Shown here: piece after piece, positions 1-64,000 of the stretch
Numbering within the stretch: position 1 is the stretch's first letter
How the letters are laid out: every line of letters begins with the position of its first letter
Origin: Thermophagus xiamenensis
Lineage (GTDB): Bacteria; Bacteroidota; Bacteroidia; Bacteroidales; Marinilabiliaceae
DNA: 64,000 nucleotides
Assembly (NCBI RefSeq): GCF_900112795.1
Contig: NZ_FONA01000009.1
Span: 1-64,000, forward strand
Reading direction: 5' to 3'
Position numbers and translations under genes: made by a program
Notes under the pieces: model-generated
What the model was told of the DNA's origin: nothing
The model's input: the letters and a program-made list of their open reading frames with translations, nothing else
The model's database searches: none

Positions 1-236
1 AAAGAATCAACCTGTGCATTTTGAAGACCGAATGAGTTAAGGCCAATAAATTTCAGGCTGGTGTCGTATTCTGTTTTTTGAGTCTTTTCAAGGGCCTTGT
101 ATTTACTTACCCAGTATTGCACTTTCGAGCGTGTTACTCCAATTTGTTTGGCGTAACTTCCTAAAGTTTGACCACTTTCCTGCTGTAGAACCACATGCTC
201 AAGCATGCTACGGTTCAAAAATTTTCTGTGTTTCAT
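1..236 (-). CDS. HTH DNA-binding protein, transposase-accessory-like (3' end outside window)
   Basis: The reading frame starts at the ATG at 236-234 and runs off the left edge of the window, giving about 78 residues. It opens MKHRKFLNRSMLEHVV and has a helix-turn-helix-like stretch, LGSYAKQIGVTRSKVQYW, around residues 27-44. This is the layout of small accessory proteins of IS66-like elements and of orphan transposase HTH proteins. No DDE catalytic domain is visible in the window. It points away from the truncated Rhs remnant that begins about 35 bp to its right, so an insertion or recombination at this junction may have removed the Rhs 5' end. The family assignment is by pattern only, and the gene could instead be a stand-alone regulator. 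Confidence 0.5.
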   Translation of the reverse strand, partial: MKHRKFLNRSMLEHVVLQQESGQTLGSYAKQIGVTRSKVQYWVSKYKALEKTQKTEYDTSLKFIGLNSFGLQNAQVDS

Positions 237-273
237 GATTTTTTTGTGATAAAGCTAATAACCACTTTCATGA

Positions 274-1018
274 CAGGAAAGATGGGGTTGGTGGGGTGGA
301 TACGGAAAAATAGCCAGAGCATATACACATGGTCTTGCACAAGGTATGATATCAGAAGTATTTGGTGGTGATTTCATGACCGGTTTTGCTGCTGGTGGAT
401 TAGGTTCTTTAGGAGGTTCTGCTTTTATGATGTATGGAGGAAAGTTTGCAAGTAGTTCGGCAGGTACATATTCTTTCTCGGGTTTGGCTGGAGGATTAGG
501 GTCTGAATTGACGGGGGGGCAGCTTTTGGGAAGGTGCAGCTATTGGCGTAATGAATGCTGGGTTAAATCATCTGCAAGCGATGGTGGGAGAAGCTGGCGC
601 AAGATACTATGCGAATAAAAAAGCCGGGTATAACGATATGTGGAATAATTCATTTGAAAATGGAATTCCCACCAGAGAAGTTTCTGCATGGGAGCTTGAA
701 AATGGTGATTTGATTATGTTGCCATATGATAAGAATGGGTTGGATTATAGTGATAATAGAGCATTGAAAGTATTCAGTACTAAGTCCGGAAAGAAGTATG
801 TGAGTTTTAATGGTAAAACTTATGCGATTAAAACACATGCACATACACATCCCCGAGCAGCGAATGGTATTGGACTACTCAATAATCCTAAGTCAGCAGA
901 TGTTAGAATGTTTAATTTTATGGGTAAAAAACCAATTCATATTTTATATAACCATAAAGTTTACTCAGCGATGTATTGGGGCGATGAGTGGAACTGGAAA
1001 ACAATTGGAAGATGGTAA
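274..1018 (+). pseudogene. Rhs-type polymorphic toxin C-terminal fragment with JAB-like toxin domain, 5'-truncated and frameshifted
   Basis: The frame opens after a TGA at 271-273 and reads WGWWGGYGKIARAYTHGLAQ, the typical region after an Rhs core, then a Gly/Ala-rich hydrophobic pretoxin segment. At 513-519 there is a run of seven G. Removing one G joins this frame to the next one, which continues GGSFWEGAAIGVMNAGLNH and then about 140 further residues. The final domain has THAHTHP followed 12 residues later by SAD, resembling the metal-binding HxHP...D signature of JAB/JAMM peptidases, a fold found among Rhs-linked toxins. The Rhs core and any secretion signal are missing, so this is a displaced C-terminal cassette and unlikely to be made as it stands. 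The G-run could also be a sequencing error. The next gene starts inside its stop codon. Confidence 0.7.
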
Positions 1019-1512
1019 AAAAGGTAATAGGAATACTAATATTTATACTGGTAAGTGGTTCTTTTTATTGTCAGGATTTGAAAATGAAAAGTGAATTTGG
1101 GTTAGTATTAACTAATCAAGAGCTTATTGCTCAAATCAGATTGTATCAAAAAACTGTTAAAGTACCATCAGTAAAGAATAAATTTGTTGTTGTATATTGT
1201 AAGAAAATTGACAAAACTATTAATGAATATTCATTAATCTATTGTATTGATGTTAACAGGTTACTTTTAGATCCCCCGCAAGTATTTTTTACAATAGATA
1301 ATCAATTAGTAGGTTTTATTTTTGAAGGTGTTGATTGTTTTGCATTAACTAAAAGCTCTTTAATATCAATAATGCAAAGTTACTTACCTGAAGATTATGA
1401 ATATTATTTAAAATTTAACGATTTTCCACCTCCCATAACTGCAAGGGATGAAATATGGAAGTTAAGATTTAAGGATGGTAAATTAATAGAAAAACAAGTA
1501 ATTGGAAACTAA
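1012..1512 (+). CDS. small exported protein, candidate immunity protein for the upstream Rhs toxin cassette
   Basis: The product is 166 residues. I chose the ATG at 1012, which overlaps the toxin stop codon (TAA at 1016-1018) and sits behind a GGAAG ribosome-binding site, over the in-frame ATG at 988 that would lie deep in the toxin frame. The N-terminus MVKKVIGILIFILVSGSFYC looks like a signal peptide, possibly with a lipobox-type Cys. The rest is a compact alpha/beta-looking domain ending KDGKLIEKQVIGN. I do not recognise the family. Position right after a toxin domain with translational overlap is typical of cognate immunity genes, and this is the only basis for the call. A periplasmic immunity protein would imply that the toxin acts in the periplasm or passes through it. 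Confidence 0.5.
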   Translation: MVKKVIGILIFILVSGSFYCQDLKMKSEFGLVLTNQELIAQIRLYQKTVKVPSVKNKFVVVYCKKIDKTINEYSLIYCIDVNRLLLDPPQVFFTIDNQLVGFIFEGVDCFALTKSSLISIMQSYLPEDYEYYLKFNDFPPPITARDEIWKLRFKDGKLIEKQVIGN

Positions 1513-1526
1513 ATTTAAAGAATTGA

Positions 1527-1874
1527 TTTGAACGGATTTGTTATTCCCTTTTCCGAATAGATTTATTCAAGGAATTCACAAAACCATTAACTAGGGAGGA
1601 ACTCGGATATTTTGGTGCTGCTGGTGCTTTAGGGGCTGGTGTTGGAGTTGGAATACAAACAGCCAGTGCAGGTGCTTCTTTTTGGGCTGTTTTTGTAGGT
1701 TCTTCACAGGGAATATCTACGATATTATCCGTGGGCTATACAAGTAGTTTTATGACAGGAGCCGCAGTTGGTGCCGGTGCAGGTTTTGCAGGAGGTTTTA
1801 CCACTGGTTTTGGAAACGGTTTAATGGAAGGAAAATTCCAGGACCATACGATTATAATGATGGACACCATGTGA
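1527..1874 (+). pseudogene. second Rhs-type pretoxin fragment, truncated at both ends
   Basis: An open frame from 1527 to a TGA at 1872-1874 reads KEFTKPLTREELGYFGAAG and then a long Gly/Ala-rich hydrophobic stretch (GAGAGFAGGFTTGFGNGLM). This is the transmembrane-like pretoxin region that precedes toxin tips in Rhs proteins of Bacteroidota. There is no core before it and no toxin after it: the frame runs straight into the 46-bp tandem repeat at 1841 and stops. There is no convincing start codon. Together with the fragment at 274-1018 it suggests a decayed array of orphan Rhs C-termini. Confidence 0.6.
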
Positions 1875-2069
1875 TAGTAATCACCAGGACCATGTGATTA
1901 TAATTAGCGATATCATGTGATAGTAATCAACAGGACCATGTGATTATAATTAGTGACACCATGTGATAGTAATCACCAGGACCATGTGATTATAATTAGT
2001 GATATCATGTGATAGTAATTAACAGGACCATGTGATTATAATTGGTGACACCATGTGATAGTAATCACC
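1841..2069. repeat. 46-bp tandem repeat, five units, each of two 23-bp halves
   Basis: Units begin with GGACCAT at 1841, 1887, 1933, 1979 and 2025, so the spacing is exactly 46 bp each time. Each unit contains two related 23-bp halves: CCATGTGATTATAATTAGTG plus three bases, and CCATGTGATAGTAATCACCA plus three bases. Units 1, 3 and 5 share CACC at the half junction while units 2 and 4 have TATC, so there is also a 92-bp alternation. GTGATTA and TAATCAC inside a unit are inverted and could pair. Each unit carries TGA TAG TAA in a row. Unit 1 is the most diverged, at the edge of the Rhs remnant. It is not a CRISPR: there are no unique spacers. Confidence 0.95.
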
Positions 2070-2155
2070 GAAGGGTCTAACCCCCAAAAAAAAGATCAGA
2101 CAATCGTAAAAACCCGGCCCTTTATTTATGCATGAATATAGCCTGCTTTTGACAG

Positions 2156-2445
2156 TCAAATATCTGGAATATCATACATGTTTGCGATAGGACTACCAAG
2201 CATCATAAACACTACAGGGGCATCACAAGTGCCAGCAGAACCAATAAAACCATCAAGCACTTTAAGTATACTTCCTTTATCCTCATTATCCATCTTCTCA
2301 ATTTCATTGAGTTGTTTAAGCATCTCAGGGGCTTTTAAAATGTTTTCTTTGTCAGTCTCTCCCAATAAGTAACCTACCGTTGTACTAACCAGTTTTGCTA
2401 TTTTCTTAGCAGCTCCAATACTTGGTTGCATTTCATCACGCTCCG
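2156..2445 (-). pseudogene. XRE-family regulator lacking its helix-turn-helix N-terminus
   Basis: The minus-strand frame reads RDEMQPSIGAAKKIAKLV, then VGYLLGETDKEN and a C-terminal helix pair (MLKQLNEIEKMDNEDKGSIL), ending near residue 95. This is the second half of a common XRE/cI-like regulator in which an N-terminal HTH is followed by 'YE.DE..PSI..AKKIA' and a coiled-coil dimerisation tail. The normal first 45 or so residues, including the recognition helix, are replaced at 2446 by the 24-bp repeat array. The frame stays open into the array for 60 codons to an ATG at 2626, but that extension is repeat-encoded and not part of the family. Without its HTH it should not bind DNA as the parent family does. 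Confidence 0.65.
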
Positions 2446-2975
2446 ATAGCTTATGAAAAATTTTTGTCTGTAGTCTATGAAAAATTTTTCTGCGTAGGTT
2501 ACAAAAAAAAATTCTGCCTGCCTTATGAAAAATTTTTCTGTGTAGCTTACAGAAAATTTTTCCCGATAGGTTACAAAAAAAAATTCCCGATAAGTTAAGG
2601 GGAATTTTTCTCTCTGCCTTATGCAAAAAAATTTCCTGTAGTTTACCGGAAAAATTTCTCGTAAGGCTTAAGGAAAAATTTTGGTTAAGGCTGCCAAAAA
2701 GTTTCGTTAACCTAACGAAAAAATTTCCTTAAGGCTTTCGAAAAGTTTCGTTAAGGCTACCAAAATTTTTCCGATAGCTTATGAAAAATTTTTGTTTGTA
2801 GTCTATGTAAAATTTTTCTGCGTAGGTTACAAAAAAAAGTTCTGCTTGCCTTATGAAAAATTTTTCTGCATAGGTTATAAAAAAAAATTCTGCCTGCCTT
2901 ACGAAAAATTTTTCCTGCTAACCTATGAGAAAAAATTTTTGGTAAGTTATGAGCAATTTTTTTACGGTTTTTCCC
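2446..2975. repeat. 24-bp-periodic AT-rich array, about 21 degenerate units
   Basis: Units follow a loose consensus of a TAGGTTA- or CTTATG-like block, an A-tract/T-tract core such as GAAAAATTTTTC, and CTG. The period is mostly 24 bp, which is 8 codons, so translated frames on both strands give octapeptide-like repeats (KIFHKLSE/RKIFHRLQ on minus, KKFCLPYE/KFFCIGYK on plus). The segment starting at 2446 is nearly repeated from 2773 onward for about 90 bp, showing a larger internal duplication. Units between about 2650 and 2770 are more diverged and richer in TTAAGGC. No protein should be called here; the open frames are a by-product of the period. Confidence 0.9.
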
Positions 2976-3009
2976 CAATGAGATTATTAGACCCTTGGTC
3001 GTTGTGTAT

Positions 3010-3217
3010 TTACAATCCGCAACTATTAATAAAAAAAGCCTCAAACCCGAGATTAAAGGCATCCCGAATTTGAGGCAGATAAGCACTGTTCAACTCATTT
3101 CCAATAACCACTAACATAGCCCCTTTTGCGTTCCGGATGTCTCCGGGAAACGTACCGGCCGTGGGTTCGTATTTCATCCATGGCCTGTTTCAGATAAGTA
3201 TAAGCTCGGTCACACAT
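3010..3217 (-). other. possible remnant of one or two small genes
   Basis: Two overlapping minus-strand frames look protein-like. One, 3095-3217, encodes 40 residues with CDRAYTYLKQAMDEIRTHGR and ends GYVSGYWK. The other, 3010-3177, encodes 55 residues with AKGAMLVVIGNELNSAYLPQ and ends FFINSCGL. Each continues sensibly where the other begins to look odd, so they could be one gene broken by a frameshift, or chance frames. I recognise neither. They sit upstream, on the same strand, of the headless XRE regulator and the repeat array. The rest of 2976-3406 shows no other gene. Confidence 0.25.
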
Positions 3218-3276
3218 AATTTTAGACTCAGAACAGGCATTCCTAAAAAATACAACTTTCAGAAAACATTACAAAT

Positions 3277-3313
3277 TTAAAAAAGTATCAATAATATGTC
3301 AAATATTATTGAT
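3277..3313 (-). terminator. rho-independent terminator of the salvage operon
   Basis: ATCAATAATA (3287-3296) and TATTATTGAT (3304-3313) form a perfect 10-bp inverted repeat with a 7-base loop. Read on the minus strand the stem is followed by ACTTTTTTAA, a T-run. It lies about 95 bp beyond the stop codon of the last minus-strand gene of the 3.4-19.4 kb cluster. The stem is AT-only, so it is weaker than a typical terminator. Confidence 0.6.
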
Positions 3314-3406
3314 TTATTTTGCTTTTATACAGAATAAAAACACATCGGCCTATCATAAGTAATAATTTATATAACCAAAAGCATTTTACTTTTCCTTCTA
3401 AAATTA

Positions 3407-4516
3407 TCATACTTTTATAAACACCCTCTTCTTGTATAGGAAATATCCAATAACCCAGAAAAAGAAGACATGTGTTAAAGCATAGAGCAACGAACCGTTC
3501 ATATTTCCTGCCAGAGGAACAAAAATATTTTCATAGAGCCAGGTGCTGCCACGCATAACGGTGCCATCGGCCAATTCAATCTTAATAATCATCCCCAAAG
3601 TACGGGCCCACAATCCTGACAAGGCATAAATAAACAAGGGATTCATCCCGAACACCACAAAAAACGAAGTCCACTTTTTATATCCCTTGATGTCGATAAT
3701 AAAAATCAACAGTGCAAAGGCCATGGCGGCCAGACCGGCAGTATAGAGCACATAAGAGCCGGTCCAGAGGGGTTTGTTGATGGGAAATACGAGGCCCCAC
3801 AATCGGCCGGCAATGGCAACAATAAGTCCATAGAGCGCCAGTTGGCCGGGAATTTTGACTTTTTCGGTAGTTTTGATAAATACACCGGTAAGATAACCTA
3901 ATAAAACTGTTACTACTGCAGGGATGGTACTCAGCAACCCTTCGGGATCGAAAGGAATACCAAAACCCCTGTAGAGATGTTGTTCGCCCAGAATGGCAGC
4001 ATCGAAAGGTATGGTTACATTACCGTTAAGACTGTACGGGTCCTCGCCGCCAAACCAACCCAATATCCCCCAGTAAAGTAATAGTATGGAAAAACCCAAC
4101 AAAGGAATATATTTTCGTGGCACCGAAAGAACAATTAAAGACCCAAAACCATAGGCCAGGGCTATCCGCTGCAGTACACCCATAATGCGCAGGGTGCTAT
4201 AGTCTCTGTCCCATTGAGGAAATGAATTCAGAAAAAGACCAATGGCGAAGATTAATAACGTTCTTCTTCCCAATCTCTTAAACGACTCTTTGTTAAGGGT
4301 ATTCCCATATTTGGAAAAAGAGAAAAACATGGAAACGCCTACCACAAACAGGAAAAAGGGAAAAACCAAATCGGTGGGGGTGCATCCGTGCCAGCTGGAA
4401 TGTCGTAAAGGCGCGTAAATATATTTCCAGCTGCCGGGGTTGTTGACAGTAATCATTAAAGCTATGGTCATACCCCGAAGCACATCCAGTGCCAGATATC
4501 GTTCTGTTTTCTTCAT
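3407..4516 (-). CDS. NagX-like heparan-alpha-glucosaminide N-acetyltransferase family membrane protein (DUF5009)
   Basis: The product is 369 residues with about ten hydrophobic segments. It starts MKKTERYLALDVLRGMTIAL, the signature of the DUF5009/YeiB-related acyltransferase group. The block LRHSSWHGCTPTDLVFPFFL matches the conserved loop of human HGSNAT and bacterial NagX that carries the active-site His in a membrane enzyme transferring acetyl from cytoplasmic acetyl-CoA to the amino group of terminal glucosamine on the other side of the membrane. It is the last gene of a minus-strand cluster of amino-sugar genes, 209 bp after the sodium symporter. In this setting it may re-acetylate glucosamine or act in uptake of GlcNAc oligomers. 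The exact substrate is inferred, not shown. Confidence 0.85.
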   Translation of the reverse strand: MKKTERYLALDVLRGMTIALMITVNNPGSWKYIYAPLRHSSWHGCTPTDLVFPFFLFVVGVSMFFSFSKYGNTLNKESFKRLGRRTLLIFAIGLFLNSFPQWDRDYSTLRIMGVLQRIALAYGFGSLIVLSVPRKYIPLLGFSILLLYWGILGWFGGEDPYSLNGNVTIPFDAAILGEQHLYRGFGIPFDPEGLLSTIPAVVTVLLGYLTGVFIKTTEKVKIPGQLALYGLIVAIAGRLWGLVFPINKPLWTGSYVLYTAGLAAMAFALLIFIIDIKGYKKWTSFFVVFGMNPLFIYALSGLWARTLGMIIKIELADGTVMRGSTWLYENIFVPLAGNMNGSLLYALTHVFFFWVIGYFLYKKRVFIKV

Positions 4517-4725
4517 CGGTATAGAATTAATTAAGACATAAGATGTTTAAAGTTCAAAGTACTTCATGTATAGTCTGTAAATTTTGGTATCCTAAGTTCT
4601 CTATAAATTGGTCAAACAACCTATTTGCCTCCCTAACAATCTGTTGCCTCATTCTTAATCAAGCCCGTTTCAGCTGTCATTTTCACAATAAAGCATTATG
4701 TGTCTGTGCCTTTGTTCCGCTATAC

Positions 4726-6165
4726 TTAATCTACTTTCTTAGAAAAGGCCCAAAGCCCCAGGTAAACCAGAAGCCCGTTCAGAAGCAACAATTCGAAACC
4801 AAAGCGGTAACCACCAAACCACTCTTCAGAATTGCTACTCACGACATAACAGATGATCGGTGATAATACACTTATAAACGGAACAAAGCGGTCTCTCACC
4901 TTTCGCTTCGTCAAAATACCGAAGGTGAATAATCCCAGTAAGGGACCATAGGTATAACCTGCAGCGGTAAACACCGAGTTGACCACACTCTCATCGTTGA
5001 TAATCCGGAATAGTACAATGACCAAAAACATGATGAATGAAAAGGTCAGATGCACCCTGATTCTCTTTTTTTCTGTCGAGGGTTGCTTGGGATCCACATT
5101 CAGAAAGTCGATGCAAAAAGCGGTGGTGAGTGCTGTTAGTGATGAATCGGCACTGGAATAGGCAGCTGCGGTAATTCCCAACAGGAAGAAAACGCCCACG
5201 GCGGTGCCAAAATATTTGATGGCCAGCAGAGGAAACAGATCATCGGTACGTTCCGGCAGGGCTATACCCATCTGTTCCGCATAGTGGTAGAGCAACACTC
5301 CCAGCCCCAGAAACAGCAAGTTGGCAGCCACAAACGAAAAGCTGAACCAAAAAAGATTTTTTTGTGCTTCCTTAAGATTTTTGCACGTGAGATTTTTTTG
5401 CATCATATTTTGATCCAACCCGGTCATCACGATGGTAATGCCAATCCCGGCCAGAAACTGCTTGAAAAAGTTGGTGCCCGACTGCCAGTTCCAGTCGAAT
5501 ATTTTACTGTAAGGATGGTGAATAATTGTGGAAAATAAATCACCCGTATCCATATCCAGATGTTTGAGCATTACAATAATGGTTACCACCACCGAAAGAA
5601 GGATAAACAACGTTTGTAAAGTATCGGTCCATACCACGGTTTTGATGCCTGCTTTAAAGGTATAGAGCCAGATTAGAGTAATAGTGGTTAATACAGTAAC
5701 CCAGAAAGGAATACCCAAGGCATCAAAAAACGATATTTGAAGCACGCCCGCCACCAGATAAAGACGGAATGAAGCGCCGATGGTCTGCGATAACAGGAAA
5801 AAGAACGAACCGGTTTTGTAGGCGCGCAGACCAAACCTTTGATCCAGATAGGTGTATATGGAAACCAGGTTGCGACGGTAATAAAGCGGTAACAACACCA
5901 GTGCGATGACCCAGTATCCCACAAAATTGCCGAGGATAAACTGGAAATATCTCCAGGCACTGTTCCCCACCTCGCCCGGCACCGAAATAAAGGTGACACC
6001 AGAAATGGTGGCGCCAATCATTCCAAAAGCCACCAGATACCAGGGCGACTTGCGATTGCCGGTGAAAAAGGTTTCGCTGTTGCTGCCCCGCGACGAAAAC
6101 CACGATATCAGAAACAGCGCGGCAAAAAAACCAAGTATAACAATTAATACGAGTGTGGTGCTCAT
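4726..6165 (-). CDS. sodium:solute symporter (SSS family)
   Basis: The product is 479 residues with about 13 predicted membrane segments, the normal length for the family. It opens MSTTLVLIVILGFFAALFLI and has the SSS-typical block AFGMIGATISGVTFISVPGE near residues 47-66, and a central LAGIGITIVMTGLDQNMMQK region. SSS proteins import sugars, sialic acids, amino acids or vitamins with sodium across the inner membrane. Placement between a GHL10 glycosidase-like gene and a NagX-like acetyltransferase suggests an amino sugar or a muropeptide-derived sugar as cargo, but residues alone do not decide that. The upstream gap (6166-6346) holds a copy of the dispersed palindromic repeat. Confidence 0.93.
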   Translation of the reverse strand: MSTTLVLIVILGFFAALFLISWFSSRGSNSETFFTGNRKSPWYLVAFGMIGATISGVTFISVPGEVGNSAWRYFQFILGNFVGYWVIALVLLPLYYRRNLVSIYTYLDQRFGLRAYKTGSFFFLLSQTIGASFRLYLVAGVLQISFFDALGIPFWVTVLTTITLIWLYTFKAGIKTVVWTDTLQTLFILLSVVVTIIVMLKHLDMDTGDLFSTIIHHPYSKIFDWNWQSGTNFFKQFLAGIGITIVMTGLDQNMMQKNLTCKNLKEAQKNLFWFSFSFVAANLLFLGLGVLLYHYAEQMGIALPERTDDLFPLLAIKYFGTAVGVFFLLGITAAAYSSADSSLTALTTAFCIDFLNVDPKQPSTEKKRIRVHLTFSFIMFLVIVLFRIINDESVVNSVFTAAGYTYGPLLGLFTFGILTKRKVRDRFVPFISVLSPIICYVVSSNSEEWFGGYRFGFELLLLNGLLVYLGLWAFSKKVD

Positions 6166-6180
6166 CGAAGTATATGGTAT

Positions 6181-6286
6181 TTAGTTATTAGTTGTTAGTG
6201 GTTAGTCAGTAGTGGTTAGTCAGTAGTCATTAGTTAATCAATACTAATTCACTAAGGACTGTTGACTAATGACTATTGACTTCTTT
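6181..6286. repeat. dispersed palindromic repeat, copy A
   Basis: This copy has TTAGTGGTTAGTCAGTAG-type tandem words, the left arm AGTCATTAGT at 6225-6234, and right arms ACTAAGGACT at 6251-6260 and ACTAATGACT at 6265-6274, then GACTATTGACTTCTT. It shares this core with copies B, C and D at 46.8 kb and 55.5-55.9 kb but lacks their long flanks. It fills the gap between the GHL10 stop and the symporter start. Confidence 0.85.
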
Positions 6287-6346
6287 TCAAAACCTCATCA
6301 TTGACCGAGGCTCAACTATCCGCTCAAAACCAAAGCCCGGCTATTG

Positions 6347-7843
6347 TTAAAAAAATTGCGGTACAGACTCCATGTTGGTGGGGCTCAGTGCCAAAATTAC
6401 GAAATAGTACTTATCGGGGTTTGTCTCACGAGAAATCTTTATGGTACATTCATGTTCCCCTGTTATCAAAAAGATATTTTCCGGATTTTCGGTGTTTGCA
6501 GGTTTACCTTTCTTAAATTTATAAATCACAAAGGCACGGTTATTACGTCCCGGGTTCCAGGAAAGGTGAATGGTATTATCTTTAACCTCCATCTGCGTAT
6601 TTTGCGGAACACCTGAAGTTATTTGCTGTACACGCTGGTTAACAGGTGGAAGGGCTTCATACCGGAAGGGGCCTCTCAGTAATTTATCTTTAAGTTTTAA
6701 AGGATTGCTTCTAAGTGATTTGGCACTAAAAAACATGCTGCCGTCAATGTTTGGGATAGTACGGTTGAGCTGAATCTGCTTAATTATCTGCCGTGAGGAT
6801 CGCCATTGGCGGTCTTTGGCTTTACGATTGATGCGGTAGAAAGCCTGTCCGATATAGAGTCTACAGCCCAGGGCATTTTTACTCCACCAGTCGGCCAGGA
6901 TAGCATAATCGGCCACCTCTTTGCCTATGTGCCAGTAGAGCTGAGGTGTCACATAATCGATCCACCCCTCTTGCTGCCATCGCAAAATATTGGCATACAA
7001 ATCATCGTAGTTGGTCTGACCCGCTTTGGTTGCCGAACCGCGTGGATCGTCCGATTGATTGCGCCATACCCCGAAAGGACTGATTCCAAAAGCTACTGTG
7101 GGACGTACGGCTTTAATGGTATCATGCAACTGTTTGATGATCAGATCAACATTGTCTCTTCGCCAGTCTTCCTTTTGGTCGGGACTGAATCCGCGCGGAT
7201 ATTTTTCAAAAGCATCCTGGTCGGGAAATTCCTGACCTGCAATACGATAAGGGTAAAAATAATCATCGAAATGAAGCGCATCCACATCATATCGGCGTAA
7301 GAGGTCAGCCACAACAGCAGCCACATGGTTGCGTGTCTCCGGCAAACCGGGGTTAAAATAACGAGCCTTACCATAAGTAACAAACCATTCGGGATGCTGA
7401 TTTATGGGATGATTTTCTGCGATTGAAGCCTTGGCCGTATCTACCACTGCCCGGTATGGGTTGAGCCAAAGGTGCAACTCCAGTCCTCTCTTACGACATT
7501 CGTCAATGGCAAACTGTAACGGGTCGTAGAAAGGGTCAGGGGCTTTTCCCTGTTCTCCCGTAAGCCATTGCGACCAGGGCTCCATATCTGATGGGAAGAA
7601 GGCATCTGTAGCGGGTCTGACCTGAAAGATGACAGTGTTGAGATGATATTCTCTTGCCAGGTCCAGCAATTCAATCATCTCCTCTTTTTGCATATTGACC
7701 GATAATCCCGGTTTGGAAGGCCAATCGATGTTGGCCACAGTGGCGATCCAGACGGCCCGCATCTCGCGTTTGGGATAATTACGGGCCGATAGCGCCAAAG
7801 AAACCAAAAGTGCTACTATGATAAGAGTGGTTTTCCGAATCAT
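6347..7843 (-). CDS. GHL10 (DUF187) glycoside-hydrolase-like exported protein
   Basis: The product is 498 residues with a signal peptide (LIIVALLVSLALSARNYPKR). The GHL10 domain follows at about residues 25-340: REMRAVWIATVANIDWPSK, then YHLNTVIFQVRPATDAFFPS, LHLWLNPYRAV, LHFDDYFYPYRI and YVTPQLYWHIG, all hallmarks of this TIM-barrel family. An Fn3-like domain (IHLSWNPGRNNRAFVIYKF) forms the C-terminus. E. coli DigH/YddW of this family cleaves denuded peptidoglycan glycan strands, so a role in cutting MurNAc-GlcNAc chains fits a cluster with an amidase, an AmpG/MurT-like permease, murK and murQ. The acidic residues in FDDYFYP are likely catalytic or substrate-contacting. It lies 104 bp downstream of the permease gene. 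Confidence 0.9.
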   Translation of the reverse strand: MIRKTTLIIVALLVSLALSARNYPKREMRAVWIATVANIDWPSKPGLSVNMQKEEMIELLDLAREYHLNTVIFQVRPATDAFFPSDMEPWSQWLTGEQGKAPDPFYDPLQFAIDECRKRGLELHLWLNPYRAVVDTAKASIAENHPINQHPEWFVTYGKARYFNPGLPETRNHVAAVVADLLRRYDVDALHFDDYFYPYRIAGQEFPDQDAFEKYPRGFSPDQKEDWRRDNVDLIIKQLHDTIKAVRPTVAFGISPFGVWRNQSDDPRGSATKAGQTNYDDLYANILRWQQEGWIDYVTPQLYWHIGKEVADYAILADWWSKNALGCRLYIGQAFYRINRKAKDRQWRSSRQIIKQIQLNRTIPNIDGSMFFSAKSLRSNPLKLKDKLLRGPFRYEALPPVNQRVQQITSGVPQNTQMEVKDNTIHLSWNPGRNNRAFVIYKFKKGKPANTENPENIFLITGEHECTIKISRETNPDKYYFVILALSPTNMESVPQFF

Positions 7844-7947
7844 AATAAGATTTTTAGATGTAAGATTATTAGATTTAAGAAGTTAAACCGATTTCTCCTT
7901 TTATATCAAAAATGCCTTTAATCAATACCTATCCACAGAAATAACCA

Positions 7948-9804
7948 CTATTGACCATTCCCCCTTTCAGCCTTTTTAATGCCAAATTGGGGATCAATTT
8001 TCAGAAACTTAATGACAATGAATCCGGGAATGGTACAGATTAACACCCAAATAAAGAAATTCTGATATCCCACAATTTCCTGTATCCATCCTGAAATCAT
8101 GCCCGGAATCATCATGCCGAGAGCCATCAGGCCGGTACAAATGGCATAGTGGGCGGTTTTATGACTGCCTGCAGCAAAATAGATCATGTAAAGCATGTAT
8201 GCTGTAAAGCCAAATCCATAGCCGAACTGTTCCACCGCCACTGATGCAGATATGAGCCACATACTCTGAGGCGTGGCATAGGAAAGGTAGACATACATCA
8301 GGTTGGGAAGGTTCATGGCCAGAGCCATGGGCCAAATCCAGTATTTCAGTCCATTGCGCGATGCCACCCATCCGCCCAGAATGCCGCCAAGTGTTAAGGC
8401 AAGAATTCCTATGGTACCATAAATTAATCCCACATCTCCTGTGGTGAGGCCCAACCCGCCGGCTTCACGCGCATCCAGCATAAAGGGCGATGCCAGTTTC
8501 ACCAACTGAGATTCTCCCAGCCGGAACAACAACAGGAAGGCCAATGCAGAGCCTATATTCTTTTTGCGGAAGAACGATTTAAAAGTAATGAAAAACTCTT
8601 GAAAAAGACCTTCGTTGTTTTCCTGTACCGCCGGCTTATCGGTTGCCGGCCGTGGCAATATAAAACGGTGGTAAACAAAGAATATGAGAAATAATACAGT
8701 CAGAATAACAAAGGTGAGGCTCCAGGCCAGCGGAATTTTCCCGGAACGCCCTTCAAACCATGCGGCAGAAGCTCCTTGTAGCTTGGGGTCTAACTGAACC
8801 ACCAGCCAGGCGGTTTTATTCCAGTTTGACCGGTTCATAACAATGCGTTCCCCTACAACGAGGCTGATGCTTTCATCGCCCCGCCTAAAACCGGTATTCA
8901 ATATCACTTCCTGGTCCGGTTCGGGGGCGGCAGACAGTCGAAGTCCTACAAGAGCTACATTCCCCGGATGTAAAGAGGTTTCTACCGTTTGGTCACGACC
9001 AAAAAGATTCTTGAGTTGAGTTTTCAATGGACCGGAAATATGGTTGGTCCACCATCCACTCTCTTCTTTCTTTGATTCTTTAACCTCGGGAATCACAAAT
9101 CCATTGGCAAGATTTTGCTGTGCCGCCCACCTCTTTAGACTGTCAATAATTTCGGGTTCAACTTTTTGTGTGGAAACTTGAAGCTCATTGGCAGTTAAAA
9201 TGAATGTCAACTCATCATTCCCGTCGGTTTGACGAAATTCGGGAACATCAATCCGTGCAGGCAAATCGGGGCGTGCATGGACCGAAAACTCAACAGGTGG
9301 TAAACCGGTAGAGGTTTCAAAAAAGCCGGCCAAAATGATGAGCAGCCCCTGCCCCGTAATCATTGCGATGCGGTAAAACGTGCTTCTGATACCAATAAAC
9401 AAAGCTTGTTTGTGCTCGTCCAACGCCAGCATATAGAAGCCGTCGGCAGCAATATCATGTGTAGCCGAAGAAAATGCCAAAAGCCAAAAAAAGGCCAAAG
9501 TATATTTAAAAAAACCGGGTGCCGGAATCGTTAAAGCCACGCCGGCCAAACCCGCTCCCACCAATAGCTGCATGATTACAATCCACCATCGTTTGGTTTT
9601 TAACAGGTCCACCACGGGGCTCCACAAAGGTTTAATTACCCACGGCAGATACAGCCAGCTGGTATAAAGCGCTATATCGGCATTGGATATACCCAAACGT
9701 TTGTACATTATTACCGAAACGGTCATGACAATTACATAAGGAATACCTTGCGCAAAGTAGAGCGTAGGCACCCAACTCCAGGGGGAACGGTTGTTTTTAC
9801 CCAT
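7948..9804 (-). CDS. AmpG/MurT-like major facilitator permease with a large soluble insert
   Basis: The product is 618 residues. The N-terminal half matches AmpG-like permeases (LYFAQGIPYVIVMTVSVIM, then WVIKPLWSPVVDLLKTKRWW and SSATHDIAADGFYMLAL). AmpG imports anhydro-muropeptides, and the related MurT of Tannerella forsythia imports MurNAc. Unlike ordinary AmpG, about 190 residues (roughly 165-355) of hydrophilic sequence separate two membrane blocks. By topology after an even number of helices it could face the cytoplasm or the periplasm; I cannot settle which. The second half has the usual helices and ends in the cytoplasm. Neighbouring glycosidase and amidase genes, and murK-murQ across the divergent promoter, support a MurNAc or GlcNAc-MurNAc cargo. 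Confidence 0.88.
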   Translation of the reverse strand: MGKNNRSPWSWVPTLYFAQGIPYVIVMTVSVIMYKRLGISNADIALYTSWLYLPWVIKPLWSPVVDLLKTKRWWIVIMQLLVGAGLAGVALTIPAPGFFKYTLAFFWLLAFSSATHDIAADGFYMLALDEHKQALFIGIRSTFYRIAMITGQGLLIILAGFFETSTGLPPVEFSVHARPDLPARIDVPEFRQTDGNDELTFILTANELQVSTQKVEPEIIDSLKRWAAQQNLANGFVIPEVKESKKEESGWWTNHISGPLKTQLKNLFGRDQTVETSLHPGNVALVGLRLSAAPEPDQEVILNTGFRRGDESISLVVGERIVMNRSNWNKTAWLVVQLDPKLQGASAAWFEGRSGKIPLAWSLTFVILTVLFLIFFVYHRFILPRPATDKPAVQENNEGLFQEFFITFKSFFRKKNIGSALAFLLLFRLGESQLVKLASPFMLDAREAGGLGLTTGDVGLIYGTIGILALTLGGILGGWVASRNGLKYWIWPMALAMNLPNLMYVYLSYATPQSMWLISASVAVEQFGYGFGFTAYMLYMIYFAAGSHKTAHYAICTGLMALGMMIPGMISGWIQEIVGYQNFFIWVLICTIPGFIVIKFLKIDPQFGIKKAERGNGQ

Positions 9805-9908
9805 AAATGCAACGGTTTTATTTACTTAAATAATCTCTTAACAAGCCAAAGGCACTTTAAAAAAAAGAACTTTTTCTGCCTTTACCTTATAGTGATAAAT
9901 CCTGTTAT

Positions 9909-12377
9909 TTATAAACTTTTAAAATGATAACCGCGCTTTCGCAGCTCATCAATAATATCACCTAGATGCATGTAAAGCTTATCTTCACGATCTGGATGTA
10001 CGCCAGGGTGTATAAGAATGACAGCCCCATTTAAACCTTTTGTTTCCTCAAAATGCAAAAGGCGACCAATCAAAGCCTTACTGCTTTTATAGTTGCTCAT
10101 TTGAGGTGTAGTATAATCGGCATTGGTACCTACTCCGGGGGTAAAACAGACGACCTCCATATTCATTTCCCGGGTCCAATCAACAATTGGCTGATTATAC
10201 CATTCATAAGGCGGCAAAAACCAACGAACAGAATCTTTGCTAATACCCAATTGGGTAATGGCTTTTAAATTTTTCTCAAGATCTTTCCGAAAAGTCTTTT
10301 TTGTAATCAATAGCGAATCCCTTTTCCCCCAGTCGGCATACAATAAATGAGCATCGGAATGAGGACCAAGATAATGATTATCGGCAACTATTCTTTTTAT
10401 AACTTTTTGATTTTCTTTATTTCTCAGGCATCGGCCGGTAAGGAAAAATGAAGCTTTTACATTTTTTGCTGACAACACATTCAATATATGCGAGGCACCT
10501 TCAAAATGTTCATCAGCAGAAAAAATAAGATAAATGTTTGGAAAGGCCTTGTCAAAACCAATAACCGCACCATACTGGTCACGAACGACGCCGCTATACC
10601 CATCAGGATAAGCCTCCAATGATGATAAATAAAAAATCAAAGAGGCTGTTCCATCCATTGTAGGCTCATTGGTCGAATAATCACCTATATCGTCATGATA
10701 AACCGCTTTACCATTCTGAAAAATGGCATATTCGTCTTCTTCCAACAGGGTAACACCTCTTAAATTCTCAAATATTGACCGATAAACAGGGCCATCCACT
10801 AATCCGCCCAAGGTATTCTTTCCTAAAAGCAGGGGAAAAGCCGAATGGGGGTGGGTAGGTGAATCCTCAACACCCGGTAATCCACATATCATGGCGGTGC
10901 CCCAGGGATTGCATCCAAAGAGCCAGTCACGCAAGGCAGCTTCCAGCGTCGAGAATCTGTCATCTCCTGTTAATTCGTGATATAACCGGGCCTGGGAAAG
11001 GGCAGCTGCAACCAAATTGTTTGAACACCAAATAAACGGAACTCCCATACGGAATGGATCTGTCGCTGCTTCCCGCTCCAGGGCCATTAATCCCTCTCGC
11101 ATAAAAGCAATATACTTCTCTCTGGTTTCATCGTCAGCCTGTTTGGCCATTAAGTAGTGTCCAACATTTACAAAAGGATAAAACTGATAGTGCCTCGCAC
11201 CATGCAACTTCATCCAGGGGGTTACCGGTTCTACCTCTCCCCAAAAGTCAGCGGCATCAAGCCAATGCTTAAGGCTGTCGTTATCGGCTAATGCCAGAGA
11301 GGCAGCAGCCAGCTCCATGTCGTCAACATAGTTTTGTTCTTCATAAAAATAGGGCGATACATAACAAGCCGTTTGTGTAGCACCGGGAAACTGTTCTCCA
11401 AAACGGTAAGCCTCTTTGGCCTTTTTTAACAGTATTTCGGTCCATTCGGGATACTCATTTTTCAAAACTTTCGCCGCCAATGCAAAAGCGGAGGCAAACT
11501 TACCGGCAACCGATGCCACCCCGGTTGTACGGTTCCGATGTGGTCCCAACCCCTGAGGCAGGCCTGTCACATAATAAACCGGCCGGCCAAAAGGTACACC
11601 ATAGTCAACCGAATCCTTGTTAGGCAACCGAAACCCTGCATGATCGCGGTCATCAGCTATCTGATTGTACATCTCACCCGGTGCCGGGTTCATCCGCATG
11701 AGCCATTCCAATCCCCAGATCGCCTCATCCAGTACATCGGGCAAACCGTTGGCGCCCGGCTCCCCCCTTGAATCATATTGATCTTTAAAAACACCCGGAT
11801 TTTTGTGATAAGCAAATAACATTTGAAAAACAGCATTCGCCGATGTATTGGTGTATTGCAGGTAATCGGATGCATCGTGCCATCCGCCGTGAACATCTAT
11901 AGCCCGGCCCGAACGGGTTGGATGATCCACGATGGTTCCATCCTGAACGTGACAACTATCTTTCAGGAAAGGATTATAACCACATCTTTGTTGCCGCATG
12001 TAATGCAGCAAGAAATCAGCAGCCCCTTTAAATACGTCCGGTGCTATTTTAAATACCGGGGACTTATGACCACCAACTTCCAGATAATATTTCCCGGTTT
12101 TGTTGAAGTTCGAGAAATCCAGTCGAAAAGCCGTTTGCATTCCCCAGACAGAGCCATCTTCAACGGAAACATCTCCCTGATAAACAACCTCATCGTTTTG
12201 TACTGAACGAATTAAAAAAGAGCCGGCGGTTACGACCTCATCACTAATTAAGACCGCAATCTTAGATGTTTTTGGAAGGTACCCCAGCTGGTTTATTCTT
12301 ATCCATACACCGGCAGTGGCACTCCACACAAAAAACATGCTTAACAGAACAACAGTTAGTAACCTTCTCTTTTTCAT
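9909..12377 (-). CDS. exported GH9 glycosidase fused to a polysaccharide-deacetylase (NodB/CE4-like) domain
   Basis: The product is 822 residues with a signal peptide (residues 1-22). An Ig-like CelD_N domain (about 25-110) starts WIRINQLGYLPKTSKIAV. The GH9 catalytic domain (about 115-590) has GGWHDASDY (164-172; DASD replaces the usual DAGD pair), HPHSA (509-513) and DYSTNEPTMDGTASLIFYL with the likely acid Glu571. The deacetylase domain (about 605-822) has FSADE (619-623), HSDAH (673-677), LPPYEWYN and LIHPG. In classical NodB the first motif is TFDD; here the first Asp, the usual base, is Ala, while the metal-binding Asp and HxxxH remain. Some GH9 enzymes are exo-glucosaminidases, so the pair could deacetylate and then cleave GlcNAc oligomers. 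It is the first gene behind a well-formed promoter at 12432-12462. Confidence 0.9.
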   Translation of the reverse strand: MKKRRLLTVVLLSMFFVWSATAGVWIRINQLGYLPKTSKIAVLISDEVVTAGSFLIRSVQNDEVVYQGDVSVEDGSVWGMQTAFRLDFSNFNKTGKYYLEVGGHKSPVFKIAPDVFKGAADFLLHYMRQQRCGYNPFLKDSCHVQDGTIVDHPTRSGRAIDVHGGWHDASDYLQYTNTSANAVFQMLFAYHKNPGVFKDQYDSRGEPGANGLPDVLDEAIWGLEWLMRMNPAPGEMYNQIADDRDHAGFRLPNKDSVDYGVPFGRPVYYVTGLPQGLGPHRNRTTGVASVAGKFASAFALAAKVLKNEYPEWTEILLKKAKEAYRFGEQFPGATQTACYVSPYFYEEQNYVDDMELAAASLALADNDSLKHWLDAADFWGEVEPVTPWMKLHGARHYQFYPFVNVGHYLMAKQADDETREKYIAFMREGLMALEREAATDPFRMGVPFIWCSNNLVAAALSQARLYHELTGDDRFSTLEAALRDWLFGCNPWGTAMICGLPGVEDSPTHPHSAFPLLLGKNTLGGLVDGPVYRSIFENLRGVTLLEEDEYAIFQNGKAVYHDDIGDYSTNEPTMDGTASLIFYLSSLEAYPDGYSGVVRDQYGAVIGFDKAFPNIYLIFSADEHFEGASHILNVLSAKNVKASFFLTGRCLRNKENQKVIKRIVADNHYLGPHSDAHLLYADWGKRDSLLITKKTFRKDLEKNLKAITQLGISKDSVRWFLPPYEWYNQPIVDWTREMNMEVVCFTPGVGTNADYTTPQMSNYKSSKALIGRLLHFEETKGLNGAVILIHPGVHPDREDKLYMHLGDIIDELRKRGYHFKSL

Positions 12378-12431
12378 AATAGTACTTTTAGGTTATCATC
12401 AAAGACATGTGTACCCGGGATACCTTTAGGT

Positions 12432-12462
12432 CAAACGTATTGGTAAAGGAAAAAAGAACAAA
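12432..12462 (-). promoter_or_regulatory. Bacteroidota-type promoter for the GH9-deacetylase gene
   Basis: Read on the minus strand: TTTG (12462-12459), 19 bp, then TACGTTTG (12439-12432). This matches the Bacteroidota -33/-7 pattern TTTG-N19-TAnnTTTG exactly. It sits between the SpoIID stop and the GH9 start, giving a leader of about 50 nt, so the distal salvage genes may be transcribed separately from the amidase-GT-DUF4922-SpoIID group. Confidence 0.7.
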
Positions 12463-12481
12463 TAATCTCCACGAAAAATCA

Positions 12482-13816
12482 TTAATAGCGTTTTTCCAGG
12501 CGGGCACCCCGAAAATAGTGGAAAAGAATATCCTGATAAGAATACCCTTTAGCACCCATTACGGCCGCACCAATCTGACACAAACCTACCCCATGCCCCC
12601 AGCCGGCACCAATGAGCGTGAAGGTGGTTGGTAATTCCCCATTCTTCTGTTCTTTTTCAATGATAAATGCAGAACTATACAAATGCGATTCTGACAAAGC
12701 CTTTCGAATTTCCAGCTCTTTGCCAATGGTTAGTTCGCCTTTTGTTCCCACTATTTTCAACCGGATTAACCTACCGGACACCCCTCGTTCGACCGGTATT
12801 AAGTCAACAATTTCGCCCAAATCGAGATTGATTTTCTTTTTCAAAAGCTCTTGAATTTTCTCCTGAGTGAGCACGACCCGCCATCGGTAAAAATCAGAGG
12901 TCTCCTGGTCATAATCGTTCAACACTTGAGAAAGAATTTGCCGGTCATGAGTATTACAAAAAGCTGGCGGACTGTTCAAAATCCATTCACGAGCGGCCGC
13001 TTCACCGGTCAAATCCAAATTATACCCTTCAGGCAATTTATCATTATCGATAACTTTCGTAAGATAGGGATGCCCGACCGGCTCCCAGACATTCTCAAAG
13101 AGTTCGGATACACCACCGCATGACTTCGAGAAACGGGCATCACAAATTGTATCATTATAAACCAGAACCTGCCCAAATGTGTCGGCAATGGCAGATTCTA
13201 CCTCTTTTGTAGATGCCCTGGTAATACCCTGATAACGCTGACAATGGTCATCTGCACAAACATCAAAGTGAAGATGATCTTCACGGTCATACCACTTAAT
13301 TCTTTCTCCCGGTCTCTCTATTGTCGTTTCATAAGAGCCTTTTTCCTTCAACTTTTGTTCTTTCTCTTTTTGCGCCATAAGCCAACTACGAGAGATAACG
13401 GCATGCGCTCTTAATAACTGGGGCGATGAAGTAGCACTCATCTCGGATGAAATAACACTCACCAGATAATCTTCCAACGGCAAACAATTGACAGCCGTCA
13501 AATGATCTTCTTCGCGGATAATCCTCAACATCCCTTTAAAACGCTGATTCTCTTTTCGCTCCCAGTGAAAATTGATACCAATAACCACATCTTTCAACTC
13601 AAAGCTACACTTTTGATAGTTGACAGGTTCCAGTTCTGCGGGAAGTGAGGTGGCAATTTCTATATCGTTGATCCATAGCGTCCATTTATCATTTTTTAAA
13701 ACCGCTTTCCCCGGCCCTTTATAAATTTTGCCTGTAGCACGAAGCCGGTAAGGCCCTTCTAAGGTGAAGGAAAATTCCGGCGCCATCAACACGCCTACTT
13801 CTATATTTGGTTGCAT
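12482..13816 (-). CDS. SpoIID/LytB domain protein, apparently without a signal peptide
   Basis: I chose the ATG at 13816, giving 444 residues and a 4-bp gap to the DUF4922 stop at 13821; an upstream in-frame ATG at 13867 would overlap that gene by 47 bp. The SpoIID domain shows LPLEDYLVSVISSEM with the expected catalytic Glu, then LLRAHAVISRSWL, FSKSCGGVSELFENVWEP and GWGHGVGLCQIGAAVMGAKG near the C-terminus. SpoIID enzymes are lytic transglycosylases on glycan strands stripped of peptides. The N-terminus MQPNIEVGVLMAPEF has no signal peptide or membrane anchor, so either it is cytoplasmic and acts on imported chains, or its export is unconventional. It follows the DUF4922 and GT genes nearly without gaps. 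Confidence 0.9.
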   Translation of the reverse strand: MQPNIEVGVLMAPEFSFTLEGPYRLRATGKIYKGPGKAVLKNDKWTLWINDIEIATSLPAELEPVNYQKCSFELKDVVIGINFHWERKENQRFKGMLRIIREEDHLTAVNCLPLEDYLVSVISSEMSATSSPQLLRAHAVISRSWLMAQKEKEQKLKEKGSYETTIERPGERIKWYDREDHLHFDVCADDHCQRYQGITRASTKEVESAIADTFGQVLVYNDTICDARFSKSCGGVSELFENVWEPVGHPYLTKVIDNDKLPEGYNLDLTGEAAAREWILNSPPAFCNTHDRQILSQVLNDYDQETSDFYRWRVVLTQEKIQELLKKKINLDLGEIVDLIPVERGVSGRLIRLKIVGTKGELTIGKELEIRKALSESHLYSSAFIIEKEQKNGELPTTFTLIGAGWGHGVGLCQIGAAVMGAKGYSYQDILFHYFRGARLEKRY

Positions 13817-13820
13817 ATGA

Positions 13821-14783
13821 TTATACTTTAAAGATAAGTTGTACCTGCGTCCATGTGTCATCATCAAGGGTCACCTGATTAAAAATATCATTAATGGTAT
13901 CCGCATTTAATTTTTCAAAATCCTCTTCTCTGGGTGTAATCAAAACCCCACCAAAGTCGACAGAGGCGGGACTTAATAAAATCTGCTCGGCACCCTCGGC
14001 ATAGAACTGCCGGGGTCGATGTTCCCTGCGTGGAAACAGAAAAACTCTCCACAAATCACGTTCCCGGGAACAAAGGATATTAACCATAGGCTCAACTTCC
14101 ATGTGTTGAACCTTCCCAAGAAAAGTAAAAACCCGGGTGAACCATTTCAACAACATTTCTTCATCATCACTTTCAAAAACCAACGTTTTCCGAAGATAGT
14201 TCTCTATGGAAAAAACTTTAACCCTGTCCCGGTCCAGTAATTTAATTTTTCCGGGATGAGCTGATAATTCCTTCTCCACAGGCATAAAGCCTTTGTTGCC
14301 GGCCTGAAAGTGAAAGTGGTCAGGGGCACTGGCACCGCACCGTGGCCCATTATAGAAAATCACAAAGTCGGGAAGAGCACGAGCCAGGTTGAGCATATCT
14401 GTCAAACGGCCTTCAATTCGTTGATCTATATGGTCTTTATGAGGAATGGTCAGGTGCCTTGTAAAGATGGGAAAAGGATTGACCAAAATTGTATAATCTC
14501 CAAAACCGATACCTCTTTGTTGAACAGGAAGGTTTTCAGAACACAAAAAACATTTACGTTGCCGAATCGATTGCTCATCCACTTTGGCTGCCGAAGAGCG
14601 TATGCGGGCCGGATTAAACTGAATACGCATTGTCGTTGCGGGGGCAACCTCTAAAACCCGGGTTTTAACGCTGCTCAATCCCTGATAATTATCGCGTGCA
14701 AGGGGCCAGTTGATTAATTGCTCGTCGATCAGTTTATGGACGCCTTCCTGAAAATCTATGTTCATAGTCAATTTATTGCTCAT
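13821..14783 (-). CDS. DUF4922 protein, HIT-superfamily nucleotidyl-transferase/phosphorylase-like
   Basis: The product is 320 residues. Conserved points are RKCFLCSENLPVQQRG (a possible metal-binding CxxC), VNPFPIFTRHLTIPHKDH and the histidine motif SAPDHFHFQAGNKGF. HxHxQ is the active-site pattern of the GDP-galactose phosphorylase and Ap4A phosphorylase branch of the HIT superfamily, where the His forms a nucleotidyl intermediate. The physiological substrate of DUF4922 is not known to me. Its ATG overlaps the stop of the glycosyltransferase gene (ATGA), and its own stop is 4 bp before the SpoIID start, so the three are very likely co-translated. It may make or break a nucleotide-activated sugar used by the GT. 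Confidence 0.85.
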   Translation of the reverse strand: MSNKLTMNIDFQEGVHKLIDEQLINWPLARDNYQGLSSVKTRVLEVAPATTMRIQFNPARIRSSAAKVDEQSIRQRKCFLCSENLPVQQRGIGFGDYTILVNPFPIFTRHLTIPHKDHIDQRIEGRLTDMLNLARALPDFVIFYNGPRCGASAPDHFHFQAGNKGFMPVEKELSAHPGKIKLLDRDRVKVFSIENYLRKTLVFESDDEEMLLKWFTRVFTFLGKVQHMEVEPMVNILCSRERDLWRVFLFPRREHRPRQFYAEGAEQILLSPASVDFGGVLITPREEDFEKLNADTINDIFNQVTLDDDTWTQVQLIFKV

Positions 14784-16255
14784 TGGTTTCTTTTGTTTTT
14801 TTCAATTCGCGCCCATAACTCCATAGTTCTCACCTTATCTTTGTAAAAATTGTGCTGATTCATTTTAACGATATCCAAAGAGGCATCGGAATTGTCTTCC
14901 CACCTCCGGCATAAATAAAGTGGTTTATAAATTCTTCCTATTTGATAATCTCTGGAAACAGCCAACCCAACAGCATAATCTTCACCATAACTAACATTGG
15001 GAACCTTAATGCCGCGCAAAACGGGGGTATAGAAAGCCCGTGGGGCACCAAGGCCATTGATGCGAAGAGCATTGTTACGACCATTATCGGGGGTCCACTC
15101 TTTATGGTCAATAAGTCCGGGGGGGATTTCCTCCAGCTTAAAATTAACCATGCGATAGGTACCGACCACCATGGCACAATTTTGTTCGTAAAAAGCATCG
15201 ACAATGGTTTGTAAAACATTCTCATCGGCATAAAGGTCATCGCTATCCAGCTGAACAGCAAACTTTCCGCAAGCATCATGCATGATGGCCAGATTCCAAC
15301 ACCCCCCTATGCCGAGGTCGGTTCTGTCGGGAATAATATGTATCAACCGGGAATCCTCCTTTGACAGCCTCTCGAGAATATCGGTGGTTCCGTCATTAGA
15401 ATGGTTATCCACCACAATCAGGTTGAACTTAAAGTCAGGCTTTTGACTAAAAACTGACCTTACAGCATCTTCTATGGTCTTAACACGATTTTGAACAGGG
15501 ATAATAACCGAGGCCTCTACGGGAAAATCCGACTCTCCAAACTCAACGGTTTTAAATTGCGGTTCCAAATATGCACCAATATCTTTCAGATGTTGTGTGC
15601 AGGCTTTTTCCATTTCAATTTGTGCATCCCTGTTTTTGGGATCTACATAATCAAAGATTTTTTCCCCTGACCTGCGTGTATCGGTTTCCATTTCGGTATA
15701 GAGATATTCCGGTAAATGGAAAAGCTTATATTGTTGAGATATTTTTAGTCGCAAGTCATACAAGCCGGCAAACCGAAATTCTTCCTCCATTTTGTTGGCT
15801 GCCTGACAAAATGCCGATGCTGAAAAAAGCAGTAATGAACCAAAATCGAAATCATCGCGCAAACTGCCATCCTGATACTCGATAACCGGATGGTTGGTCA
15901 CTTTTCCCTCTTTTATAGCAAAAGAATCGGAATATACCATTCCCGCACCGGTAAACTGAGCGGCCTGAATCATACGTTCCAAAGAAAAAGGCCCAATTTT
16001 CAGGGGTAAAGTTTTAGTATATAATAATACATAATCCACCTCCATGGCATGTTGAGCAATTTGCTTAACCATGTCAGTAGAGTTCATCGCCGCTATCGGG
16101 AAAGAATTGACTCCCTCCGGCAGGGAAGAAGCCCTGTTATCGGACGTTTCCATAACGTAAATGAAGGAAATTGCATTAGTGTCTTTTAATTCCTGAATGG
16201 TACGATTTAAATCGGCTTCCGGTGCTACCGGTAAAAAACATGCAAGTTTGTTCAT
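14780..16255 (-). CDS. family 2 glycosyltransferase with an N-terminal extension
   Basis: The product is 491 residues. The C-terminal GT2 domain (about 235-480) begins ASVIIPVQNRVKTIEDAV and has LIVVDNHSNDGTTDILERL and the nucleotide-sugar/metal motif QLDSDDLYADENVL, then SYGEDYAVGLAVSRDY with the probable base region. The N-terminal 230 residues (MNKLACFLPVAPEADLNRTI) look like a second, degenerate GT-like or nucleotidyltransferase-like fold. No membrane segment or signal peptide is visible, so it should act in the cytoplasm. It overlaps DUF4922 by 4 bp. The product glycan is unknown; a synthetic enzyme in a catabolic cluster is unusual. Confidence 0.85.
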   Translation of the reverse strand: MNKLACFLPVAPEADLNRTIQELKDTNAISFIYVMETSDNRASSLPEGVNSFPIAAMNSTDMVKQIAQHAMEVDYVLLYTKTLPLKIGPFSLERMIQAAQFTGAGMVYSDSFAIKEGKVTNHPVIEYQDGSLRDDFDFGSLLLFSASAFCQAANKMEEEFRFAGLYDLRLKISQQYKLFHLPEYLYTEMETDTRRSGEKIFDYVDPKNRDAQIEMEKACTQHLKDIGAYLEPQFKTVEFGESDFPVEASVIIPVQNRVKTIEDAVRSVFSQKPDFKFNLIVVDNHSNDGTTDILERLSKEDSRLIHIIPDRTDLGIGGCWNLAIMHDACGKFAVQLDSDDLYADENVLQTIVDAFYEQNCAMVVGTYRMVNFKLEEIPPGLIDHKEWTPDNGRNNALRINGLGAPRAFYTPVLRGIKVPNVSYGEDYAVGLAVSRDYQIGRIYKPLYLCRRWEDNSDASLDIVKMNQHNFYKDKVRTMELWARIEKNKRNQ

Positions 16256-16306
16256 ATTATTGTGTCGATTATGTTTTCAAATAATAATTTGGCGAAAATG
16301 ACTCAT

Positions 16307-19300
16307 TTAATCTCTTCCGAAAAACATTAAAATATCTTTCATTAATTGGTTCTGCTCATTTCTATTAGTTATCGTTTCGAAAGGAAAACCCAGGACAACG
16401 CATTTATAATTACCGGAATAGGCCACTCCGGCACTCACTTTACCGGCGGCATAACGATAAATTCGGAATGCTCCATCTCCTGATGGCTCTATACCATCGG
16501 GTGCTTCCACTTTATAAAGATAAGGATGATATTGAGCATTATAGCTTACTTTCCGAAAAAATGGTTTGGCCTGGTCGGTTACCATCAAAGCGCCGGTATT
16601 ATCGGCATGATTAGTCATCCAGCGGTAATGCAAAACATTTTTTGCAAAATCAATGGCTGCACTATCATTATTCTCAACGATATCGGTACCAATATAGGCT
16701 CCCGAAATAAAAATGTTTCCTCCCCGGTCCAGATACCTTTTTATGGAAGAACGAGTGGAAGGCGTAAGAACCCGGAAATCTTTTTTGGATTGGCTGAACA
16801 AGGATGGTGTACCTCTTTCTTCACCATAAATAACATCTATGGCAAAATAGGGTGTGACATCAAAGTCATGGCACCCGAATCTTTCATCACTTACCGAAAC
16901 AAAAGAGTAACCGGCATCTCTAATTGCCCGTCCGTGTTCAAAAACAAAATCACGATGATTGCCGGGAATAATTTTACCCTCCATATCGGCGAAACTGGCC
17001 CCGTGTCCCGGACTGTCATCATCGAGCCACACAGAAGAACGATGATAGTCATATTGATTTCCGGTATGACTAAAATCTTTGTTCCACGGTACGCCTTCGT
17101 CGTCCCACCAGGCTACTCCTGCCGCCTCACCCTCAACAAAAGCAGGCGGAGCTACACGATCGAAGCCATTAACCACCAACACCAACCCTTTTGAATCTTT
17201 ATCGACAGATACGGCAAGAGTTTCGCCCGGGAAACTGCGCCCTCCTTCGTTTACCGCTCTAACCCTAAAGCTGTAAATGGTATTGTATTCTTCCAGCTCC
17301 ACAATCAAAAAAGTATCTCTGGTGAAAACCCCATTCCCGAATCCGTTATCTTCAATGCGACGATAAACCAGGTAGCCGGTTGGAATAGCAGAAGGCTCTA
17401 AGGGATCAGACACCGGACTCCAGCTAATTTTAACTTTCTTATCACCGACAACTTCTATAGCCATATTTTGGGGTGCAAGGGGTTTGATTACTACCGGTCT
17501 GTTTTCACGAGCAGCTAAAAACCGTGCCATCCCCTTGTATATGGCTCTTGCAACCGTAAATTGAAACCGCGGATCTAAGCCAAATTTCATATCCGCTAAA
17601 TTTTGATGCGACAAAAGCTCAAGCAGCATGGTGGGAACATTGGGGCGCCACGCTTCGGAATATTGTTTGTCCCACATGGCTCTACGTGTCCATTGCGGAT
17701 TAAAAGTAAGTCGGATATCAGAGACTATCTGGCTTTGAACCAAATCAGTAAGGTCCCGGCCGGCCAGTCTTGAAGTTCCATCGGGGAATAGTCCATTATT
17801 ACGAACGCTGCTATAAATACCGAGTGTTCCGATAACGGAATCATTGGGGGTAGTACCGGCGTCGGTATGAAAAGCAAAGGCCAGATCAATGGGGATGTTG
17901 AGTCCTTCAGCTTCCGGATTTCCTGTTGGTCCATTGGGATTTCCCATTAAGAAATTGACCCATTCACCACGTGACTGATAGTCGTCGTTATAATCGTTTT
18001 TATTATTGTTGAGGCTATAAACGATAGAGTCAGGCATCCCTGCATATTGCAGCCAGTAACGGGCTCCCTCCATCCATCGCGGTTTTCCGCTAAGTTTATA
18101 GCCATATGGCTCGGCGTTGAATTTAAAAGGTTCAGCAACAGGGTTCTTACCGTTATTAAGTGACCATTGGCGAGGGATGTATTCTTTATTGGGTTTTCGG
18201 GCCACATTACCCATTCCGCCGCCAAATCGTACAGCATCGGCAGAGATAGTACCGGTTGCATTATCGGGGACAGCCAGAATAACCGAACCTATGTCCGGAT
18301 TCTTACCTGTTTTAAAATGAAAGGTTCCGATATATATCCAGGTCCCGTAACCCATTTGCTGATTCAAAAGGAATCGCGTCTGTCCACCCGTATGATATAC
18401 AGTACAGGGAACATTAGGAAGAGCCTTTTCTTCCTTTCCCCAGGAAACATAAACGGCATAATCACCACTTTCAGGGATATCAGGGATATATTTCAACATT
18501 CCCGAACTTCCGGGATGCACATCCATTTTTAGGTAAGAACCGATAAGGAATGGATTTTCACCTTCAAAAAGTGTATCCTTAGCGGCGAACCCTTTTGGCA
18601 TTTTTATCCAGGAAGCATCTTCATTATTGATTATCATCTCGCTATCACCGGACGAGCCGTCGTTATCAACAATCACCTCGTGAGGTTGCGTATCTCTCTC
18701 CCTGGGCAAGAAAACGGTGGCTCCGGCATCTTCGAGCATGGGAACCAGAAAATTTTGTGTAAAGTTAAAAGGATAAAGATCTTCAACAGTCCCAAATAAC
18801 CGCGCCCGCTGCCACTCCCACCGATCTAGCTCAGCTTCGTAATAGTATCCATGACTGGGCCAAAGGGCAATATTATTTTTAGTAAGGCCTTTTTCAAATT
18901 CTAAGGCTGAAAGATTGGTGACTATGGGCGTGCGGAATTTGTCGTGTTTTAATCTTAATGAATCGGGTATTCCTTTATAATAATATAGAGGAATAAAATC
19001 CTCCAGAGGTCGCCCTTTGCAAAAAAGTTCGATATCATAATTTCTAAACCTCCTCCTAAGTTTCTTTTTTATATTTAATGTCAACTCTTTAATCCAGGCA
19101 TGCCTTATGGGAATCCGGGTTACATGGGGGGAAAGATGAATTTCTACAACACGTTTATCCGGATTGACAAAAACCGAATCGACCTCCATTCGCCCTAAAT
19201 AATTCCATCCATGAAATAAATCGGATACCGAAGCCAGATCATCACGAACCTTATTTAAAAAACTAAGTTCTTTAGAAGTAATTTGCGCACTTGTTTGGTC

Positions 19301-19375
19301 AATGGGATATGCCAAAACCAAAAGGAGCACTATATTAAAAAGCAATGTTTGGATATTGTAATTATTCTTTTTCAT
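16307..19375 (-). CDS. exported N-acetylmuramoyl-L-alanine amidase-like protein with golvesin-type and Fn3 domains
   Basis: The product is 1022 residues with a signal peptide (ends near QTSAQ, about residue 31). An amidase_3-like zinc site is spread over the protein: SHG with His175, Glu198 in TVEDLYPF, His503 in AFAFHTDAGTT, and the likely catalytic Glu586 in PTMLLELLSHQN. The large stretch between (about 255-395) is a golvesin C-terminal-like beta domain (SGDYAVYVSWGKEEK...GTWIYIGTFHF). An Fn3 domain follows (about 640-735), then a flavodoxin/ThuA-like C-terminus. Database relatives are often called xanthan lyase, but the zinc-site layout favours peptide-amide cleavage on muropeptides. It is the first gene of the minus-strand cluster, 51 bp before the GT gene, and is preceded by an excellent promoter. 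Confidence 0.82.
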   Translation of the reverse strand: MKKNNYNIQTLLFNIVLLLVLAYPIDQTSAQITSKELSFLNKVRDDLASVSDLFHGWNYLGRMEVDSVFVNPDKRVVEIHLSPHVTRIPIRHAWIKELTLNIKKKLRRRFRNYDIELFCKGRPLEDFIPLYYYKGIPDSLRLKHDKFRTPIVTNLSALEFEKGLTKNNIALWPSHGYYYEAELDRWEWQRARLFGTVEDLYPFNFTQNFLVPMLEDAGATVFLPRERDTQPHEVIVDNDGSSGDSEMIINNEDASWIKMPKGFAAKDTLFEGENPFLIGSYLKMDVHPGSSGMLKYIPDIPESGDYAVYVSWGKEEKALPNVPCTVYHTGGQTRFLLNQQMGYGTWIYIGTFHFKTGKNPDIGSVILAVPDNATGTISADAVRFGGGMGNVARKPNKEYIPRQWSLNNGKNPVAEPFKFNAEPYGYKLSGKPRWMEGARYWLQYAGMPDSIVYSLNNNKNDYNDDYQSRGEWVNFLMGNPNGPTGNPEAEGLNIPIDLAFAFHTDAGTTPNDSVIGTLGIYSSVRNNGLFPDGTSRLAGRDLTDLVQSQIVSDIRLTFNPQWTRRAMWDKQYSEAWRPNVPTMLLELLSHQNLADMKFGLDPRFQFTVARAIYKGMARFLAARENRPVVIKPLAPQNMAIEVVGDKKVKISWSPVSDPLEPSAIPTGYLVYRRIEDNGFGNGVFTRDTFLIVELEEYNTIYSFRVRAVNEGGRSFPGETLAVSVDKDSKGLVLVVNGFDRVAPPAFVEGEAAGVAWWDDEGVPWNKDFSHTGNQYDYHRSSVWLDDDSPGHGASFADMEGKIIPGNHRDFVFEHGRAIRDAGYSFVSVSDERFGCHDFDVTPYFAIDVIYGEERGTPSLFSQSKKDFRVLTPSTRSSIKRYLDRGGNIFISGAYIGTDIVENNDSAAIDFAKNVLHYRWMTNHADNTGALMVTDQAKPFFRKVSYNAQYHPYLYKVEAPDGIEPSGDGAFRIYRYAAGKVSAGVAYSGNYKCVVLGFPFETITNRNEQNQLMKDILMFFGRD

Positions 19376-19557
19376 AAAAAATGACTAAAAATAACAATCT
19401 CAGAAAATTATTCATTGACTTAAAAGTATCTTTTTACAATAATGTTGTTTAAAAAGCGACTTTACAAGCAAAATAACATCCTGCCAAATTATTAGTTTAC
19501 AAAATTTTAAACGCCACACACTCCCTTTCACCCGATAAAGCCCTATCTTTTGATGTT

Positions 19558-19588
19558 CAAAATTAGAAACTATTTTCAAAGAAACAAA
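19558..19588 (-). promoter_or_regulatory. promoter of the minus-strand salvage operon
   Basis: On the minus strand: TTTG (19588-19585), exactly 19 bp, then TAATTTTG (19565-19558). This matches TTTG-N19-TAnnTTTG. Transcription would begin near 19550, leaving a leader of about 175 nt before the amidase start at 19375. The 391-bp divergent gap 19376-19766 also holds the candidate operator and the murK -7 box. Confidence 0.7.
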
Positions 19589-19590
19589 AA

Positions 19591-19603
19591 TTTGTAATAC
19601 ATC
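19591..19603. promoter_or_regulatory. candidate GntR operator in the amidase/murK divergent region
   Basis: TTTGTAATACATC contains TGT-AAT-ACA, a short inverted repeat of the FadR-type GntR form (GTnnnAC). It agrees at 10 of 13 positions with TATGTCATACATG at 22331-22343 upstream of nagB. It lies 2 bp upstream of the -33 box of the amidase promoter and about 33 bp upstream of the murK -7 box, where a bound regulator could affect both. Binding is inferred. Confidence 0.4.
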
Positions 19604-19636
19604 TTATATAATATCAAAAACTGAACTATTTTTTAG

Positions 19637-19644
19637 TATCTTTG
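19637..19644 (+). promoter_or_regulatory. -7 box for murK-murQ
   Basis: TATCTTTG matches TAnnTTTG. No TTTG is found 19-21 bp upstream (the bases there are TCAA-like), so the -33 element is weak or replaced by an activator. The leader to the murK start would be about 115 nt. Confidence 0.5.
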
Positions 19645-19766
19645 CAATCACAAATTCCTCAATGGAATGGGAAATAGACACAGTAAAACTCCTTGCGATC
19701 ATAATAAAGGAGATTAAAAAAACAGAATAGAACAAAAACATAACATATAATACATATTTCCACAAA

Positions 19767-20606
19767 ATGATACTGATAGCCGACAGTGGATCAACAAAGA
19801 CCACCTGGTGTATGCTGAATGCAAAAACGGGGGAAACAGAATACCTCAAGACCCGAGGCATTAATCCCTATTACCAGGATCATGATACCATATTAAAAAC
19901 ATTGGAAGAGGACTTTACAGGCGCCCAACGTCAATTCGAGACCATTTATTTTTATGGTGCAGGATGTGCCAATACGGAAATAAATCAAACGGCCAGGGAA
20001 GCCTTAAGTTGTTTCTTCCAGGCCAAGCAGATAGAAATTACCAGTGACCTAATGGCCGCCGCTCATGCGCTATGTGGCGAAGAAGAAGGTATTGCATGCA
20101 TTCTGGGCACCGGTTCCAACTCGTGTTACTACGACGGCTCCAAGATTTCAGCCAATGTATCGCCCCTCGGATTCATATTGGGGGATGAGGGTAGCGGTGC
20201 TGTCATAGGAAAAAAACTTTTGGCCGACATACTCAAAAAACAATTGCCACAAGATATCATTGAATTATTTTTCAATACTTATAAAACAGATGCGGCCCAA
20301 ATTCTTCATCATATTTACAAGCAGCCTTTCCCCAATCGATATGCAGCAGGCTTTACTCATTTCATTTCAGAACACATTTCTTATCCGGCATTACGCCAAT
20401 TGGTTAAAACATCTTTTGATGAATTTTTGAAGCGAAATGTAATGCAATATGAAAAAGCCGGACAATTACCAATCCATTTCGTTGGTAGCATTGCCTGGCA
20501 TTTTAAGGAAATATTAAAAGAAAGTCTTATCGAAAACAATTTAAAACCTGGGAAAATCATAAAAGATCCCATGCCTGGATTAATAAAATACCACTCAAAC
20601 CATTAA
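19767..20606 (+). CDS. murK: MurNAc/GlcNAc kinase, BadF/BadG/BcrA/BcrD ATPase family
   Basis: The product is 279 residues, the usual length. The ASKHA-fold ATP-binding motifs are visible: LIADSGSTKTTWCMLNAKTG at the N-terminus (phosphate 1), ACILGTGSNSCYYDG (phosphate 2) and ILGDEGSGAVIGKKLL. In this family the product phosphorylates the 6-hydroxyl of N-acetylglucosamine or N-acetylmuramate in the cytoplasm. The gene is 49 bp upstream of murQ on the same strand, which is the arrangement of murK-murQ in Tannerella forsythia, and that supports MurNAc as substrate over GlcNAc alone. An AmpG/MurT-like permease is on the divergent strand. The family call is firm; the substrate is an inference from context. 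Confidence 0.88.
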   Translation: MILIADSGSTKTTWCMLNAKTGETEYLKTRGINPYYQDHDTILKTLEEDFTGAQRQFETIYFYGAGCANTEINQTAREALSCFFQAKQIEITSDLMAAAHALCGEEEGIACILGTGSNSCYYDGSKISANVSPLGFILGDEGSGAVIGKKLLADILKKQLPQDIIELFFNTYKTDAAQILHHIYKQPFPNRYAAGFTHFISEHISYPALRQLVKTSFDEFLKRNVMQYEKAGQLPIHFVGSIAWHFKEILKESLIENNLKPGKIIKDPMPGLIKYHSNH

Positions 20607-20655
20607 AAACCTCATCAAACAAACAATAAATTAATCATTTTAAGTCCTTAAATAT

Positions 20656-21486
20656 ATGTCTGAAACAAGCAAATTCACCCTTAGTATTACGGAATCACCT
20701 TCCAGATTTAAAAATTTGGAGAAAATGGAAGTTGCTGACCTTATTAAGAGCATTAATGAAGAAGATGCCAAAGTTCATATCGCGGTTCGGAAAGCGCTTC
20801 CGCAAATAGAACAATTAATTGTTCGGATTATAGAGAGGATGAGACAAGGGGGGCGTGTCTTTTATTTAGGTGCTGGGACAAGCGGCCGACTGGGCGTACT
20901 GGATGCCTCAGAGCTACCTCCAACATTTGGTGTTCCCGACACATTGGTAATAGGTCTTATCGCAGGGGGAGATGTAGCATTAAGAAAAGCCGTAGAAAAT
21001 GCTGAAGATGACCCCCACATGGCCTGGAAAGAATTACAGGCACATAACATCAATCAATTAGATACTGTAATAGGCATAGCTGCGTCCGGCACCACACCGT
21101 ACGTTATAGGCGGCATAAAAAATGCCAGAGAAAACGGGATACTTACCGGATGTATAACTTGTAATCCCAACTCAGAAATAGCCAAAGTGGCAGAATACCC
21201 CATCGAAGCTATTGTTGGTCCGGAATTTATCACCGGAAGTACTCGCCTCAAAGCCGGAACCGCTCAAAAAATGATTCTCAACATGATCACCACTACCCTA
21301 ATGATAAAACTAGGCAAAGTTAAGGGTAACAAAATGGTAAACATGCAACTAAACAACAAAAAGCTCATTAACAGAGGAACACGCATGCTTATGGAAGAAT
21401 TGAAGCTGGACAAAGAAAGCGCTCGCCAATTATTGATGCGTTATGGCTCAGTCAAAAAAGCTATTGATGAATATAAAAAGGAATAG
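20656..21486 (+). CDS. murQ: N-acetylmuramic acid 6-phosphate etherase
   Basis: The product is 276 residues, slightly shorter than E. coli MurQ. It shows the SIS-fold signature RVFYLGAGTSGRLGVLDASE followed by LPPTFG; the Glu of DASE is the expected catalytic acid, and a second acidic site lies in KAVENAEDDPHMAW. Further conserved blocks are IGIAASGTTPYVIGGI and TGSTRLKAGTAQKMILNMI. It splits the lactyl ether of MurNAc-6-P to give GlcNAc-6-P and D-lactate in the cytoplasm. It follows murK directly and feeds the NagB-PIG-L protein encoded 0.9 kb downstream. The gene ends 23 bp from the stop of the convergent GntR gene. Confidence 0.97.
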   Translation: MSETSKFTLSITESPSRFKNLEKMEVADLIKSINEEDAKVHIAVRKALPQIEQLIVRIIERMRQGGRVFYLGAGTSGRLGVLDASELPPTFGVPDTLVIGLIAGGDVALRKAVENAEDDPHMAWKELQAHNINQLDTVIGIAASGTTPYVIGGIKNARENGILTGCITCNPNSEIAKVAEYPIEAIVGPEFITGSTRLKAGTAQKMILNMITTTLMIKLGKVKGNKMVNMQLNNKKLINRGTRMLMEELKLDKESARQLLMRYGSVKKAIDEYKKE

Positions 21487-21509
21487 AAATGAACTCAAAT
21501 ACCTGTTGT

Positions 21510-22241
21510 TTATTTAAAAACTTTTTTCAGGTATCGCTCATAAACCTCATGGTTTCTGATAACCAATTTTTCGGTTTCCAGGTAAGCCCGTTCTTCGTCT
21601 TTGGCTTCAACGGCAGCCAGAATATTGCGTTGAGCATTCATTGTAAATTCTTTTTCCCCTTCCACATTAGCATAGATAAAGTTTCTCATGCGCGGCAAAA
21701 GAGAATAGATAGGTTCCAGACTGATAATAATAATGGGGTTTCCGGTGGCTTTGGCCAAATTCATATGAAAGCGGTTAATAGTATCCACTTCCTGCTGAGT
21801 GTTATCCGGATCGCAACGTTCAAGATCAGCAATATTCTCGGTAAGTATTTTGATATCCTCATCGGTACGGTTTCGGGCTGCCAACCGGGAAATTTCGGGT
21901 TCAAAAATACGTCGAACTTCAATAATTTGAGAAATCAAATTGGAATCGAAACTCAGATCATAATAAAGATTCAAAGATTTAATAGCATCTTCGATCTTTA
22001 TCTCAGAAACATACATTCCACTCCCTTTCCTGATTTCAATAAGTCCCCGGGCATTGAGGCGCCGAAGGGCTTCTCTCAAGGCAGTGCGGCTTACACCAAA
22101 AAGTTCGCAAAGCTCTTTTTCCGACGGAAGCTTGACACCTTGTACCAATTTTTTTTGTCGTATAGCTTCTTCAATCTTCCGCTCAATTTTCTGACTCAAA
22201 GTCTGAGTGGTACCTATTTTACTGAATATTTCGTCCATCAA
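21510..22241 (-). CDS. GntR-family transcriptional regulator, FadR subfamily (FCD domain)
   Basis: The product is 243 residues. The N-terminal winged HTH reads GVKLPSEKELCELFGVSRTA then LREALRRLNARGLIEIRKGS (about residues 35-80), and the rest is an all-helical FCD ligand domain with ARNRTDEDIKILTENIADLE and histidines (RFHMNLAKATGN, IRNHEVYERYL) of the metal-binding pocket. FadR-type regulators usually repress catabolic genes and release DNA on binding a metabolite. It is convergent with murQ and divergent from nagB, and both control regions contain the same TGTnATACA element, so a sugar-phosphate such as GlcNAc-6-P or MurNAc-6-P is a reasonable ligand guess. Its own -7 box (TATATTTG) lies at 22279-22272. 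Confidence 0.93.
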   Translation of the reverse strand: MMDEIFSKIGTTQTLSQKIERKIEEAIRQKKLVQGVKLPSEKELCELFGVSRTALREALRRLNARGLIEIRKGSGMYVSEIKIEDAIKSLNLYYDLSFDSNLISQIIEVRRIFEPEISRLAARNRTDEDIKILTENIADLERCDPDNTQQEVDTINRFHMNLAKATGNPIIIISLEPIYSLLPRMRNFIYANVEGEKEFTMNAQRNILAAVEAKDEERAYLETEKLVIRNHEVYERYLKKVFK

Positions 22242-22271
22242 TCTGTCTTAAAAATTTAAAGAAATAACACA

Positions 22272-22279
22272 CAAATATA
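22272..22279 (-). promoter_or_regulatory. -7 box for the GntR regulator gene
   Basis: On the minus strand TATATTTG matches TAnnTTTG about 30 bp upstream of the start at 22241. No TTTG lies at the expected -33 distance. Confidence 0.5.
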
Positions 22280-22319
22280 GACTTTTTATTCCGTTTATGA
22301 AGGCTTTATATTGAACTTT

Positions 22320-22343
22320 TATTTTTGAAATATGTCATACATG
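22320..22343 (+). promoter_or_regulatory. nagB -7 box with overlapping candidate GntR operator
   Basis: TATTTTTG (22320-22327) is a -7 box; TATGTCATACATG (22331-22343) follows at once, covering the likely start point. The operator contains ATGT-CAT-ACAT, an inverted repeat of GntR type. Binding here would block initiation. The leader to nagB is about 90 nt. Confidence 0.5.
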
Positions 22344-22425
22344 TGAATATCTCACCTATGATTTAAAAAAAGCCAGAATTGCAAAACAAATTTAAAAAAA
22401 CACATTAAACCAAAAATAAAATCTT

Positions 22426-24369
22426 ATGTCAAACCAAGTTAACTTCTCGGAACAATCGATAGAAAAGATCCCTCTTCAGATTGTGGCAAACAAGGAAGAA
22501 GGTGCCAAAATCATTGCAACCTTAATCAGTGATTTGATAAAAGAAAAAACAGCTCAAGGGAAAAAAACAGTATTAGGCCTTGCCACAGGCTCTTCTCCTA
22601 TTTTAATTTACAAGGAACTTATTCGGCAACACAAAGAAGAAGGCCTGAGTTTTAAGAATGTAATAACCTTCAATCTGGATGAATATTACCCCATGCATCC
22701 AGAAAACAAACAAAGCTATGTAAAATTTATGTGGGAAAATCTGTTCGACCATATTGACATCGAACCTCAAAACGTACATATTCCTGATGGAACTATAGAA
22801 ATTGACCAAATAGAACCATACTGCACACAATATGAAGAAAAAATAAAATCGGTAGGTGGAATTGATTTGCAGTTATTAGGCATAGGTCGTTCAGGCCATA
22901 TCGGCTTTAATGAGCCTGGCTCAGCCATCAATTCAACCACCCGGCTGGTCAAACTGGACCCTATTACCATTGCCGATGCAGCAAAAGACTTCGGGAATAA
23001 AGAGGCAGTCCCCACCAAGGCCTTAACAATGGGGATAAATACTATTTTGAGTGCTAAAAGAATAATATTAGCTGCCTGGGGAAAAAACAAATCAATTATC
23101 TTGAAAAAAATGTTGGAAGGTCCTGTTTCAACAAAAGTTCCAGCCTCTTTTTTACAACTTCATACAGATGTAACAGTTTTTGCCGATAAAGATGCTACGG
23201 ATGAACTGTCCCGCACTAAGGCTCCATGGCTTTACGGCATGGTAAATTGGACCCCCAAAATGATTAAAAGAGCTGTCGTATGGCTAAGTTTAAAAACCGG
23301 AAAACCTATTCTAAAACTCACCGATGATGATTATAAGAGTGAGGGGCTAACGGATCTGCTAGCCTTTTACGGAAAAGCATATGACCTAAACATAAAAGTT
23401 TTTAGTCAGATACGTGATACTATTACCGGCTGGCCGGGAGGCAAACCGGGAGCTCATGAAAAAACCCGCCCGGAACGCCCCGAACCACCGGTTAAAAGAT
23501 CTCTCATTTTTAGTCCTCACCCCGATGATGACGTAATATCGATGGGTGGAACCCTACTCAGATTAACCGACCAGGGACATGACGTCCATGTAGCTTATCA
23601 AACATCAGGAAATATTGCCGTATTTGACGATGATGCCCTTCGCTTTTCCACCTTCGCGGTTGATTTGCTAAAATGTTACAACATTGATACCCCTCTAACA
23701 GAGGAACATAAAAAACTGACTCAATTCTTAAAAGAGAAAAAACCTGATGACATTGACATTCCTTTTGTGAAAAACATAAAACGGTTGATCAGACAAGGGG
23801 AAGCCCAGGCAGCCTGCCGTTTTTGTAATGTTAAAGAAGAAAATGTTCATTTTCTAAATCTTCCGTTCTATGAAACGGGCCTCATAGAAAAGAAACCCAT
23901 GTCGGAAGCAGATATAAACATAGTAATCGATCTACTACGGCAAGTAAAACCCCATCAGATTTTTGCTGCAGGCGATCTTCAGGACCCCCACGGCACTCAT
24001 GAAGTATGCCTGCAAATTATATTGGCTGCTCTCAGAAAAATAAAATCGGAAGGAGATGCATGGTTAAAAGACTGTTATATATGGCTATATCGTGGCGCCT
24101 GGCAAGAGTGGGATATTGAAGACATAGAGATGGCCGTCCCCATCAGTCCTGATGAATTAATGCGCAAACGGAAAGCGATCTTTAAACATCAATCCCAGAA
24201 AGATTTTCCTGTATTCCCCGGAGAAGACAGTCGTGAATTCTGGCAAAGAGCAGAGGACCGAAACAGGGCAACGGCAAAGCTCTATGATAAGCTGGGCCTA
24301 ACCGAATATGAAGCTATTGAAGCATTTGTAAGATATCCTCTCGATAATGAGGATTCGTTCTTAAAGTAA
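22426..24369 (+). CDS. nagB: glucosamine-6-phosphate deaminase fused to a PIG-L/LmbE-type deacetylase
   Basis: The product is 647 residues. Residues 1-265 are a NagB domain: LGLATGSSPILIYKELI, VITFNLDEYYPMHPENKQSY with Asp85-Glu86, and GIGRSGHIGFNEPGS. E. coli NagB uses Asp141-His143-Glu148; the matching positions here are Ser156, His158 and Glu163, so the Asp is replaced. After a linker, residues 358-640 form a PIG-L domain with SPHPDDDVISMGG (zinc HPDD) and DPHGTHEVCLQ. NagB converts GlcN-6-P to fructose-6-P and ammonia; PIG-L domains remove acetyl from GlcNAc groups. The fusion could therefore take GlcNAc-6-P from MurQ to Fru-6-P in one protein, making a separate NagA unnecessary. This fused form is widespread in Bacteroidota, but the activity of the second domain is not established. 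Confidence 0.9.
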   Translation: MSNQVNFSEQSIEKIPLQIVANKEEGAKIIATLISDLIKEKTAQGKKTVLGLATGSSPILIYKELIRQHKEEGLSFKNVITFNLDEYYPMHPENKQSYVKFMWENLFDHIDIEPQNVHIPDGTIEIDQIEPYCTQYEEKIKSVGGIDLQLLGIGRSGHIGFNEPGSAINSTTRLVKLDPITIADAAKDFGNKEAVPTKALTMGINTILSAKRIILAAWGKNKSIILKKMLEGPVSTKVPASFLQLHTDVTVFADKDATDELSRTKAPWLYGMVNWTPKMIKRAVVWLSLKTGKPILKLTDDDYKSEGLTDLLAFYGKAYDLNIKVFSQIRDTITGWPGGKPGAHEKTRPERPEPPVKRSLIFSPHPDDDVISMGGTLLRLTDQGHDVHVAYQTSGNIAVFDDDALRFSTFAVDLLKCYNIDTPLTEEHKKLTQFLKEKKPDDIDIPFVKNIKRLIRQGEAQAACRFCNVKEENVHFLNLPFYETGLIEKKPMSEADINIVIDLLRQVKPHQIFAAGDLQDPHGTHEVCLQIILAALRKIKSEGDAWLKDCYIWLYRGAWQEWDIEDIEMAVPISPDELMRKRKAIFKHQSQKDFPVFPGEDSREFWQRAEDRNRATAKLYDKLGLTEYEAIEAFVRYPLDNEDSFLK

Positions 24370-24432
24370 ACAACCCCTAACCAACTTTAATTTTAAGCTT
24401 TTATTACCTTAGCTTATATCCACTAACAAAAA

Positions 24433-24563
24433 GAGGGTGTCTAAAATGTGCGTCAGGCTCCGAAAACACAAAACAAGCTTTTATATAATCTATTAAATAA
24501 CAAAGTTTATCAGAGTATTTACTGAATTTCATAGATTAAGCAACAAACTTTTTAGACGCCCTC
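24433..24563. mobile_element. MITE-like element with 15-bp terminal inverted repeats
   Basis: GAGGGTGTCTAAAAT (24433-24447) and CTTTTTAGACGCCCTC-type sequence ending at 24563 are imperfect inverted repeats bounding 131 bp with no coding content. GAGGGTGTC-type ends occur on several IS families, so this may be a non-autonomous derivative. I see no clear target-site duplication. It lies in the 749-bp gap between nagB and the polysaccharide locus; the rest of 24370-25118 shows only a promoter box and AT-rich DNA. Confidence 0.5.
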
Positions 24564-24912
24564 ACTTTTATTTCTCTATAGTTGAAATGTGAAATTGGTA
24601 GCTCAGATTTTCTATACCTTTCCCAAAACATTTTCACAGAATTTTTCTCTTATTCTGAACGACCCACCATTATAAATAACCAACCAGGCCAGTTAAGCAA
24701 TTACAAAAACAGAAAACCTCTTTAGGACAATAACAAGAACTCTCTAAAAAGTCCTCAAAAAGTAAATAGCCAATCTTTATAATAGATGTTTTGAGGCGAA
24801 ATATGTTTTTTGCAATGTGGACAAATGATTATTAAATCCAGTCAAATTCACGCATCGCTCTGAATTCAAATAGTTTCAACCACTAATCATATTTTAAACA
24901 TATTTCACATTT

Positions 24913-24920
24913 TACTTTTG
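24913..24920 (+). promoter_or_regulatory. -7 box of the polysaccharide-utilisation locus
   Basis: TACTTTTG matches TAnnTTTG, about 200 bp upstream of the first gene. No TTTG is present at the -33 distance, which suits an activator-dependent SusC/D operon. No regulator gene (HTCS, SusR-type or sigma/anti-sigma) is adjacent. Confidence 0.4.
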
Positions 24921-25118
24921 TATCCACCACTTAAAATCAAAAATCCACCCATTAAAGCGCATACTAGTGTAATTTAGTGAAATAATTTTTAACACTTATT
25001 GACATCCCAAGATCCATTTTATTTTGAAAGGCCTATGCATACAATCATGTCTCTAAGAAAACAATAGATCAATCTGCAAATCAATCAATTCAGATCAAAA
25101 TAAATTAAATTCTAATTT

Positions 25119-26813
25119 ATGAAGACAAATAAATTAATAAGTAACGTTTTAATGGCAGCAATGTTGGTAGCATTCGGCTTAATTGGATGCGAGAAGCTGG
25201 ATACTTATTCAATTGTTGCGCCCTCTGACCTGCAAAGTAAAATTGATTCCATTGCAGCAGAGAAAGCAAGTAGAAATACAGGTGACACAACTTACATCGA
25301 CATTTCGACAACAATTGTGGGCGCTGAAGATAACAGCGCCGCCTGGTGGACTGCATTCTCTGATTACTTTACCATTCCAACCAATAAGCTTTTGCATCTT
25401 GAGTTTATAAACCACAGTTCAGGGGTTAATAACTGGAACAATTGGAACCTTGTAGTTGCCAACGTAGCAGACCGAGATGCCGACAATTATGAAGAATACT
25501 TTGTTCTTCGCTCTGATGCTTATGGCTGGGGTAACGATGATTTCGACCTAAACATGATATCTTATAACTATCCAGACACAGATGGTGATGGAGATATCTG
25601 GAACGACTTCCGCACCACAATGCAAGGGGCTTATGTTACTTTGGAAATTGACCATTCCCCTACCGGTATTGCCTTTGTAACAGCCACTGCCGTTGGAACT
25701 AATGATACCGAGTTGGTTCAAACTTACCAGCAACCGGTTTCTACCTCTTCTGACATCGTGGTTTTCTTAGTTTGTGACGGCAGCCACTTCGAAATGAAAA
25801 AAGTATTCCTTTTACCTACTAAGGTAACTGAAATAGAAGATGTTAATCCGATTTCAATCACAGTTGAAGGGACACCAGATTTTGTTGAATTAGGTAACGA
25901 AGACTTCTGGGGAAATGCTACAGCTACAGTTACCTTTGCCGACGGCTCTTCTGTACAAGTGGATAGTTCCGAATTAGCATTCACTGTTTTTCCTGATATG
26001 AGTTCAATCGGAGAAAAAACAGTTATTGTAACATATAACAAAACCAAACAAGGCGAGTACACCGATGCTGTGTCAACATACTACACGCTGGAAGTAACAA
26101 ACTCCGTTGCAAGTATAGAGGTTACTACTTTGCCCGACATCACCACTTACTATTTTTTCAGGAACGACTCCATCCTATTCAATCCCCAAGGAATGGTTGT
26201 TACTGCAACCTATTCAGACGAAACAACAGGTATACTGGCAAACGAAACGCTTCTTTTCAGCAAAATTCCAGCTGTCGAAGGAACCCAAAATGCAGTTGTT
26301 TCATATGTAGGTGCTACGAGAACAGTATCTACTACTGTCCCATTAACTCTTGTTAAGGGAATAGGTCAAATAGGAGCAACTGACTTTTCGACTCAATGGT
26401 GGACCGAGTTTTCTGAAGACTATGCGGTTGGGTCTGGAGAAAGCAAAACATTTACCATGTTCTGCTACTCCGACAATCTTGAAAACTGGCACAGTCCAAG
26501 TACAATCCTTCGCAAGGCTGACATGACTGAATATGCTGTAGTTCGCATGGACCACTTTGGATGGGGCGATGGTTATGCAACCGCTACTGCTACTAGTGAC
26601 TGGAATTGGGATACTTTTACATCAAACATAAGCGGATCAAAAGTAGTCATCACTGTTACTAATAATGGAGATAACACTGCAGATGTACTATATGATGTAA
26701 CCTATGCCAATGGTGAAACACATTTTCAAAAGTATGAAGGAATAACGATAGATAGTTCCGATTTGAATTGTGCACTCGTTATAGAAAACGCTTATCTGGT
26801 ATTTGTTGAATAA
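25119..26813 (+). CDS. surface lipoprotein with two copies of a glycan-binding-like module flanking Ig-like domains
   Basis: The product is 564 residues. The signal sequence ends at the lipobox AFGLIGC with Cys24. Module 1 (about 55-235) and module 2 (about 415-564) are clearly related: AAWWTAFSDYFTIP versus TQWWTEFSEDYAVGSG, FVLRSDAYGWGNDDFD versus AVVRMDHFGWGDGYATA, and WNDFRTTMQGAYVTLEI versus WDTFTSNISGSKVVITV. Two Ig-like domains (about 240-410) separate them. The aromatic-rich, beta-type modules suggest carbohydrate-binding modules in tandem. It is the first gene of the locus, 25 bp before susC, whereas SusE/F-type glycan-binding proteins usually follow susD. Role as a surface glycan-binding protein is inferred from lipoprotein and context. 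Confidence 0.75.
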   Translation: MKTNKLISNVLMAAMLVAFGLIGCEKLDTYSIVAPSDLQSKIDSIAAEKASRNTGDTTYIDISTTIVGAEDNSAAWWTAFSDYFTIPTNKLLHLEFINHSSGVNNWNNWNLVVANVADRDADNYEEYFVLRSDAYGWGNDDFDLNMISYNYPDTDGDGDIWNDFRTTMQGAYVTLEIDHSPTGIAFVTATAVGTNDTELVQTYQQPVSTSSDIVVFLVCDGSHFEMKKVFLLPTKVTEIEDVNPISITVEGTPDFVELGNEDFWGNATATVTFADGSSVQVDSSELAFTVFPDMSSIGEKTVIVTYNKTKQGEYTDAVSTYYTLEVTNSVASIEVTTLPDITTYYFFRNDSILFNPQGMVVTATYSDETTGILANETLLFSKIPAVEGTQNAVVSYVGATRTVSTTVPLTLVKGIGQIGATDFSTQWWTEFSEDYAVGSGESKTFTMFCYSDNLENWHSPSTILRKADMTEYAVVRMDHFGWGDGYATATATSDWNWDTFTSNISGSKVVITVTNNGDNTADVLYDVTYANGETHFQKYEGITIDSSDLNCALVIENAYLVFVE

Positions 26814-26838
26814 TCATTTAGACAAAATTTATTAGGCT

Positions 26839-29800
26839 ATGAAATATTTTTATTTAATCCTTTTGGGATTACTAACGTTCGTTCCGGCAATATTTTCAGA
26901 AAACAAAGTCAATTCCAATCAATTGACAATTGTTCAAACAGATCAAATAACAGTAGTTGGAAAGGTTGTTGACGAAAACGGCGAATCACTTCCTGGCGCC
27001 ACTGTTCAACAAAAAGGGACTACCTTTGGAGTCATTACCGATATTGAAGGAAATTTTTCCATTTCTGTTCCCTCCGACGCCACATTGGTAATATCGTTTG
27101 TAGGCTACAAAAGTACTGAAGTAAGCGTTGATGGTAAGACTCAACTGGGCAATATCATATTGATTTCAGATATCAAAGAACTCGACCAGGTGGTTGTAAT
27201 AGGTTATGGTACTCAACGCAAGGTTGATCTCACGGGTTCAGTTTCAGTTGTCGACACCGAAGAGATGAAGAAAGTCTCTCATTCAAACATATCAACCATG
27301 CTTCAGGGAAGGGTTGCCGGCGTTCAAATTACCACTGACGGACAACCTGGAGCTGATCCAATAGTCCGAATTCGCGGTATTGGATCGTTCGGCAGTACGG
27401 CTCCGCTCTACATTGTGGATGGGGTGCCAATGGGTACCACCATACGAGACTTCTCGCCAAACGATATAGAAACTTTGCAGGTACTTAAGGATGCTTCTGC
27501 TGCCGCCATATATGGTTCACGAGCCGCCAATGGTGTAATTATTATCACCACCAAACAAGGGAAGAAAGAGCAACCTATGAAGATAGACTACAGCGGTTAT
27601 ATTGGTTTCGACCAGGTTAAAGAAGGGGTATACGATGTTATGGACTCATACCAATATGCCGAATATATAACTATGGCCTACAACAACAGTGACATGGATG
27701 TTCCAGCGGGATACGATCCTACAAGTGAAAAATATATTGATCCCGGTGAAGTAAACACAAATTGGTTCAAAGAGGCCTTCAAAACAGGGGTCCGCCAGAA
27801 TCACAACATTAACCTTTCAGGTGGTGGCGAAAACAATACTTATAATTTTTCGCTTGATTACTTTAGCCAGGAAGGAACAATGGAAGGTGCCGGCCCTAAT
27901 TTCGAACGCTACACGGCACGTGCCAACAATTCAATGGATGTAAAATTTGTCAAAATTAAAACAAGCCTTGTATATAGTCACAGTGATCAGGATAATATGG
28001 CCCTCAGTAACGCCAACGAATACGTACAGGGATTGTATGGGGCTCAATATCCCGTAATGGCTTCGGTGCTACTTTTACCACCAACAATCAAGGCGTACGA
28101 TGAATCGACCTGGGTTTTAGACGACAAAATATCGGCTGCTTCGGAATACACTTACGATTCCTACGGTTATGGCACGTATTATGATGATGTTCATGGCGAT
28201 TTACGTGTAACAAACGTATTACTATTGAACAACTTACTTGAAAGGAATACCATTGTCGACCGTTTTGTTGCTTCTGGTTCGGCAAATGTTGACCTCATAA
28301 ACATGATGGGACAAAGAAGTAGTAACCATACCTTTGATTACAACTTAAACCTTTCGTACAGTAAAACCACAGCCAAAGACTTTACATTTGTTCCTGCATT
28401 TATTCAAAGTACAACAAACTACTTATCAAAAAGCAATGAACGCCTTACTCAAGGCTATCGAAGTTATAGTGATGCATTAATTGAAAATTATATAAACTAC
28501 GATGGCAAGTTTGGACGCCATCACATTAACACAGTTATTGGTCAAACGTTCCAGCGCGAGCTCTATCACACACTTACAGGTGAAGGGGTTAACATGCCTG
28601 AACCCTATTATCTGCAAATAAACAATGCAGAAGAAACATCGTCTTCAACCTATGAAAGCGAACACGTGTTGGCCTCATATATTGGTCGTCTCAATTATAA
28701 TTTCGATGAGAAATATCTGATTTCTGCCACGGTACGTCGTGATGGTTCAAGCCGGCTATCTTCCGAAGATCGCTGGGACTGGTTCCCTTCCATATCAGCA
28801 GGCTGGCGAATAGAACGGGAAAACTTCTTCCCTGTTTCCGAATCCATTGTCAACCTGTTAAAAATTCGAGGCAGCTATGGTGAACTTGGAAATGAGAACA
28901 TAGGAGAATACCAATACATGGATGTCATGGCTCGAGGGAATTACACTTATAGTTTTGGGAATAATAAGGTTACTGGTTCATCAATATCAAATTATGTAAA
29001 TACAGCCATTAAGTGGGAAAAGAAGAAAACTATTGACTTCGGGCTTGATGTGGGTATGTTCAATAATAGTCTGGAATTTACTTTTGACTGGTATAAATCC
29101 ATTTCAGAGGACCTTCTTTATAGTGTGGCGGTACCTGCCAGTGCCGGGTCTACCAATACAACAGTGACAATGAATGCCGCGACAATGGAAAATACGGGTA
29201 TTGAATTGCTTCTTACATATCGTAATTATCGAAATCCGTTCAAGTATGATGTTTCTGCAAACTTTTCCACACTCAACAATAAGGTCACAAAGCTAGGAAT
29301 TTCAGGCGAACCACGTACCGACGGCTTCTGTCGTACTGAAGTGGGGCGTGAAATTGGAGAGTTCTACGGCTATGTTTACGAAGGAATTTTCCAGTCGCAA
29401 GAAGAGATAGACACACGTGTCAACTCAGAAGGCTTATACATTAATCAGCCGGGTGCCCAACCAGGGGATGTTGCATACGCCGATCTCAACAACGATGGTG
29501 AAATTACCGACCAGGACAGAACATTCTTAGGAAGCGGTATACCAGATTTTAATTTCGGGTTAAATGCACATCTTGAATGGAAAGGCTTTGATCTGAGCAT
29601 AGCCACATTTGGTGCTGCAGGTTTCAAAGCCTTAGATTTTGTTGACCTCACCCTTCGCAGCTCTTACGGTGCTCTTAACAAGAGTGTTGATCTTCTGAAC
29701 GCATGGACGCCAGAGAATAAAGACACAGATATTCCCCGCGTTGCCTACAAGTCGGCAGGTTCAATAACCAATGACATGTTCAGCCAGCGTTTCTTACAAG

Positions 29801-30036
29801 ATGCTACCTATCTTAAAATTGCTAACATCGAATTAGGCTATAATTTCCCTGACAAATGGTTTAGCGGCTATATTCACGGATTACGCGTTTATGCTTCAGG
29901 GCAAAATCTGGCTACTTTTTCTAAGTACAGAGGTTACAATGTTGATTTCGCCGGCGGTACATTCACACCAGGTTATAACTATGCATCATATCCAACACCA
30001 AGAACCATAATGTTCGGAATAAATATGTCATTCTAA
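26839..30036 (+). CDS. SusC/RagA-family TonB-dependent outer-membrane transporter
   Basis: The product is 1065 residues. After a signal peptide comes a carboxypeptidase-regulatory-like domain (VVDENGESLPGATVQQKGTT, about 37-110), a TonB box (LDQVVVIGYGTQRKVDLTGS), the plug (LQGRVAGVQITTDGQPGADP, then RIRGIGSFGSTAPLYIVDGV) and a long beta-barrel ending FGINMSF, whose terminal Phe is the barrel-insertion signal. It imports oligosaccharides across the outer membrane with SusD as lid. The GH43 gene downstream suggests an arabinan- or arabinoxylan-derived ligand. There is no N-terminal STN domain, so signalling to an anti-sigma factor is unlikely. Confidence 0.97.
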   Translation: MKYFYLILLGLLTFVPAIFSENKVNSNQLTIVQTDQITVVGKVVDENGESLPGATVQQKGTTFGVITDIEGNFSISVPSDATLVISFVGYKSTEVSVDGKTQLGNIILISDIKELDQVVVIGYGTQRKVDLTGSVSVVDTEEMKKVSHSNISTMLQGRVAGVQITTDGQPGADPIVRIRGIGSFGSTAPLYIVDGVPMGTTIRDFSPNDIETLQVLKDASAAAIYGSRAANGVIIITTKQGKKEQPMKIDYSGYIGFDQVKEGVYDVMDSYQYAEYITMAYNNSDMDVPAGYDPTSEKYIDPGEVNTNWFKEAFKTGVRQNHNINLSGGGENNTYNFSLDYFSQEGTMEGAGPNFERYTARANNSMDVKFVKIKTSLVYSHSDQDNMALSNANEYVQGLYGAQYPVMASVLLLPPTIKAYDESTWVLDDKISAASEYTYDSYGYGTYYDDVHGDLRVTNVLLLNNLLERNTIVDRFVASGSANVDLINMMGQRSSNHTFDYNLNLSYSKTTAKDFTFVPAFIQSTTNYLSKSNERLTQGYRSYSDALIENYINYDGKFGRHHINTVIGQTFQRELYHTLTGEGVNMPEPYYLQINNAEETSSSTYESEHVLASYIGRLNYNFDEKYLISATVRRDGSSRLSSEDRWDWFPSISAGWRIERENFFPVSESIVNLLKIRGSYGELGNENIGEYQYMDVMARGNYTYSFGNNKVTGSSISNYVNTAIKWEKKKTIDFGLDVGMFNNSLEFTFDWYKSISEDLLYSVAVPASAGSTNTTVTMNAATMENTGIELLLTYRNYRNPFKYDVSANFSTLNNKVTKLGISGEPRTDGFCRTEVGREIGEFYGYVYEGIFQSQEEIDTRVNSEGLYINQPGAQPGDVAYADLNNDGEITDQDRTFLGSGIPDFNFGLNAHLEWKGFDLSIATFGAAGFKALDFVDLTLRSSYGALNKSVDLLNAWTPENKDTDIPRVAYKSAGSITNDMFSQRFLQDATYLKIANIELGYNFPDKWFSGYIHGLRVYASGQNLATFSKYRGYNVDFAGGTFTPGYNYASYPTPRTIMFGINMSF

Positions 30037-30060
30037 ATTAAATTATAATAGATCATAATT

Positions 30061-31821
30061 ATGAAAACCTTTAATATAATTCAAATAATATTGGTGATTA
30101 TTGTAGGGGTATCGGCCTGCAATGATGAGCTCAATGTTACGAACCCAAACAATCAGACAACTTATGATTTTGGTGACTCCAAATCAGAACTGGAGGAAGC
30201 CGTCATCGCCTGTTACAACCGCATACGTCTTGAAGGAACCTTTGCCCGCGTTGGTTATACGCTGGATGCTGTACGTGGTGATGAAGTTTGGAATTCATCA
30301 CAACAATGGTATTTGGAATATGATAACCTCAACTCTCCAGGAACAATAGAAATAGGTGATTTATGGCCCTGGCGCGACTTTTACCATGTCGTAAACCGAA
30401 CAAACTTCGTATTATCAAAAGTGGACAAAGTTGATCTGACGGAAGACTCTTATAATAAAATAGCGGGCCAGGCATTATTTCTCAGGTCGTTGGCATATTA
30501 CTATTTAGCCACTTATTACCAAAATGTTCCACTCATTATTGATTATTCGGCATATTCTGACATAAATACCATGTATGCCTCCAACAACACTCAAGATGAA
30601 GTGTTTGACCAAATTGAAGAAGATCTCAAAAAAGCTATGCAAATGTTACCATCGCGCGATGAGGGCGGTGAATGGGCCCAAGGCCGCGCAACTTGTGGTG
30701 CTGCCGCTGGTTATCTGGCCCGAGCTCTTATGTTCCGCCATAAATATGAAGAGGCTTATGAAGTACTAAAAGACATCATTGCTGGTAAATACGGACATTA
30801 TGAACTAACAGCTGATTATGGTGATAACTTCAGAGAAGGTCCTGAATATGAAAATAATTCTGAAAGCCTTTTCGAAGTCCAATTTATGGATTATGGAACA
30901 GGTGGCACCGTTGAAGAGTGGACACCTATAAACATAAGTCCGGAGGCAACACAGGGACATGCAATAGAAAGCAATTACGCTTCACAAGAAATGGGGAGTT
31001 GGGGTGATCTGGCCGGCTCACCTTGGTTATACAACCTGTTTAAAAAAGAGCGATGTACAGATGGAAGACTCGACCCACGATTATACTGGACTCTAGTTAC
31101 ATACGAAGAAGAATACAACAGTTATACAGGGCTTAAAACAGCAGCATATCCCGACGGCGATCCTCGTTGCAACATAATTTATCAACAAGAGATAACTGCC
31201 ACGCCACTATCAAACACCTCCCAGGGTGGTATCTCAATTGCTAAGTTCACAAATGCAAGAACTAATCTCTACAAATCTATTACTAATGGATTGCATTGCG
31301 GTATCAATCTACGCCTTATGCGTTACAGTGATGTGTTGCTGAGGGCTGCAGAATGTGAAAATGAAATCAATGGCCCAACACAAACGGCTATCGATTACAT
31401 AAACCAAGTACGTCGGCGCGCAGGTCTTGAAGATCTCCAACTTTCCGACTTCCCCACCGCCGACCACCTTTTTGAACAAATTGCCAATGTAGAACGCCCA
31501 AAAGAATTTGGCTGCGAAAATGGACGTGGAATCGATCTAATACGTTGGGGCTTCTTTTACGACGAAGATCGATTAAATCAACTGATTGAACATGGTTATT
31601 ACAAACGTGACGGTACAGCTTCAACAGAAGAGCTTACTGCTGAAACCGCTGACGATTCATCTTTCAAATACTATTATAAAGGGCACGAATATTTTCCCAT
31701 ATATCAATCTACCCTTAATGCCAATCCTAATCTTGAAGGAAACTCTGCAAACAAGAATGAAGATAATGGACCTGCTTTCAGAGAAAAATGGACTATACGT
31801 CCAGTAATAGAGTTGGATTAA
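30061..31821 (+). CDS. SusD/RagB-family outer-membrane nutrient-binding lipoprotein
   Basis: The product is 586 residues with a lipobox VGVSAC (Cys20). Tetratricopeptide-like helices follow (AGQALFLRSLAYYYLATYYQ), then TQTAIDYINQVRRRAGL and the C-terminal signature ERPKEFGCENGRGIDLIRWG, both typical of SusD. It binds glycan at the cell surface and closes over the SusC barrel encoded 24 bp upstream. The pair normally functions only together. A hairpin (31839-31884) lies between its stop and the next gene and may trim the operon transcript. Confidence 0.97.
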   Translation: MKTFNIIQIILVIIVGVSACNDELNVTNPNNQTTYDFGDSKSELEEAVIACYNRIRLEGTFARVGYTLDAVRGDEVWNSSQQWYLEYDNLNSPGTIEIGDLWPWRDFYHVVNRTNFVLSKVDKVDLTEDSYNKIAGQALFLRSLAYYYLATYYQNVPLIIDYSAYSDINTMYASNNTQDEVFDQIEEDLKKAMQMLPSRDEGGEWAQGRATCGAAAGYLARALMFRHKYEEAYEVLKDIIAGKYGHYELTADYGDNFREGPEYENNSESLFEVQFMDYGTGGTVEEWTPINISPEATQGHAIESNYASQEMGSWGDLAGSPWLYNLFKKERCTDGRLDPRLYWTLVTYEEEYNSYTGLKTAAYPDGDPRCNIIYQQEITATPLSNTSQGGISIAKFTNARTNLYKSITNGLHCGINLRLMRYSDVLLRAAECENEINGPTQTAIDYINQVRRRAGLEDLQLSDFPTADHLFEQIANVERPKEFGCENGRGIDLIRWGFFYDEDRLNQLIEHGYYKRDGTASTEELTAETADDSSFKYYYKGHEYFPIYQSTLNANPNLEGNSANKNEDNGPAFREKWTIRPVIELD

Positions 31822-31838
31822 AAATTCCTCAACAAACT

Positions 31839-31884
31839 AAAACTTCCTTGTCAGCTATATATTTATGGTTGATAGGGAAGTTTT
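31839..31884 (+). terminator. intergenic hairpin between susD-like and GH43 genes
   Basis: AAAACTTCC (31839-31847) pairs with GGAAGTTTT (31876-31884), extended by TTGTCA/TTGATA with mismatches. The tail is TTTTAAAATC, so the T-run is short. It may act as a partial terminator or as a 3'-end stabiliser that lets susCD mRNA exceed GH43 mRNA. Confidence 0.5.
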
Positions 31885-31898
31885 AAAATCAAATTATT

Positions 31899-33563
31899 AT
31901 GAGACTAAAGCATTTTATACTATTATCCGTCTTCTTGATTACTATTTTGTTTGTTCGTTGTAAAGACGAAGATATCGTTCCTGAAGAAGATAATTCTGAA
32001 GAGGAAATTGGTTTTACCATTCCCACCTACGACGATGACTATTCCTCAATAGCTTCGTGGTCGAACCGTAATGAATGGAATTTGGCCAATGTACACGATC
32101 CATCGGTTGCTTTTTACAATGGCTATTATTATATGTATTGCACCGATGCTTCATATGGTAATGAACACGAAGGCCATGGACATTTTCAAGGTAAACGTTC
32201 AACCGATTTGGTAAATTGGGAATGGGTTGGAGGACCATTTTATGATCCACCCACTTGGATAGCTGATTCTTTGAATGCCATTCGTTCACGTATGGGGCTA
32301 GATGCCATTCCTGCAAACGAAATACAATACGGTTTTTGGGCTCCGGTAGTAAGAAGAGTTAACGTTGAAGGCCAAGATATTTTACGTATGTATTACAGTG
32401 TAGTTGTTGATAACTATATAAAAACCGGGAAGCCCAACACACCTGAAAATTTTGATGGTAGTTGGACCGAACGCGCATTTATCGGCATGTGCGAATCCAC
32501 CAATCCCGCCGAAGCCCAATGGATCGATAAAGGTTTTGTAACTACATCTTCTTCAGACCGGGGATTGGACTACAGTCGTTCTAGTTTATCCGATTGGAAC
32601 GCTTATTTTTACTATAACGCTATTGACCCAACATACATTGTCACCCCAGAAGGGAAACATTATCTGATATATGGCTCATGGCATAGTGGCTTCGCCCTAT
32701 TGCAAGTAGATCCTGTTACAGGAAAGCCTCTTACCACACTTGGCGAGCCTTATGCCAACAGTGCTAGTGAATTAACTTCACGTTATGGTGTGAGAATTGG
32801 GACACGGACGGCCTCGTCACGTTGGCAAGGAAGCGAAGCGCCAGAAATAATATATAAAGATGGATACTATTATTTATTCATGGCATATGATGCCCTTGAT
32901 ATTCCTTATAACACGCGAGTAGTAAGAAGTACCAATATCGAAGGCCCTTATTATGATATCAATGGAAAAAATTTTACTAACGGTGAAGGCGACTGTTATC
33001 CTATTGTAACTCACCCATACAAATTCAATCTAAGTCATGGATGGGTAGGATTAGCACATTGCGGCATTTTTCAAAAAGAAGACACCGGCGAATGGTTCTA
33101 TGTTTCCCAGGGGCGATTACCTCCCAATGTAAATGGTAACCCGTACTCCAATGCGTTAATGATGGGACATGTCCGCCGTATTGTATGGTGTCCAGCTTCT
33201 AGTGATGAACCAGATAATCTTTGGCCAATTGCGTTACCGGAACGATACGCAGCTGTGCCTGATTACGGGACAATAACCAAGGATTCGCTTGTTGGAACCT
33301 GGGAGCATATAACTCTTAAATATTCATATGGTCAACAAAATCAAGCTTCGGCTTTAACTCTCAATGAAGACGGAACAATGTCGGGCACATTAACAGGCAG
33401 TTGGAGCTATGATGAGGATAAAAAACAATTAAAATTGGGCAATGTTATTGTTTGCGTAGAACGCGAAGTGGATTGGGAAGCATCTCCTCGTCGGGTAACA
33501 TTTGTGTATGCCGGAACGGATAAAAATTTAAACGCAACATACTGGGGGAAAATGAAAAGATAA
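31899..33563 (+). CDS. GH43-family glycoside hydrolase lipoprotein, arabinanase-like, with C-terminal lipocalin-like domain
   Basis: The product is 554 residues; a signal with lipobox LFVRC puts Cys21 at the mature N-terminus. The five-bladed propeller domain has the three GH43 acids: Asp67 in VHDPSVAFYN, Asp243 in AIDPTYIV and Glu313 in QGSEAPEIIYKDG. The residues around HDP and the loop GSWHSGFALLQVD resemble endo-1,5-alpha-arabinanases. Residues about 465-554 (SLVGTWEHITLKYSYG...GSWSYDEDKKQLKL) form a lipocalin-like domain also found in arabinanase relatives. It should cut arabinan chains at the surface to feed SusCD. Other GH43 specificities (xylosidase, arabinofuranosidase) cannot be excluded. 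Confidence 0.9.
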   Translation: MRLKHFILLSVFLITILFVRCKDEDIVPEEDNSEEEIGFTIPTYDDDYSSIASWSNRNEWNLANVHDPSVAFYNGYYYMYCTDASYGNEHEGHGHFQGKRSTDLVNWEWVGGPFYDPPTWIADSLNAIRSRMGLDAIPANEIQYGFWAPVVRRVNVEGQDILRMYYSVVVDNYIKTGKPNTPENFDGSWTERAFIGMCESTNPAEAQWIDKGFVTTSSSDRGLDYSRSSLSDWNAYFYYNAIDPTYIVTPEGKHYLIYGSWHSGFALLQVDPVTGKPLTTLGEPYANSASELTSRYGVRIGTRTASSRWQGSEAPEIIYKDGYYYLFMAYDALDIPYNTRVVRSTNIEGPYYDINGKNFTNGEGDCYPIVTHPYKFNLSHGWVGLAHCGIFQKEDTGEWFYVSQGRLPPNVNGNPYSNALMMGHVRRIVWCPASSDEPDNLWPIALPERYAAVPDYGTITKDSLVGTWEHITLKYSYGQQNQASALTLNEDGTMSGTLTGSWSYDEDKKQLKLGNVIVCVEREVDWEASPRRVTFVYAGTDKNLNATYWGKMKR

Positions 33564-33592
33564 AATTTTAGGAATTCTTGAGATCAATAATC

Positions 33593-33635
33593 AATGTCTG
33601 CTCTTTAATTAAATTAAAGGGCAGACATTTTTTTT
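33593..33635 (+). terminator. rho-independent terminator of the polysaccharide locus
   Basis: AATGTCTGCTCTTTAA and TTAAAGGGCAGACATT form a near-perfect 16-bp stem with a short AT loop, followed by a run of eight T (33628-33635). It closes the operon about 30 bp past the GH43 stop. Confidence 0.9.
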
Positions 33636-34163
33636 GGGAATTGCCGCAAAAACATCAGGGCTTATATTGTTATGCTATGAAAATTTGGTACAAATGAACA
33701 AAATTATGACAATGAAGAGTTGCCAAATATATAATTTCCGATTTTTGCCATGTGGTTAGCTCTAATATCCAATAAATATCGGCCATTTTTTTGCCGAAGC
33801 AACCAGACTAGGTTGAAATTTCCTGCGTGATTGAAAGGATAATTTGAATAGCACCATTTTTCTTTTTTTAAGGTTGGGGTACTCTAAAAACGTTTGTTCC
33901 CTATTTCAAAATTCAGCTTATTGCTTATCCATTTGTAGAAAACTAAATTTGGGATGTTTTATTCTGTCAAATACAGTTAAAAAAAGACAACATATGTACA
34001 GCAATTTATAAAGGTTACCCGAAAGGGGTAGAAATAATTCGAAGAAAAATAGAATATAAGACTTTATCAAAACTGCGAATTAGTCAATTCTCCATTTCTC
34101 TGTTTTTTTTTGTTGTGCTTGAGAAATGATTCTTTTTCCCAGTTGTAAAGAAAGGTTTTATAC
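33636..34163. other. gene-free interval
   Basis: I see no credible coding region, RNA gene or repeat in these 528 bp. A short protein-like run (GYPKGVEIIRRKIEYKTL) at about 34010-34065 has no start or ribosome-binding site. Confidence 0.5.
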
Positions 34164-35528
34164 TTACGCCAACCAATTGTAAAAGAAGGTGCCTATAGTT
34201 AAATAAATTCCCATCCCAATAATGTCGTTCAGAGTTGTAACAAAAGGGCCTGTGGCTACAGCCGGATCAATCTTAATTTTATTAAGGAAGAGAGGAACGA
34301 CTGCGCCAAAGATCGAAGCAAAAATAATCACCGAGAACATAGCACCGGAAACAGTTAATGTTAAAGCTTCCTGAGAGCCTATAAGCATATTATAGACAAA
34401 AGCCAGACCTGCCAAAACTGATGCATTTAAAACAGCTACACTAAATTCTTTCAATAACTTTTTAATCGGCGAAGCAAGTCCCATAGTTCCGGCCGCAATA
34501 GACTGCACCACAATAGCAGAGGATTGAATGCCAACATTTCCGCCCATGGCAGCTATCAGAGGCATAAAAAAAGCCAATTGGGGATAAAGGTCCAATATTC
34601 CTCCGAAGCTTCCAACCACCCTGGACCCAAATAAACCACCAATCAAACCAATAAACAACCAGGGTATTCTGGCCTTTGTCAAAAGCCATATACTGTCCGA
34701 TGCTTCAACATCACCCGTAATACCGGAAGCCAAAGCATAATCTTTCCCGGCCTCTTCACGCATAAAATCAACAACGTCATCAATAGTAATGCGTCCGGCT
34801 AATCGTCCCACATGATCCACTACCGGCAAAGCAACCAATCCATACTTATCCATAATGTTACTAACTTCTTCGGCCGGGGTGTCCACGCCAACGGAAATAA
34901 CATCTGGGTTATATATGTCACTAACCAATTTTCCCGTGGAACTTAAAAGCATTTTTTTCAAAGAAAGCGTTCCCTTCAGCTTTCCATTGTTATCAACAAC
35001 ATAGACATAATAAACCTCATCAATATTTTCAGCTTGCCGTCTCATGCTCCTTAAGCAGGTGGGAATACTCCAATTTTCCTTGACTTTAATCAACTCTTTG
35101 GCCATCAGGCCACCGGCTGTATTTTCATCGTAATTAAGAAGATCAACAATATCGCCGGCCACATTGGCATCTTCGATGTAAGAAATAACCTCCTGCTGCC
35201 TGTTGGGATCAAATTCAGAGATAACATCAGCGGCATCATCGGAGTCCATTTTATCAATAAACCTTCGGGCAATGACCTCACTGGGAAGCGACTCCAGGAA
35301 TCTAAGGCGGTCGTATTCATCAAGTTCAATCAAAACATCGGCCGCTTTGTCATCATCCAGCAGGAAATAAATATATTTCGCCTCATCAATGTTTAACTCT
35401 TCAAATAATTCGGCGATATCTGCCGGATGAAGATCATCAAGAATCCTGGAGACCTCTTCATTATCCTGTTTGTCAATCAGGACTTTCAGTTCCTCCACAA
35501 ATTTTCTGGTAAGTTCAAAATTGGCCAT
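34164..35528 (-). CDS. mgtE: magnesium transporter MgtE
   Basis: The product is 454 residues. The N-terminal superhelical domain (about 1-130) contains LHPADIAELFEELNIDEAKY and LIELDEYDRLRFLESLPSE; two CBS domains follow (about 130-255; VDTPAEEVSNIMDKYGLVAL); and five membrane helices form the pore with the conserved RIPWLFIGLIGGLFGSRVV and MGGNVGIQSSAI blocks. Acidic residues of the N and CBS domains sense cytoplasmic magnesium and gate the channel. It lies 36 bp downstream of rsmA on the same strand, an arrangement common in Bacteroidales, and probably shares its promoter. Confidence 0.97.
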   Translation of the reverse strand: MANFELTRKFVEELKVLIDKQDNEEVSRILDDLHPADIAELFEELNIDEAKYIYFLLDDDKAADVLIELDEYDRLRFLESLPSEVIARRFIDKMDSDDAADVISEFDPNRQQEVISYIEDANVAGDIVDLLNYDENTAGGLMAKELIKVKENWSIPTCLRSMRRQAENIDEVYYVYVVDNNGKLKGTLSLKKMLLSSTGKLVSDIYNPDVISVGVDTPAEEVSNIMDKYGLVALPVVDHVGRLAGRITIDDVVDFMREEAGKDYALASGITGDVEASDSIWLLTKARIPWLFIGLIGGLFGSRVVGSFGGILDLYPQLAFFMPLIAAMGGNVGIQSSAIVVQSIAAGTMGLASPIKKLLKEFSVAVLNASVLAGLAFVYNMLIGSQEALTLTVSGAMFSVIIFASIFGAVVPLFLNKIKIDPAVATGPFVTTLNDIIGMGIYLTIGTFFYNWLA

Positions 35529-35564
35529 ACCTCAGGATTTTAATTCAACAAACATCAAAACTTC

Positions 35565-36341
35565 TTACATCGACCGCTCAATGATATTTGTAAGCTTAAC
35601 AAACTCTTCTACACCGAGCTGTTCCGGTCTTTTTCGGAATATATTATCATCAGCAATAATTTTATCACTTAATCCAAAAGCCTTTAAGCTGTTTCTAAGC
35701 GTTTTTCGCCTTTGGTTAAAGGCAGCTTTAACCACCTTAACAAAGAGTGATTCGTCACACCCCAATGTACTTACATGATTTCTGGAAAAACGGACTACCG
35801 CCGACTTCACCTTAGGGGGAGGGGAAAAAACAGATTCATCAACGGTAAATAAATATTCCGCATGGTACCAGGCTTGCATTAAAACACTTAGAATGCCATA
35901 CTCTCTACCCCCGGGCCCGGCGGTAATACGACGACCCACCTCGCGCTGAACCATGCCGGTAACATATTTTATCTGTGTTTTATTTTCCAGTACTTTAAAT
36001 AAAATCTGACTGGAAATATTATAGGGGAAATTACCAATAATGGAAAATTCTCCGAAAAAACGTTCCGATAAATTAAGCTTTAAAAAGTCAGCAGAAATAA
36101 TTTTTTCTTGAAGTTCAGGATAAGTCTGATGGAGAAAAGCTACAGATTCATCATCTAACTCAACCAAGGAAAGGTCAATATCCTTAAGTTGACATAAGAA
36201 TTGAGTGAGCACACCCATCCCAGGTCCTACTTCCAGCACTTGATAAGGAGGAAGAGGTAATGCCTCTACGATACGAGCAGCAATTCGTCGATCGTTGAGA
36301 AAATGTTGACCGAGGTATTTCTTGGGTTTGACTCTCCTCAT
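35565..36341 (-). CDS. rsmA: 16S rRNA dimethyladenosine transferase
   Basis: The product is 258 residues. It starts VKPKKYLGQHFLNDRRIA and has the SAM-binding VLEVGPGMGVLTQFL, the acidic VELDDESVAFL and the catalytic NFPYNISSQILFK (NxPY). RsmA dimethylates two adjacent adenines in the 3' end of 16S rRNA during late 30S assembly; loss gives kasugamycin resistance. The C-terminal helical domain (NQRRKTLRNSLKAFGL) is complete. The -7 box TACCTTTG at 36440-36433 suits this gene. Confidence 0.97.
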   Translation of the reverse strand: MRRVKPKKYLGQHFLNDRRIAARIVEALPLPPYQVLEVGPGMGVLTQFLCQLKDIDLSLVELDDESVAFLHQTYPELQEKIISADFLKLNLSERFFGEFSIIGNFPYNISSQILFKVLENKTQIKYVTGMVQREVGRRITAGPGGREYGILSVLMQAWYHAEYLFTVDESVFSPPPKVKSAVVRFSRNHVSTLGCDESLFVKVVKAAFNQRRKTLRNSLKAFGLSDKIIADDNIFRKRPEQLGVEEFVKLTNIIERSM

Positions 36342-36432
36342 CTTCCATAATGGGCATCCATTAATTAACGTAATACAATAATTTTGGCCAAAAGAGAGGT
36401 ATTTCGTAAAATTGTATTTTCCTTTGGCGCTG

Positions 36433-36440
36433 CAAAGGTA
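36433..36440 (-). promoter_or_regulatory. -7 box of rsmA-mgtE
   Basis: On the minus strand TACCTTTG matches TAnnTTTG; a leader of about 85 nt would result. No TTTG at -33 is evident. Confidence 0.5.
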
Positions 36441-36565
36441 AGACTTTTTATGAGGGAAAGTATCCCCCTCCTAAACATTTTATCAATACTGGTCAAAACA
36501 ATGGACATGAATAAATCATTTTTGTACTTCCCCTCAACACACAACAGATAAAACAATAACACACA

Positions 36566-37555
36566 ATGACCAAAGCAATTAATAAAAGTTTCCGCTTTTT
36601 TTTATTTCTCTTTTTAGGATTAACCATTCTATGGTGGCTCTATAAAGATCAGGACCCTAAAAAAATGGCCGACATATTGAAAAAAGAGGTAAATTATGGA
36701 TGGATCTTTCTTTCTCTAATTTTAGGATTATTCAGTCATATAAGCCGTACCATTCGTTGGCAAATGCTCATAGAACCTATAGAAAAACGCCCAGGGTTGT
36801 TAAACACCTTCTTATCGGTAATGATTGGCTACTTGGCCAATCTAGCTATTCCAAGAATGGGAGAAATATCCAGATGTGCTGTACTAAGCCGCTATGAAGA
36901 AATATCCTTTTCTCGGCTTGTAGGTACGGTTGTAACCGAACGTATTATCGATTTAATTATGCTGCTTTTATCTTTGGTATTGGTGATTATTACGCAATAC
37001 AATGTCTTTATAGATATAATTAAAAATAAATTAAACCTTGGTGAGATAGGAAATTTTTTATCTTCCCGGGAATTTTATTTTTCAGCCATTCTCATCATAG
37101 GAATATTTTTTCTCTTCCGAAAAAAAATAATGAAATGGAAAGTTTTTTACAAATTTCGGGAATTATGGCGGCAATTTAAGGAAGGCCTATTTTCGTTCCG
37201 AAATGTAAAGAACAAGTTTCTATTTGTATTCCACACCGTATTAATATATGTTCTTTACTTTTTGATGATTTATGTTTGCTTTTTCGGCTTTCCGTTCACA
37301 CGACATTTAAGCCCCGGTAAAGGATTGGCAGTATTTGTTTTGGGAAGTTTCGGGATGGTAGCTCCTGTTCAGGGGGGGATAGGTCCATGGCATTTTTTGG
37401 TTATTTCCACATTAATATTTTTTGGGATAGAATCATCACAGGCTTCCGCTTTTGCCCTTTTGGTTCATGGCTCACTTAACGCTATGATTATTGTAACAGG
37501 CTTGTTATCATTCTTAACCATTCCTTTAATAAATAAAAAGCCTCTGACAAGATGA
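36566..37555 (+). CDS. UPF0104 / lysylphosphatidylglycerol-synthase-like integral membrane protein
   Basis: The product is 329 residues with about eight hydrophobic segments. Family marks are SLILGLFSHISRTIRWQMLI, MIGYLANLAIPRMGEISRCA and the loop GMVAPVQGGIGPWHFLVIS. This is the membrane part related to the flippase half of MprF without the synthase domain. In Bacteroidota such proteins often stand divergent from rsmA, as here. Members are thought to move or scan lipids; the substrate is unknown. It is followed 74 bp later by a second, divergent member. Confidence 0.87.
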   Translation: MTKAINKSFRFFLFLFLGLTILWWLYKDQDPKKMADILKKEVNYGWIFLSLILGLFSHISRTIRWQMLIEPIEKRPGLLNTFLSVMIGYLANLAIPRMGEISRCAVLSRYEEISFSRLVGTVVTERIIDLIMLLLSLVLVIITQYNVFIDIIKNKLNLGEIGNFLSSREFYFSAILIIGIFFLFRKKIMKWKVFYKFRELWRQFKEGLFSFRNVKNKFLFVFHTVLIYVLYFLMIYVCFFGFPFTRHLSPGKGLAVFVLGSFGMVAPVQGGIGPWHFLVISTLIFFGIESSQASAFALLVHGSLNAMIIVTGLLSFLTIPLINKKPLTR

Positions 37556-37629
37556 TTCAAGGAACATTAGGCAACCTAAACCAGGAAAAATTATTAATAT
37601 AGCCCAATCAATTAATTTTCTCATCAACT

Positions 37630-38604
37630 ATGGCACTCATCCCCAAGAAGAACATTTTAATGATATTAATAAGCCTCATCTCTTCTTCATGGGTTGTTTA
37701 CAAATTATATCAATTTAAAGGATGGCCTGAATTTAAAGCTTTCTTTTCACAGAATGCATCCAACCTATCATGGACATTATTTTTAATCACTTTCCTAATG
37801 TTCCTCAATGTTAGCATTGAGTCAATCAAATGGCGGTTATTGGCCAGCCCTGCTGAAAAAATATCACTAAAACAATCATTCATACAAGTAATCAAAGGCA
37901 TACAATGGGGATTAATTACACCGGCCAGGAGCGGTGAGCCCTTAGGCAAAGCTTTATTTTATAAATCAAACAAGCGGACCGGTATAATTTTTCTCTCTCT
38001 GCTCGGAAGCTTTATACAAAACGGTGTAATTTTTATCTTTACTATTATCTCTATTCTTTTGGCAGGATCTTCCACAGAACAGTTACTTAATTTCATTTTT
38101 GAGCGATTCATGGCAATAGATAAAGCAGCAATAACAGCCCTTTTCTTGCTGATTATTTTTGGGGGAATTGTTATTATTTGGTTTTTAAGACACCGACAAA
38201 AAACTTTCATCGACTTATTACATTCATTTGGGTATTTTTCTGCTTTGCAGTTAATTCAAATAATATTTCTAACTCTTATACGGTATTTGTTATTTTGTTT
38301 TCAACTATTGATTATACTGCATCTTTTTGAACCGTCCATTACTACATCTGAATTATTTTCAGTATTTCTTTTTTATGGGGTATTAACTTTCGTGCCTTCG
38401 TGGGGGTCTGGCGATTTGGGAATACGTTCAGCCATTGCATTGTTAATCTTTGGTGAATCAGTTATCTCAGGACCCGCGATTATTTTTTCCACCATGCTTA
38501 TATGGATAATAAACATAGCCTTACCGGCACTTATACCCTTATTTTTTAACAAAAAATTCAATTTAATCTCCACTGCCAACCATGTTTCTACATCTGCCAG
38601 ATGA
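37630..38604 (+). CDS. second UPF0104-like integral membrane protein
   Basis: The product is 324 residues, with about eight membrane segments. It shares the fold landmarks with its neighbour in diverged form: NVSIESIKWRLLASPAEKIS, GIQWGLITPARSGEPLGKAL and LTFVPSWGSGDLGIRSAIAL in place of the first protein's PxMGE and GGIG loops. An ancient tandem duplication is likely. It lacks any soluble synthase domain. The substrate is unknown. A small hairpin terminator follows at 38698. Confidence 0.75.
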   Translation: MALIPKKNILMILISLISSSWVVYKLYQFKGWPEFKAFFSQNASNLSWTLFLITFLMFLNVSIESIKWRLLASPAEKISLKQSFIQVIKGIQWGLITPARSGEPLGKALFYKSNKRTGIIFLSLLGSFIQNGVIFIFTIISILLAGSSTEQLLNFIFERFMAIDKAAITALFLLIIFGGIVIIWFLRHRQKTFIDLLHSFGYFSALQLIQIIFLTLIRYLLFCFQLLIILHLFEPSITTSELFSVFLFYGVLTFVPSWGSGDLGIRSAIALLIFGESVISGPAIIFSTMLIWIINIALPALIPLFFNKKFNLISTANHVSTSAR

Positions 38605-38697
38605 ATAAAACTCGAATTTCCCAAACAACACTTAACCGCTTAAAATTTTAAAAATTCACCAGTCAGGTCACAATTGAATAATTTTCAACACAAAAGG

Positions 38698-38716
38698 AAA
38701 CGCATTGCGTTTTTAT
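38698..38716 (+). terminator. short hairpin terminator
   Basis: AAACGC-ATT-GCGTTT followed by TTATC. The stem is 6 bp and the T-run includes stem bases. It lies about 95 bp past the second UPF0104-like gene. Confidence 0.4.
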
Positions 38717-38782
38717 CATTTGGTTTATAACATTTTTATTCACAAATTCCAATTTTTGACATCCAGTGTTCGCCCCTGCATA

Positions 38783-38938
38783 TTACGCAGAAATGAATAA
38801 CCTTTTAAATCTAGCAATCAACAACTTATAATTATCCCATCCCTGCTGGCCTTTACCTCTTGCCTGTTGTGCTCTTTTTATACATATTTCACAAACGATA
38901 TTTTTCCCTGGTAATGTTCCATTTATTGTAAAGTGTTG
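38783..38938 (-). other. possible small-gene remnant without start codon
   Basis: A minus-strand open stretch reads TLPGKNIVCEICIKRAQQAR then GKGQQGWDNYKLLIARFKRL and stops. It looks like real protein sequence, but it has no ATG in frame and a stop immediately upstream. I do not recognise it. The remainder of 38605-39025 contains the hairpin above and the -7 box below. Confidence 0.25.
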
Positions 38939-38977
38939 TTAATACCATTCCCTTCCTGAATTGTCAAAACAATTTTC

Positions 38978-38985
38978 TATATTTG
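38978..38985 (+). promoter_or_regulatory. -7 box of the bifunctional-nuclease-family gene
   Basis: TATATTTG matches TAnnTTTG, about 40 bp upstream of the start at 39026. A CCTG rather than TTTG lies at the -33 distance. Confidence 0.5.
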
Positions 38986-39025
38986 TTACTCACGGAGAGA
39001 TTTGTGAAAGTAGTTATCCTCAGTT

Positions 39026-39631
39026 ATGGAAAAACCAAAAGTTAAACTTAATATATTAGGATTATCCTATTCCCAAACGCAATCGGGGGCTTATGCATTA
39101 GTGCTGGCCGAAGAAAACGGGGAAAGAAGGATTCCTATTATAATTGGGGCAGTGGAAGCCCAATCAATTGCCATAAAACTAGAAGGACTTGAACCGCCTC
39201 GACCTCTTACACATGATTTGTTTTTAAATTTTGCAAAGGCTTTCAAGATTGAAATTCTGGAAGTTGTAATCTACAAGCTGGAAGAGGGGATATTCTATTC
39301 TGAATTGGTGTGTCTGCATAATAATGAAATCGTAAAAATCGATTCCCGCACATCTGATGCAGTTTCTTTAGCCCTTCGCTTTAATTGTCCCATTTATACT
39401 TATGAGGATATATTACAAAAAGCGGGAATTGTATTAGATTTTGGGGACCAAGATGAAACAAGTTCAGAAAAGTCAAAACAAACATCAGAAGTATCCTCTT
39501 CCGCTCCTCAAAATCCATTAGCAGATAAAACTTTGAAAGAACTAAAAAAAATGCTGGACGAGGCTATTGAAAAAGAGAACTATGAAAAAGCCTCTGAAAT
39601 AAGAGATGAAATAAAACGTCGAAAGAAGTAA
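39026..39631 (+). CDS. bifunctional nuclease family protein (DUF151) with C-terminal UvrB/UvrC-like motif
   Basis: The product is 201 residues. The DUF151 domain (about 1-140) has LGLSYSQTQSGAYALVLAEE, RIPIIIGAVEAQSIAIKLEG and KIDSRTSDAVSLALRFNCPI. After a Ser-rich linker comes a UVR motif (LKKMLDEAIEKENYEKASEI, about 170-200), a coiled-coil seen in UvrB, UvrC and Clp regulators. DUF151 proteins have reported DNase/RNase activity in plants and mycobacterial relatives; the bacterial role is unsettled. In Bacteroidota this gene commonly precedes a nucleoside transporter gene, as here. Confidence 0.9.
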   Translation: MEKPKVKLNILGLSYSQTQSGAYALVLAEENGERRIPIIIGAVEAQSIAIKLEGLEPPRPLTHDLFLNFAKAFKIEILEVVIYKLEEGIFYSELVCLHNNEIVKIDSRTSDAVSLALRFNCPIYTYEDILQKAGIVLDFGDQDETSSEKSKQTSEVSSSAPQNPLADKTLKELKKMLDEAIEKENYEKASEIRDEIKRRKK

Positions 39632-39840
39632 GCCTATTTGAATGAACCGAGCATAAAACAAAAGCTATTCACATTAAGCAATTTGCATAAACTTAAGCAA
39701 GCCATGCAAATGCTTTAAAGACACACTTTAAGTAATTTTTGAAACAAAAGGTATAATAGATTTTAAAATAGTTCTTGCCGTTAAGAATATTTAAATTAAA
39801 AATTGACACTCCAAACTATTAATATCTTAGAAAAGCAATT

Positions 39841-41259
39841 ATGAAAGGCACAACACCCACCTCTTTTTTTTTGCGTATTTTAATCTTTTCGGGAATTCTA
39901 TTCCTTCTCCCATCATCCCTTTATGCCTCACCTGATTCCATTGTCTCTAAGAGTGAAGGCTTTTCAGCTGAAAGTCTTTTTCGTGGTTTAATCGGCATGT
40001 TATTTATCATGTTTGTAGCATGGCTGTTTAGTTCTAATCGAAAAGCCATTTCCTGGAGAGTTGTTCTAACCGGCCTGGCCATTCAAGTATTGTTAGCTCT
40101 GGCCATTTTAAATGTTCCTTTTGTAGGATCGATATTTGATACATTGGGGAAAATATTTGTAAAAGTTCTGAGTTTTTCAGAAGAAGGAGCCAGATTTCTT
40201 TTTAAAAGTTTTTCATCCGGTGAGATTGAAGAGCCTCTTCTAAATTTTGCCATCACCATACTGCCAACCATAATTTTTTTCTCGGGGTTAACCAGTATAT
40301 TGTTTTTCTATGGAATTATCCAAAAAGTGGTCTATTGGATGGCCTTAGGGATGACCAAATTATTAAAAATATCGGGTCCCGAAAGTCTCTCTGTTGCAGG
40401 AAATATTTTTCTTGGTCAAACCGAATCCCCGCTTATGATAAAGGCTTATCTTGAAAAGATGAATCGATCGGAAATAATGTTGGTCATGTCAGGGGGAATG
40501 GCAACGCTTGCCGGAGGGGTTCTGGCCGTATATATTAAAGTTTTAGGTGCCGGCGATCCTATACAAGAGTTACTTTATGCCAAACACCTTTTGGCAGCGT
40601 CTATAATGGCTGCTCCTGGTGTTATAATCATCTCCAAAATATTAGTGCCCCAAACTGAAAAAATTGATAAAAATGTCACCATACAAAAAGAAAAAATAGG
40701 AAAAAATATACTGGATGCCATTTCAAACGGCACCACCGAAGGCATAAAACTTGCAGTCAATGTCGCCGGAATGTTGCTCGTATTTATCGCTCTAATAGCC
40801 ATGCTAAATTATATTTTGATTAAAGTTGGTAGCTGGACCCACCTCAATAATTTAATTGTTTCTGTTACAGATGGCGAATATTCCGGACTTTCTCTGGAAT
40901 TTATTTTAGGATATGCTTTTGCACCATTTATGTGGCTTCTGGGCGTAGCAGCAGATGATATTGATTTGGTAGGAAGGGTGCTGGGCGAAAAAATTATCAT
41001 GACTGAATTCATCGGCTATGTAAGTTTAGGTGAATTAAAGGAAGCCGGCGCATTTGCCTATGAGAAATCAATTATTATGGCCACCTATGTATTAGCCGGG
41101 TTTGCTAATTTCGCATCCATTGGCATCCAAATCGGTGGAATCGGCGCCTTAGCCCCAGGCAAAAGAACACTTCTTACTCAATTAGGGATGAGGGCATTAT
41201 TGGCAGGAACTCTGGCATCTCTTCTTTCGGCAACAATTGTTGGGATGATTCTAGGATAA
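39841..41259 (+). CDS. concentrative nucleoside transporter (NupC/CNT family)
   Basis: The product is 472 residues with an N-terminal signal-like helix and then the CNT helices. Signatures are LTSILFFYGIIQKVVYWMAL, GNIFLGQTESPLMIKAYLEK with the nucleoside-binding QTE, MSGGMATLAGGVLAVYIKVL and FANFASIGIQIGGIGALAPG. It imports nucleosides with sodium or protons across the inner membrane. The ATG at 39841 gives the full set of helices. It ends in a bidirectional terminator shared with trxA. Confidence 0.95.
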   Translation: MKGTTPTSFFLRILIFSGILFLLPSSLYASPDSIVSKSEGFSAESLFRGLIGMLFIMFVAWLFSSNRKAISWRVVLTGLAIQVLLALAILNVPFVGSIFDTLGKIFVKVLSFSEEGARFLFKSFSSGEIEEPLLNFAITILPTIIFFSGLTSILFFYGIIQKVVYWMALGMTKLLKISGPESLSVAGNIFLGQTESPLMIKAYLEKMNRSEIMLVMSGGMATLAGGVLAVYIKVLGAGDPIQELLYAKHLLAASIMAAPGVIIISKILVPQTEKIDKNVTIQKEKIGKNILDAISNGTTEGIKLAVNVAGMLLVFIALIAMLNYILIKVGSWTHLNNLIVSVTDGEYSGLSLEFILGYAFAPFMWLLGVAADDIDLVGRVLGEKIIMTEFIGYVSLGELKEAGAFAYEKSIIMATYVLAGFANFASIGIQIGGIGALAPGKRTLLTQLGMRALLAGTLASLLSATIVGMILG

Positions 41260-41264
41260 AAAAA

Positions 41265-41297
41265 AGCTGTCCAAATTAATTTTGGGCAGCTCTATTT
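41265..41297. terminator. bidirectional terminator between nupC-like gene and trxA
   Basis: AGCTGTCCAAA (41265-41275) and TTTGGGCAGCT (41281-41291) form an 11-bp stem with one mismatch, flanked by an A-run on the left and TCTATTTTA on the right, so it can stop transcription from both sides. Confidence 0.8.
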
Positions 41298-41323
41298 TAG
41301 TATTAATTGGTGATGTTCAGAAT

Positions 41324-41641
41324 TTAAATAATAGCATCAAGTTTTGAGGCTAAAGTTGTCTTAGGGACAGCCCCCACTTGTTTATCAACGACTTCACCAT
41401 TCTTAAAGAATAAGATAGTTGGAATATTGCGAATTCCAAACTTTACAGAGGTTTCAGGATTACTATCAACATCCATTTTTGCAACTACCGCTTTACCGTT
41501 ATACTCTTCAGCCAATTCCGCCACGATAGGAGCAACCATACGACAAGGGCCACACCATTCTGCCCAGAAATCCACCAAAACAGGTTTTTCTGATTTTAAT
41601 ACTACATCTTCAAAATTTGCATCTGTTACTTCAATTGCCAT
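41324..41641 (-). CDS. trxA: thioredoxin
   Basis: The product is 105 residues, standard length. The active site is FWAEWCGPCRMVAP with the redox CGPC, and the cis-Pro loop is FGIRNIPTILFFKNGE. It reduces protein disulfides in the cytoplasm with electrons from thioredoxin reductase. It follows dnaE on the same strand after 135 bp, but has its own -7 box (TATCTTTG, 41752-41745). Confidence 0.98.
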   Translation of the reverse strand: MAIEVTDANFEDVVLKSEKPVLVDFWAEWCGPCRMVAPIVAELAEEYNGKAVVAKMDVDSNPETSVKFGIRNIPTILFFKNGEVVDKQVGAVPKTTLASKLDAII

Positions 41642-41744
41642 AATTCATTTATTTTAATAAATATCAATACTTAATTTTAGTTTTTCCAAAAAGCATACCA
41701 ATACGCTTTATCATTATAAAAAACATCTTTTGCCAAAGCTTGTT

Positions 41745-41752
41745 CAAAGATA
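41745..41752 (-). promoter_or_regulatory. -7 box of trxA
   Basis: On the minus strand TATCTTTG matches TAnnTTTG, about 105 bp upstream of the trxA ATG and inside the dnaE-trxA gap. Confidence 0.5.
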
Positions 41753-41776
41753 TATTTTTTTTCCCAACCAAGCGGC

Positions 41777-44700
41777 TCATGACAGTTGTATCTGCAACTC
41801 AGGATGTTCGTTAAAAAACTGAAGAACATCTCTTTGGGAAAGATCTATTCTGGCCGACCGGGATAATAACTGAACACTATTATGCTTATTGGCAGGGTCA
41901 AAAACATGAAACCTAAGCGATACATTTCCCCTGTTTTCAAGCATAACACTAGCCAATTCATTTACTAATTCTTCGGAAATTTTATCAACCGGAATATGTA
42001 AGGAAAGATTGCGGACATGGCTTTCCAGTACCTCATCCAGGAATGAAATAGAATGAATTTTCACCTCCAACTCTTCCGGATGGTATTTTTTGGGTTGCAC
42101 CTTCCCCTTTATCAACAAAAAAATGCTGCCATCTTCAGGCACAGCATGATATTTACTAAAATCGTTGTAATCGCGCCCAAACAGGGCAAAATCATATGAG
42201 CCTGAATAATCCTCCAAGGTAATGATGGCATAAGAATTCTCTTTAACCCTGGTAACTCCTCTTCTAATGCCGGTTACCATTCCGCCCACAATAATGGTTT
42301 TGCCATTGATGGCAGAAAGGTCATTTAAATCACTCAAAGGGGTATTGCAATAATATTGTAGTTCAAGACGAAATCTATCTAATGGATGAGCAGAGAGATA
42401 AATACCTATTAACTCTTTTTCTCTCTTAAGTTTTTCTACACTGGTAAACTCAGGCACATTGGGTACTGACGGTTTTTTGACAGCATCTGTCATATCGGCA
42501 GTCCCAAACAATGACACCTGTGCACTTGCTTTATCTGCCTGAAAGCGGTTCCCATAACGCAACAGGCGTTCAATGAATGTTCCTTCTTCGCCGTCGGTAG
42601 TTGCAAAAAACTGAGCTCTGTTAAGACCGCTAAAACTATCGAAAGCTCCGGCGGCCGCTAATGCCTCAATATTTTTCTTATTAACCGTTTGAAGATTAAC
42701 CCGTTCAACAAAATCGAAAATATCTTTGAAAGGACCTCCCTCTTCGCGCTTCCGTATGATTTCTTCTACCGCGGCAGCCCCTACACCTTTAATACCGGCC
42801 ATGCCGAAACGTATAGCCCCTTCAGAATTTACCGTAAATTTCCTAAAACTCTCATTTACGTCAGGACCAAGCACTTCGAGGCCCATGCGCCGGCATTCCT
42901 CCATAAAGGTGGTAATCTTGTTAATATCATTCAGATTACGGCTCAATACGCCGGCCATAAATTCAGCCGGATAATGAGCTTTCAGGTAACCGGTTTGATA
43001 GGCCACATAGGCATAACACACTGAATGGGATTTATTGAAGGCATAGCTAGCAAAAGCTTCCCAATCTTTCCAAATTTTTTCAATCAGTTGGTCAGGATCT
43101 TTATTAACCTCTTTGCAACCTTCCAGGAATTTTTCATTTTTCTTACATCCTTCATAAAATTTTACTTTTAACTGCGCCATTAAGTCGGACAATTTTTTCC
43201 CCATGGCTTTCCGTAAAGTATCGGATTCTCCACGGGTAAATCCGGCTAAAGCCCTTGAAAGCAACATCACCTGTTCCTGAAAGACAGTAATACCATAGGT
43301 ATCTTTCAAGTAAGGTTCCATCATGGGATGGTCATAGATAATTTCCTGTTTCCCATGTTTTCTGGCGATGTAATTGGGGATATATTCCATTGGTCCCGGT
43401 CGGTAAAGGGCATTCATGGCCACCAGGTCTTCGAAGCGGTTAGGCTGAAGTGCCCTTAAATGTTTCTTCATTCCGGGGGATTCGAACTGAAATATTGCAG
43501 TTGTATCTCCCTTACTGAAAAGCTCAAAAGTTTTGGGGTCATCCTGAGGAATTTTATCAATATCTATCTCAATGTTCTTAGATAATTTAATATTCTCAAG
43601 AGTCTCTTTAATAATCGACAAGGTTTTAAGCCCCAGGAAATCCATTTTCAACAGTCCGATGGCTTCAACGAAGTGCCCATCGTACTGGGTAGTCATAAGA
43701 TTTTCGCCCTTTGTAGGAATTAACGGGATATGTTGGTCGAGAGGATCTCTGCCAATGAGTACGCCGCAAGCGTGAACACCGGTTTGTCGCACCGAGCCTT
43801 CGAGTGTGCAAGCCAGTTTCAGGGTTTTAAGTACTTTCTCTTCACCATTTGCCCGTGCTTCTTTAATGCGCTCGGCAAAAATTTTAAACACTTCAAGCTT
43901 GCTTTCTTCCTTTCCCTTACCGGCATTTCGGGCAGCTTTTAACTCATTATCTATCTTTTTTATAGCATCATCAATACTCCCGGTTTCCCGTTCCCTTTTT
44001 AATACCTCTTCATAAGCATTAGCAAGCTTGGTACCCGGCCTCTCGGGTATTAACTTGGCAAGTTTATCTGTTTCGGAGAGCGGTAATTTCAACACGCGTC
44101 CTACATCACGTATGGCCATACGAGCTGCCATTGTACCAAAGGTACAGATGTGGGCAACCTTATCTCGCCCGTATTTTTGAGTTACCCAGTCTAAAACCAT
44201 TTGCCTGCCATCATCATCAAAGTCAATATCCACATCAGGCATCGATATTCGGTCAGGGTTCAGGAACCGTTCAAAAAGCAAGTCGTGTTTAATGGGGTCT
44301 ATATTGGTAATACCCACACAATATGAAACTGCTGCACCGGCAGCCGAGCCACGTCCGGGACCAACCAGAACGCCCATCTTACGGGCGGCATTAATAAAAT
44401 CCTGTACAATCAGAAAGTAGCCGGGAAAACCCATGCTTTTAATGGTGTTCAGCTCAAAATCGAGTCTTTCTTTTACCTCATCGGGAATAGGATCACCATA
44501 ACGCGATGGGTCTTTGGCCCCTTTATAGGTAAGAAAAGTAAGATAGTCAGACTCGAGTTTTATACGAAGCAGGTTTTCATAATTGCCTCCAAGAGCATCA
44601 TATCTTTCACCAAATTCCTTTCGAAGCTCCTCTTCAGGGTACTTCTTTTTATATTCTTCCATGGTCCCAAATTCATCAGGGATTGGGAAGAAAGGCATGA

Positions 44701-45577
44701 TAGGGGATGAGTTGAGGTCATACTCCTCTACTTTTTCAGCCACCTCCATGGTATTTTGAAGGGCTTCCGGCACATCGCCAAAGAGCTCGTTCATCTCGGC
44801 AGTAGTCTTAAACCACTCCTGTTTAGTGTAACGCATCCGGTTTTCATCATCATAGTCTTTCCCGGTATTGAGGCAAATAAGCAAATCGTGGGCTTCGGCA
44901 TCTTCGGCATTGGTAAAATGAACATCATTCGTTGCAATTACCTTAACCCCTAATTCTTTAGAGAAAGCCAAAAGAGCTTTATTGACCTTGATCTGATTTT
45001 CGTAAACCTCCTGTCTCGACCTGGGATCTTCCGCAGGATGTCGTTGCAATTCCAAATAAAAATCGTCGCCAAAAATGCTTTTAAACCATAAGATAGACTC
45101 CCTGGCCCCCTCCATATCACCGGCAATAATCTTTTGAGGTATCTCCCCACCAATACAGGCACTGGACACAATAAGCCCCTCGTGATATTGTTTTAAGAGA
45201 TTTTTGTCAATTCTGGGTTTATAATAAAAGCCCTCAATATTGGCAATGGAAATTAACTTAAGTAAATTCTTATACCCGGTTCGATTTTTAGCCAACAGGA
45301 TAAGGTGATCACCTCTTCCGTCCAACTTACTGTCAGACTTATCCTGGATTGATCGAGCCGCCACATAAGTCTCACAACCAAGAATGGGTTTAATATTTTT
45401 CTTCCGACAAGTATCAAAAAATTCTTTAATCCCAAACATCGTTCCATGGTCGGTAAGGGCCAATGCTGTCATGCCATCATCCTTGGCCTTATTTACAAGA
45501 TCACTAACAGCTGCGGCACCGTCCAATATAGAGTATTGTGAGTGAACATGAAGATGTGTAAATGGTATGAGTCCCAT
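41777..45577 (-). CDS. dnaE: DNA polymerase III alpha subunit
   Basis: The product is 1266 residues. The PHP domain starts FTHLHVHSQYSILDGAAA (HxH metal site). The C-family polymerase core has GPGRGSAAGAAVSYCVGI and the catalytic acids in MPDVDIDFDDDGR, then the fingers (YRPGPMEYIPNYIARKHG, YGITVFQEQVMLLSRALAGF). A helix-hairpin-helix region and an OB domain (KTIIVGGMVTGIRRGVTRVK) follow, ending with the beta-clamp/tau-binding tail. It is the replicative polymerase. The length is normal for Bacteroidota DnaE. The 441-bp gap upstream (45578-46018) holds its -7 box TAACTTTG at 45619-45612 and the rpsP promoter; otherwise I see nothing there. Confidence 0.98.
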   Translation of the reverse strand: MGLIPFTHLHVHSQYSILDGAAAVSDLVNKAKDDGMTALALTDHGTMFGIKEFFDTCRKKNIKPILGCETYVAARSIQDKSDSKLDGRGDHLILLAKNRTGYKNLLKLISIANIEGFYYKPRIDKNLLKQYHEGLIVSSACIGGEIPQKIIAGDMEGARESILWFKSIFGDDFYLELQRHPAEDPRSRQEVYENQIKVNKALLAFSKELGVKVIATNDVHFTNAEDAEAHDLLICLNTGKDYDDENRMRYTKQEWFKTTAEMNELFGDVPEALQNTMEVAEKVEEYDLNSSPIMPFFPIPDEFGTMEEYKKKYPEEELRKEFGERYDALGGNYENLLRIKLESDYLTFLTYKGAKDPSRYGDPIPDEVKERLDFELNTIKSMGFPGYFLIVQDFINAARKMGVLVGPGRGSAAGAAVSYCVGITNIDPIKHDLLFERFLNPDRISMPDVDIDFDDDGRQMVLDWVTQKYGRDKVAHICTFGTMAARMAIRDVGRVLKLPLSETDKLAKLIPERPGTKLANAYEEVLKRERETGSIDDAIKKIDNELKAARNAGKGKEESKLEVFKIFAERIKEARANGEEKVLKTLKLACTLEGSVRQTGVHACGVLIGRDPLDQHIPLIPTKGENLMTTQYDGHFVEAIGLLKMDFLGLKTLSIIKETLENIKLSKNIEIDIDKIPQDDPKTFELFSKGDTTAIFQFESPGMKKHLRALQPNRFEDLVAMNALYRPGPMEYIPNYIARKHGKQEIIYDHPMMEPYLKDTYGITVFQEQVMLLSRALAGFTRGESDTLRKAMGKKLSDLMAQLKVKFYEGCKKNEKFLEGCKEVNKDPDQLIEKIWKDWEAFASYAFNKSHSVCYAYVAYQTGYLKAHYPAEFMAGVLSRNLNDINKITTFMEECRRMGLEVLGPDVNESFRKFTVNSEGAIRFGMAGIKGVGAAAVEEIIRKREEGGPFKDIFDFVERVNLQTVNKKNIEALAAAGAFDSFSGLNRAQFFATTDGEEGTFIERLLRYGNRFQADKASAQVSLFGTADMTDAVKKPSVPNVPEFTSVEKLKREKELIGIYLSAHPLDRFRLELQYYCNTPLSDLNDLSAINGKTIIVGGMVTGIRRGVTRVKENSYAIITLEDYSGSYDFALFGRDYNDFSKYHAVPEDGSIFLLIKGKVQPKKYHPEELEVKIHSISFLDEVLESHVRNLSLHIPVDKISEELVNELASVMLENRGNVSLRFHVFDPANKHNSVQLLSRSARIDLSQRDVLQFFNEHPELQIQLS

Positions 45578-45611
45578 AATAAAATAAAATTCTTAAATCC
45601 GATTTAAGCTA

Positions 45612-45619
45612 CAAAGTTA
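45612..45619 (-). promoter_or_regulatory. -7 box of dnaE
   Basis: On the minus strand TAACTTTG matches TAnnTTTG about 35 bp upstream of the dnaE ATG. The -33 element is not evident. Confidence 0.45.
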
Positions 45620-45944
45620 CCCAAAATTGCCGGCGAAAATATTTCGACCAAGCCGGTAACCTTAATTTTTTTTTAAAGAGTAACGAAAAATTGATAGTGT
45701 GATATAATTCATAGGATGAACATATAATCCAATGAAAAGTTTGTCAAGAAGTAACAAAAAAATTTCGCTTTGGGTTGAAAATGACAACACCGGTGCCATA
45801 TATTTGCCAAATATCATTTATCTGGCCATCTCCCAAGAAAGCCGAAAGACAAAATTTTAACTGCTTTTTATGGTATTCAAAAAATTTTCAACGCCAAAGC
45901 AAACGGTTTAAATGATAAAAAATATCAGTAAAAGGGGAAAGAAA

Positions 45945-45975
45945 TTTCATAAACCAATAAATCACTGTATATTTG
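45945..45975 (+). promoter_or_regulatory. promoter of rpsP
   Basis: TTTC (45945-45948), 19 bp, then TATATTTG (45968-45975). One mismatch in the -33 element. The leader is about 35 nt, normal for a ribosomal protein gene. Confidence 0.6.
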
Positions 45976-46018
45976 CACTCGCAAAAATGTAGGTTGTTAA
46001 TTATTAATTTAAAAAAAC

Positions 46019-46606
46019 ATGCCCGTAAAGATTAGATTAGCAAGACACGGACGCAAAAGGTATGCATACTACCACATCGTAGTAGCAGATAGCAGGGCGC
46101 CACGAGATGGTAAATTCATCGAACGGATTGGCTCGTACAATCCCAACACAAATCCTGCTACGATTCAACTTGATTTCGACAAAGCTTTATCATGGCTCAG
46201 GAAAGGCGCTCAACCTACTGATACTGCCCGTGCAATTTTGAGTTACAAAGGTGTTCTCATGAAAAAACACCTGCTCGAAGGTGTGAAGAAAGGTGCTTTT
46301 GATGAAGCAGAAGCCGAACGCCGGTTCCAAAAATGGCTGGAAGAAAAAGAAGCAAAAATTCAAGCCAAGAAAGACCGTCTTGCTTCCGAAAGTGAAAAAG
46401 AACGCAAGGCTCGTTTGGAACAAGAAGCTAAAATCAATGCCGAAAGAGCTGAAAAGCTGGCTAAACGTGCTGCTGAACTGGCTGCTGAAGCAGAAGCTCA
46501 ACAAAAAGAAGCCAGTGAGGAAACACAAAACTCAGACAGTACTTCTGAGGAAGCTAAGGCTGAACAAACCGCCAGTTCTGAAGAAGAAACCAAAAAAGAA
46601 GAATAG
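46019..46606 (+). CDS. rpsP: 30S ribosomal protein S16 with long charged C-terminal extension
   Basis: The product is 195 residues. The S16 core (about 1-85) begins [20 protein letters not shown] and contains [20 protein letters not shown]. The remaining 110 residues are Lys/Glu/Ala-rich and helical ([20 protein letters not shown]), ending EEETKKEE. Extended S16 tails are typical of Bacteroidota. It is a single-gene unit, with its own promoter and a clear terminator; rimM, which often follows rpsP elsewhere, is not adjacent. Confidence 0.97.
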
Positions 46607-46633
46607 TAGCATTACTCACTTCTTAAGAAAAAG

Positions 46634-46661
46634 CCATCCTTTTCAAGGATGGTTTTTTTTT
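46634..46661 (+). terminator. rpsP terminator
   Basis: CCATCCTT-TTC-AAGGATGG forms an 8-bp perfect stem with a 3-base loop followed by nine T. It is a textbook rho-independent terminator. Confidence 0.95.
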
Positions 46662-46777
46662 GAGCAGAAAATCAAAATCTATTTGAGAACTAAACAAACA
46701 AAAGTGCAATTATTTAATCATTAACCACAATTTTAGCTTAAAAAATTGTGGTCCAATAATCGAAAAGTTAAATTTTT

Positions 46778-46966
46778 CATCCGTATAAATTTTACTTACT
46801 TCATTGATATATTGCTTCTTAAAAGTAGTCATTAGTGGTTAGTCACTAGTCCATTAACACTAATGACTGTTGACTAATGACTATAAACTTCTTCTGCCTG
46901 TGCACTTCTGCCTTAGTTTTTATACATGTTCCTTTTGTGGCTAAAGCCGCCATGCTCGTTTCATTA
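46778..46966. repeat. dispersed palindromic repeat, copy B
   Basis: The copy begins CATCCGTATAAATTTTACTT. The left arm AGTCATTAGT is at 46827-46836; right arms ACTAATGACT are at 46859-46868 and 46873-46882. A shared right flank follows: AAACTTCTTCTGCCT, then ATACATGTTC and GCCGCCATGCTCGTTT. It fills the 362-bp gap between the rpsP terminator and the atpG stop. Copies C and D share both the arms and this right flank; B and C also share about 60 bp of left flank. Confidence 0.9.
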
Positions 46967-46968
46967 GA

Positions 46969-47844
46969 TTACTTTTTGAGTGCTTCGGCACCAGAAGTAA
47001 TTTCAATCAGTTCATTGGTAATCGCCGACTGTCGAGCTTTATTATACATTAACTGAAGTTCATTGATAAGAGTGTTGGCGTTATCGGTGGCCTTGTGCAT
47101 TGAAGTCATTCTGGCACCATGTTCCGAAGCAATTGATTCGAGCACCACTTGATACAAGAGAGACCGAAGAGTTTTGGGCATCAAACTATCAACGATAGCT
47201 TGTCGGTCTGGTTCCAAAATATATTCAGAAATAGGATTGGTACGTTTAACCTCCGGAATTTTCACTGGCAAAAACTGCTGAACCTGCACTTCTTGAACAG
47301 CAGCATTGATAAAACTATTATAGACTATGATAGCTTCTTTCAGTACTCCTAAATCATATTCACTAATCAATTCATCAGCTATCATGGCAATTTTGGTAAA
47401 AGAGGGATCGCTTAATTGTCCCTCCTCCAAAATAAGAGGTCTAATATTCCTCGACCGCAACATTTTCCAGGCTTGCTTCCCAAGCACCCTAATCTCCACA
47501 TTCCCTTTTTTGTAGTCATCATTTAACTCATTCTTTAAAAGATTTTGGACCGCTTTCACCACATTAGCATTAAAAGCGCCACAAAGTCCACGATCTGAAG
47601 CGATGACAAAAAGTACTACTTTATTCCCGCGTCCAGGAATGGTATAGTTTATGGTAACATCAGGATAGGTTGAAACCATATCGTGAATAATTCCTATTAG
47701 GTGAGAGGTATATGGACGGATATGTTCAACATCATCTTGAGCTTTTTTTAATCTGGCAGCCGAAATCATCTTCATAGCGCTAGTTACTTGCATAGTGGTT
47801 TTAACTGCGCCAATTCTGGTTCTTATGTCCTTTAAGTTTGCCAT
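46969..47844 (-). CDS. atpG: F-type ATP synthase gamma subunit
   Basis: The product is 291 residues. It starts MANLKDIRTRIGAVKTTMQV and has TSAMKMISAARLKKAQ and, at the C-terminus, ASEHGARMTSMHKATDNA and LMYNKARQSAITNELIEITS. Gamma is the rotating central stalk that couples c-ring rotation to catalysis in F1. It is the last gene of the minus-strand atp operon, 6 bp after atpA, and is followed by repeat copy B with no obvious separate terminator. Confidence 0.97.
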   Translation of the reverse strand: MANLKDIRTRIGAVKTTMQVTSAMKMISAARLKKAQDDVEHIRPYTSHLIGIIHDMVSTYPDVTINYTIPGRGNKVVLFVIASDRGLCGAFNANVVKAVQNLLKNELNDDYKKGNVEIRVLGKQAWKMLRSRNIRPLILEEGQLSDPSFTKIAMIADELISEYDLGVLKEAIIVYNSFINAAVQEVQVQQFLPVKIPEVKRTNPISEYILEPDRQAIVDSLMPKTLRSLLYQVVLESIASEHGARMTSMHKATDNANTLINELQLMYNKARQSAITNELIEITSGAEALKK

Positions 47845-47850
47845 TTAAAA

Positions 47851-49440
47851 TTAATTCTCCTCATTAACTTTAAAATGTGCAGCCACATCTTTCGCCACCG
47901 TCTCAATTTTCCGGGATACCTCATCATCCATCACTCCTGATAAAATAGTCTTAAAAACCTCAGGATGTCTAATGTTCATGCTTTCGATAAACTCTTGTTC
48001 AAACTTCTTAACTTTATCTACAGGCACCTCTCTAAGCAACCCTTTAGTTCCGCAATAAATCAATGCCACCTGTTGTTCCACCTTCATAGGTTTATATTGA
48101 GGCTGTTTCAACAGTTCCACATTTTTTCTACCCTTATCCAATACATTCATAGTTGCCGGATCAAGGTCAGAACCAAATCTGGCAAAAGCTTCCAGTTCCC
48201 TATATTGAGCCTGATCAAGTTTTAATGTACCTGCCACTTTTTTCATCGGTTTAATCTGAGCATTTCCACCCACACGTGACACAGAAATACCCACATTAAT
48301 AGCGGGCCGAACACCGGCATTAAACAGATTGTGTTCCAAAAAGATCTGTCCGTCTGTAATAGAAATGACATTTGTAGGGATATAAGCAGAGACGTCCCCA
48401 GCCTGAGTTTCAATTATAGGTAAAGCGGTCAAAGATCCACCTCCTTTAACTTTCCCTTTGAGTGAAGCCGGAACATCGTTCATTTGAGCTGCGACTTTAT
48501 CGGATTCAATAATTTTTGCAGCTCTTTCCAGAAGGCGGGAATGGAGGTAAAAGATATCTCCGGGGAAGGCCTCCCGTCCGGGTGGGCGGCGTAATAGCAA
48601 AGAGACCTCTCGGTAAGATATGGCTTGTTTAGAAAGATCGTCATAAACGATTAAAGCATGTCGACCGGTATCTCTAAAATATTCGCCGATGGCTGTTCCG
48701 GCAAAAGGGGCATAAAACTGCATAGCAGCGGGATCAGAGGCCGTGGCAGAGACCACGATGGTATAATCCATGGCACCATGCCTCTGAAGCGTATTAACAA
48801 TTTGGGCGACAGTTGACCCTTTTTGGCCAATGGCTACATAAATACAATAAACAGGATTTCCCTCTTCAAAAAAGTTGCGTTGATTAATAATGGTGTCGAT
48901 GGCAATGGCAGTTTTACCTGTTTGTCGGTCACCAATAATTAATTCCCTTTGTCCACGTCCGATAGGTGTCATCGAATCGATAGCCTTCAATCCGGTTTGT
49001 AAAGGCTCTTTTACCGGTTGCCTAAAAATCACTTCCGGGGCTTTACGCTCTAATGGCATCTCAAATAGTTCACCTTTCAAACTTCCTTTACCATCAATAG
49101 GCTCGCCCAATGTATTTACCACTCTACCAACCATCCCCTCGCCCACATTAATGGATGCAATACGACGTGTACGACGAACAATATCGCCCTCAGAAACCAA
49201 TTGGGAATCCCCTAATAAAACCACTCCCACACTATCCGATTCGAGGTTAAGAACCACCCCCATACACTTGTCAAATTCAACTAACTCATTTGACTGGACA
49301 TTAAACAGTCCGTAAACACGGGCTATGCCGTCACCCACCTGCAACACCGTGCCTACTTCTTCCAGCTCAGTAGAAGACTGAAACCCTTCAATTTCTTTTC
49401 TAATAATTTCGGAAACTTCCGATGGACGTATTTGTTCCAT
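47851..49440 (-). CDS. atpA: F-type ATP synthase alpha subunit
   Basis: The product is 529 residues. The P-loop is [17 protein letters not shown] (about residue 165-180), with PIGRGQREL just before it and the ATP synthase signature [18 protein letters not shown] later. Alpha makes the non-catalytic nucleotide sites and anchors F1. It lies between atpH and atpG with gaps of 11 and 6 bp. Confidence 0.98.
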
Positions 49441-49451
49441 ATCGGCTTTCT

Positions 49452-49988
49452 TTAACTCAATAATTTTTTTCTTAAACTTTTTACCTGATGTAAAATACTA
49501 TTGTCTATCATTTTCTCATCCACCACCAGTATCAAGCCACCAATAATATCAGGTTTTACTTGCGCATCCATCTCTACGGGTGCCCCAAGACTTTCCGCCA
49601 AATATGATTTTAGCTTATCCAGATAATCCTGATCCATTTTCACGGCAGTTATCACCTTAATATTTTTAATGCCTTCGTAATTTCTATACAATTGCTCGAA
49701 ATAATTTATTATATCGTACAAAAGATTTTCCCTGTTTTTGTCTAAAATCAGATCGAGAAATTGAATCATTAAAGGATGTTGTTCGCCTGATAGTACTTTT
49801 TTAATGACCTCTTTCTTTTGAGAAGTCTTAATAACAGGATTCTCCAGAAAAGCCCGAAAATCTTTGACTGTGCTACAGTGCTGCAAAAGAAGTTTTGAAT
49901 CGGTATACAACCGTTCTAATACTCCTTTTTCTTTACCAAGCTCGAATAAAGCTTTAGCGTATCTCACTGTAACAGGGCCTCTGTTCAT
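49452..49988 (-). CDS. atpH: F-type ATP synthase delta subunit
   Basis: The product is 178 residues. It starts [20 protein letters not shown] and ends [20 protein letters not shown], the conserved OSCP/delta C-terminal signature. Delta joins the peripheral stalk to the top of F1. A 129-bp gap separates it from atpF; I see no gene or signal in that gap. Confidence 0.95.
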
Positions 49989-50117
49989 CAGAATAAAATT
50001 TTTCTAATTCATAGATCAGATGGAACTCGCATGACCTTCAACTTAAACAGGAACCGGCTGTAACAACGTTAATTGGTCACACTCGTTTCATTAATAAAAA
50101 ACAAAAAGTATAGAGTA

Positions 50118-50612
50118 TTAATTTAAGTTCATTTGATTCAAATAAGTATTAATCACTTTTTTCTGCTTTTCCCGATCAGCAAGTTCTTCCTTCAAAACTT
50201 TTTCAGCAATTTCAAGAGACAATTGGCCAATGGCATCTCTGATTTCGAATAGTGCTTCTTCTTTTTGCTTTTTAATATCGGCATTAACCTTCTCCATCAG
50301 CTTCCGACCTTCCTCACGGGCAGCCGCCTGAGCCTCTTCAATAATCCTGTTCTTCAACTCTCTGGCTTCAGCCAATATGGCATCCCTTTCCTTTCTGGCA
50401 TCCTCAAGAACTTTGTTTTTTTTCTGTTCAAGGTGTTCCACTTCCTCGCGGGCTCTTTTAGCATCTTCTAAGGCAAAAGAGATGGTCTCCTCTCGTACTT
50501 TAAGAGCGCGCATAATGGAAGGCAAGGCGTATTTCCGGAGTACTAACAGCAATAAAATAAAAGTCAGTGTCGTCCAAAATACCAATCCAGGATTCGGTGT
50601 CAATAATTCCAT
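50118..50612 (-). CDS. atpF: F-type ATP synthase b subunit
   Basis: The product is 164 residues. One N-terminal membrane helix (GLVFWTTLTFILLLLVLRKY) is followed by a long charged coiled coil (EEVEHLEQKKNKVLEDARKE), the usual plan of b. It forms the peripheral stalk. Its stop and the atpH start are 129 bp apart; the atpE stop lies 40 bp upstream of its start. Confidence 0.96.
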   Translation of the reverse strand: MELLTPNPGLVFWTTLTFILLLLVLRKYALPSIMRALKVREETISFALEDAKRAREEVEHLEQKKNKVLEDARKERDAILAEARELKNRIIEEAQAAAREEGRKLMEKVNADIKKQKEEALFEIRDAIGQLSLEIAEKVLKEELADREKQKKVINTYLNQMNLN

Positions 50613-50652
50613 CCTGACAATTTTTTAATTGAATTAATTAAATTGGAAGGTA

Positions 50653-50862
50653 TTAACCCACCAGCCAAGCCACCACAATTGCAAAAAGGGCAATACCCTC
50701 AATAAGAGCAGCAGCAACAATCATAAGCGTTTGGATTTTCGAGCCCATTTCGGGTTGTCGACTCATAGCTTCAAGAGCTGACTGACCAATTTTACCAATC
50801 CCAATTCCTGCACCCAAAACAATTAAACCTAACCCTAAAGCTGTAAATGAAATTGTCTCCAT
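50653..50862 (-). CDS. atpE: F-type ATP synthase c subunit
   Basis: The product is 69 residues in a two-helix hairpin. The loop has AMSRQPEMGSKIQT, and the ion-binding Glu is in ALIEGIALFAIVVAW. The Na+-type c-ring signature (Gln on helix 1, Ser/Thr after the Glu and a following Tyr) is missing, so proton coupling is expected. Confidence 0.96.
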   Translation of the reverse strand: METISFTALGLGLIVLGAGIGIGKIGQSALEAMSRQPEMGSKIQTLMIVAAALIEGIALFAIVVAWLVG

Positions 50863-50879
50863 ATTTGTTTTTTTTAATA

Positions 50880-51956
50880 TTAATGTTCAGATTTACTTGT
50901 ACTCATCCCAATAAATAAGGCTGTCAGCAAACTAAAAATATAGGCTTGCAATACAGCCACCAGTAGTTCTAACAAATACATTATCAATGATAGGGCCACC
51001 GACATCGGGGCTATATATAATGACTTTAGAATAAATATAATCGAAATCAAACTTAATATGATGATGTGCCCGGCTGTTATATTGGCAAACAAACGAATCA
51101 TCAATGCAAACGGCTTAGTAAACATCCCAATTATTTCCAAGGGCACCAAAATAAATTTTACCGGAAATGGAATTCCCGGAGCGGTAAAAGTATGCTTCCA
51201 ATAAGATTTAGATCCGAACAAATTAATAGCCAGAAAAGCACAAACAGCCAGTGTCGCTGTAAAACTAATATTCCCCGATAAGTTGCTTCCCCCTGGGAAG
51301 AAAGGTACAATCCCAATAAGATTATTGATCCAAATAAAGAAAAATACAGTTATTAAGAAAGGCACAAATTTATCGGCCTTTTCTCCAGGGATTTGAGCCC
51401 TGGCAATATCATCTCTTACAAAAAGAATTATGGGTTCCAAAACCGCCCGGAATCCTTTGGGTGGAGCCATCCCATAACGGGCATAATTTCTGGCGGCCGA
51501 TAAAAACATCCATAAAATTAGGGCTACAGAAAGAAACATGCTGGCCACATTCTGCGTGATAGAAAAATCGGCCACGGAAGCATTGACAATGTGCCCCTCT
51601 TTATCTGTATGGATAGTTCCGTCGAAATCGGTTAAATAGAACCGCTCATCATGGAGAACCACAAAGTCGTTTCCCAAAGCAACAGGTTCGGAAGAATGAT
51701 AGAAACGGTCAGAAGAAAAAAACCAAAATTTACCTTCATGCCATAGAATTACAGGCAATGGAACTGTAAGATGAACTCTTTGGCCATGACGATTAGTATA
51801 ATCCAAAACGTGCCATTGGTGAGCATCAGTAATATGTTCCATCACTAACCCGATTACATCAAAAGACCCCTCATTTTCATCACTGGAGGTCATTTCTTCG
51901 GATTGGACGGAAAAGCTTCCCACCAACAGTAAAAATATGACAATGAAAAATTTCAA
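50880..51956 (-). CDS. atpB: F-type ATP synthase a subunit with Bacteroidota N-terminal extension
   Basis: The product is 358 residues. A signal peptide (FFIVIFLLLVGSFSVQSEEM) and about 100 extra residues with HDERFYLTDFDGTIHTDKEG precede the conserved membrane part; such an extension is normal in this phylum. The essential Arg is in PFALMIRLFANITAGHIIIL, and the helix pair near the C-terminus (LLELLVAVLQAYIFSLLTAL) forms the ion half-channels against the c-ring. Residue positions in the conserved core are intact. It is 17 bp upstream of atpE. Confidence 0.97.
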   Translation of the reverse strand: MKFFIVIFLLLVGSFSVQSEEMTSSDENEGSFDVIGLVMEHITDAHQWHVLDYTNRHGQRVHLTVPLPVILWHEGKFWFFSSDRFYHSSEPVALGNDFVVLHDERFYLTDFDGTIHTDKEGHIVNASVADFSITQNVASMFLSVALILWMFLSAARNYARYGMAPPKGFRAVLEPIILFVRDDIARAQIPGEKADKFVPFLITVFFFIWINNLIGIVPFFPGGSNLSGNISFTATLAVCAFLAINLFGSKSYWKHTFTAPGIPFPVKFILVPLEIIGMFTKPFALMIRLFANITAGHIIILSLISIIFILKSLYIAPMSVALSLIMYLLELLVAVLQAYIFSLLTALFIGMSTSKSEH

Positions 51957-52079
51957 AATAAAACTTTCTCTTTAATTTTTAAACAAACAATGTCAATGAC
52001 CTATGTCTTTAACCCGAAACTTGTATACGACCCGACAAAATAGATGTTTCAGTTTTCCCGGATCTTATCAGGGCCAAAT

Positions 52080-52478
52080 TCAATAATCTTTCTTGGATAA
52101 CCATTGGATCTTCCATTTGGTATCAAGCGTTAACAAAACAATATAACTTACCATTGTCGGAATAACGAATGCTTCTATCTGCTCATGTTCTTTGTCGAAA
52201 AAAAGCATTAACAATATCGGAATAATAAAAATTTTCAACACCGACATGATTACCAGCACTAATCCCGGCAAATCGGGTCGTAGATCCTTGAAGAATTTTA
52301 AAATAGAAGAGGTCAATGGGAAAAGCACTACTATTATTAAGGCGAGATAAACCCAGTTTCTGGGAATGTGTCCTGCTTCAATATAAACAATAAGACCCGC
52401 TAGTCCTTTAAACAGCAGGCCGTAAAAAATTTCTTTAATAAGCAGCACTTTATACGCCAAAAATGGTAGTGGTGCCAT
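52080..52478 (-). CDS. small membrane protein in the atp operon, AtpI-like by position
   Basis: The product is 132 residues with four hydrophobic segments (AGLIVYIEAGHIPRNWVYLA, LVLVIMSVLKIFIIPILLML). It lies between a bactofilin gene (8-bp gap) and atpB (123-bp gap). AtpI-type proteins with four helices occupy this place in many ATP synthase operons and assist c-ring assembly. I see no clear sequence signature, so the call rests on size, topology and position. Confidence 0.55.
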   Translation of the reverse strand: MAPLPFLAYKVLLIKEIFYGLLFKGLAGLIVYIEAGHIPRNWVYLALIIVVLFPLTSSILKFFKDLRPDLPGLVLVIMSVLKIFIIPILLMLFFDKEHEQIEAFVIPTMVSYIVLLTLDTKWKIQWLSKKDY

Positions 52479-52486
52479 AGATCAAA

Positions 52487-52882
52487 TTATTTTTTATTGT
52501 CTTTTGCCACATTGAGTAAAGGCTCGTTTCCTGTCTGATTACCCATATTACATGTTCCTGAGAATATAGCACCAGGTTCAATATTCAATTTCCCGGTTTT
52601 TATATCACCACTCACTTTAGAACTAGCTTTCAATGAGAGAAGCTCAGTAACATTAATTTTTCCATTCAAAGAACCTGCAAGTTCTGCATTACCGCAAAAT
52701 ACTTCACCTTTAATCATTCCATTTGACCCTACAACCACCTTTCCTTTGGATTTTATATTACCTTCAATCTGCCCGTCAATTCTAATATCACCATTTGTTT
52801 CAATATCACCTATAATTTTGGTTCCCGGACCAATAATGTTAGGAAGTTTGCTTTCTGGTTCGATGTTTTTCGCCATGTTCAT
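52487..52882 (-). CDS. bactofilin (polymer-forming cytoskeletal protein)
   Basis: The product is 131 residues. The central bactofilin beta-helix has repeating units GDIETNGDIRIDGQIEGNIK, GKVVVGSNGMIKGEVFCGNA and LSLKASSKVSGDIKTGKLN. Bactofilins self-assemble into filaments without nucleotide and often localise cell-wall enzymes. A bactofilin immediately ahead of the atp genes is a recurrent Bacteroidota arrangement. The usual M23 peptidase partner is not seen here. Confidence 0.95.
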   Translation of the reverse strand: MNMAKNIEPESKLPNIIGPGTKIIGDIETNGDIRIDGQIEGNIKSKGKVVVGSNGMIKGEVFCGNAELAGSLNGKINVTELLSLKASSKVSGDIKTGKLNIEPGAIFSGTCNMGNQTGNEPLLNVAKDNKK

Positions 52883-53062
52883 TAAACTTTATTTAAGTTA
52901 TTAATTGTAATATACTTTTATTTTTTACGAAGTTATTCAACAAATAGGCACCAATTAATTGTGGTCTGCATTTGCGCAAAAAAAATTTTTCAACCTCTCT
53001 ACTAAAAAAGTCTGCCACCACAATTCCCGTAAATTATTAGCAAAATTAAAAAGAAATCCCAA

Positions 53063-54553
53063 TTATGGTTGTTCTTTTAATAATTCCTTTAAAGCCATAA
53101 GCTGTTGCTCCTTCTTTACTTGTCGGAGTTTTTTGGCAGTATTGGTATAGTATTTATGATTTGCAATAAAATTAATTTGTTTTTTATTCCACTCTTTTAA
53201 AGACATTTTTCCATTAAATGTTTGAATTTCCTTATATAAATTTTGTGAAATAGGAATAAAGTCAGGCCGTCCCAAATAATCTAAGTCGGCATCTTTAAGG
53301 ATAGCTTCGAGATGATTACTGGGAAGTGCTTCTTTGCGCGTCACATTAATTAACCGGTTAATTTCTTCTATCTGGTCATCAGAATAGCCATACATCTGCA
53401 AAATCTCTTTGGCCAATTCCATGCTATAATGTTCATGGTTTTTATAAGAGACCAAAAAACCCGAATCATGTAACAAAGCAGCAGTCTTAAGAAGTAACAT
53501 TTCTTCTTCATTGACGCCCTCGCCACGACCAATAATTTCAACCTGGGTAACTACATCAATAGTATGTTTAACATTATGATATGTAAACTCTTCTGATAAT
53601 TCATTCTCCAAACGATTAAGAACAGACTCTTCCACATCGCCAAATCTTATATGCTGCAATTTTATCTTGAACAGTTCATTGGGTTTCTTTCCTTCTCCGT
53701 CAACCGAAAGTTCAGGAATAATTCCTTTAATAAAATACATATCTGTTTCTCCCTTATATTTAATGGGCATCTTACCCCTGTACTGAGACTCAAAAAATTC
53801 TTTAACAAGCTGCCATGTGGTTCCGGAAATATTAATTTCACCCGGCATACCGGAAGATTCCATCCGACTGGCTATATTAACGGTATCACCCCATATATCG
53901 AAAGAAATTTTCTTCCGCCCCACCATACCCGATATAACAGGTCCGGTATGAATTCCTATGCGCAACTCCCAATAATCTTTATGTTCAATCATCTTATTGC
54001 GCCTCAATTCTTCCATAAATTGCTGCATTTCCAGGGCTGCCAAGACAACTTCTATAGGATTGGTACTGTTTTTTACCGGGAGGCCACCGGCACACATATA
54101 CGCATCACCAATGGTTTTTATTTTTTCAATGCCATATTTTTCAACGATAGCATCAAATTGAAAGAACAATTGATCCAGTTCATCAATTAATACTTCAGGA
54201 TTTAATTGCTCAACAATTCTTGTAAATCCCTGGATATCGGCAAAAAGAACAGTTACCTTCTGATATTTCCGCGATTTTTTTTTGGGCCCTTGATGAGTAT
54301 AAACGATAGATTCAGTATCATATTGTGCCTGTATCCGCCGAGCTCTCTCCTTAACCTTTAGGGCCAACTCAAGGCGCTCTGCTGTAAGCCTTTCAACACA
54401 AAGATGAATATAATTTCTTATCAAAAAAACCACACCAATTATCAAAATAATCCCCACAATTGCCAAACCAATATAATAAAAAGGAAGAGTTAATATCATC
54501 ACCTCGTATGTTTTGAAACTGCAATATAAATAAAGTCTTGTAAAAAACGTCAT
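53063..54553 (-). CDS. class III adenylate cyclase fused to an HD phosphohydrolase domain, membrane-anchored
   Basis: The product is 496 residues. One N-terminal membrane helix (about 20-47: LPFYYIGLAIVGIILIIGVV) leads through a coiled coil to the cyclase domain. Its sites are complete: metal Asp106 and Asp150 (LFADIQGFT, IGDAYM), substrate-determining Lys146 and Asp219 (EKIKTIGD, FDIWGD), which favour ATP over GTP, and transition-state Asn226 and Arg230. The C-terminal half (about 320-480) is an HD domain with HNVKHTIDV, ALLHDSGF and AILKDADLDYLG. A cyclase joined to a possible cyclic-nucleotide or nucleotide hydrolase is uncommon. It stands between the bactofilin and the usp gene; the gap 52883-53062 shows no gene. 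Confidence 0.88.
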   Translation of the reverse strand: MTFFTRLYLYCSFKTYEVMILTLPFYYIGLAIVGIILIIGVVFLIRNYIHLCVERLTAERLELALKVKERARRIQAQYDTESIVYTHQGPKKKSRKYQKVTVLFADIQGFTRIVEQLNPEVLIDELDQLFFQFDAIVEKYGIEKIKTIGDAYMCAGGLPVKNSTNPIEVVLAALEMQQFMEELRRNKMIEHKDYWELRIGIHTGPVISGMVGRKKISFDIWGDTVNIASRMESSGMPGEINISGTTWQLVKEFFESQYRGKMPIKYKGETDMYFIKGIIPELSVDGEGKKPNELFKIKLQHIRFGDVEESVLNRLENELSEEFTYHNVKHTIDVVTQVEIIGRGEGVNEEEMLLLKTAALLHDSGFLVSYKNHEHYSMELAKEILQMYGYSDDQIEEINRLINVTRKEALPSNHLEAILKDADLDYLGRPDFIPISQNLYKEIQTFNGKMSLKEWNKKQINFIANHKYYTNTAKKLRQVKKEQQLMALKELLKEQP

Positions 54554-54654
54554 TCGTCAATCATTTGTTGGAGTTTAAAAAAATGGCTGAAATTCTTTAA
54601 TGTTTGAAAAAACAAAATATTATCTTTAAGCGGTTAAATAGAATTTTAATACCT

Positions 54655-55488
54655 ATGGAAAGTTTAATGCATAGCATTTTGGTCCCTTACGATTTCTCGG
54701 ATACTGTCATATATGCCGTCGAGCATGCAGTAAATCTTTCCCGCGTTTTGAACACCAACATCACTTTACTCCATATTGTTAAACGCAGTTCGGAGGTAAA
54801 AGATTCAGAACAACGACTTGGTGAACAGGCTAAAGAAATTGAAAAGCAATTCAACATAAAACCTGAAATACTGGTTAAAGAAGGCAGTATTTTTAAAACC
54901 ATTAATGAAGTTTCGGAAGAGTTGGAATGCGCCATGGTCGTCATGATCACTCATGGCATGCGTGGATTACAAAAACTAACTGGAAGTTGGGCATTAAAAG
55001 TGATTGTGGGCTCAAGAGTGCCATTTTTAGTTGTTCAGGAGCCTCCCCAAAAATCTGATTACACAAAAATAGTTTTCCCTGTTGACTTTAAATCGGAAAA
55101 CAAAGAAAAACTGAGATGGGCTGAATACATGTCTCTCTATTTTAAAACTAAAATTTATTTGTTTTCCTCTTCGTCCAAAGAAGGGGTATTGGACAGCCGA
55201 ACAAAAGCCAATGTGGTATTCTGTAAAAATTTTCTGGAAGAAAAAAATATTGATTATGAATTAGTTCTTTCAAAACACAAATCATCATTCTCGCAAGAGA
55301 CCATTGATTTTGCCAAAGAAAACAATGCCGATTTAATTATTATAATGACTACGCGCGATATCGCCTTTCATGACTATTTTCTGGGAGTCCAGGAACAACA
55401 CATTATTGCCAACAGTGCCAAAATACCGGTACTTGTTATCAACCCCAGAACCGATCTCATGAAATATGGCTATGGTGGTAGTTTCTGA
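54655..55488 (+). CDS. tandem universal stress protein
   Basis: I chose the ATG at 54655 (MESLMHSILVPYDFSD), 277 residues, over a TTG at 54604 that adds a non-homologous tail. Two Usp domains follow. The first has ILVPYDFSDTVIYAVEHAVN and VMITHGMRGLQKLTGSWALK; the second has IVFPVDFKSENKEKLRWAEY and LIIIMTTRDIAFHDYFLGVQ. Usp proteins bind ATP or AMP and help survival in stationary phase and stress. The gene is divergent from the cyclase-HD gene, 101 bp apart. No clear ribosome-binding site precedes either start. Confidence 0.9.
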   Translation: MESLMHSILVPYDFSDTVIYAVEHAVNLSRVLNTNITLLHIVKRSSEVKDSEQRLGEQAKEIEKQFNIKPEILVKEGSIFKTINEVSEELECAMVVMITHGMRGLQKLTGSWALKVIVGSRVPFLVVQEPPQKSDYTKIVFPVDFKSENKEKLRWAEYMSLYFKTKIYLFSSSSKEGVLDSRTKANVVFCKNFLEEKNIDYELVLSKHKSSFSQETIDFAKENNADLIIIMTTRDIAFHDYFLGVQEQHIIANSAKIPVLVINPRTDLMKYGYGGSF

Positions 55489-55524
55489 TCCCTTCTTTTC
55501 TATCACCCATTAATATGTCTTATT

Positions 55525-55722
55525 CATCCGTATAAATTTTACTTACTTTATTGATATATTGTTTCTTAAAAGCAGTCATTAGTGGTTAGTTATTAGTCAC
55601 TAGTCCATTAACACTAATGACTGTTAACTAACGACTAATGACTATTGACTTCTTCTGCCTTTGTCGTTTATACATGTTCTTTTGTGACAAAAGTCGCCAT
55701 GCTCGTTTTATTCGTATTAAAT
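55525..55722. repeat. dispersed palindromic repeat, copy C
   Basis: The copy starts CATCCGTATAAATTTTACTT like copy B. The left arm AGTCATTAGT is at 55574-55583; right arms ACTAATGACT are at 55613-55622 and 55634-55643. The right flank has TTCTTCTGCCT, TACATGTTCTTTTGTG and GCCATGCTCGTTTTATTC. It lies in the 554-bp gap 55489-56042, which has no gene. Confidence 0.9.
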
Positions 55723-55750
55723 TTACTTTTTACATTGATTTGTTAGCCCT

Positions 55751-55893
55751 TAAGATTAGTGGCTAATCATTAGTTAATCAACACTAATCACTAATGACTG
55801 TTGACTAATGACTATAAACTTCTTCTGCCTATGTCTTTTAATCATCCTTTTTTACCACAAAAGCCGCCATCCTCGTTTCATCCTATATAAAAT
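55751..55893. repeat. dispersed palindromic repeat, copy D
   Basis: This copy starts at GATTAGTGGCTAATCATTAG. Right arms ACTAATGACT are at 55790-55799 and 55804-55813, then TTCTTCTGCCTATG and CCGCCATCCTCGTTTCATCC. It follows copy C by about 30 bp in the same orientation, so the two are a tandem pair. The rest of the gap to 56042 shows no gene; TATTTTCG near 56016 is a possible -7-like box for rdgB. Confidence 0.85.
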
Positions 55894-56042
55894 TCATTTC
55901 TCCAGATTATGGTCTGATTCTGTGATATGTTTATTCCAGCATAATATATTGGTTTAATAGCTGAATTCTTTTTGATCAAAGTTCATTTATAATCTACATT
56001 GGTCTTATTTTTTTGTATTTTCGCGATATATTTAAATGAAGG

Positions 56043-56624
56043 ATGGATCTTATATTTGCGACCAAAAACAAGCATAAAGTACTGGAAATAAACCGAATGC
56101 TTGGAGACACCAAGAAGATTAAATCTCTTTTGGAAATCAAATTCGAAGGAGACCTACCCGAAACAGGCCATACTTTGGAAGAAAATGCTTTGCAAAAAGC
56201 ACGTTTTATAAATAAACATCTTGGCGTAGATTGTTTTGCGGATGATACAGGCCTTGAAATTGACGCTCTTAATGGAGCACCTGGCGTTTATTCGGCCAGA
56301 TTTGCCGGCCCCGAAAAAGACAGCATAAAAAATATTGAAAAAGTACTTTCCGAATTAAAAAATAAAACCAACAGAAAGGCTCGTTTCAGAACGGTAATAG
56401 CCTTAATACTTGACCAAAAAGAGATGCTTTTTGAAGGTTATGTTGACGGCACAATACTTGATGCCCCAAGAGGAGACGGAGGATTTGGTTACGACTCTAT
56501 TTTTATGCCGGAAGGATATGATTTATCATTTGCCGAAATGCCATTATCTCAAAAAAACAAAATTAGTCACCGGGCTATGGCACTTCAAAAGCTGGCAGAG
56601 TTTTTTCATAAGAACCAACCATAG
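56043..56624 (+). CDS. rdgB: non-canonical purine NTP diphosphatase (RdgB/HAM1)
   Basis: The product is 193 residues. It begins MDLIFATKNKHKVLEINRML and has LPETGHTLEENALQKARF, CFADDTGLEIDALNGAPGVY and DGGFGYDSIFMPEGYDLSFA, the whole ITPase signature set. It removes deaminated nucleotides such as dITP, dHapTP and XTP, releasing pyrophosphate. It is a single gene ahead of porZ. Confidence 0.97.
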   Translation: MDLIFATKNKHKVLEINRMLGDTKKIKSLLEIKFEGDLPETGHTLEENALQKARFINKHLGVDCFADDTGLEIDALNGAPGVYSARFAGPEKDSIKNIEKVLSELKNKTNRKARFRTVIALILDQKEMLFEGYVDGTILDAPRGDGGFGYDSIFMPEGYDLSFAEMPLSQKNKISHRAMALQKLAEFFHKNQP

Positions 56625-56738
56625 TATCCAAAATTTGCCGGTTCAATGACAATTGTCTCATAAAACCCTGTATATTATTCCTAAAACATTAGTTATTGAT
56701 AACTATTTGCTGGCTAAAGACTTGTTAAATTATTTTGC

Positions 56739-59306
56739 ATGAATACCATAATTTCAAAACCATGGATTCAATCTTATTATAGTCATTGGCCGAATAAATT
56801 TTGCAAGACTATAATAGCTATTCTCCCGGTGTCATTCGTTGAAGGATTTGTTTCCTTTATTATAAGGCCCTGCAAGCTTTGGTTCAAGCAATTATTAAAG
56901 GTTAAAATTGACTTTCGTTTTTTTAATTACCGCTTCCTGTTCATCTCACTGTTTTTGTTTGTATTAAATATTTACTGCGTTGCTCTCGATCAATGGACGA
57001 CCTACTATTCCTATAAAGAATGTTTTGACATTGCCGAAAGTAAGGACTTTATCATTGGTGCAACCGAACTTGGACTAATACTATACCATAAAGAGACTCA
57101 TTCCCTCTCTACACTAAACAAATCAAATGGTCTTTCAGACACCCAAATTTCTGCCATTGGTGCATCCAAAGAAAAGAATATAATTTTAGTTGGCTATGAA
57201 AATGGCAATATTGACATCGTGAAAGATGATTATGTATTAAACATCCCCGACCTTAAAATTGAGCAATTGACCGTAAGCAAAAGCATTACCCACTTTTTAA
57301 TTTATAATGAAAAAGCTTTTTGCAGCACCAATTTTGGTATTATTGAACTTGACCTTTCAAAAAATGAAATCATTTCTACACTAATCATTGGCGATGAAGC
57401 ATCTTATCTGAAGGTTAACAAAACTTTCATTAAAAATGATACCATTTATGCTGCAACTTCAAAGGGACTATTAATGGCCGACATGAATAACCCGCTTTTT
57501 TATTATAAAAACTGGTCATTATTATCACAGGATAGTTCTGAATATATCGATATTTCTGATCATCCATCAGGCATAATGGGTGTGAAAGGTTCATTGGGAA
57601 AGAGTTGCCTATTAATATTATTCCAGAATGAGGAGGCATCTATATTATCAGAATTCAAAGCTTTTTACAACATTACCCCCATTGAAAGTGGTTTTATTAT
57701 TACAACAGGAAATGGTATTTTCTTCACTGACAACCAGCTTCAAATAACTTCACAACAAGATACCATTGTCACCCATGACGACAATATAATTTTCCCTTTT
57801 TACAGGGACTTATTGGTGTCCGAGGATCATAAAATATGGATTGCAGACCGGCAGAATGGTTTGTTTTATAAAACCTCCGGCAATAAATATCAACAGGTTT
57901 TACCACAAGGCCCCTATTCCAATGAAATATATAAAACAAAAAAAATAGGCGATGAGTTATGGATCCTAACCGGCGGTTTCAATTCCGTTTATACTAAAAG
58001 CAACATACCGGCATCCATATCCATCTTCAATGAGAATTCATGGTTATATCTCGACACCATTAATACCCCTGCCTTAAAAAATGTTGTCGACTTTGTCGAT
58101 ATAGCCGTCAACCCTTTTAATGATGACAATATCTTTATAGCCTCATATGGACAGGGTCTTTTCGAATTCGATAAGAACAATGATAAGATTTATCTGAAAA
58201 AACATTATACCGCCAATAATAGTCCACTTATGGCAAGCACAGATGCTTCCGGAAATCAAAATCTTTATATATCCGGATTAACGTTTAGCAAAGAAGGATA
58301 CCTTTATATTAACCATTCTGGCTCAGAAAAAGGTATTATAGTTTTTAATATTTCCGACAGCACCTGGCATCCTTACAATTACGGTACCATATCCATTCTA
58401 ACCCCCCAAATGGGTGACATTATAATCGACAACAACGGATACAAATGGACTTCCATTTTACAAGGTTACAAGGGTATTTTTGTTTTTGATGATAATGGCA
58501 CGATTGAAAACCTCTCGGATGATCAATACCGTGGGCCGTTATCCACGACTGAGGATCCCGACAACAGAAATTTTGGATTAATCGAATTTTGGGACGAATA
58601 CGAAGAAGTGTCAATAAGTGGTGCTTACTGTATCGAAAAAGATAAAAACGGATATCTTTGGTTTGGAACAGACAATGGCATTGTAGTGCAATACAATCCT
58701 TCACAAATATTTAATACAGAAAAGCCCTCATTTACCAGAATTATAGTTCCAAGAAATGATGGCAGTGGACTTGCCGATTACCTTTTGGAAGGAGAGAAAG
58801 TAACATCCATTGCGGTCGATGAGGCAAACCGAAAATACATTGGAACAGTAGGTAATGGTATTTATTTGCTTTCAGAGGACGGACTTCAAACCGTTTCTCA
58901 CTTTACCACTCAAAACACACCACTTCCTTCAGATACCATCTTAAACATCGACATAGATAAAAAAACCGGGGAAGTATTTTTTTCAACCAGTAAAGGGTTG
59001 ATTTCATACCAAGGTAAGGCTATTGAAGGAAGCCAAACATTTGATGACGTATTTGTTTATCCTAACCCTGTACGACCCGAATATGGTGGGCTCATCACAA
59101 TTACAGGCTTATTGGAGGAAACTAATGTAAAAATTACCGATACACAAGGAAATTTAGTATATGAAACCATCTCTTTAGGTGGAAATGCATTCTGGAACGG
59201 GAAAAATCTTAGAGGAGAAAAAGTAAAATCCGGTATATATATTATATTTTTGACCTCTTTAGATGGAGAACAAAGAGGAACTACGAAAGTGGCAATAATC
59301 CGATGA
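56739..59306 (+). CDS. porZ: PorZ-like type IX secretion system surface protein with C-terminal sorting domain
   Basis: The product is up to 855 residues. A likely signal peptide is FLFISLFLFVLNIYCVALDQ (about 68-87), then WTTYYSYKECFDIAESK and two-component-regulator-type beta-propeller blades (KSNGLSDTQISAIGASKEKN, KNGYLWFGTDNGIVVQYNPS). The last 80 residues form a type A sorting domain (FVYPNPVRPEYGGLITITG ... KVKSGIYIIFLTS). PorZ belongs to the attachment complex that fixes cargo proteins to A-LPS at the surface. The 65 residues before the signal peptide have no homologous look; no in-frame ATG lies closer to it, so the true start may be a rarer codon. Confidence 0.85.
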   Translation: MNTIISKPWIQSYYSHWPNKFCKTIIAILPVSFVEGFVSFIIRPCKLWFKQLLKVKIDFRFFNYRFLFISLFLFVLNIYCVALDQWTTYYSYKECFDIAESKDFIIGATELGLILYHKETHSLSTLNKSNGLSDTQISAIGASKEKNIILVGYENGNIDIVKDDYVLNIPDLKIEQLTVSKSITHFLIYNEKAFCSTNFGIIELDLSKNEIISTLIIGDEASYLKVNKTFIKNDTIYAATSKGLLMADMNNPLFYYKNWSLLSQDSSEYIDISDHPSGIMGVKGSLGKSCLLILFQNEEASILSEFKAFYNITPIESGFIITTGNGIFFTDNQLQITSQQDTIVTHDDNIIFPFYRDLLVSEDHKIWIADRQNGLFYKTSGNKYQQVLPQGPYSNEIYKTKKIGDELWILTGGFNSVYTKSNIPASISIFNENSWLYLDTINTPALKNVVDFVDIAVNPFNDDNIFIASYGQGLFEFDKNNDKIYLKKHYTANNSPLMASTDASGNQNLYISGLTFSKEGYLYINHSGSEKGIIVFNISDSTWHPYNYGTISILTPQMGDIIIDNNGYKWTSILQGYKGIFVFDDNGTIENLSDDQYRGPLSTTEDPDNRNFGLIEFWDEYEEVSISGAYCIEKDKNGYLWFGTDNGIVVQYNPSQIFNTEKPSFTRIIVPRNDGSGLADYLLEGEKVTSIAVDEANRKYIGTVGNGIYLLSEDGLQTVSHFTTQNTPLPSDTILNIDIDKKTGEVFFSTSKGLISYQGKAIEGSQTFDDVFVYPNPVRPEYGGLITITGLLEETNVKITDTQGNLVYETISLGGNAFWNGKNLRGEKVKSGIYIIFLTSLDGEQRGTTKVAIIR

Positions 59307-59327
59307 TTGACTTAAAGCCATAAAAAG

Positions 59328-62075
59328 ATGCTGCTGATGACGAAACGAAACCTGGGCATTTTCGGTATTATATTGATATTCGTGGCAGTAATCATTGCTG
59401 TCTTTTGGAATTTATACAGACACCAAAGTTTTAGTGCCGAAAAAACATTGGATGCAGTCCCCCTTAATTCCCCATTAATTTTAAGAATCAATTCAGCCGA
59501 AGATTTTGTTGAAACGCTTCAAAACAAAATAAATTATAAATCAGACCTGCAAGCTTTTGAAAGTATTTCTAAATTTTTTGATCTTATCAACTATATCGAT
59601 ACCACTTCGTTATTTTCTGGTAGCGCATTTAAAGATCTGCTCAAAGCACCTATATATGTATCGGTCAACAAAATCGGGAAAAATTCATTTGAATGGGCGA
59701 TGCATTTTGCCATACAAAACCAGGCACATTTAAATGACCTAAAATCATGGATTACTAACCGTCATTCCGAAAAACGAATTTATACCGGCTTTTCAATATT
59801 TAAAATTTCAATTCCGGCCAACAATATCAACCCACTCTTTGTTACCTGGCAAAATGGCGTGCTGACAGTTAGTCCATCATCCCTTATCGTTGAAGCCTCT
59901 ATCCGACAGCAACAAACGGGGCATTCTCTCAGAACCAACCCACAATTTTCTAACCTCAATAAAACTACCAACCCGGGTTCTATCGCATCATTATTTTTTA
60001 ACTTCTCGCTTCTTCCCGGCTTTTCGGAACCTTTTTTGGCACCTAAGGCGAAAAACAACGCATCGTTCTTTGGGAGAATTAGTTCCTGGGGAGCTTTAGA
60101 CCTTCAATTAAATAAAGAACGTCTCACATTGAATGGGTTCCTATCCAATAAAGACACCTCTAAATTTTCCTCTTTATTCGAAGGGGTTAAACCGCGTAAG
60201 TCATCTCTTCATCAAGTATTGCCATCCGACATCAAGCTATTTTTTAGCTATAATTATGATGACCCTCTTCGATTTATCGAAAACCTTAAACGATATATTC
60301 AAAATTCAGATGAAGCCAAGAAATTTGAAACGGTGAACCAGTCCTATAAAAATGCTACCGGAAGTCATTTTGTTGATGCTTTTTTCAACCTGGTAGAGGG
60401 AGAGGCCGCGTTGGCATTTTCCAATTATAATGCCAGCAATCCTAAAGAAGGACGTTTTCTCGTCTTCAGGACGAAAGGTCAGGCCAGCACCCTTTCTGAG
60501 TTAAAACAGATGCAGAAATATTTTGGGGTTTCTACCGACCCAATAACCTGGTATAAAGTTGATGAATCCACCACATTCCCCATCTACCAGGGATTTTCTG
60601 AAGAGCTGCCAAAAGTCGCATTAGGTTATTTGTTTCCCGATACCCCCTTACAATATTTTTCATTCTACCGTAATTATTTAATTTTCGGTGACAGCCAAAA
60701 ATCATTAGAATCATTTTTATATCAAAACATTTTAAAAAGGACTTTGCAAAGCCATCCTTATTTTTCCTCTTTTATGGAAAATTTTGCCTATGAAGAAAAT
60801 CTTTTCCTTTTTGCCGAAATACCTCATCTAATTTCGTTTCTTCAGCCCAGCCTAAATCCCGATTATTTTCATCCCACACAGGAACAGATGAAAATACTAT
60901 TCAACTTTTATGGTGCCGGCATCCAACTATCCAATAGTTCGGGACTTCATTATGTTACCGCCTGTGCCGATTATACTCCCCACCGAGACAAAGAACCTCG
61001 CACCATTTGGCAAAGCCGGTTAGATTCGGCCGTGGCAATAAAACCGGCTTTAGTGGTTAATCATTATACCCTGGAAAAAGAAATAATGGTTCAAGACAAA
61101 CTCAACAACTTGTACCTTATTAATAATATGGGGCGAATATTATGGGAAAAACCTCTTGACGGTCCCATAATTAGTGAAATTCATCAAATCGACTACTATC
61201 AAAACAACAAGCTGCAATATCTTTTTAATACCGAGAAAAAGCTTTACCTCCTTGACCGCAATGGCAACCATGTGGCAAGATATCCTTTTACTTTACCCGC
61301 AAAAGCTACCAACGGGGTGGCCGTTTTTGACTATGACAAGAACAGAAATTATCGATTATTCCTGGCTCTTGAAGACCGCAAAATATATCTGTTTGACAAA
61401 ACTGGAGCCAGGGTAACCGGCTGGAACATCCCTCAAACCGAAGGAATTGTTACCCAACCCGTTCAATTTTTCCGGACCAGTGGCAAAGATTATATTGTTT
61501 TTAGTGACCAATACCGAAACTATATTATGGACCGTCGTGGCAACACAAGAGTCAGACCCAATAAAATTTTCATCAGAAACAATTTGAGCCCCTTTTATTT
61601 GGAATACCCCAATTCCGAAAAATCGGCATTGGTTACAACAACAACCGACGGTTCTTTAGCACAAATATTGTTGCCGTCGGGGAAAACCATTATTCGTCCA
61701 CAAACAAAAGTTGAAAATCAACCACACTATTTTGCAATTCTTTATGACAACAAACCCAAGTATGTAATTGTAACCGCTGAACAACTTAAAATATACAACA
61801 ATAATTTACACCCCGAAGTCAATAAAAAGCTGGAATCCCCCGTAAAGGTTATTGCCGATATATATCATTTTTCATCAACCGATTACAAGATTGGGCTAGT
61901 TTCCGAAAAAGAAAGTAAAATTTTTCTCTACAATAGCGATGGAACACTATACAAAGGTTTCCCGCTAAAAGGAACCTCTCGTTTTTCAATAGGTTTTTTA
62001 AAATCATCGGCCTATCGGTTCAACCTCATAACAGGTGGTGATTACAATTTTATTTACAATTACAGAGTGGAATAG
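59328..62075 (+). CDS. large exported protein: DUF3352-like N-terminal region and C-terminal beta-propeller
   Basis: The product is 915 residues with an N-terminal membrane anchor (LGIFGIILIFVAVIIAVFWN). Residues about 45-560 resemble DUF3352-type proteins (VPLNSPLILRINSAEDFVET, GALDLQLNKERLTLNGFL, FVDAFFNLVEGEAALAFSNY). Residues about 575-915 are a propeller of PQQ-like blades (NLYLINNMGRILWEKPLDGP, YLLDRNGNHVARYPF, IYLFDKTGARVTGW). It follows porZ by 21 bp, probably as an operon. Function is unknown to me; it is likely in the periplasm and may take part in envelope or secretion quality control. Confidence 0.65.
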   Translation: MLLMTKRNLGIFGIILIFVAVIIAVFWNLYRHQSFSAEKTLDAVPLNSPLILRINSAEDFVETLQNKINYKSDLQAFESISKFFDLINYIDTTSLFSGSAFKDLLKAPIYVSVNKIGKNSFEWAMHFAIQNQAHLNDLKSWITNRHSEKRIYTGFSIFKISIPANNINPLFVTWQNGVLTVSPSSLIVEASIRQQQTGHSLRTNPQFSNLNKTTNPGSIASLFFNFSLLPGFSEPFLAPKAKNNASFFGRISSWGALDLQLNKERLTLNGFLSNKDTSKFSSLFEGVKPRKSSLHQVLPSDIKLFFSYNYDDPLRFIENLKRYIQNSDEAKKFETVNQSYKNATGSHFVDAFFNLVEGEAALAFSNYNASNPKEGRFLVFRTKGQASTLSELKQMQKYFGVSTDPITWYKVDESTTFPIYQGFSEELPKVALGYLFPDTPLQYFSFYRNYLIFGDSQKSLESFLYQNILKRTLQSHPYFSSFMENFAYEENLFLFAEIPHLISFLQPSLNPDYFHPTQEQMKILFNFYGAGIQLSNSSGLHYVTACADYTPHRDKEPRTIWQSRLDSAVAIKPALVVNHYTLEKEIMVQDKLNNLYLINNMGRILWEKPLDGPIISEIHQIDYYQNNKLQYLFNTEKKLYLLDRNGNHVARYPFTLPAKATNGVAVFDYDKNRNYRLFLALEDRKIYLFDKTGARVTGWNIPQTEGIVTQPVQFFRTSGKDYIVFSDQYRNYIMDRRGNTRVRPNKIFIRNNLSPFYLEYPNSEKSALVTTTTDGSLAQILLPSGKTIIRPQTKVENQPHYFAILYDNKPKYVIVTAEQLKIYNNNLHPEVNKKLESPVKVIADIYHFSSTDYKIGLVSEKESKIFLYNSDGTLYKGFPLKGTSRFSIGFLKSSAYRFNLITGGDYNFIYNYRVE

Positions 62076-62214
62076 TATTAATTAATGAATTTGAAATTGC
62101 AATGAGTATCATAAAATGACAGAAAAATAAATGTAAAAAATCAGTCAAGCCCTAACCTCAAAGGCATGAATTGATTAAATCACTTTACATTAAATTTTTA
62201 CAGAAAACAACGCG

Positions 62215-63909
62215 ATGGAATATTCCTTATTTGATTTTCTTTCACTTATTGGCTCCTTAGGGCTATTTCTTTATGGCATGAAAATTATGAGTGAGGCCTT
62301 GCAAAAAGTTGCAGGGAATAAAATGCGGGCCATACTGTCGGCCATGACCTCCAACCGCTTTTTTGGCATATTCACCGGCTTTTTGGTTACGGCCATGATA
62401 CAATCCTCCTCAGCCACAACGGTTATGGTGGTGAGTTTTGTAAATGCCGGATTAATCACACTAAAAGAATCTATTGGAGTTATCATGGGCGCTAATATCG
62501 GGACCACTATCACCGGATGGGTCATCACAATATTTGGTTTCAAAGTTAAAATTAGTGCCTATTCACTTCCATTAATAGGGTTGGGCTTACCATTCATTTT
62601 TTCAAAATCTGGCTCTAAACGTTCATATGGTGAATTGCTAATAGGTTTTGCCTTACTCTTTTTGGGTTTAGAGTTTTTAAAGCAATCTGTTCCAAACATT
62701 CAAGGAAATCCTGAACTTTTAAGCTTTTTACACCGCTATACGGATCACGGGTTGGCAACAACGCTTTTGTTTTTAGTTATCGGAACTTGTTTAACCATCA
62801 TCGTTCAATCTTCTTCGGCCACCATGGCCTTAACGTTCGTAATGTGCAACGAGGGATGGATAGAATTCAATCAAGCGGCCGCCATGATTCTTGGTGAAAA
62901 TATAGGTACAACCATCACGGCCAACATAGCAGCGGCAGTAGGTAACTTAAGTGCCAAGCGGGCTGCCCGAATCCACTTAATTTTTAATCTTCTGGGAGTT
63001 TTGTGGATGTTATTTGTATTTAATCAATTCACCGGGCTCATTGATTCTTTAATGTCTCGCAATGGCGGTATTTCACCCAGTCACTCTCCCGCAGCCATCC
63101 CAACCGCCTTATCAATTTTCCATTCTTCGTTTAATATTATCAATGTACTTATATTCGTTTGGTTTACCCCGCTTATACAAAAAGCAGTTGAATATTTGGT
63201 TCCAAATAAATCAAAAGAGTCTGACGAAGAATTCCGGCTAAAATACATTACCACCGGAATGCTTTCAACAGCCGAACTGTCGTTACTTCAAGCAAAAAAA
63301 GAAATTCAATTTTATGCCAAACACACCACCAAGATGTTTGGTTTCGTCAGAAAAATGATGCATGAAGAAAAAGATAAAAAGTTTAATAAACAATTCTCCA
63401 AGGTTCAAAAATATGAAGGCATTAGTGATAATGTGGAAGTAGAAATAACTAATTATCTGGCACAAATTTCCCAATACAAACTCAGTGAAATTGGCCGAAA
63501 AAGATTAAGGTCTATGCTCAAAATGGCGGGTGATTTGGAGAGCATTGCCGATAGTAATTTCAATCTGGCAAGAACCGTCAACCGTATGCGGGAACAAAAC
63601 ATTAAATTTAAATCCTCGGCCTTGGAAAAGCTGGAACTCATGTTTAATCTTGTAGAAGAAGCTCTTTCAATAATGCGGGAAAACCTTCAGCAAGATGAAC
63701 TAGCCGTTTCACTCGACAAAGCTAAATTACTGGAGAGTCAAATCAACAACTATCGAAACCAGTTAAAAAGTGAGCATCTCGACAACCTGGCCAATAAAGT
63801 GTATTCCTACGAAGCAGGTATTATATTTAATGACCTGTTTTCGGAATGTGAAAAGCTGGCTGATTATATCATCAACGTATCCGAAGCAATTGAAGAAGTA
63901 GCAATTTAA
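62215..63909 (+). CDS. Na+/Pi cotransporter family protein with C-terminal PhoU-like domain
   Basis: The product is 564 residues. Two homologous membrane halves carry the family QSSSATT motif: FLVTAMIQSSSATTVMVVSF and CLTIIVQSSSATMALTFVMC, each followed by NIGTTIT. The soluble C-terminus (about 350-564) is helical and PhoU-like (RKRLRSMLKMAGDLESIADS). NptA-type proteins import phosphate with sodium; some bacterial members have other anions. It is 139 bp after the propeller-protein gene and probably separately transcribed. Confidence 0.95.
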   Translation: MEYSLFDFLSLIGSLGLFLYGMKIMSEALQKVAGNKMRAILSAMTSNRFFGIFTGFLVTAMIQSSSATTVMVVSFVNAGLITLKESIGVIMGANIGTTITGWVITIFGFKVKISAYSLPLIGLGLPFIFSKSGSKRSYGELLIGFALLFLGLEFLKQSVPNIQGNPELLSFLHRYTDHGLATTLLFLVIGTCLTIIVQSSSATMALTFVMCNEGWIEFNQAAAMILGENIGTTITANIAAAVGNLSAKRAARIHLIFNLLGVLWMLFVFNQFTGLIDSLMSRNGGISPSHSPAAIPTALSIFHSSFNIINVLIFVWFTPLIQKAVEYLVPNKSKESDEEFRLKYITTGMLSTAELSLLQAKKEIQFYAKHTTKMFGFVRKMMHEEKDKKFNKQFSKVQKYEGISDNVEVEITNYLAQISQYKLSEIGRKRLRSMLKMAGDLESIADSNFNLARTVNRMREQNIKFKSSALEKLELMFNLVEEALSIMRENLQQDELAVSLDKAKLLESQINNYRNQLKSEHLDNLANKVYSYEAGIIFNDLFSECEKLADYIINVSEAIEEVAI

Positions 63910-63943
63910 TTATCAAATAATAACCAATTAATATTGCTTTAAC

Positions 63944-64000
63944 ATGACTGTTCTACTTTTGAGTCAGAAAGAAAAAAACAAATCAAAATCAGGAAAGTCA
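63944..64000 (+). CDS. possible start of a further gene, cut by the window edge
   Basis: ATG at 63944 opens a frame of 19 codons (MTVLLLSQKEKNKSKSGKS) that is still open at the window end. A lysine/serine-rich start is unremarkable, and no ribosome-binding site is clear. The call is weak. Confidence 0.25.
   Translation, partial: MTVLLLSQKEKNKSKSGKS

Follow-up and report, generated by a model that had tools for sequence, protein, structure and literature searches.

Among the closest described counterparts of the locus analyzed here are two groups of enzymes and one type of gene cluster. GH9 exo-glucosaminidases are known that cut (GlcN)2 but not (GlcNAc)2 (PMC6096475). In the CE4 deacetylases, as reviewed, motif 1 supplies the base and a metal ligand, the motif-2 histidines bind the metal, the motif-3 arginine holds the base aspartate, and motifs 4 and 5 form an Asp-His relay; BaCE4 and PdaA act as MurNAc deacetylases, and CE4 pseudoenzymes have also been described (PMC10967932). 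In Tannerella forsythia, AmpG, MurT, MurK and MurQ are encoded in one cluster (PMC7670621). NagX, which is distantly related to TfMurT, has been proposed to acetylate periplasmic glucosamine (PMC9007349). We found no description of a GH9-CE4 fusion in peptidoglycan recycling in the open-access papers searched.

Such a fusion is encoded in the window, that is, the whole stretch of 64,000 nt of Thermophagus xiamenensis DNA that was analyzed (contig NZ_FONA01000009.1). A minus-strand ORF with an ATG start encodes a predicted exported protein of 822 aa, in which a signal peptide is followed by CelD_N, GH9 and a C-terminal NodB-like domain:

9909..12377, minus strand: GH9-NodB fusion gene (ORF, Pfam)
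12312..12377, minus strand: signal peptide, residues 1-22 (by eye; the structure model has a helix at 2-17)
12063..12311, minus strand: CelD_N Ig-like domain, residues 23-105 (Pfam E 3.5e-20, above cut-off)
10629..12026, minus strand: GH9 catalytic domain, residues 118-583 (Pfam Glyco_hydro_9 E 3.2e-64, above cut-off)
9912..10538, minus strand: NodB-like domain, residues 614-822 (Pfam and structure model, pLDDT 91)

The profile scores were 218.3 bits for PF00759 (GH9; cut-off 27.7) and 51.8 bits for PF01522 (CE4/NodB; cut-off 23.1). The Polysacc_deac_1 match covers residues 626-743 (E 9.9e-14, above cut-off) and begins at profile position 19, so that the motif-1 part of the protein lies outside the match. 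The full fusion protein matches only itself in its own genome (E <= 0.001), which also contains a second, distant GH9 and three further PF01522 matches. A scan of genome contigs yielded 542 candidate stretches with relatives, and the best 80 of these were retained. Because all 80 are full-length fusions that align across most of the 822 residues with 48-71% identity, the fusion is not a chance event. Most of these 80 are labeled Bacteroidota, and the others Ignavibacteria, Caldithrix, Latescibacterota, Marinimicrobia and a planctomycete MAG. The ORF, the Pfam matches and the full-length relatives thus confirm the claim of the first-pass annotation that a GH9 and a deacetylase-like domain reside on one chain, and all motifs that it had quoted were located (D168-A-S-D171, E571, F619-S-A-D-E623, H673-S-D-A-H677 and L788-I-H-P-G792). 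The GH9-NodB arrangement is real and conserved, and probably functional. The residue counts given below refer to an alignment of 81 sequences, the window protein plus the best 80 of the 542 relatives.

The GH9 residues proposed earlier to be catalytic were found in 81/81 sequences:

11865..11876, minus strand: DASD, D168-D171, the GH9 base and water-binding aspartates (D168 and D171 invariant in 81)
10665..10667, minus strand: E571, the GH9 general acid (invariant in 81)

A grouping of this domain with the known exo-glucosaminidases is not supported, as endoglucanase-type GH9s are closer both by sequence and by fold: they provide the best sequence matches, and in a Foldseek search endoglucanase 3x17 was nearest (TMt 0.81), with the GH9 glucosaminidases at 0.67-0.69. 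PBPRA0520 and VC0615 (5dgq, 6gdt) resemble the window protein in the GH9 fold, the N-terminal Ig-like domain, the catalytic Asp and Glu residues and the amino-sugar context, but the sequence similarity reaches an E of only about 1e-9, and their TMt of 0.67-0.69 compares with 0.81 for 3x17. Moreover, VC0615 has been described as consisting of two domains only (Fn3 and barrel) and has no NodB domain, which the window protein adds. The endoglucanase matches would be expected if the GH9 domain were a conventional beta-1,4-glucanase that acts on glucan from plants or the diet and only incidentally lies in a peptidoglycan neighborhood. However, where the matched endoglucanases have PHHR, the window protein has PHSA, and the coupling to the NodB domain is constant.

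The NodB-like domain combines retained with replaced residues:

10509..10523, minus strand: altered motif 1, F619-S-A-D-E623 (alignment to relatives and to BaCE4/PdaA)
10500..10502, minus strand: E626, candidate substitute ligand or base (alignment; acidic family-wide bar one, D46/E33/N1)
10347..10361, minus strand: motif 2, H673-S-D-A-H677, metal-binding His pair (both His in 81/81)
10203..10205, minus strand: E725 in motif 3, PPYEW, replacing the Gly of RPPYG (invariant in 81)
10116..10118, minus strand: D754, motif-4 Asp, with DW written DY (81/81)
10008..10010, minus strand: H790, motif-5 catalytic His (81/81)
9987..9989, minus strand: R797 after motif 5 (GT-x3-RTDKFY), possible substrate contact (invariant in 81)

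The alignment to BaCE4/PdaA (2j13, 1ny1) is ungapped across motif 1 and places S620 at the position of the base Asp and A621 at that of the second Asp; D622 and E623 fall one and two residues after the canonical positions. Throughout the 81 sequences, with few exceptions, motif 1 follows the pattern F[TSP][AG][HDA][ED]xx[DE]G, and none of the 80 readable sequences has an Asp at either canonical position. The motif-3 Arg is likewise missing from all 81, position 721 being invariably Leu, Ile, Met or Val (L721 in the window protein), and T756, Y763 and G792 are further invariant NodB residues. The metal His pair and the Asp-His relay are therefore kept, while the base, the third ligand and the Arg are all replaced together. 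The first-pass annotation had noted that the usual TFDD is altered with loss of the canonical Asp; the alteration is confirmed, but both motif-1 Asp positions are in fact changed, as is the motif-3 Arg. A loss by the window gene itself is not what the alignment revealed, as the change is common to the whole family. Decay of motif 1 in the window gene alone was ruled out, the change being family-wide with other residues invariant. By this conservation pattern the domain is an old, constrained variant and not a product of decay, because the motif-1 and motif-3 changes occur family-wide while H673, H677, E725, D754 and H790 are invariant.

The structure model, with a pLDDT of 90.6 for the full protein and 91.3 for the NodB domain, placed this domain nearest to Bc1960 (4l1g), BA3943 and PdaA-type deacetylases (1ny1) in a Foldseek search, with TMq values of 0.74-0.77 for the peptidoglycan deacetylases Bc1960 and PdaA (0.76 for 4l1g). 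In a profile search of the domain, the MurNAc deacetylases BaCE4/PdaA ranked first. The motif-2 His pair, the motif-4 Asp and the motif-5 His are common to the window domain and PdaA/BaCE4 (1ny1, 2j13); in contrast, the window domain lacks the motif-1 Asp and the motif-3 Arg, has Glu725 where motif 3 normally has Gly, and scores only 67 bits against a PdaA cut-off of 298. The CE4 pseudoenzymes BA3943 (6hm9, 7bkf) and BA0150 (4m1b), which share the NodB fold and have an altered motif 1, are among the top structural matches. The domain could accordingly be a catalytically dead, sugar-binding pseudoenzyme that places GH9, as the sole enzyme, on peptidoglycan, and the family-wide absence of both motif-1 Asp residues and the motif-3 Arg would agree with this. 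Yet, unlike BA3943 and BA0150, the window family has invariant motif-2, -4 and -5 residues together with new invariant residues, among them the motif-3 Glu; the acid pair would be superfluous for a mere binding module, and some genes encode the NodB variant by itself, with no GH9 in the vicinity. We consider a dead domain rather unlikely.

Our preferred reading, which we hold tentatively and at slightly less than an even chance, is that of an exported two-domain cell-wall salvage enzyme that combines a GH9 hydrolase with a re-wired NodB deacetylase. The GH9 domain would hydrolyze the beta-1,4 bond beside an amino sugar of a peptidoglycan-derived glycan, and the C-terminal NodB variant would de-N-acetylate the GlcNAc or MurNAc side by re-wired chemistry, such that one chain would hold both activities on one substrate. 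H673 and H677 would bind the metal together with a carboxylate that stands in for the lost ligand (E725, E626 or D622/E623), and one of these carboxylates would take over from the missing motif-1 base. PPY would still form the oxyanion hole, and H790 and D754 the acid pair. Judged by sequence, E725 or the acids E626/E623 may thus substitute for the missing motif-1 residues. We infer the substrate, the NodB activity, the substituting carboxylate and the order of the steps. This reading has to contend with the absence of the canonical base Asp, metal Asp and motif-3 Arg, and with a GH9 domain that is nearer to the endoglucanase type.

The genes around the fusion gene bear on the substrate:

3407..4516, minus strand: NagX/HGSNAT-type transmembrane protein (below NagX cut-off)
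4726..6165, minus strand: sodium:solute symporter, SSF (Pfam)
6347..7843, minus strand: GHL10 family glycosidase (Pfam)
7948..9804, minus strand: AmpG-like muropeptide permease with a large insert (profile match)
12482..13867, minus strand: SpoIID/LytB-domain protein (profile match)
13821..14783, minus strand: DUF4922 (Ap4A phosphorylase-like) protein (Pfam)
14780..16255, minus strand: GT2 glycosyltransferase (Pfam)
16307..19375, minus strand: Golvesin_C and fn3 protein (an HxDA motif, seen by eye only, is amidase-like)
19767..20606, plus strand: BadF/NagK-type sugar kinase, MurK-like, divergent
20656..21486, plus strand: MurQ, N-acetylmuramic acid 6-phosphate etherase (above cut-off)
22426..24369, plus strand: fusion of a glucosamine-6-phosphate deaminase-like and a PIG-L domain

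On the strand of the fusion gene, the AmpG-like, GHL10, SSF and NagX-type genes lie downstream and the SpoIID/LytB, DUF4922, GT2 and Golvesin_C genes upstream; the kinase and MurQ genes are divergent to it. The insert of the AmpG-like permease comprises about 190 residues between the two MFS halves. The DUF4922 and GT2 genes lie within the salvage cluster in many relatives, too. Farther away, at 26839-33563, a SusC/SusD pair and an arabinan endo-arabinosidase form a separate polysaccharide locus.

The recycling cluster of T. forsythia (Tanf_08345-08385) is comparable in that AmpG, MurT, MurK and MurQ are grouped (PMC7670621); the window cluster adds the GH9-NodB gene, whereas in a T. forsythia record (L099) the GH9-NodB gene belongs to another locus, with SusC/SusD. 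MurQ, MurK/NagK-like kinase, AmpG, SpoIID/LytB, GHL10, SSF, NagX/MurT-type, NamZ and NlpC genes were counted as salvage-type. At least two of them lie near the fusion gene in 24 of the 80 relatives (best 80 of 542); of the 51 relatives for which 15 kb or more is available, 21 have at least two salvage genes nearby; the other 30 have fewer, which speaks against the preferred reading. The neighbor block recurs in relatives, some of which add NamZ, NlpC/P60 or an enolase-superfamily protein, and a cluster of the same order (MurQ, kinase, AmpG, SpoIID, GHL10) was found in several genera. Co-occurrence with NamZ proved uninformative as a test of the peptidoglycan link, NamZ being present in 286 of the 296 sampled Bacteroidota genomes. 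In many Bacteroides the fusion gene is solitary, as might be expected of an ordinary glucanase; the same-order cluster speaks against that reading, which we regard as quite improbable. An amino-sugar or peptidoglycan substrate fits the gene neighborhood, and peptidoglycan amino-sugar processing is the likeliest role of the fusion protein because its gene sits among salvage genes here and in 24 of the 80 relatives.

The order "deacetylate, then cleave glucosamine", suggested by the first-pass annotation, remains a plausible proposal for the fusion protein. In a fuller version, the NodB domain would deacetylate a terminal GlcNAc, GH9 would then remove GlcN as an exo-glucosaminidase, and the NagX-type neighbor would re-acetylate it. 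The motif that we take to carry the acetyl-carrier His of HGSNAT/NagX is readable in the NagX-type protein of the window and in 9 of the 10 listed neighbors, and the activity on (GlcN)2 but not (GlcNAc)2 and the proposed acetylation by NagX (PMC6096475; PMC9007349) would agree with this sequence of steps. However, the GH9 domain is not close to the Vibrio and Photobacterium glucosaminidases, the NagX-type protein scores under the NagX cut-off, and the pathway would spend acetyl-CoA. In addition, the role of this neighbor is ambiguous because NagX is a proposed acetyltransferase and yet is related to the MurNAc transporter TfMurT. We rate this three-step pathway as rather doubtful; it is a narrower form of the two-domain salvage enzyme preferred above, and the two confidences overlap.

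Beyond the in-frame fusions, a phylum-wide search found the NodB variant in 34 of 296 genomes, in several of them as a separate ORF. Some of these ORFs adjoin GH9, once in the order NodB-GH9 (L141), and others stand alone. GH9 genes at L008 and G032:C33:5901-7625 are 52-54% identical to the window protein and end before the NodB domain, and genome G032 holds both a NodB-less GH9 gene and a GH9-NodB fusion. In Sphingobacteriaceae, a family assignment based on one member whose compared region is identical to that of Anseongella, 66 of 201 genomes have the NodB variant.

At 35 Sphingobacteriaceae loci (L137, L140, L143, L146, L180-L202 and L204-L211), NodB is encoded in the -1 frame after GH9, with overlapping frames. 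Each of the 35 carries a slippery heptamer in frame at the GH9 end (A_AAA_AAG in 28, A_AAA_AAA in 7), compared with a background of 14 per 21,084 codons elsewhere in GH9-NodB genes. GGAGG occurs within the 30 nt before the heptamer at 24 of the 35 loci (background 2.3%); all 24 belong to the A_AAA_AAG class (24/28), and the 7 loci with long A-runs have none. In 19 of the 35 it is found exactly 10 nt upstream of the heptamer (background 0.13%). A 10 nt spacing of a stimulatory Shine-Dalgarno sequence has been reported (PMC5009743). The downstream stem-loop score at the 35 junctions had a mean z of -0.81 against mononucleotide shuffles, with 7 of 35 below -2. An independent start of the -1 NodB frame is unlikely, no ATG, GTG or TTG preceding the domain in 28 of 35. 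At a cut-off of 90% GH9 identity, 32 representatives were left, and the arrangement is therefore not one sequencing error; several of the loci come from single-contig genomes. The A-runs of L154 and L173, two relatives with the fusion in frame, are lengthened, and a tree of 65 rows needs 9 changes of arrangement. The 35 loci look like cases of programmed -1 frameshifting; the class with long A-runs may use transcriptional slippage instead. The junctions resemble dnaX in A_AAA_AAG and the Shine-Dalgarno-like sequence 10 nt upstream, but here the outcome of the frameshift would be a secreted glycosidase extended by another enzyme domain. No report of a conserved GH9-NodB frameshift was found in the literature searched. 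The window gene is an in-frame fusion that has no need of such an event; the candidate frameshift was seen in the Sphingobacteriaceae relatives.

Taken together, in-frame fusions, adjoining genes in either order and frameshift-joined genes support well the proposed functional link of the two domains. A broader account is possible, although we lean against it: a NodB subfamily whose catalytic carboxylate has moved (to the Glu after PPY) would be coupled to GH9 for peptidoglycan amino-sugar salvage, and a dnaX-like -1 frameshift would yield GH9 alone and the fusion from one gene in Sphingobacteriaceae. If the NodB domain is active, a deacetylase of the CE4 fold would be working without the aspartates and the arginine that are regarded as the hallmarks of its mechanism, and cell-wall recycling would gain a link to GH9, which is known as a family of cellulases. 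If the frameshift is confirmed, recoding would be conserved here and would determine in what proportion the two linked enzyme domains are made.
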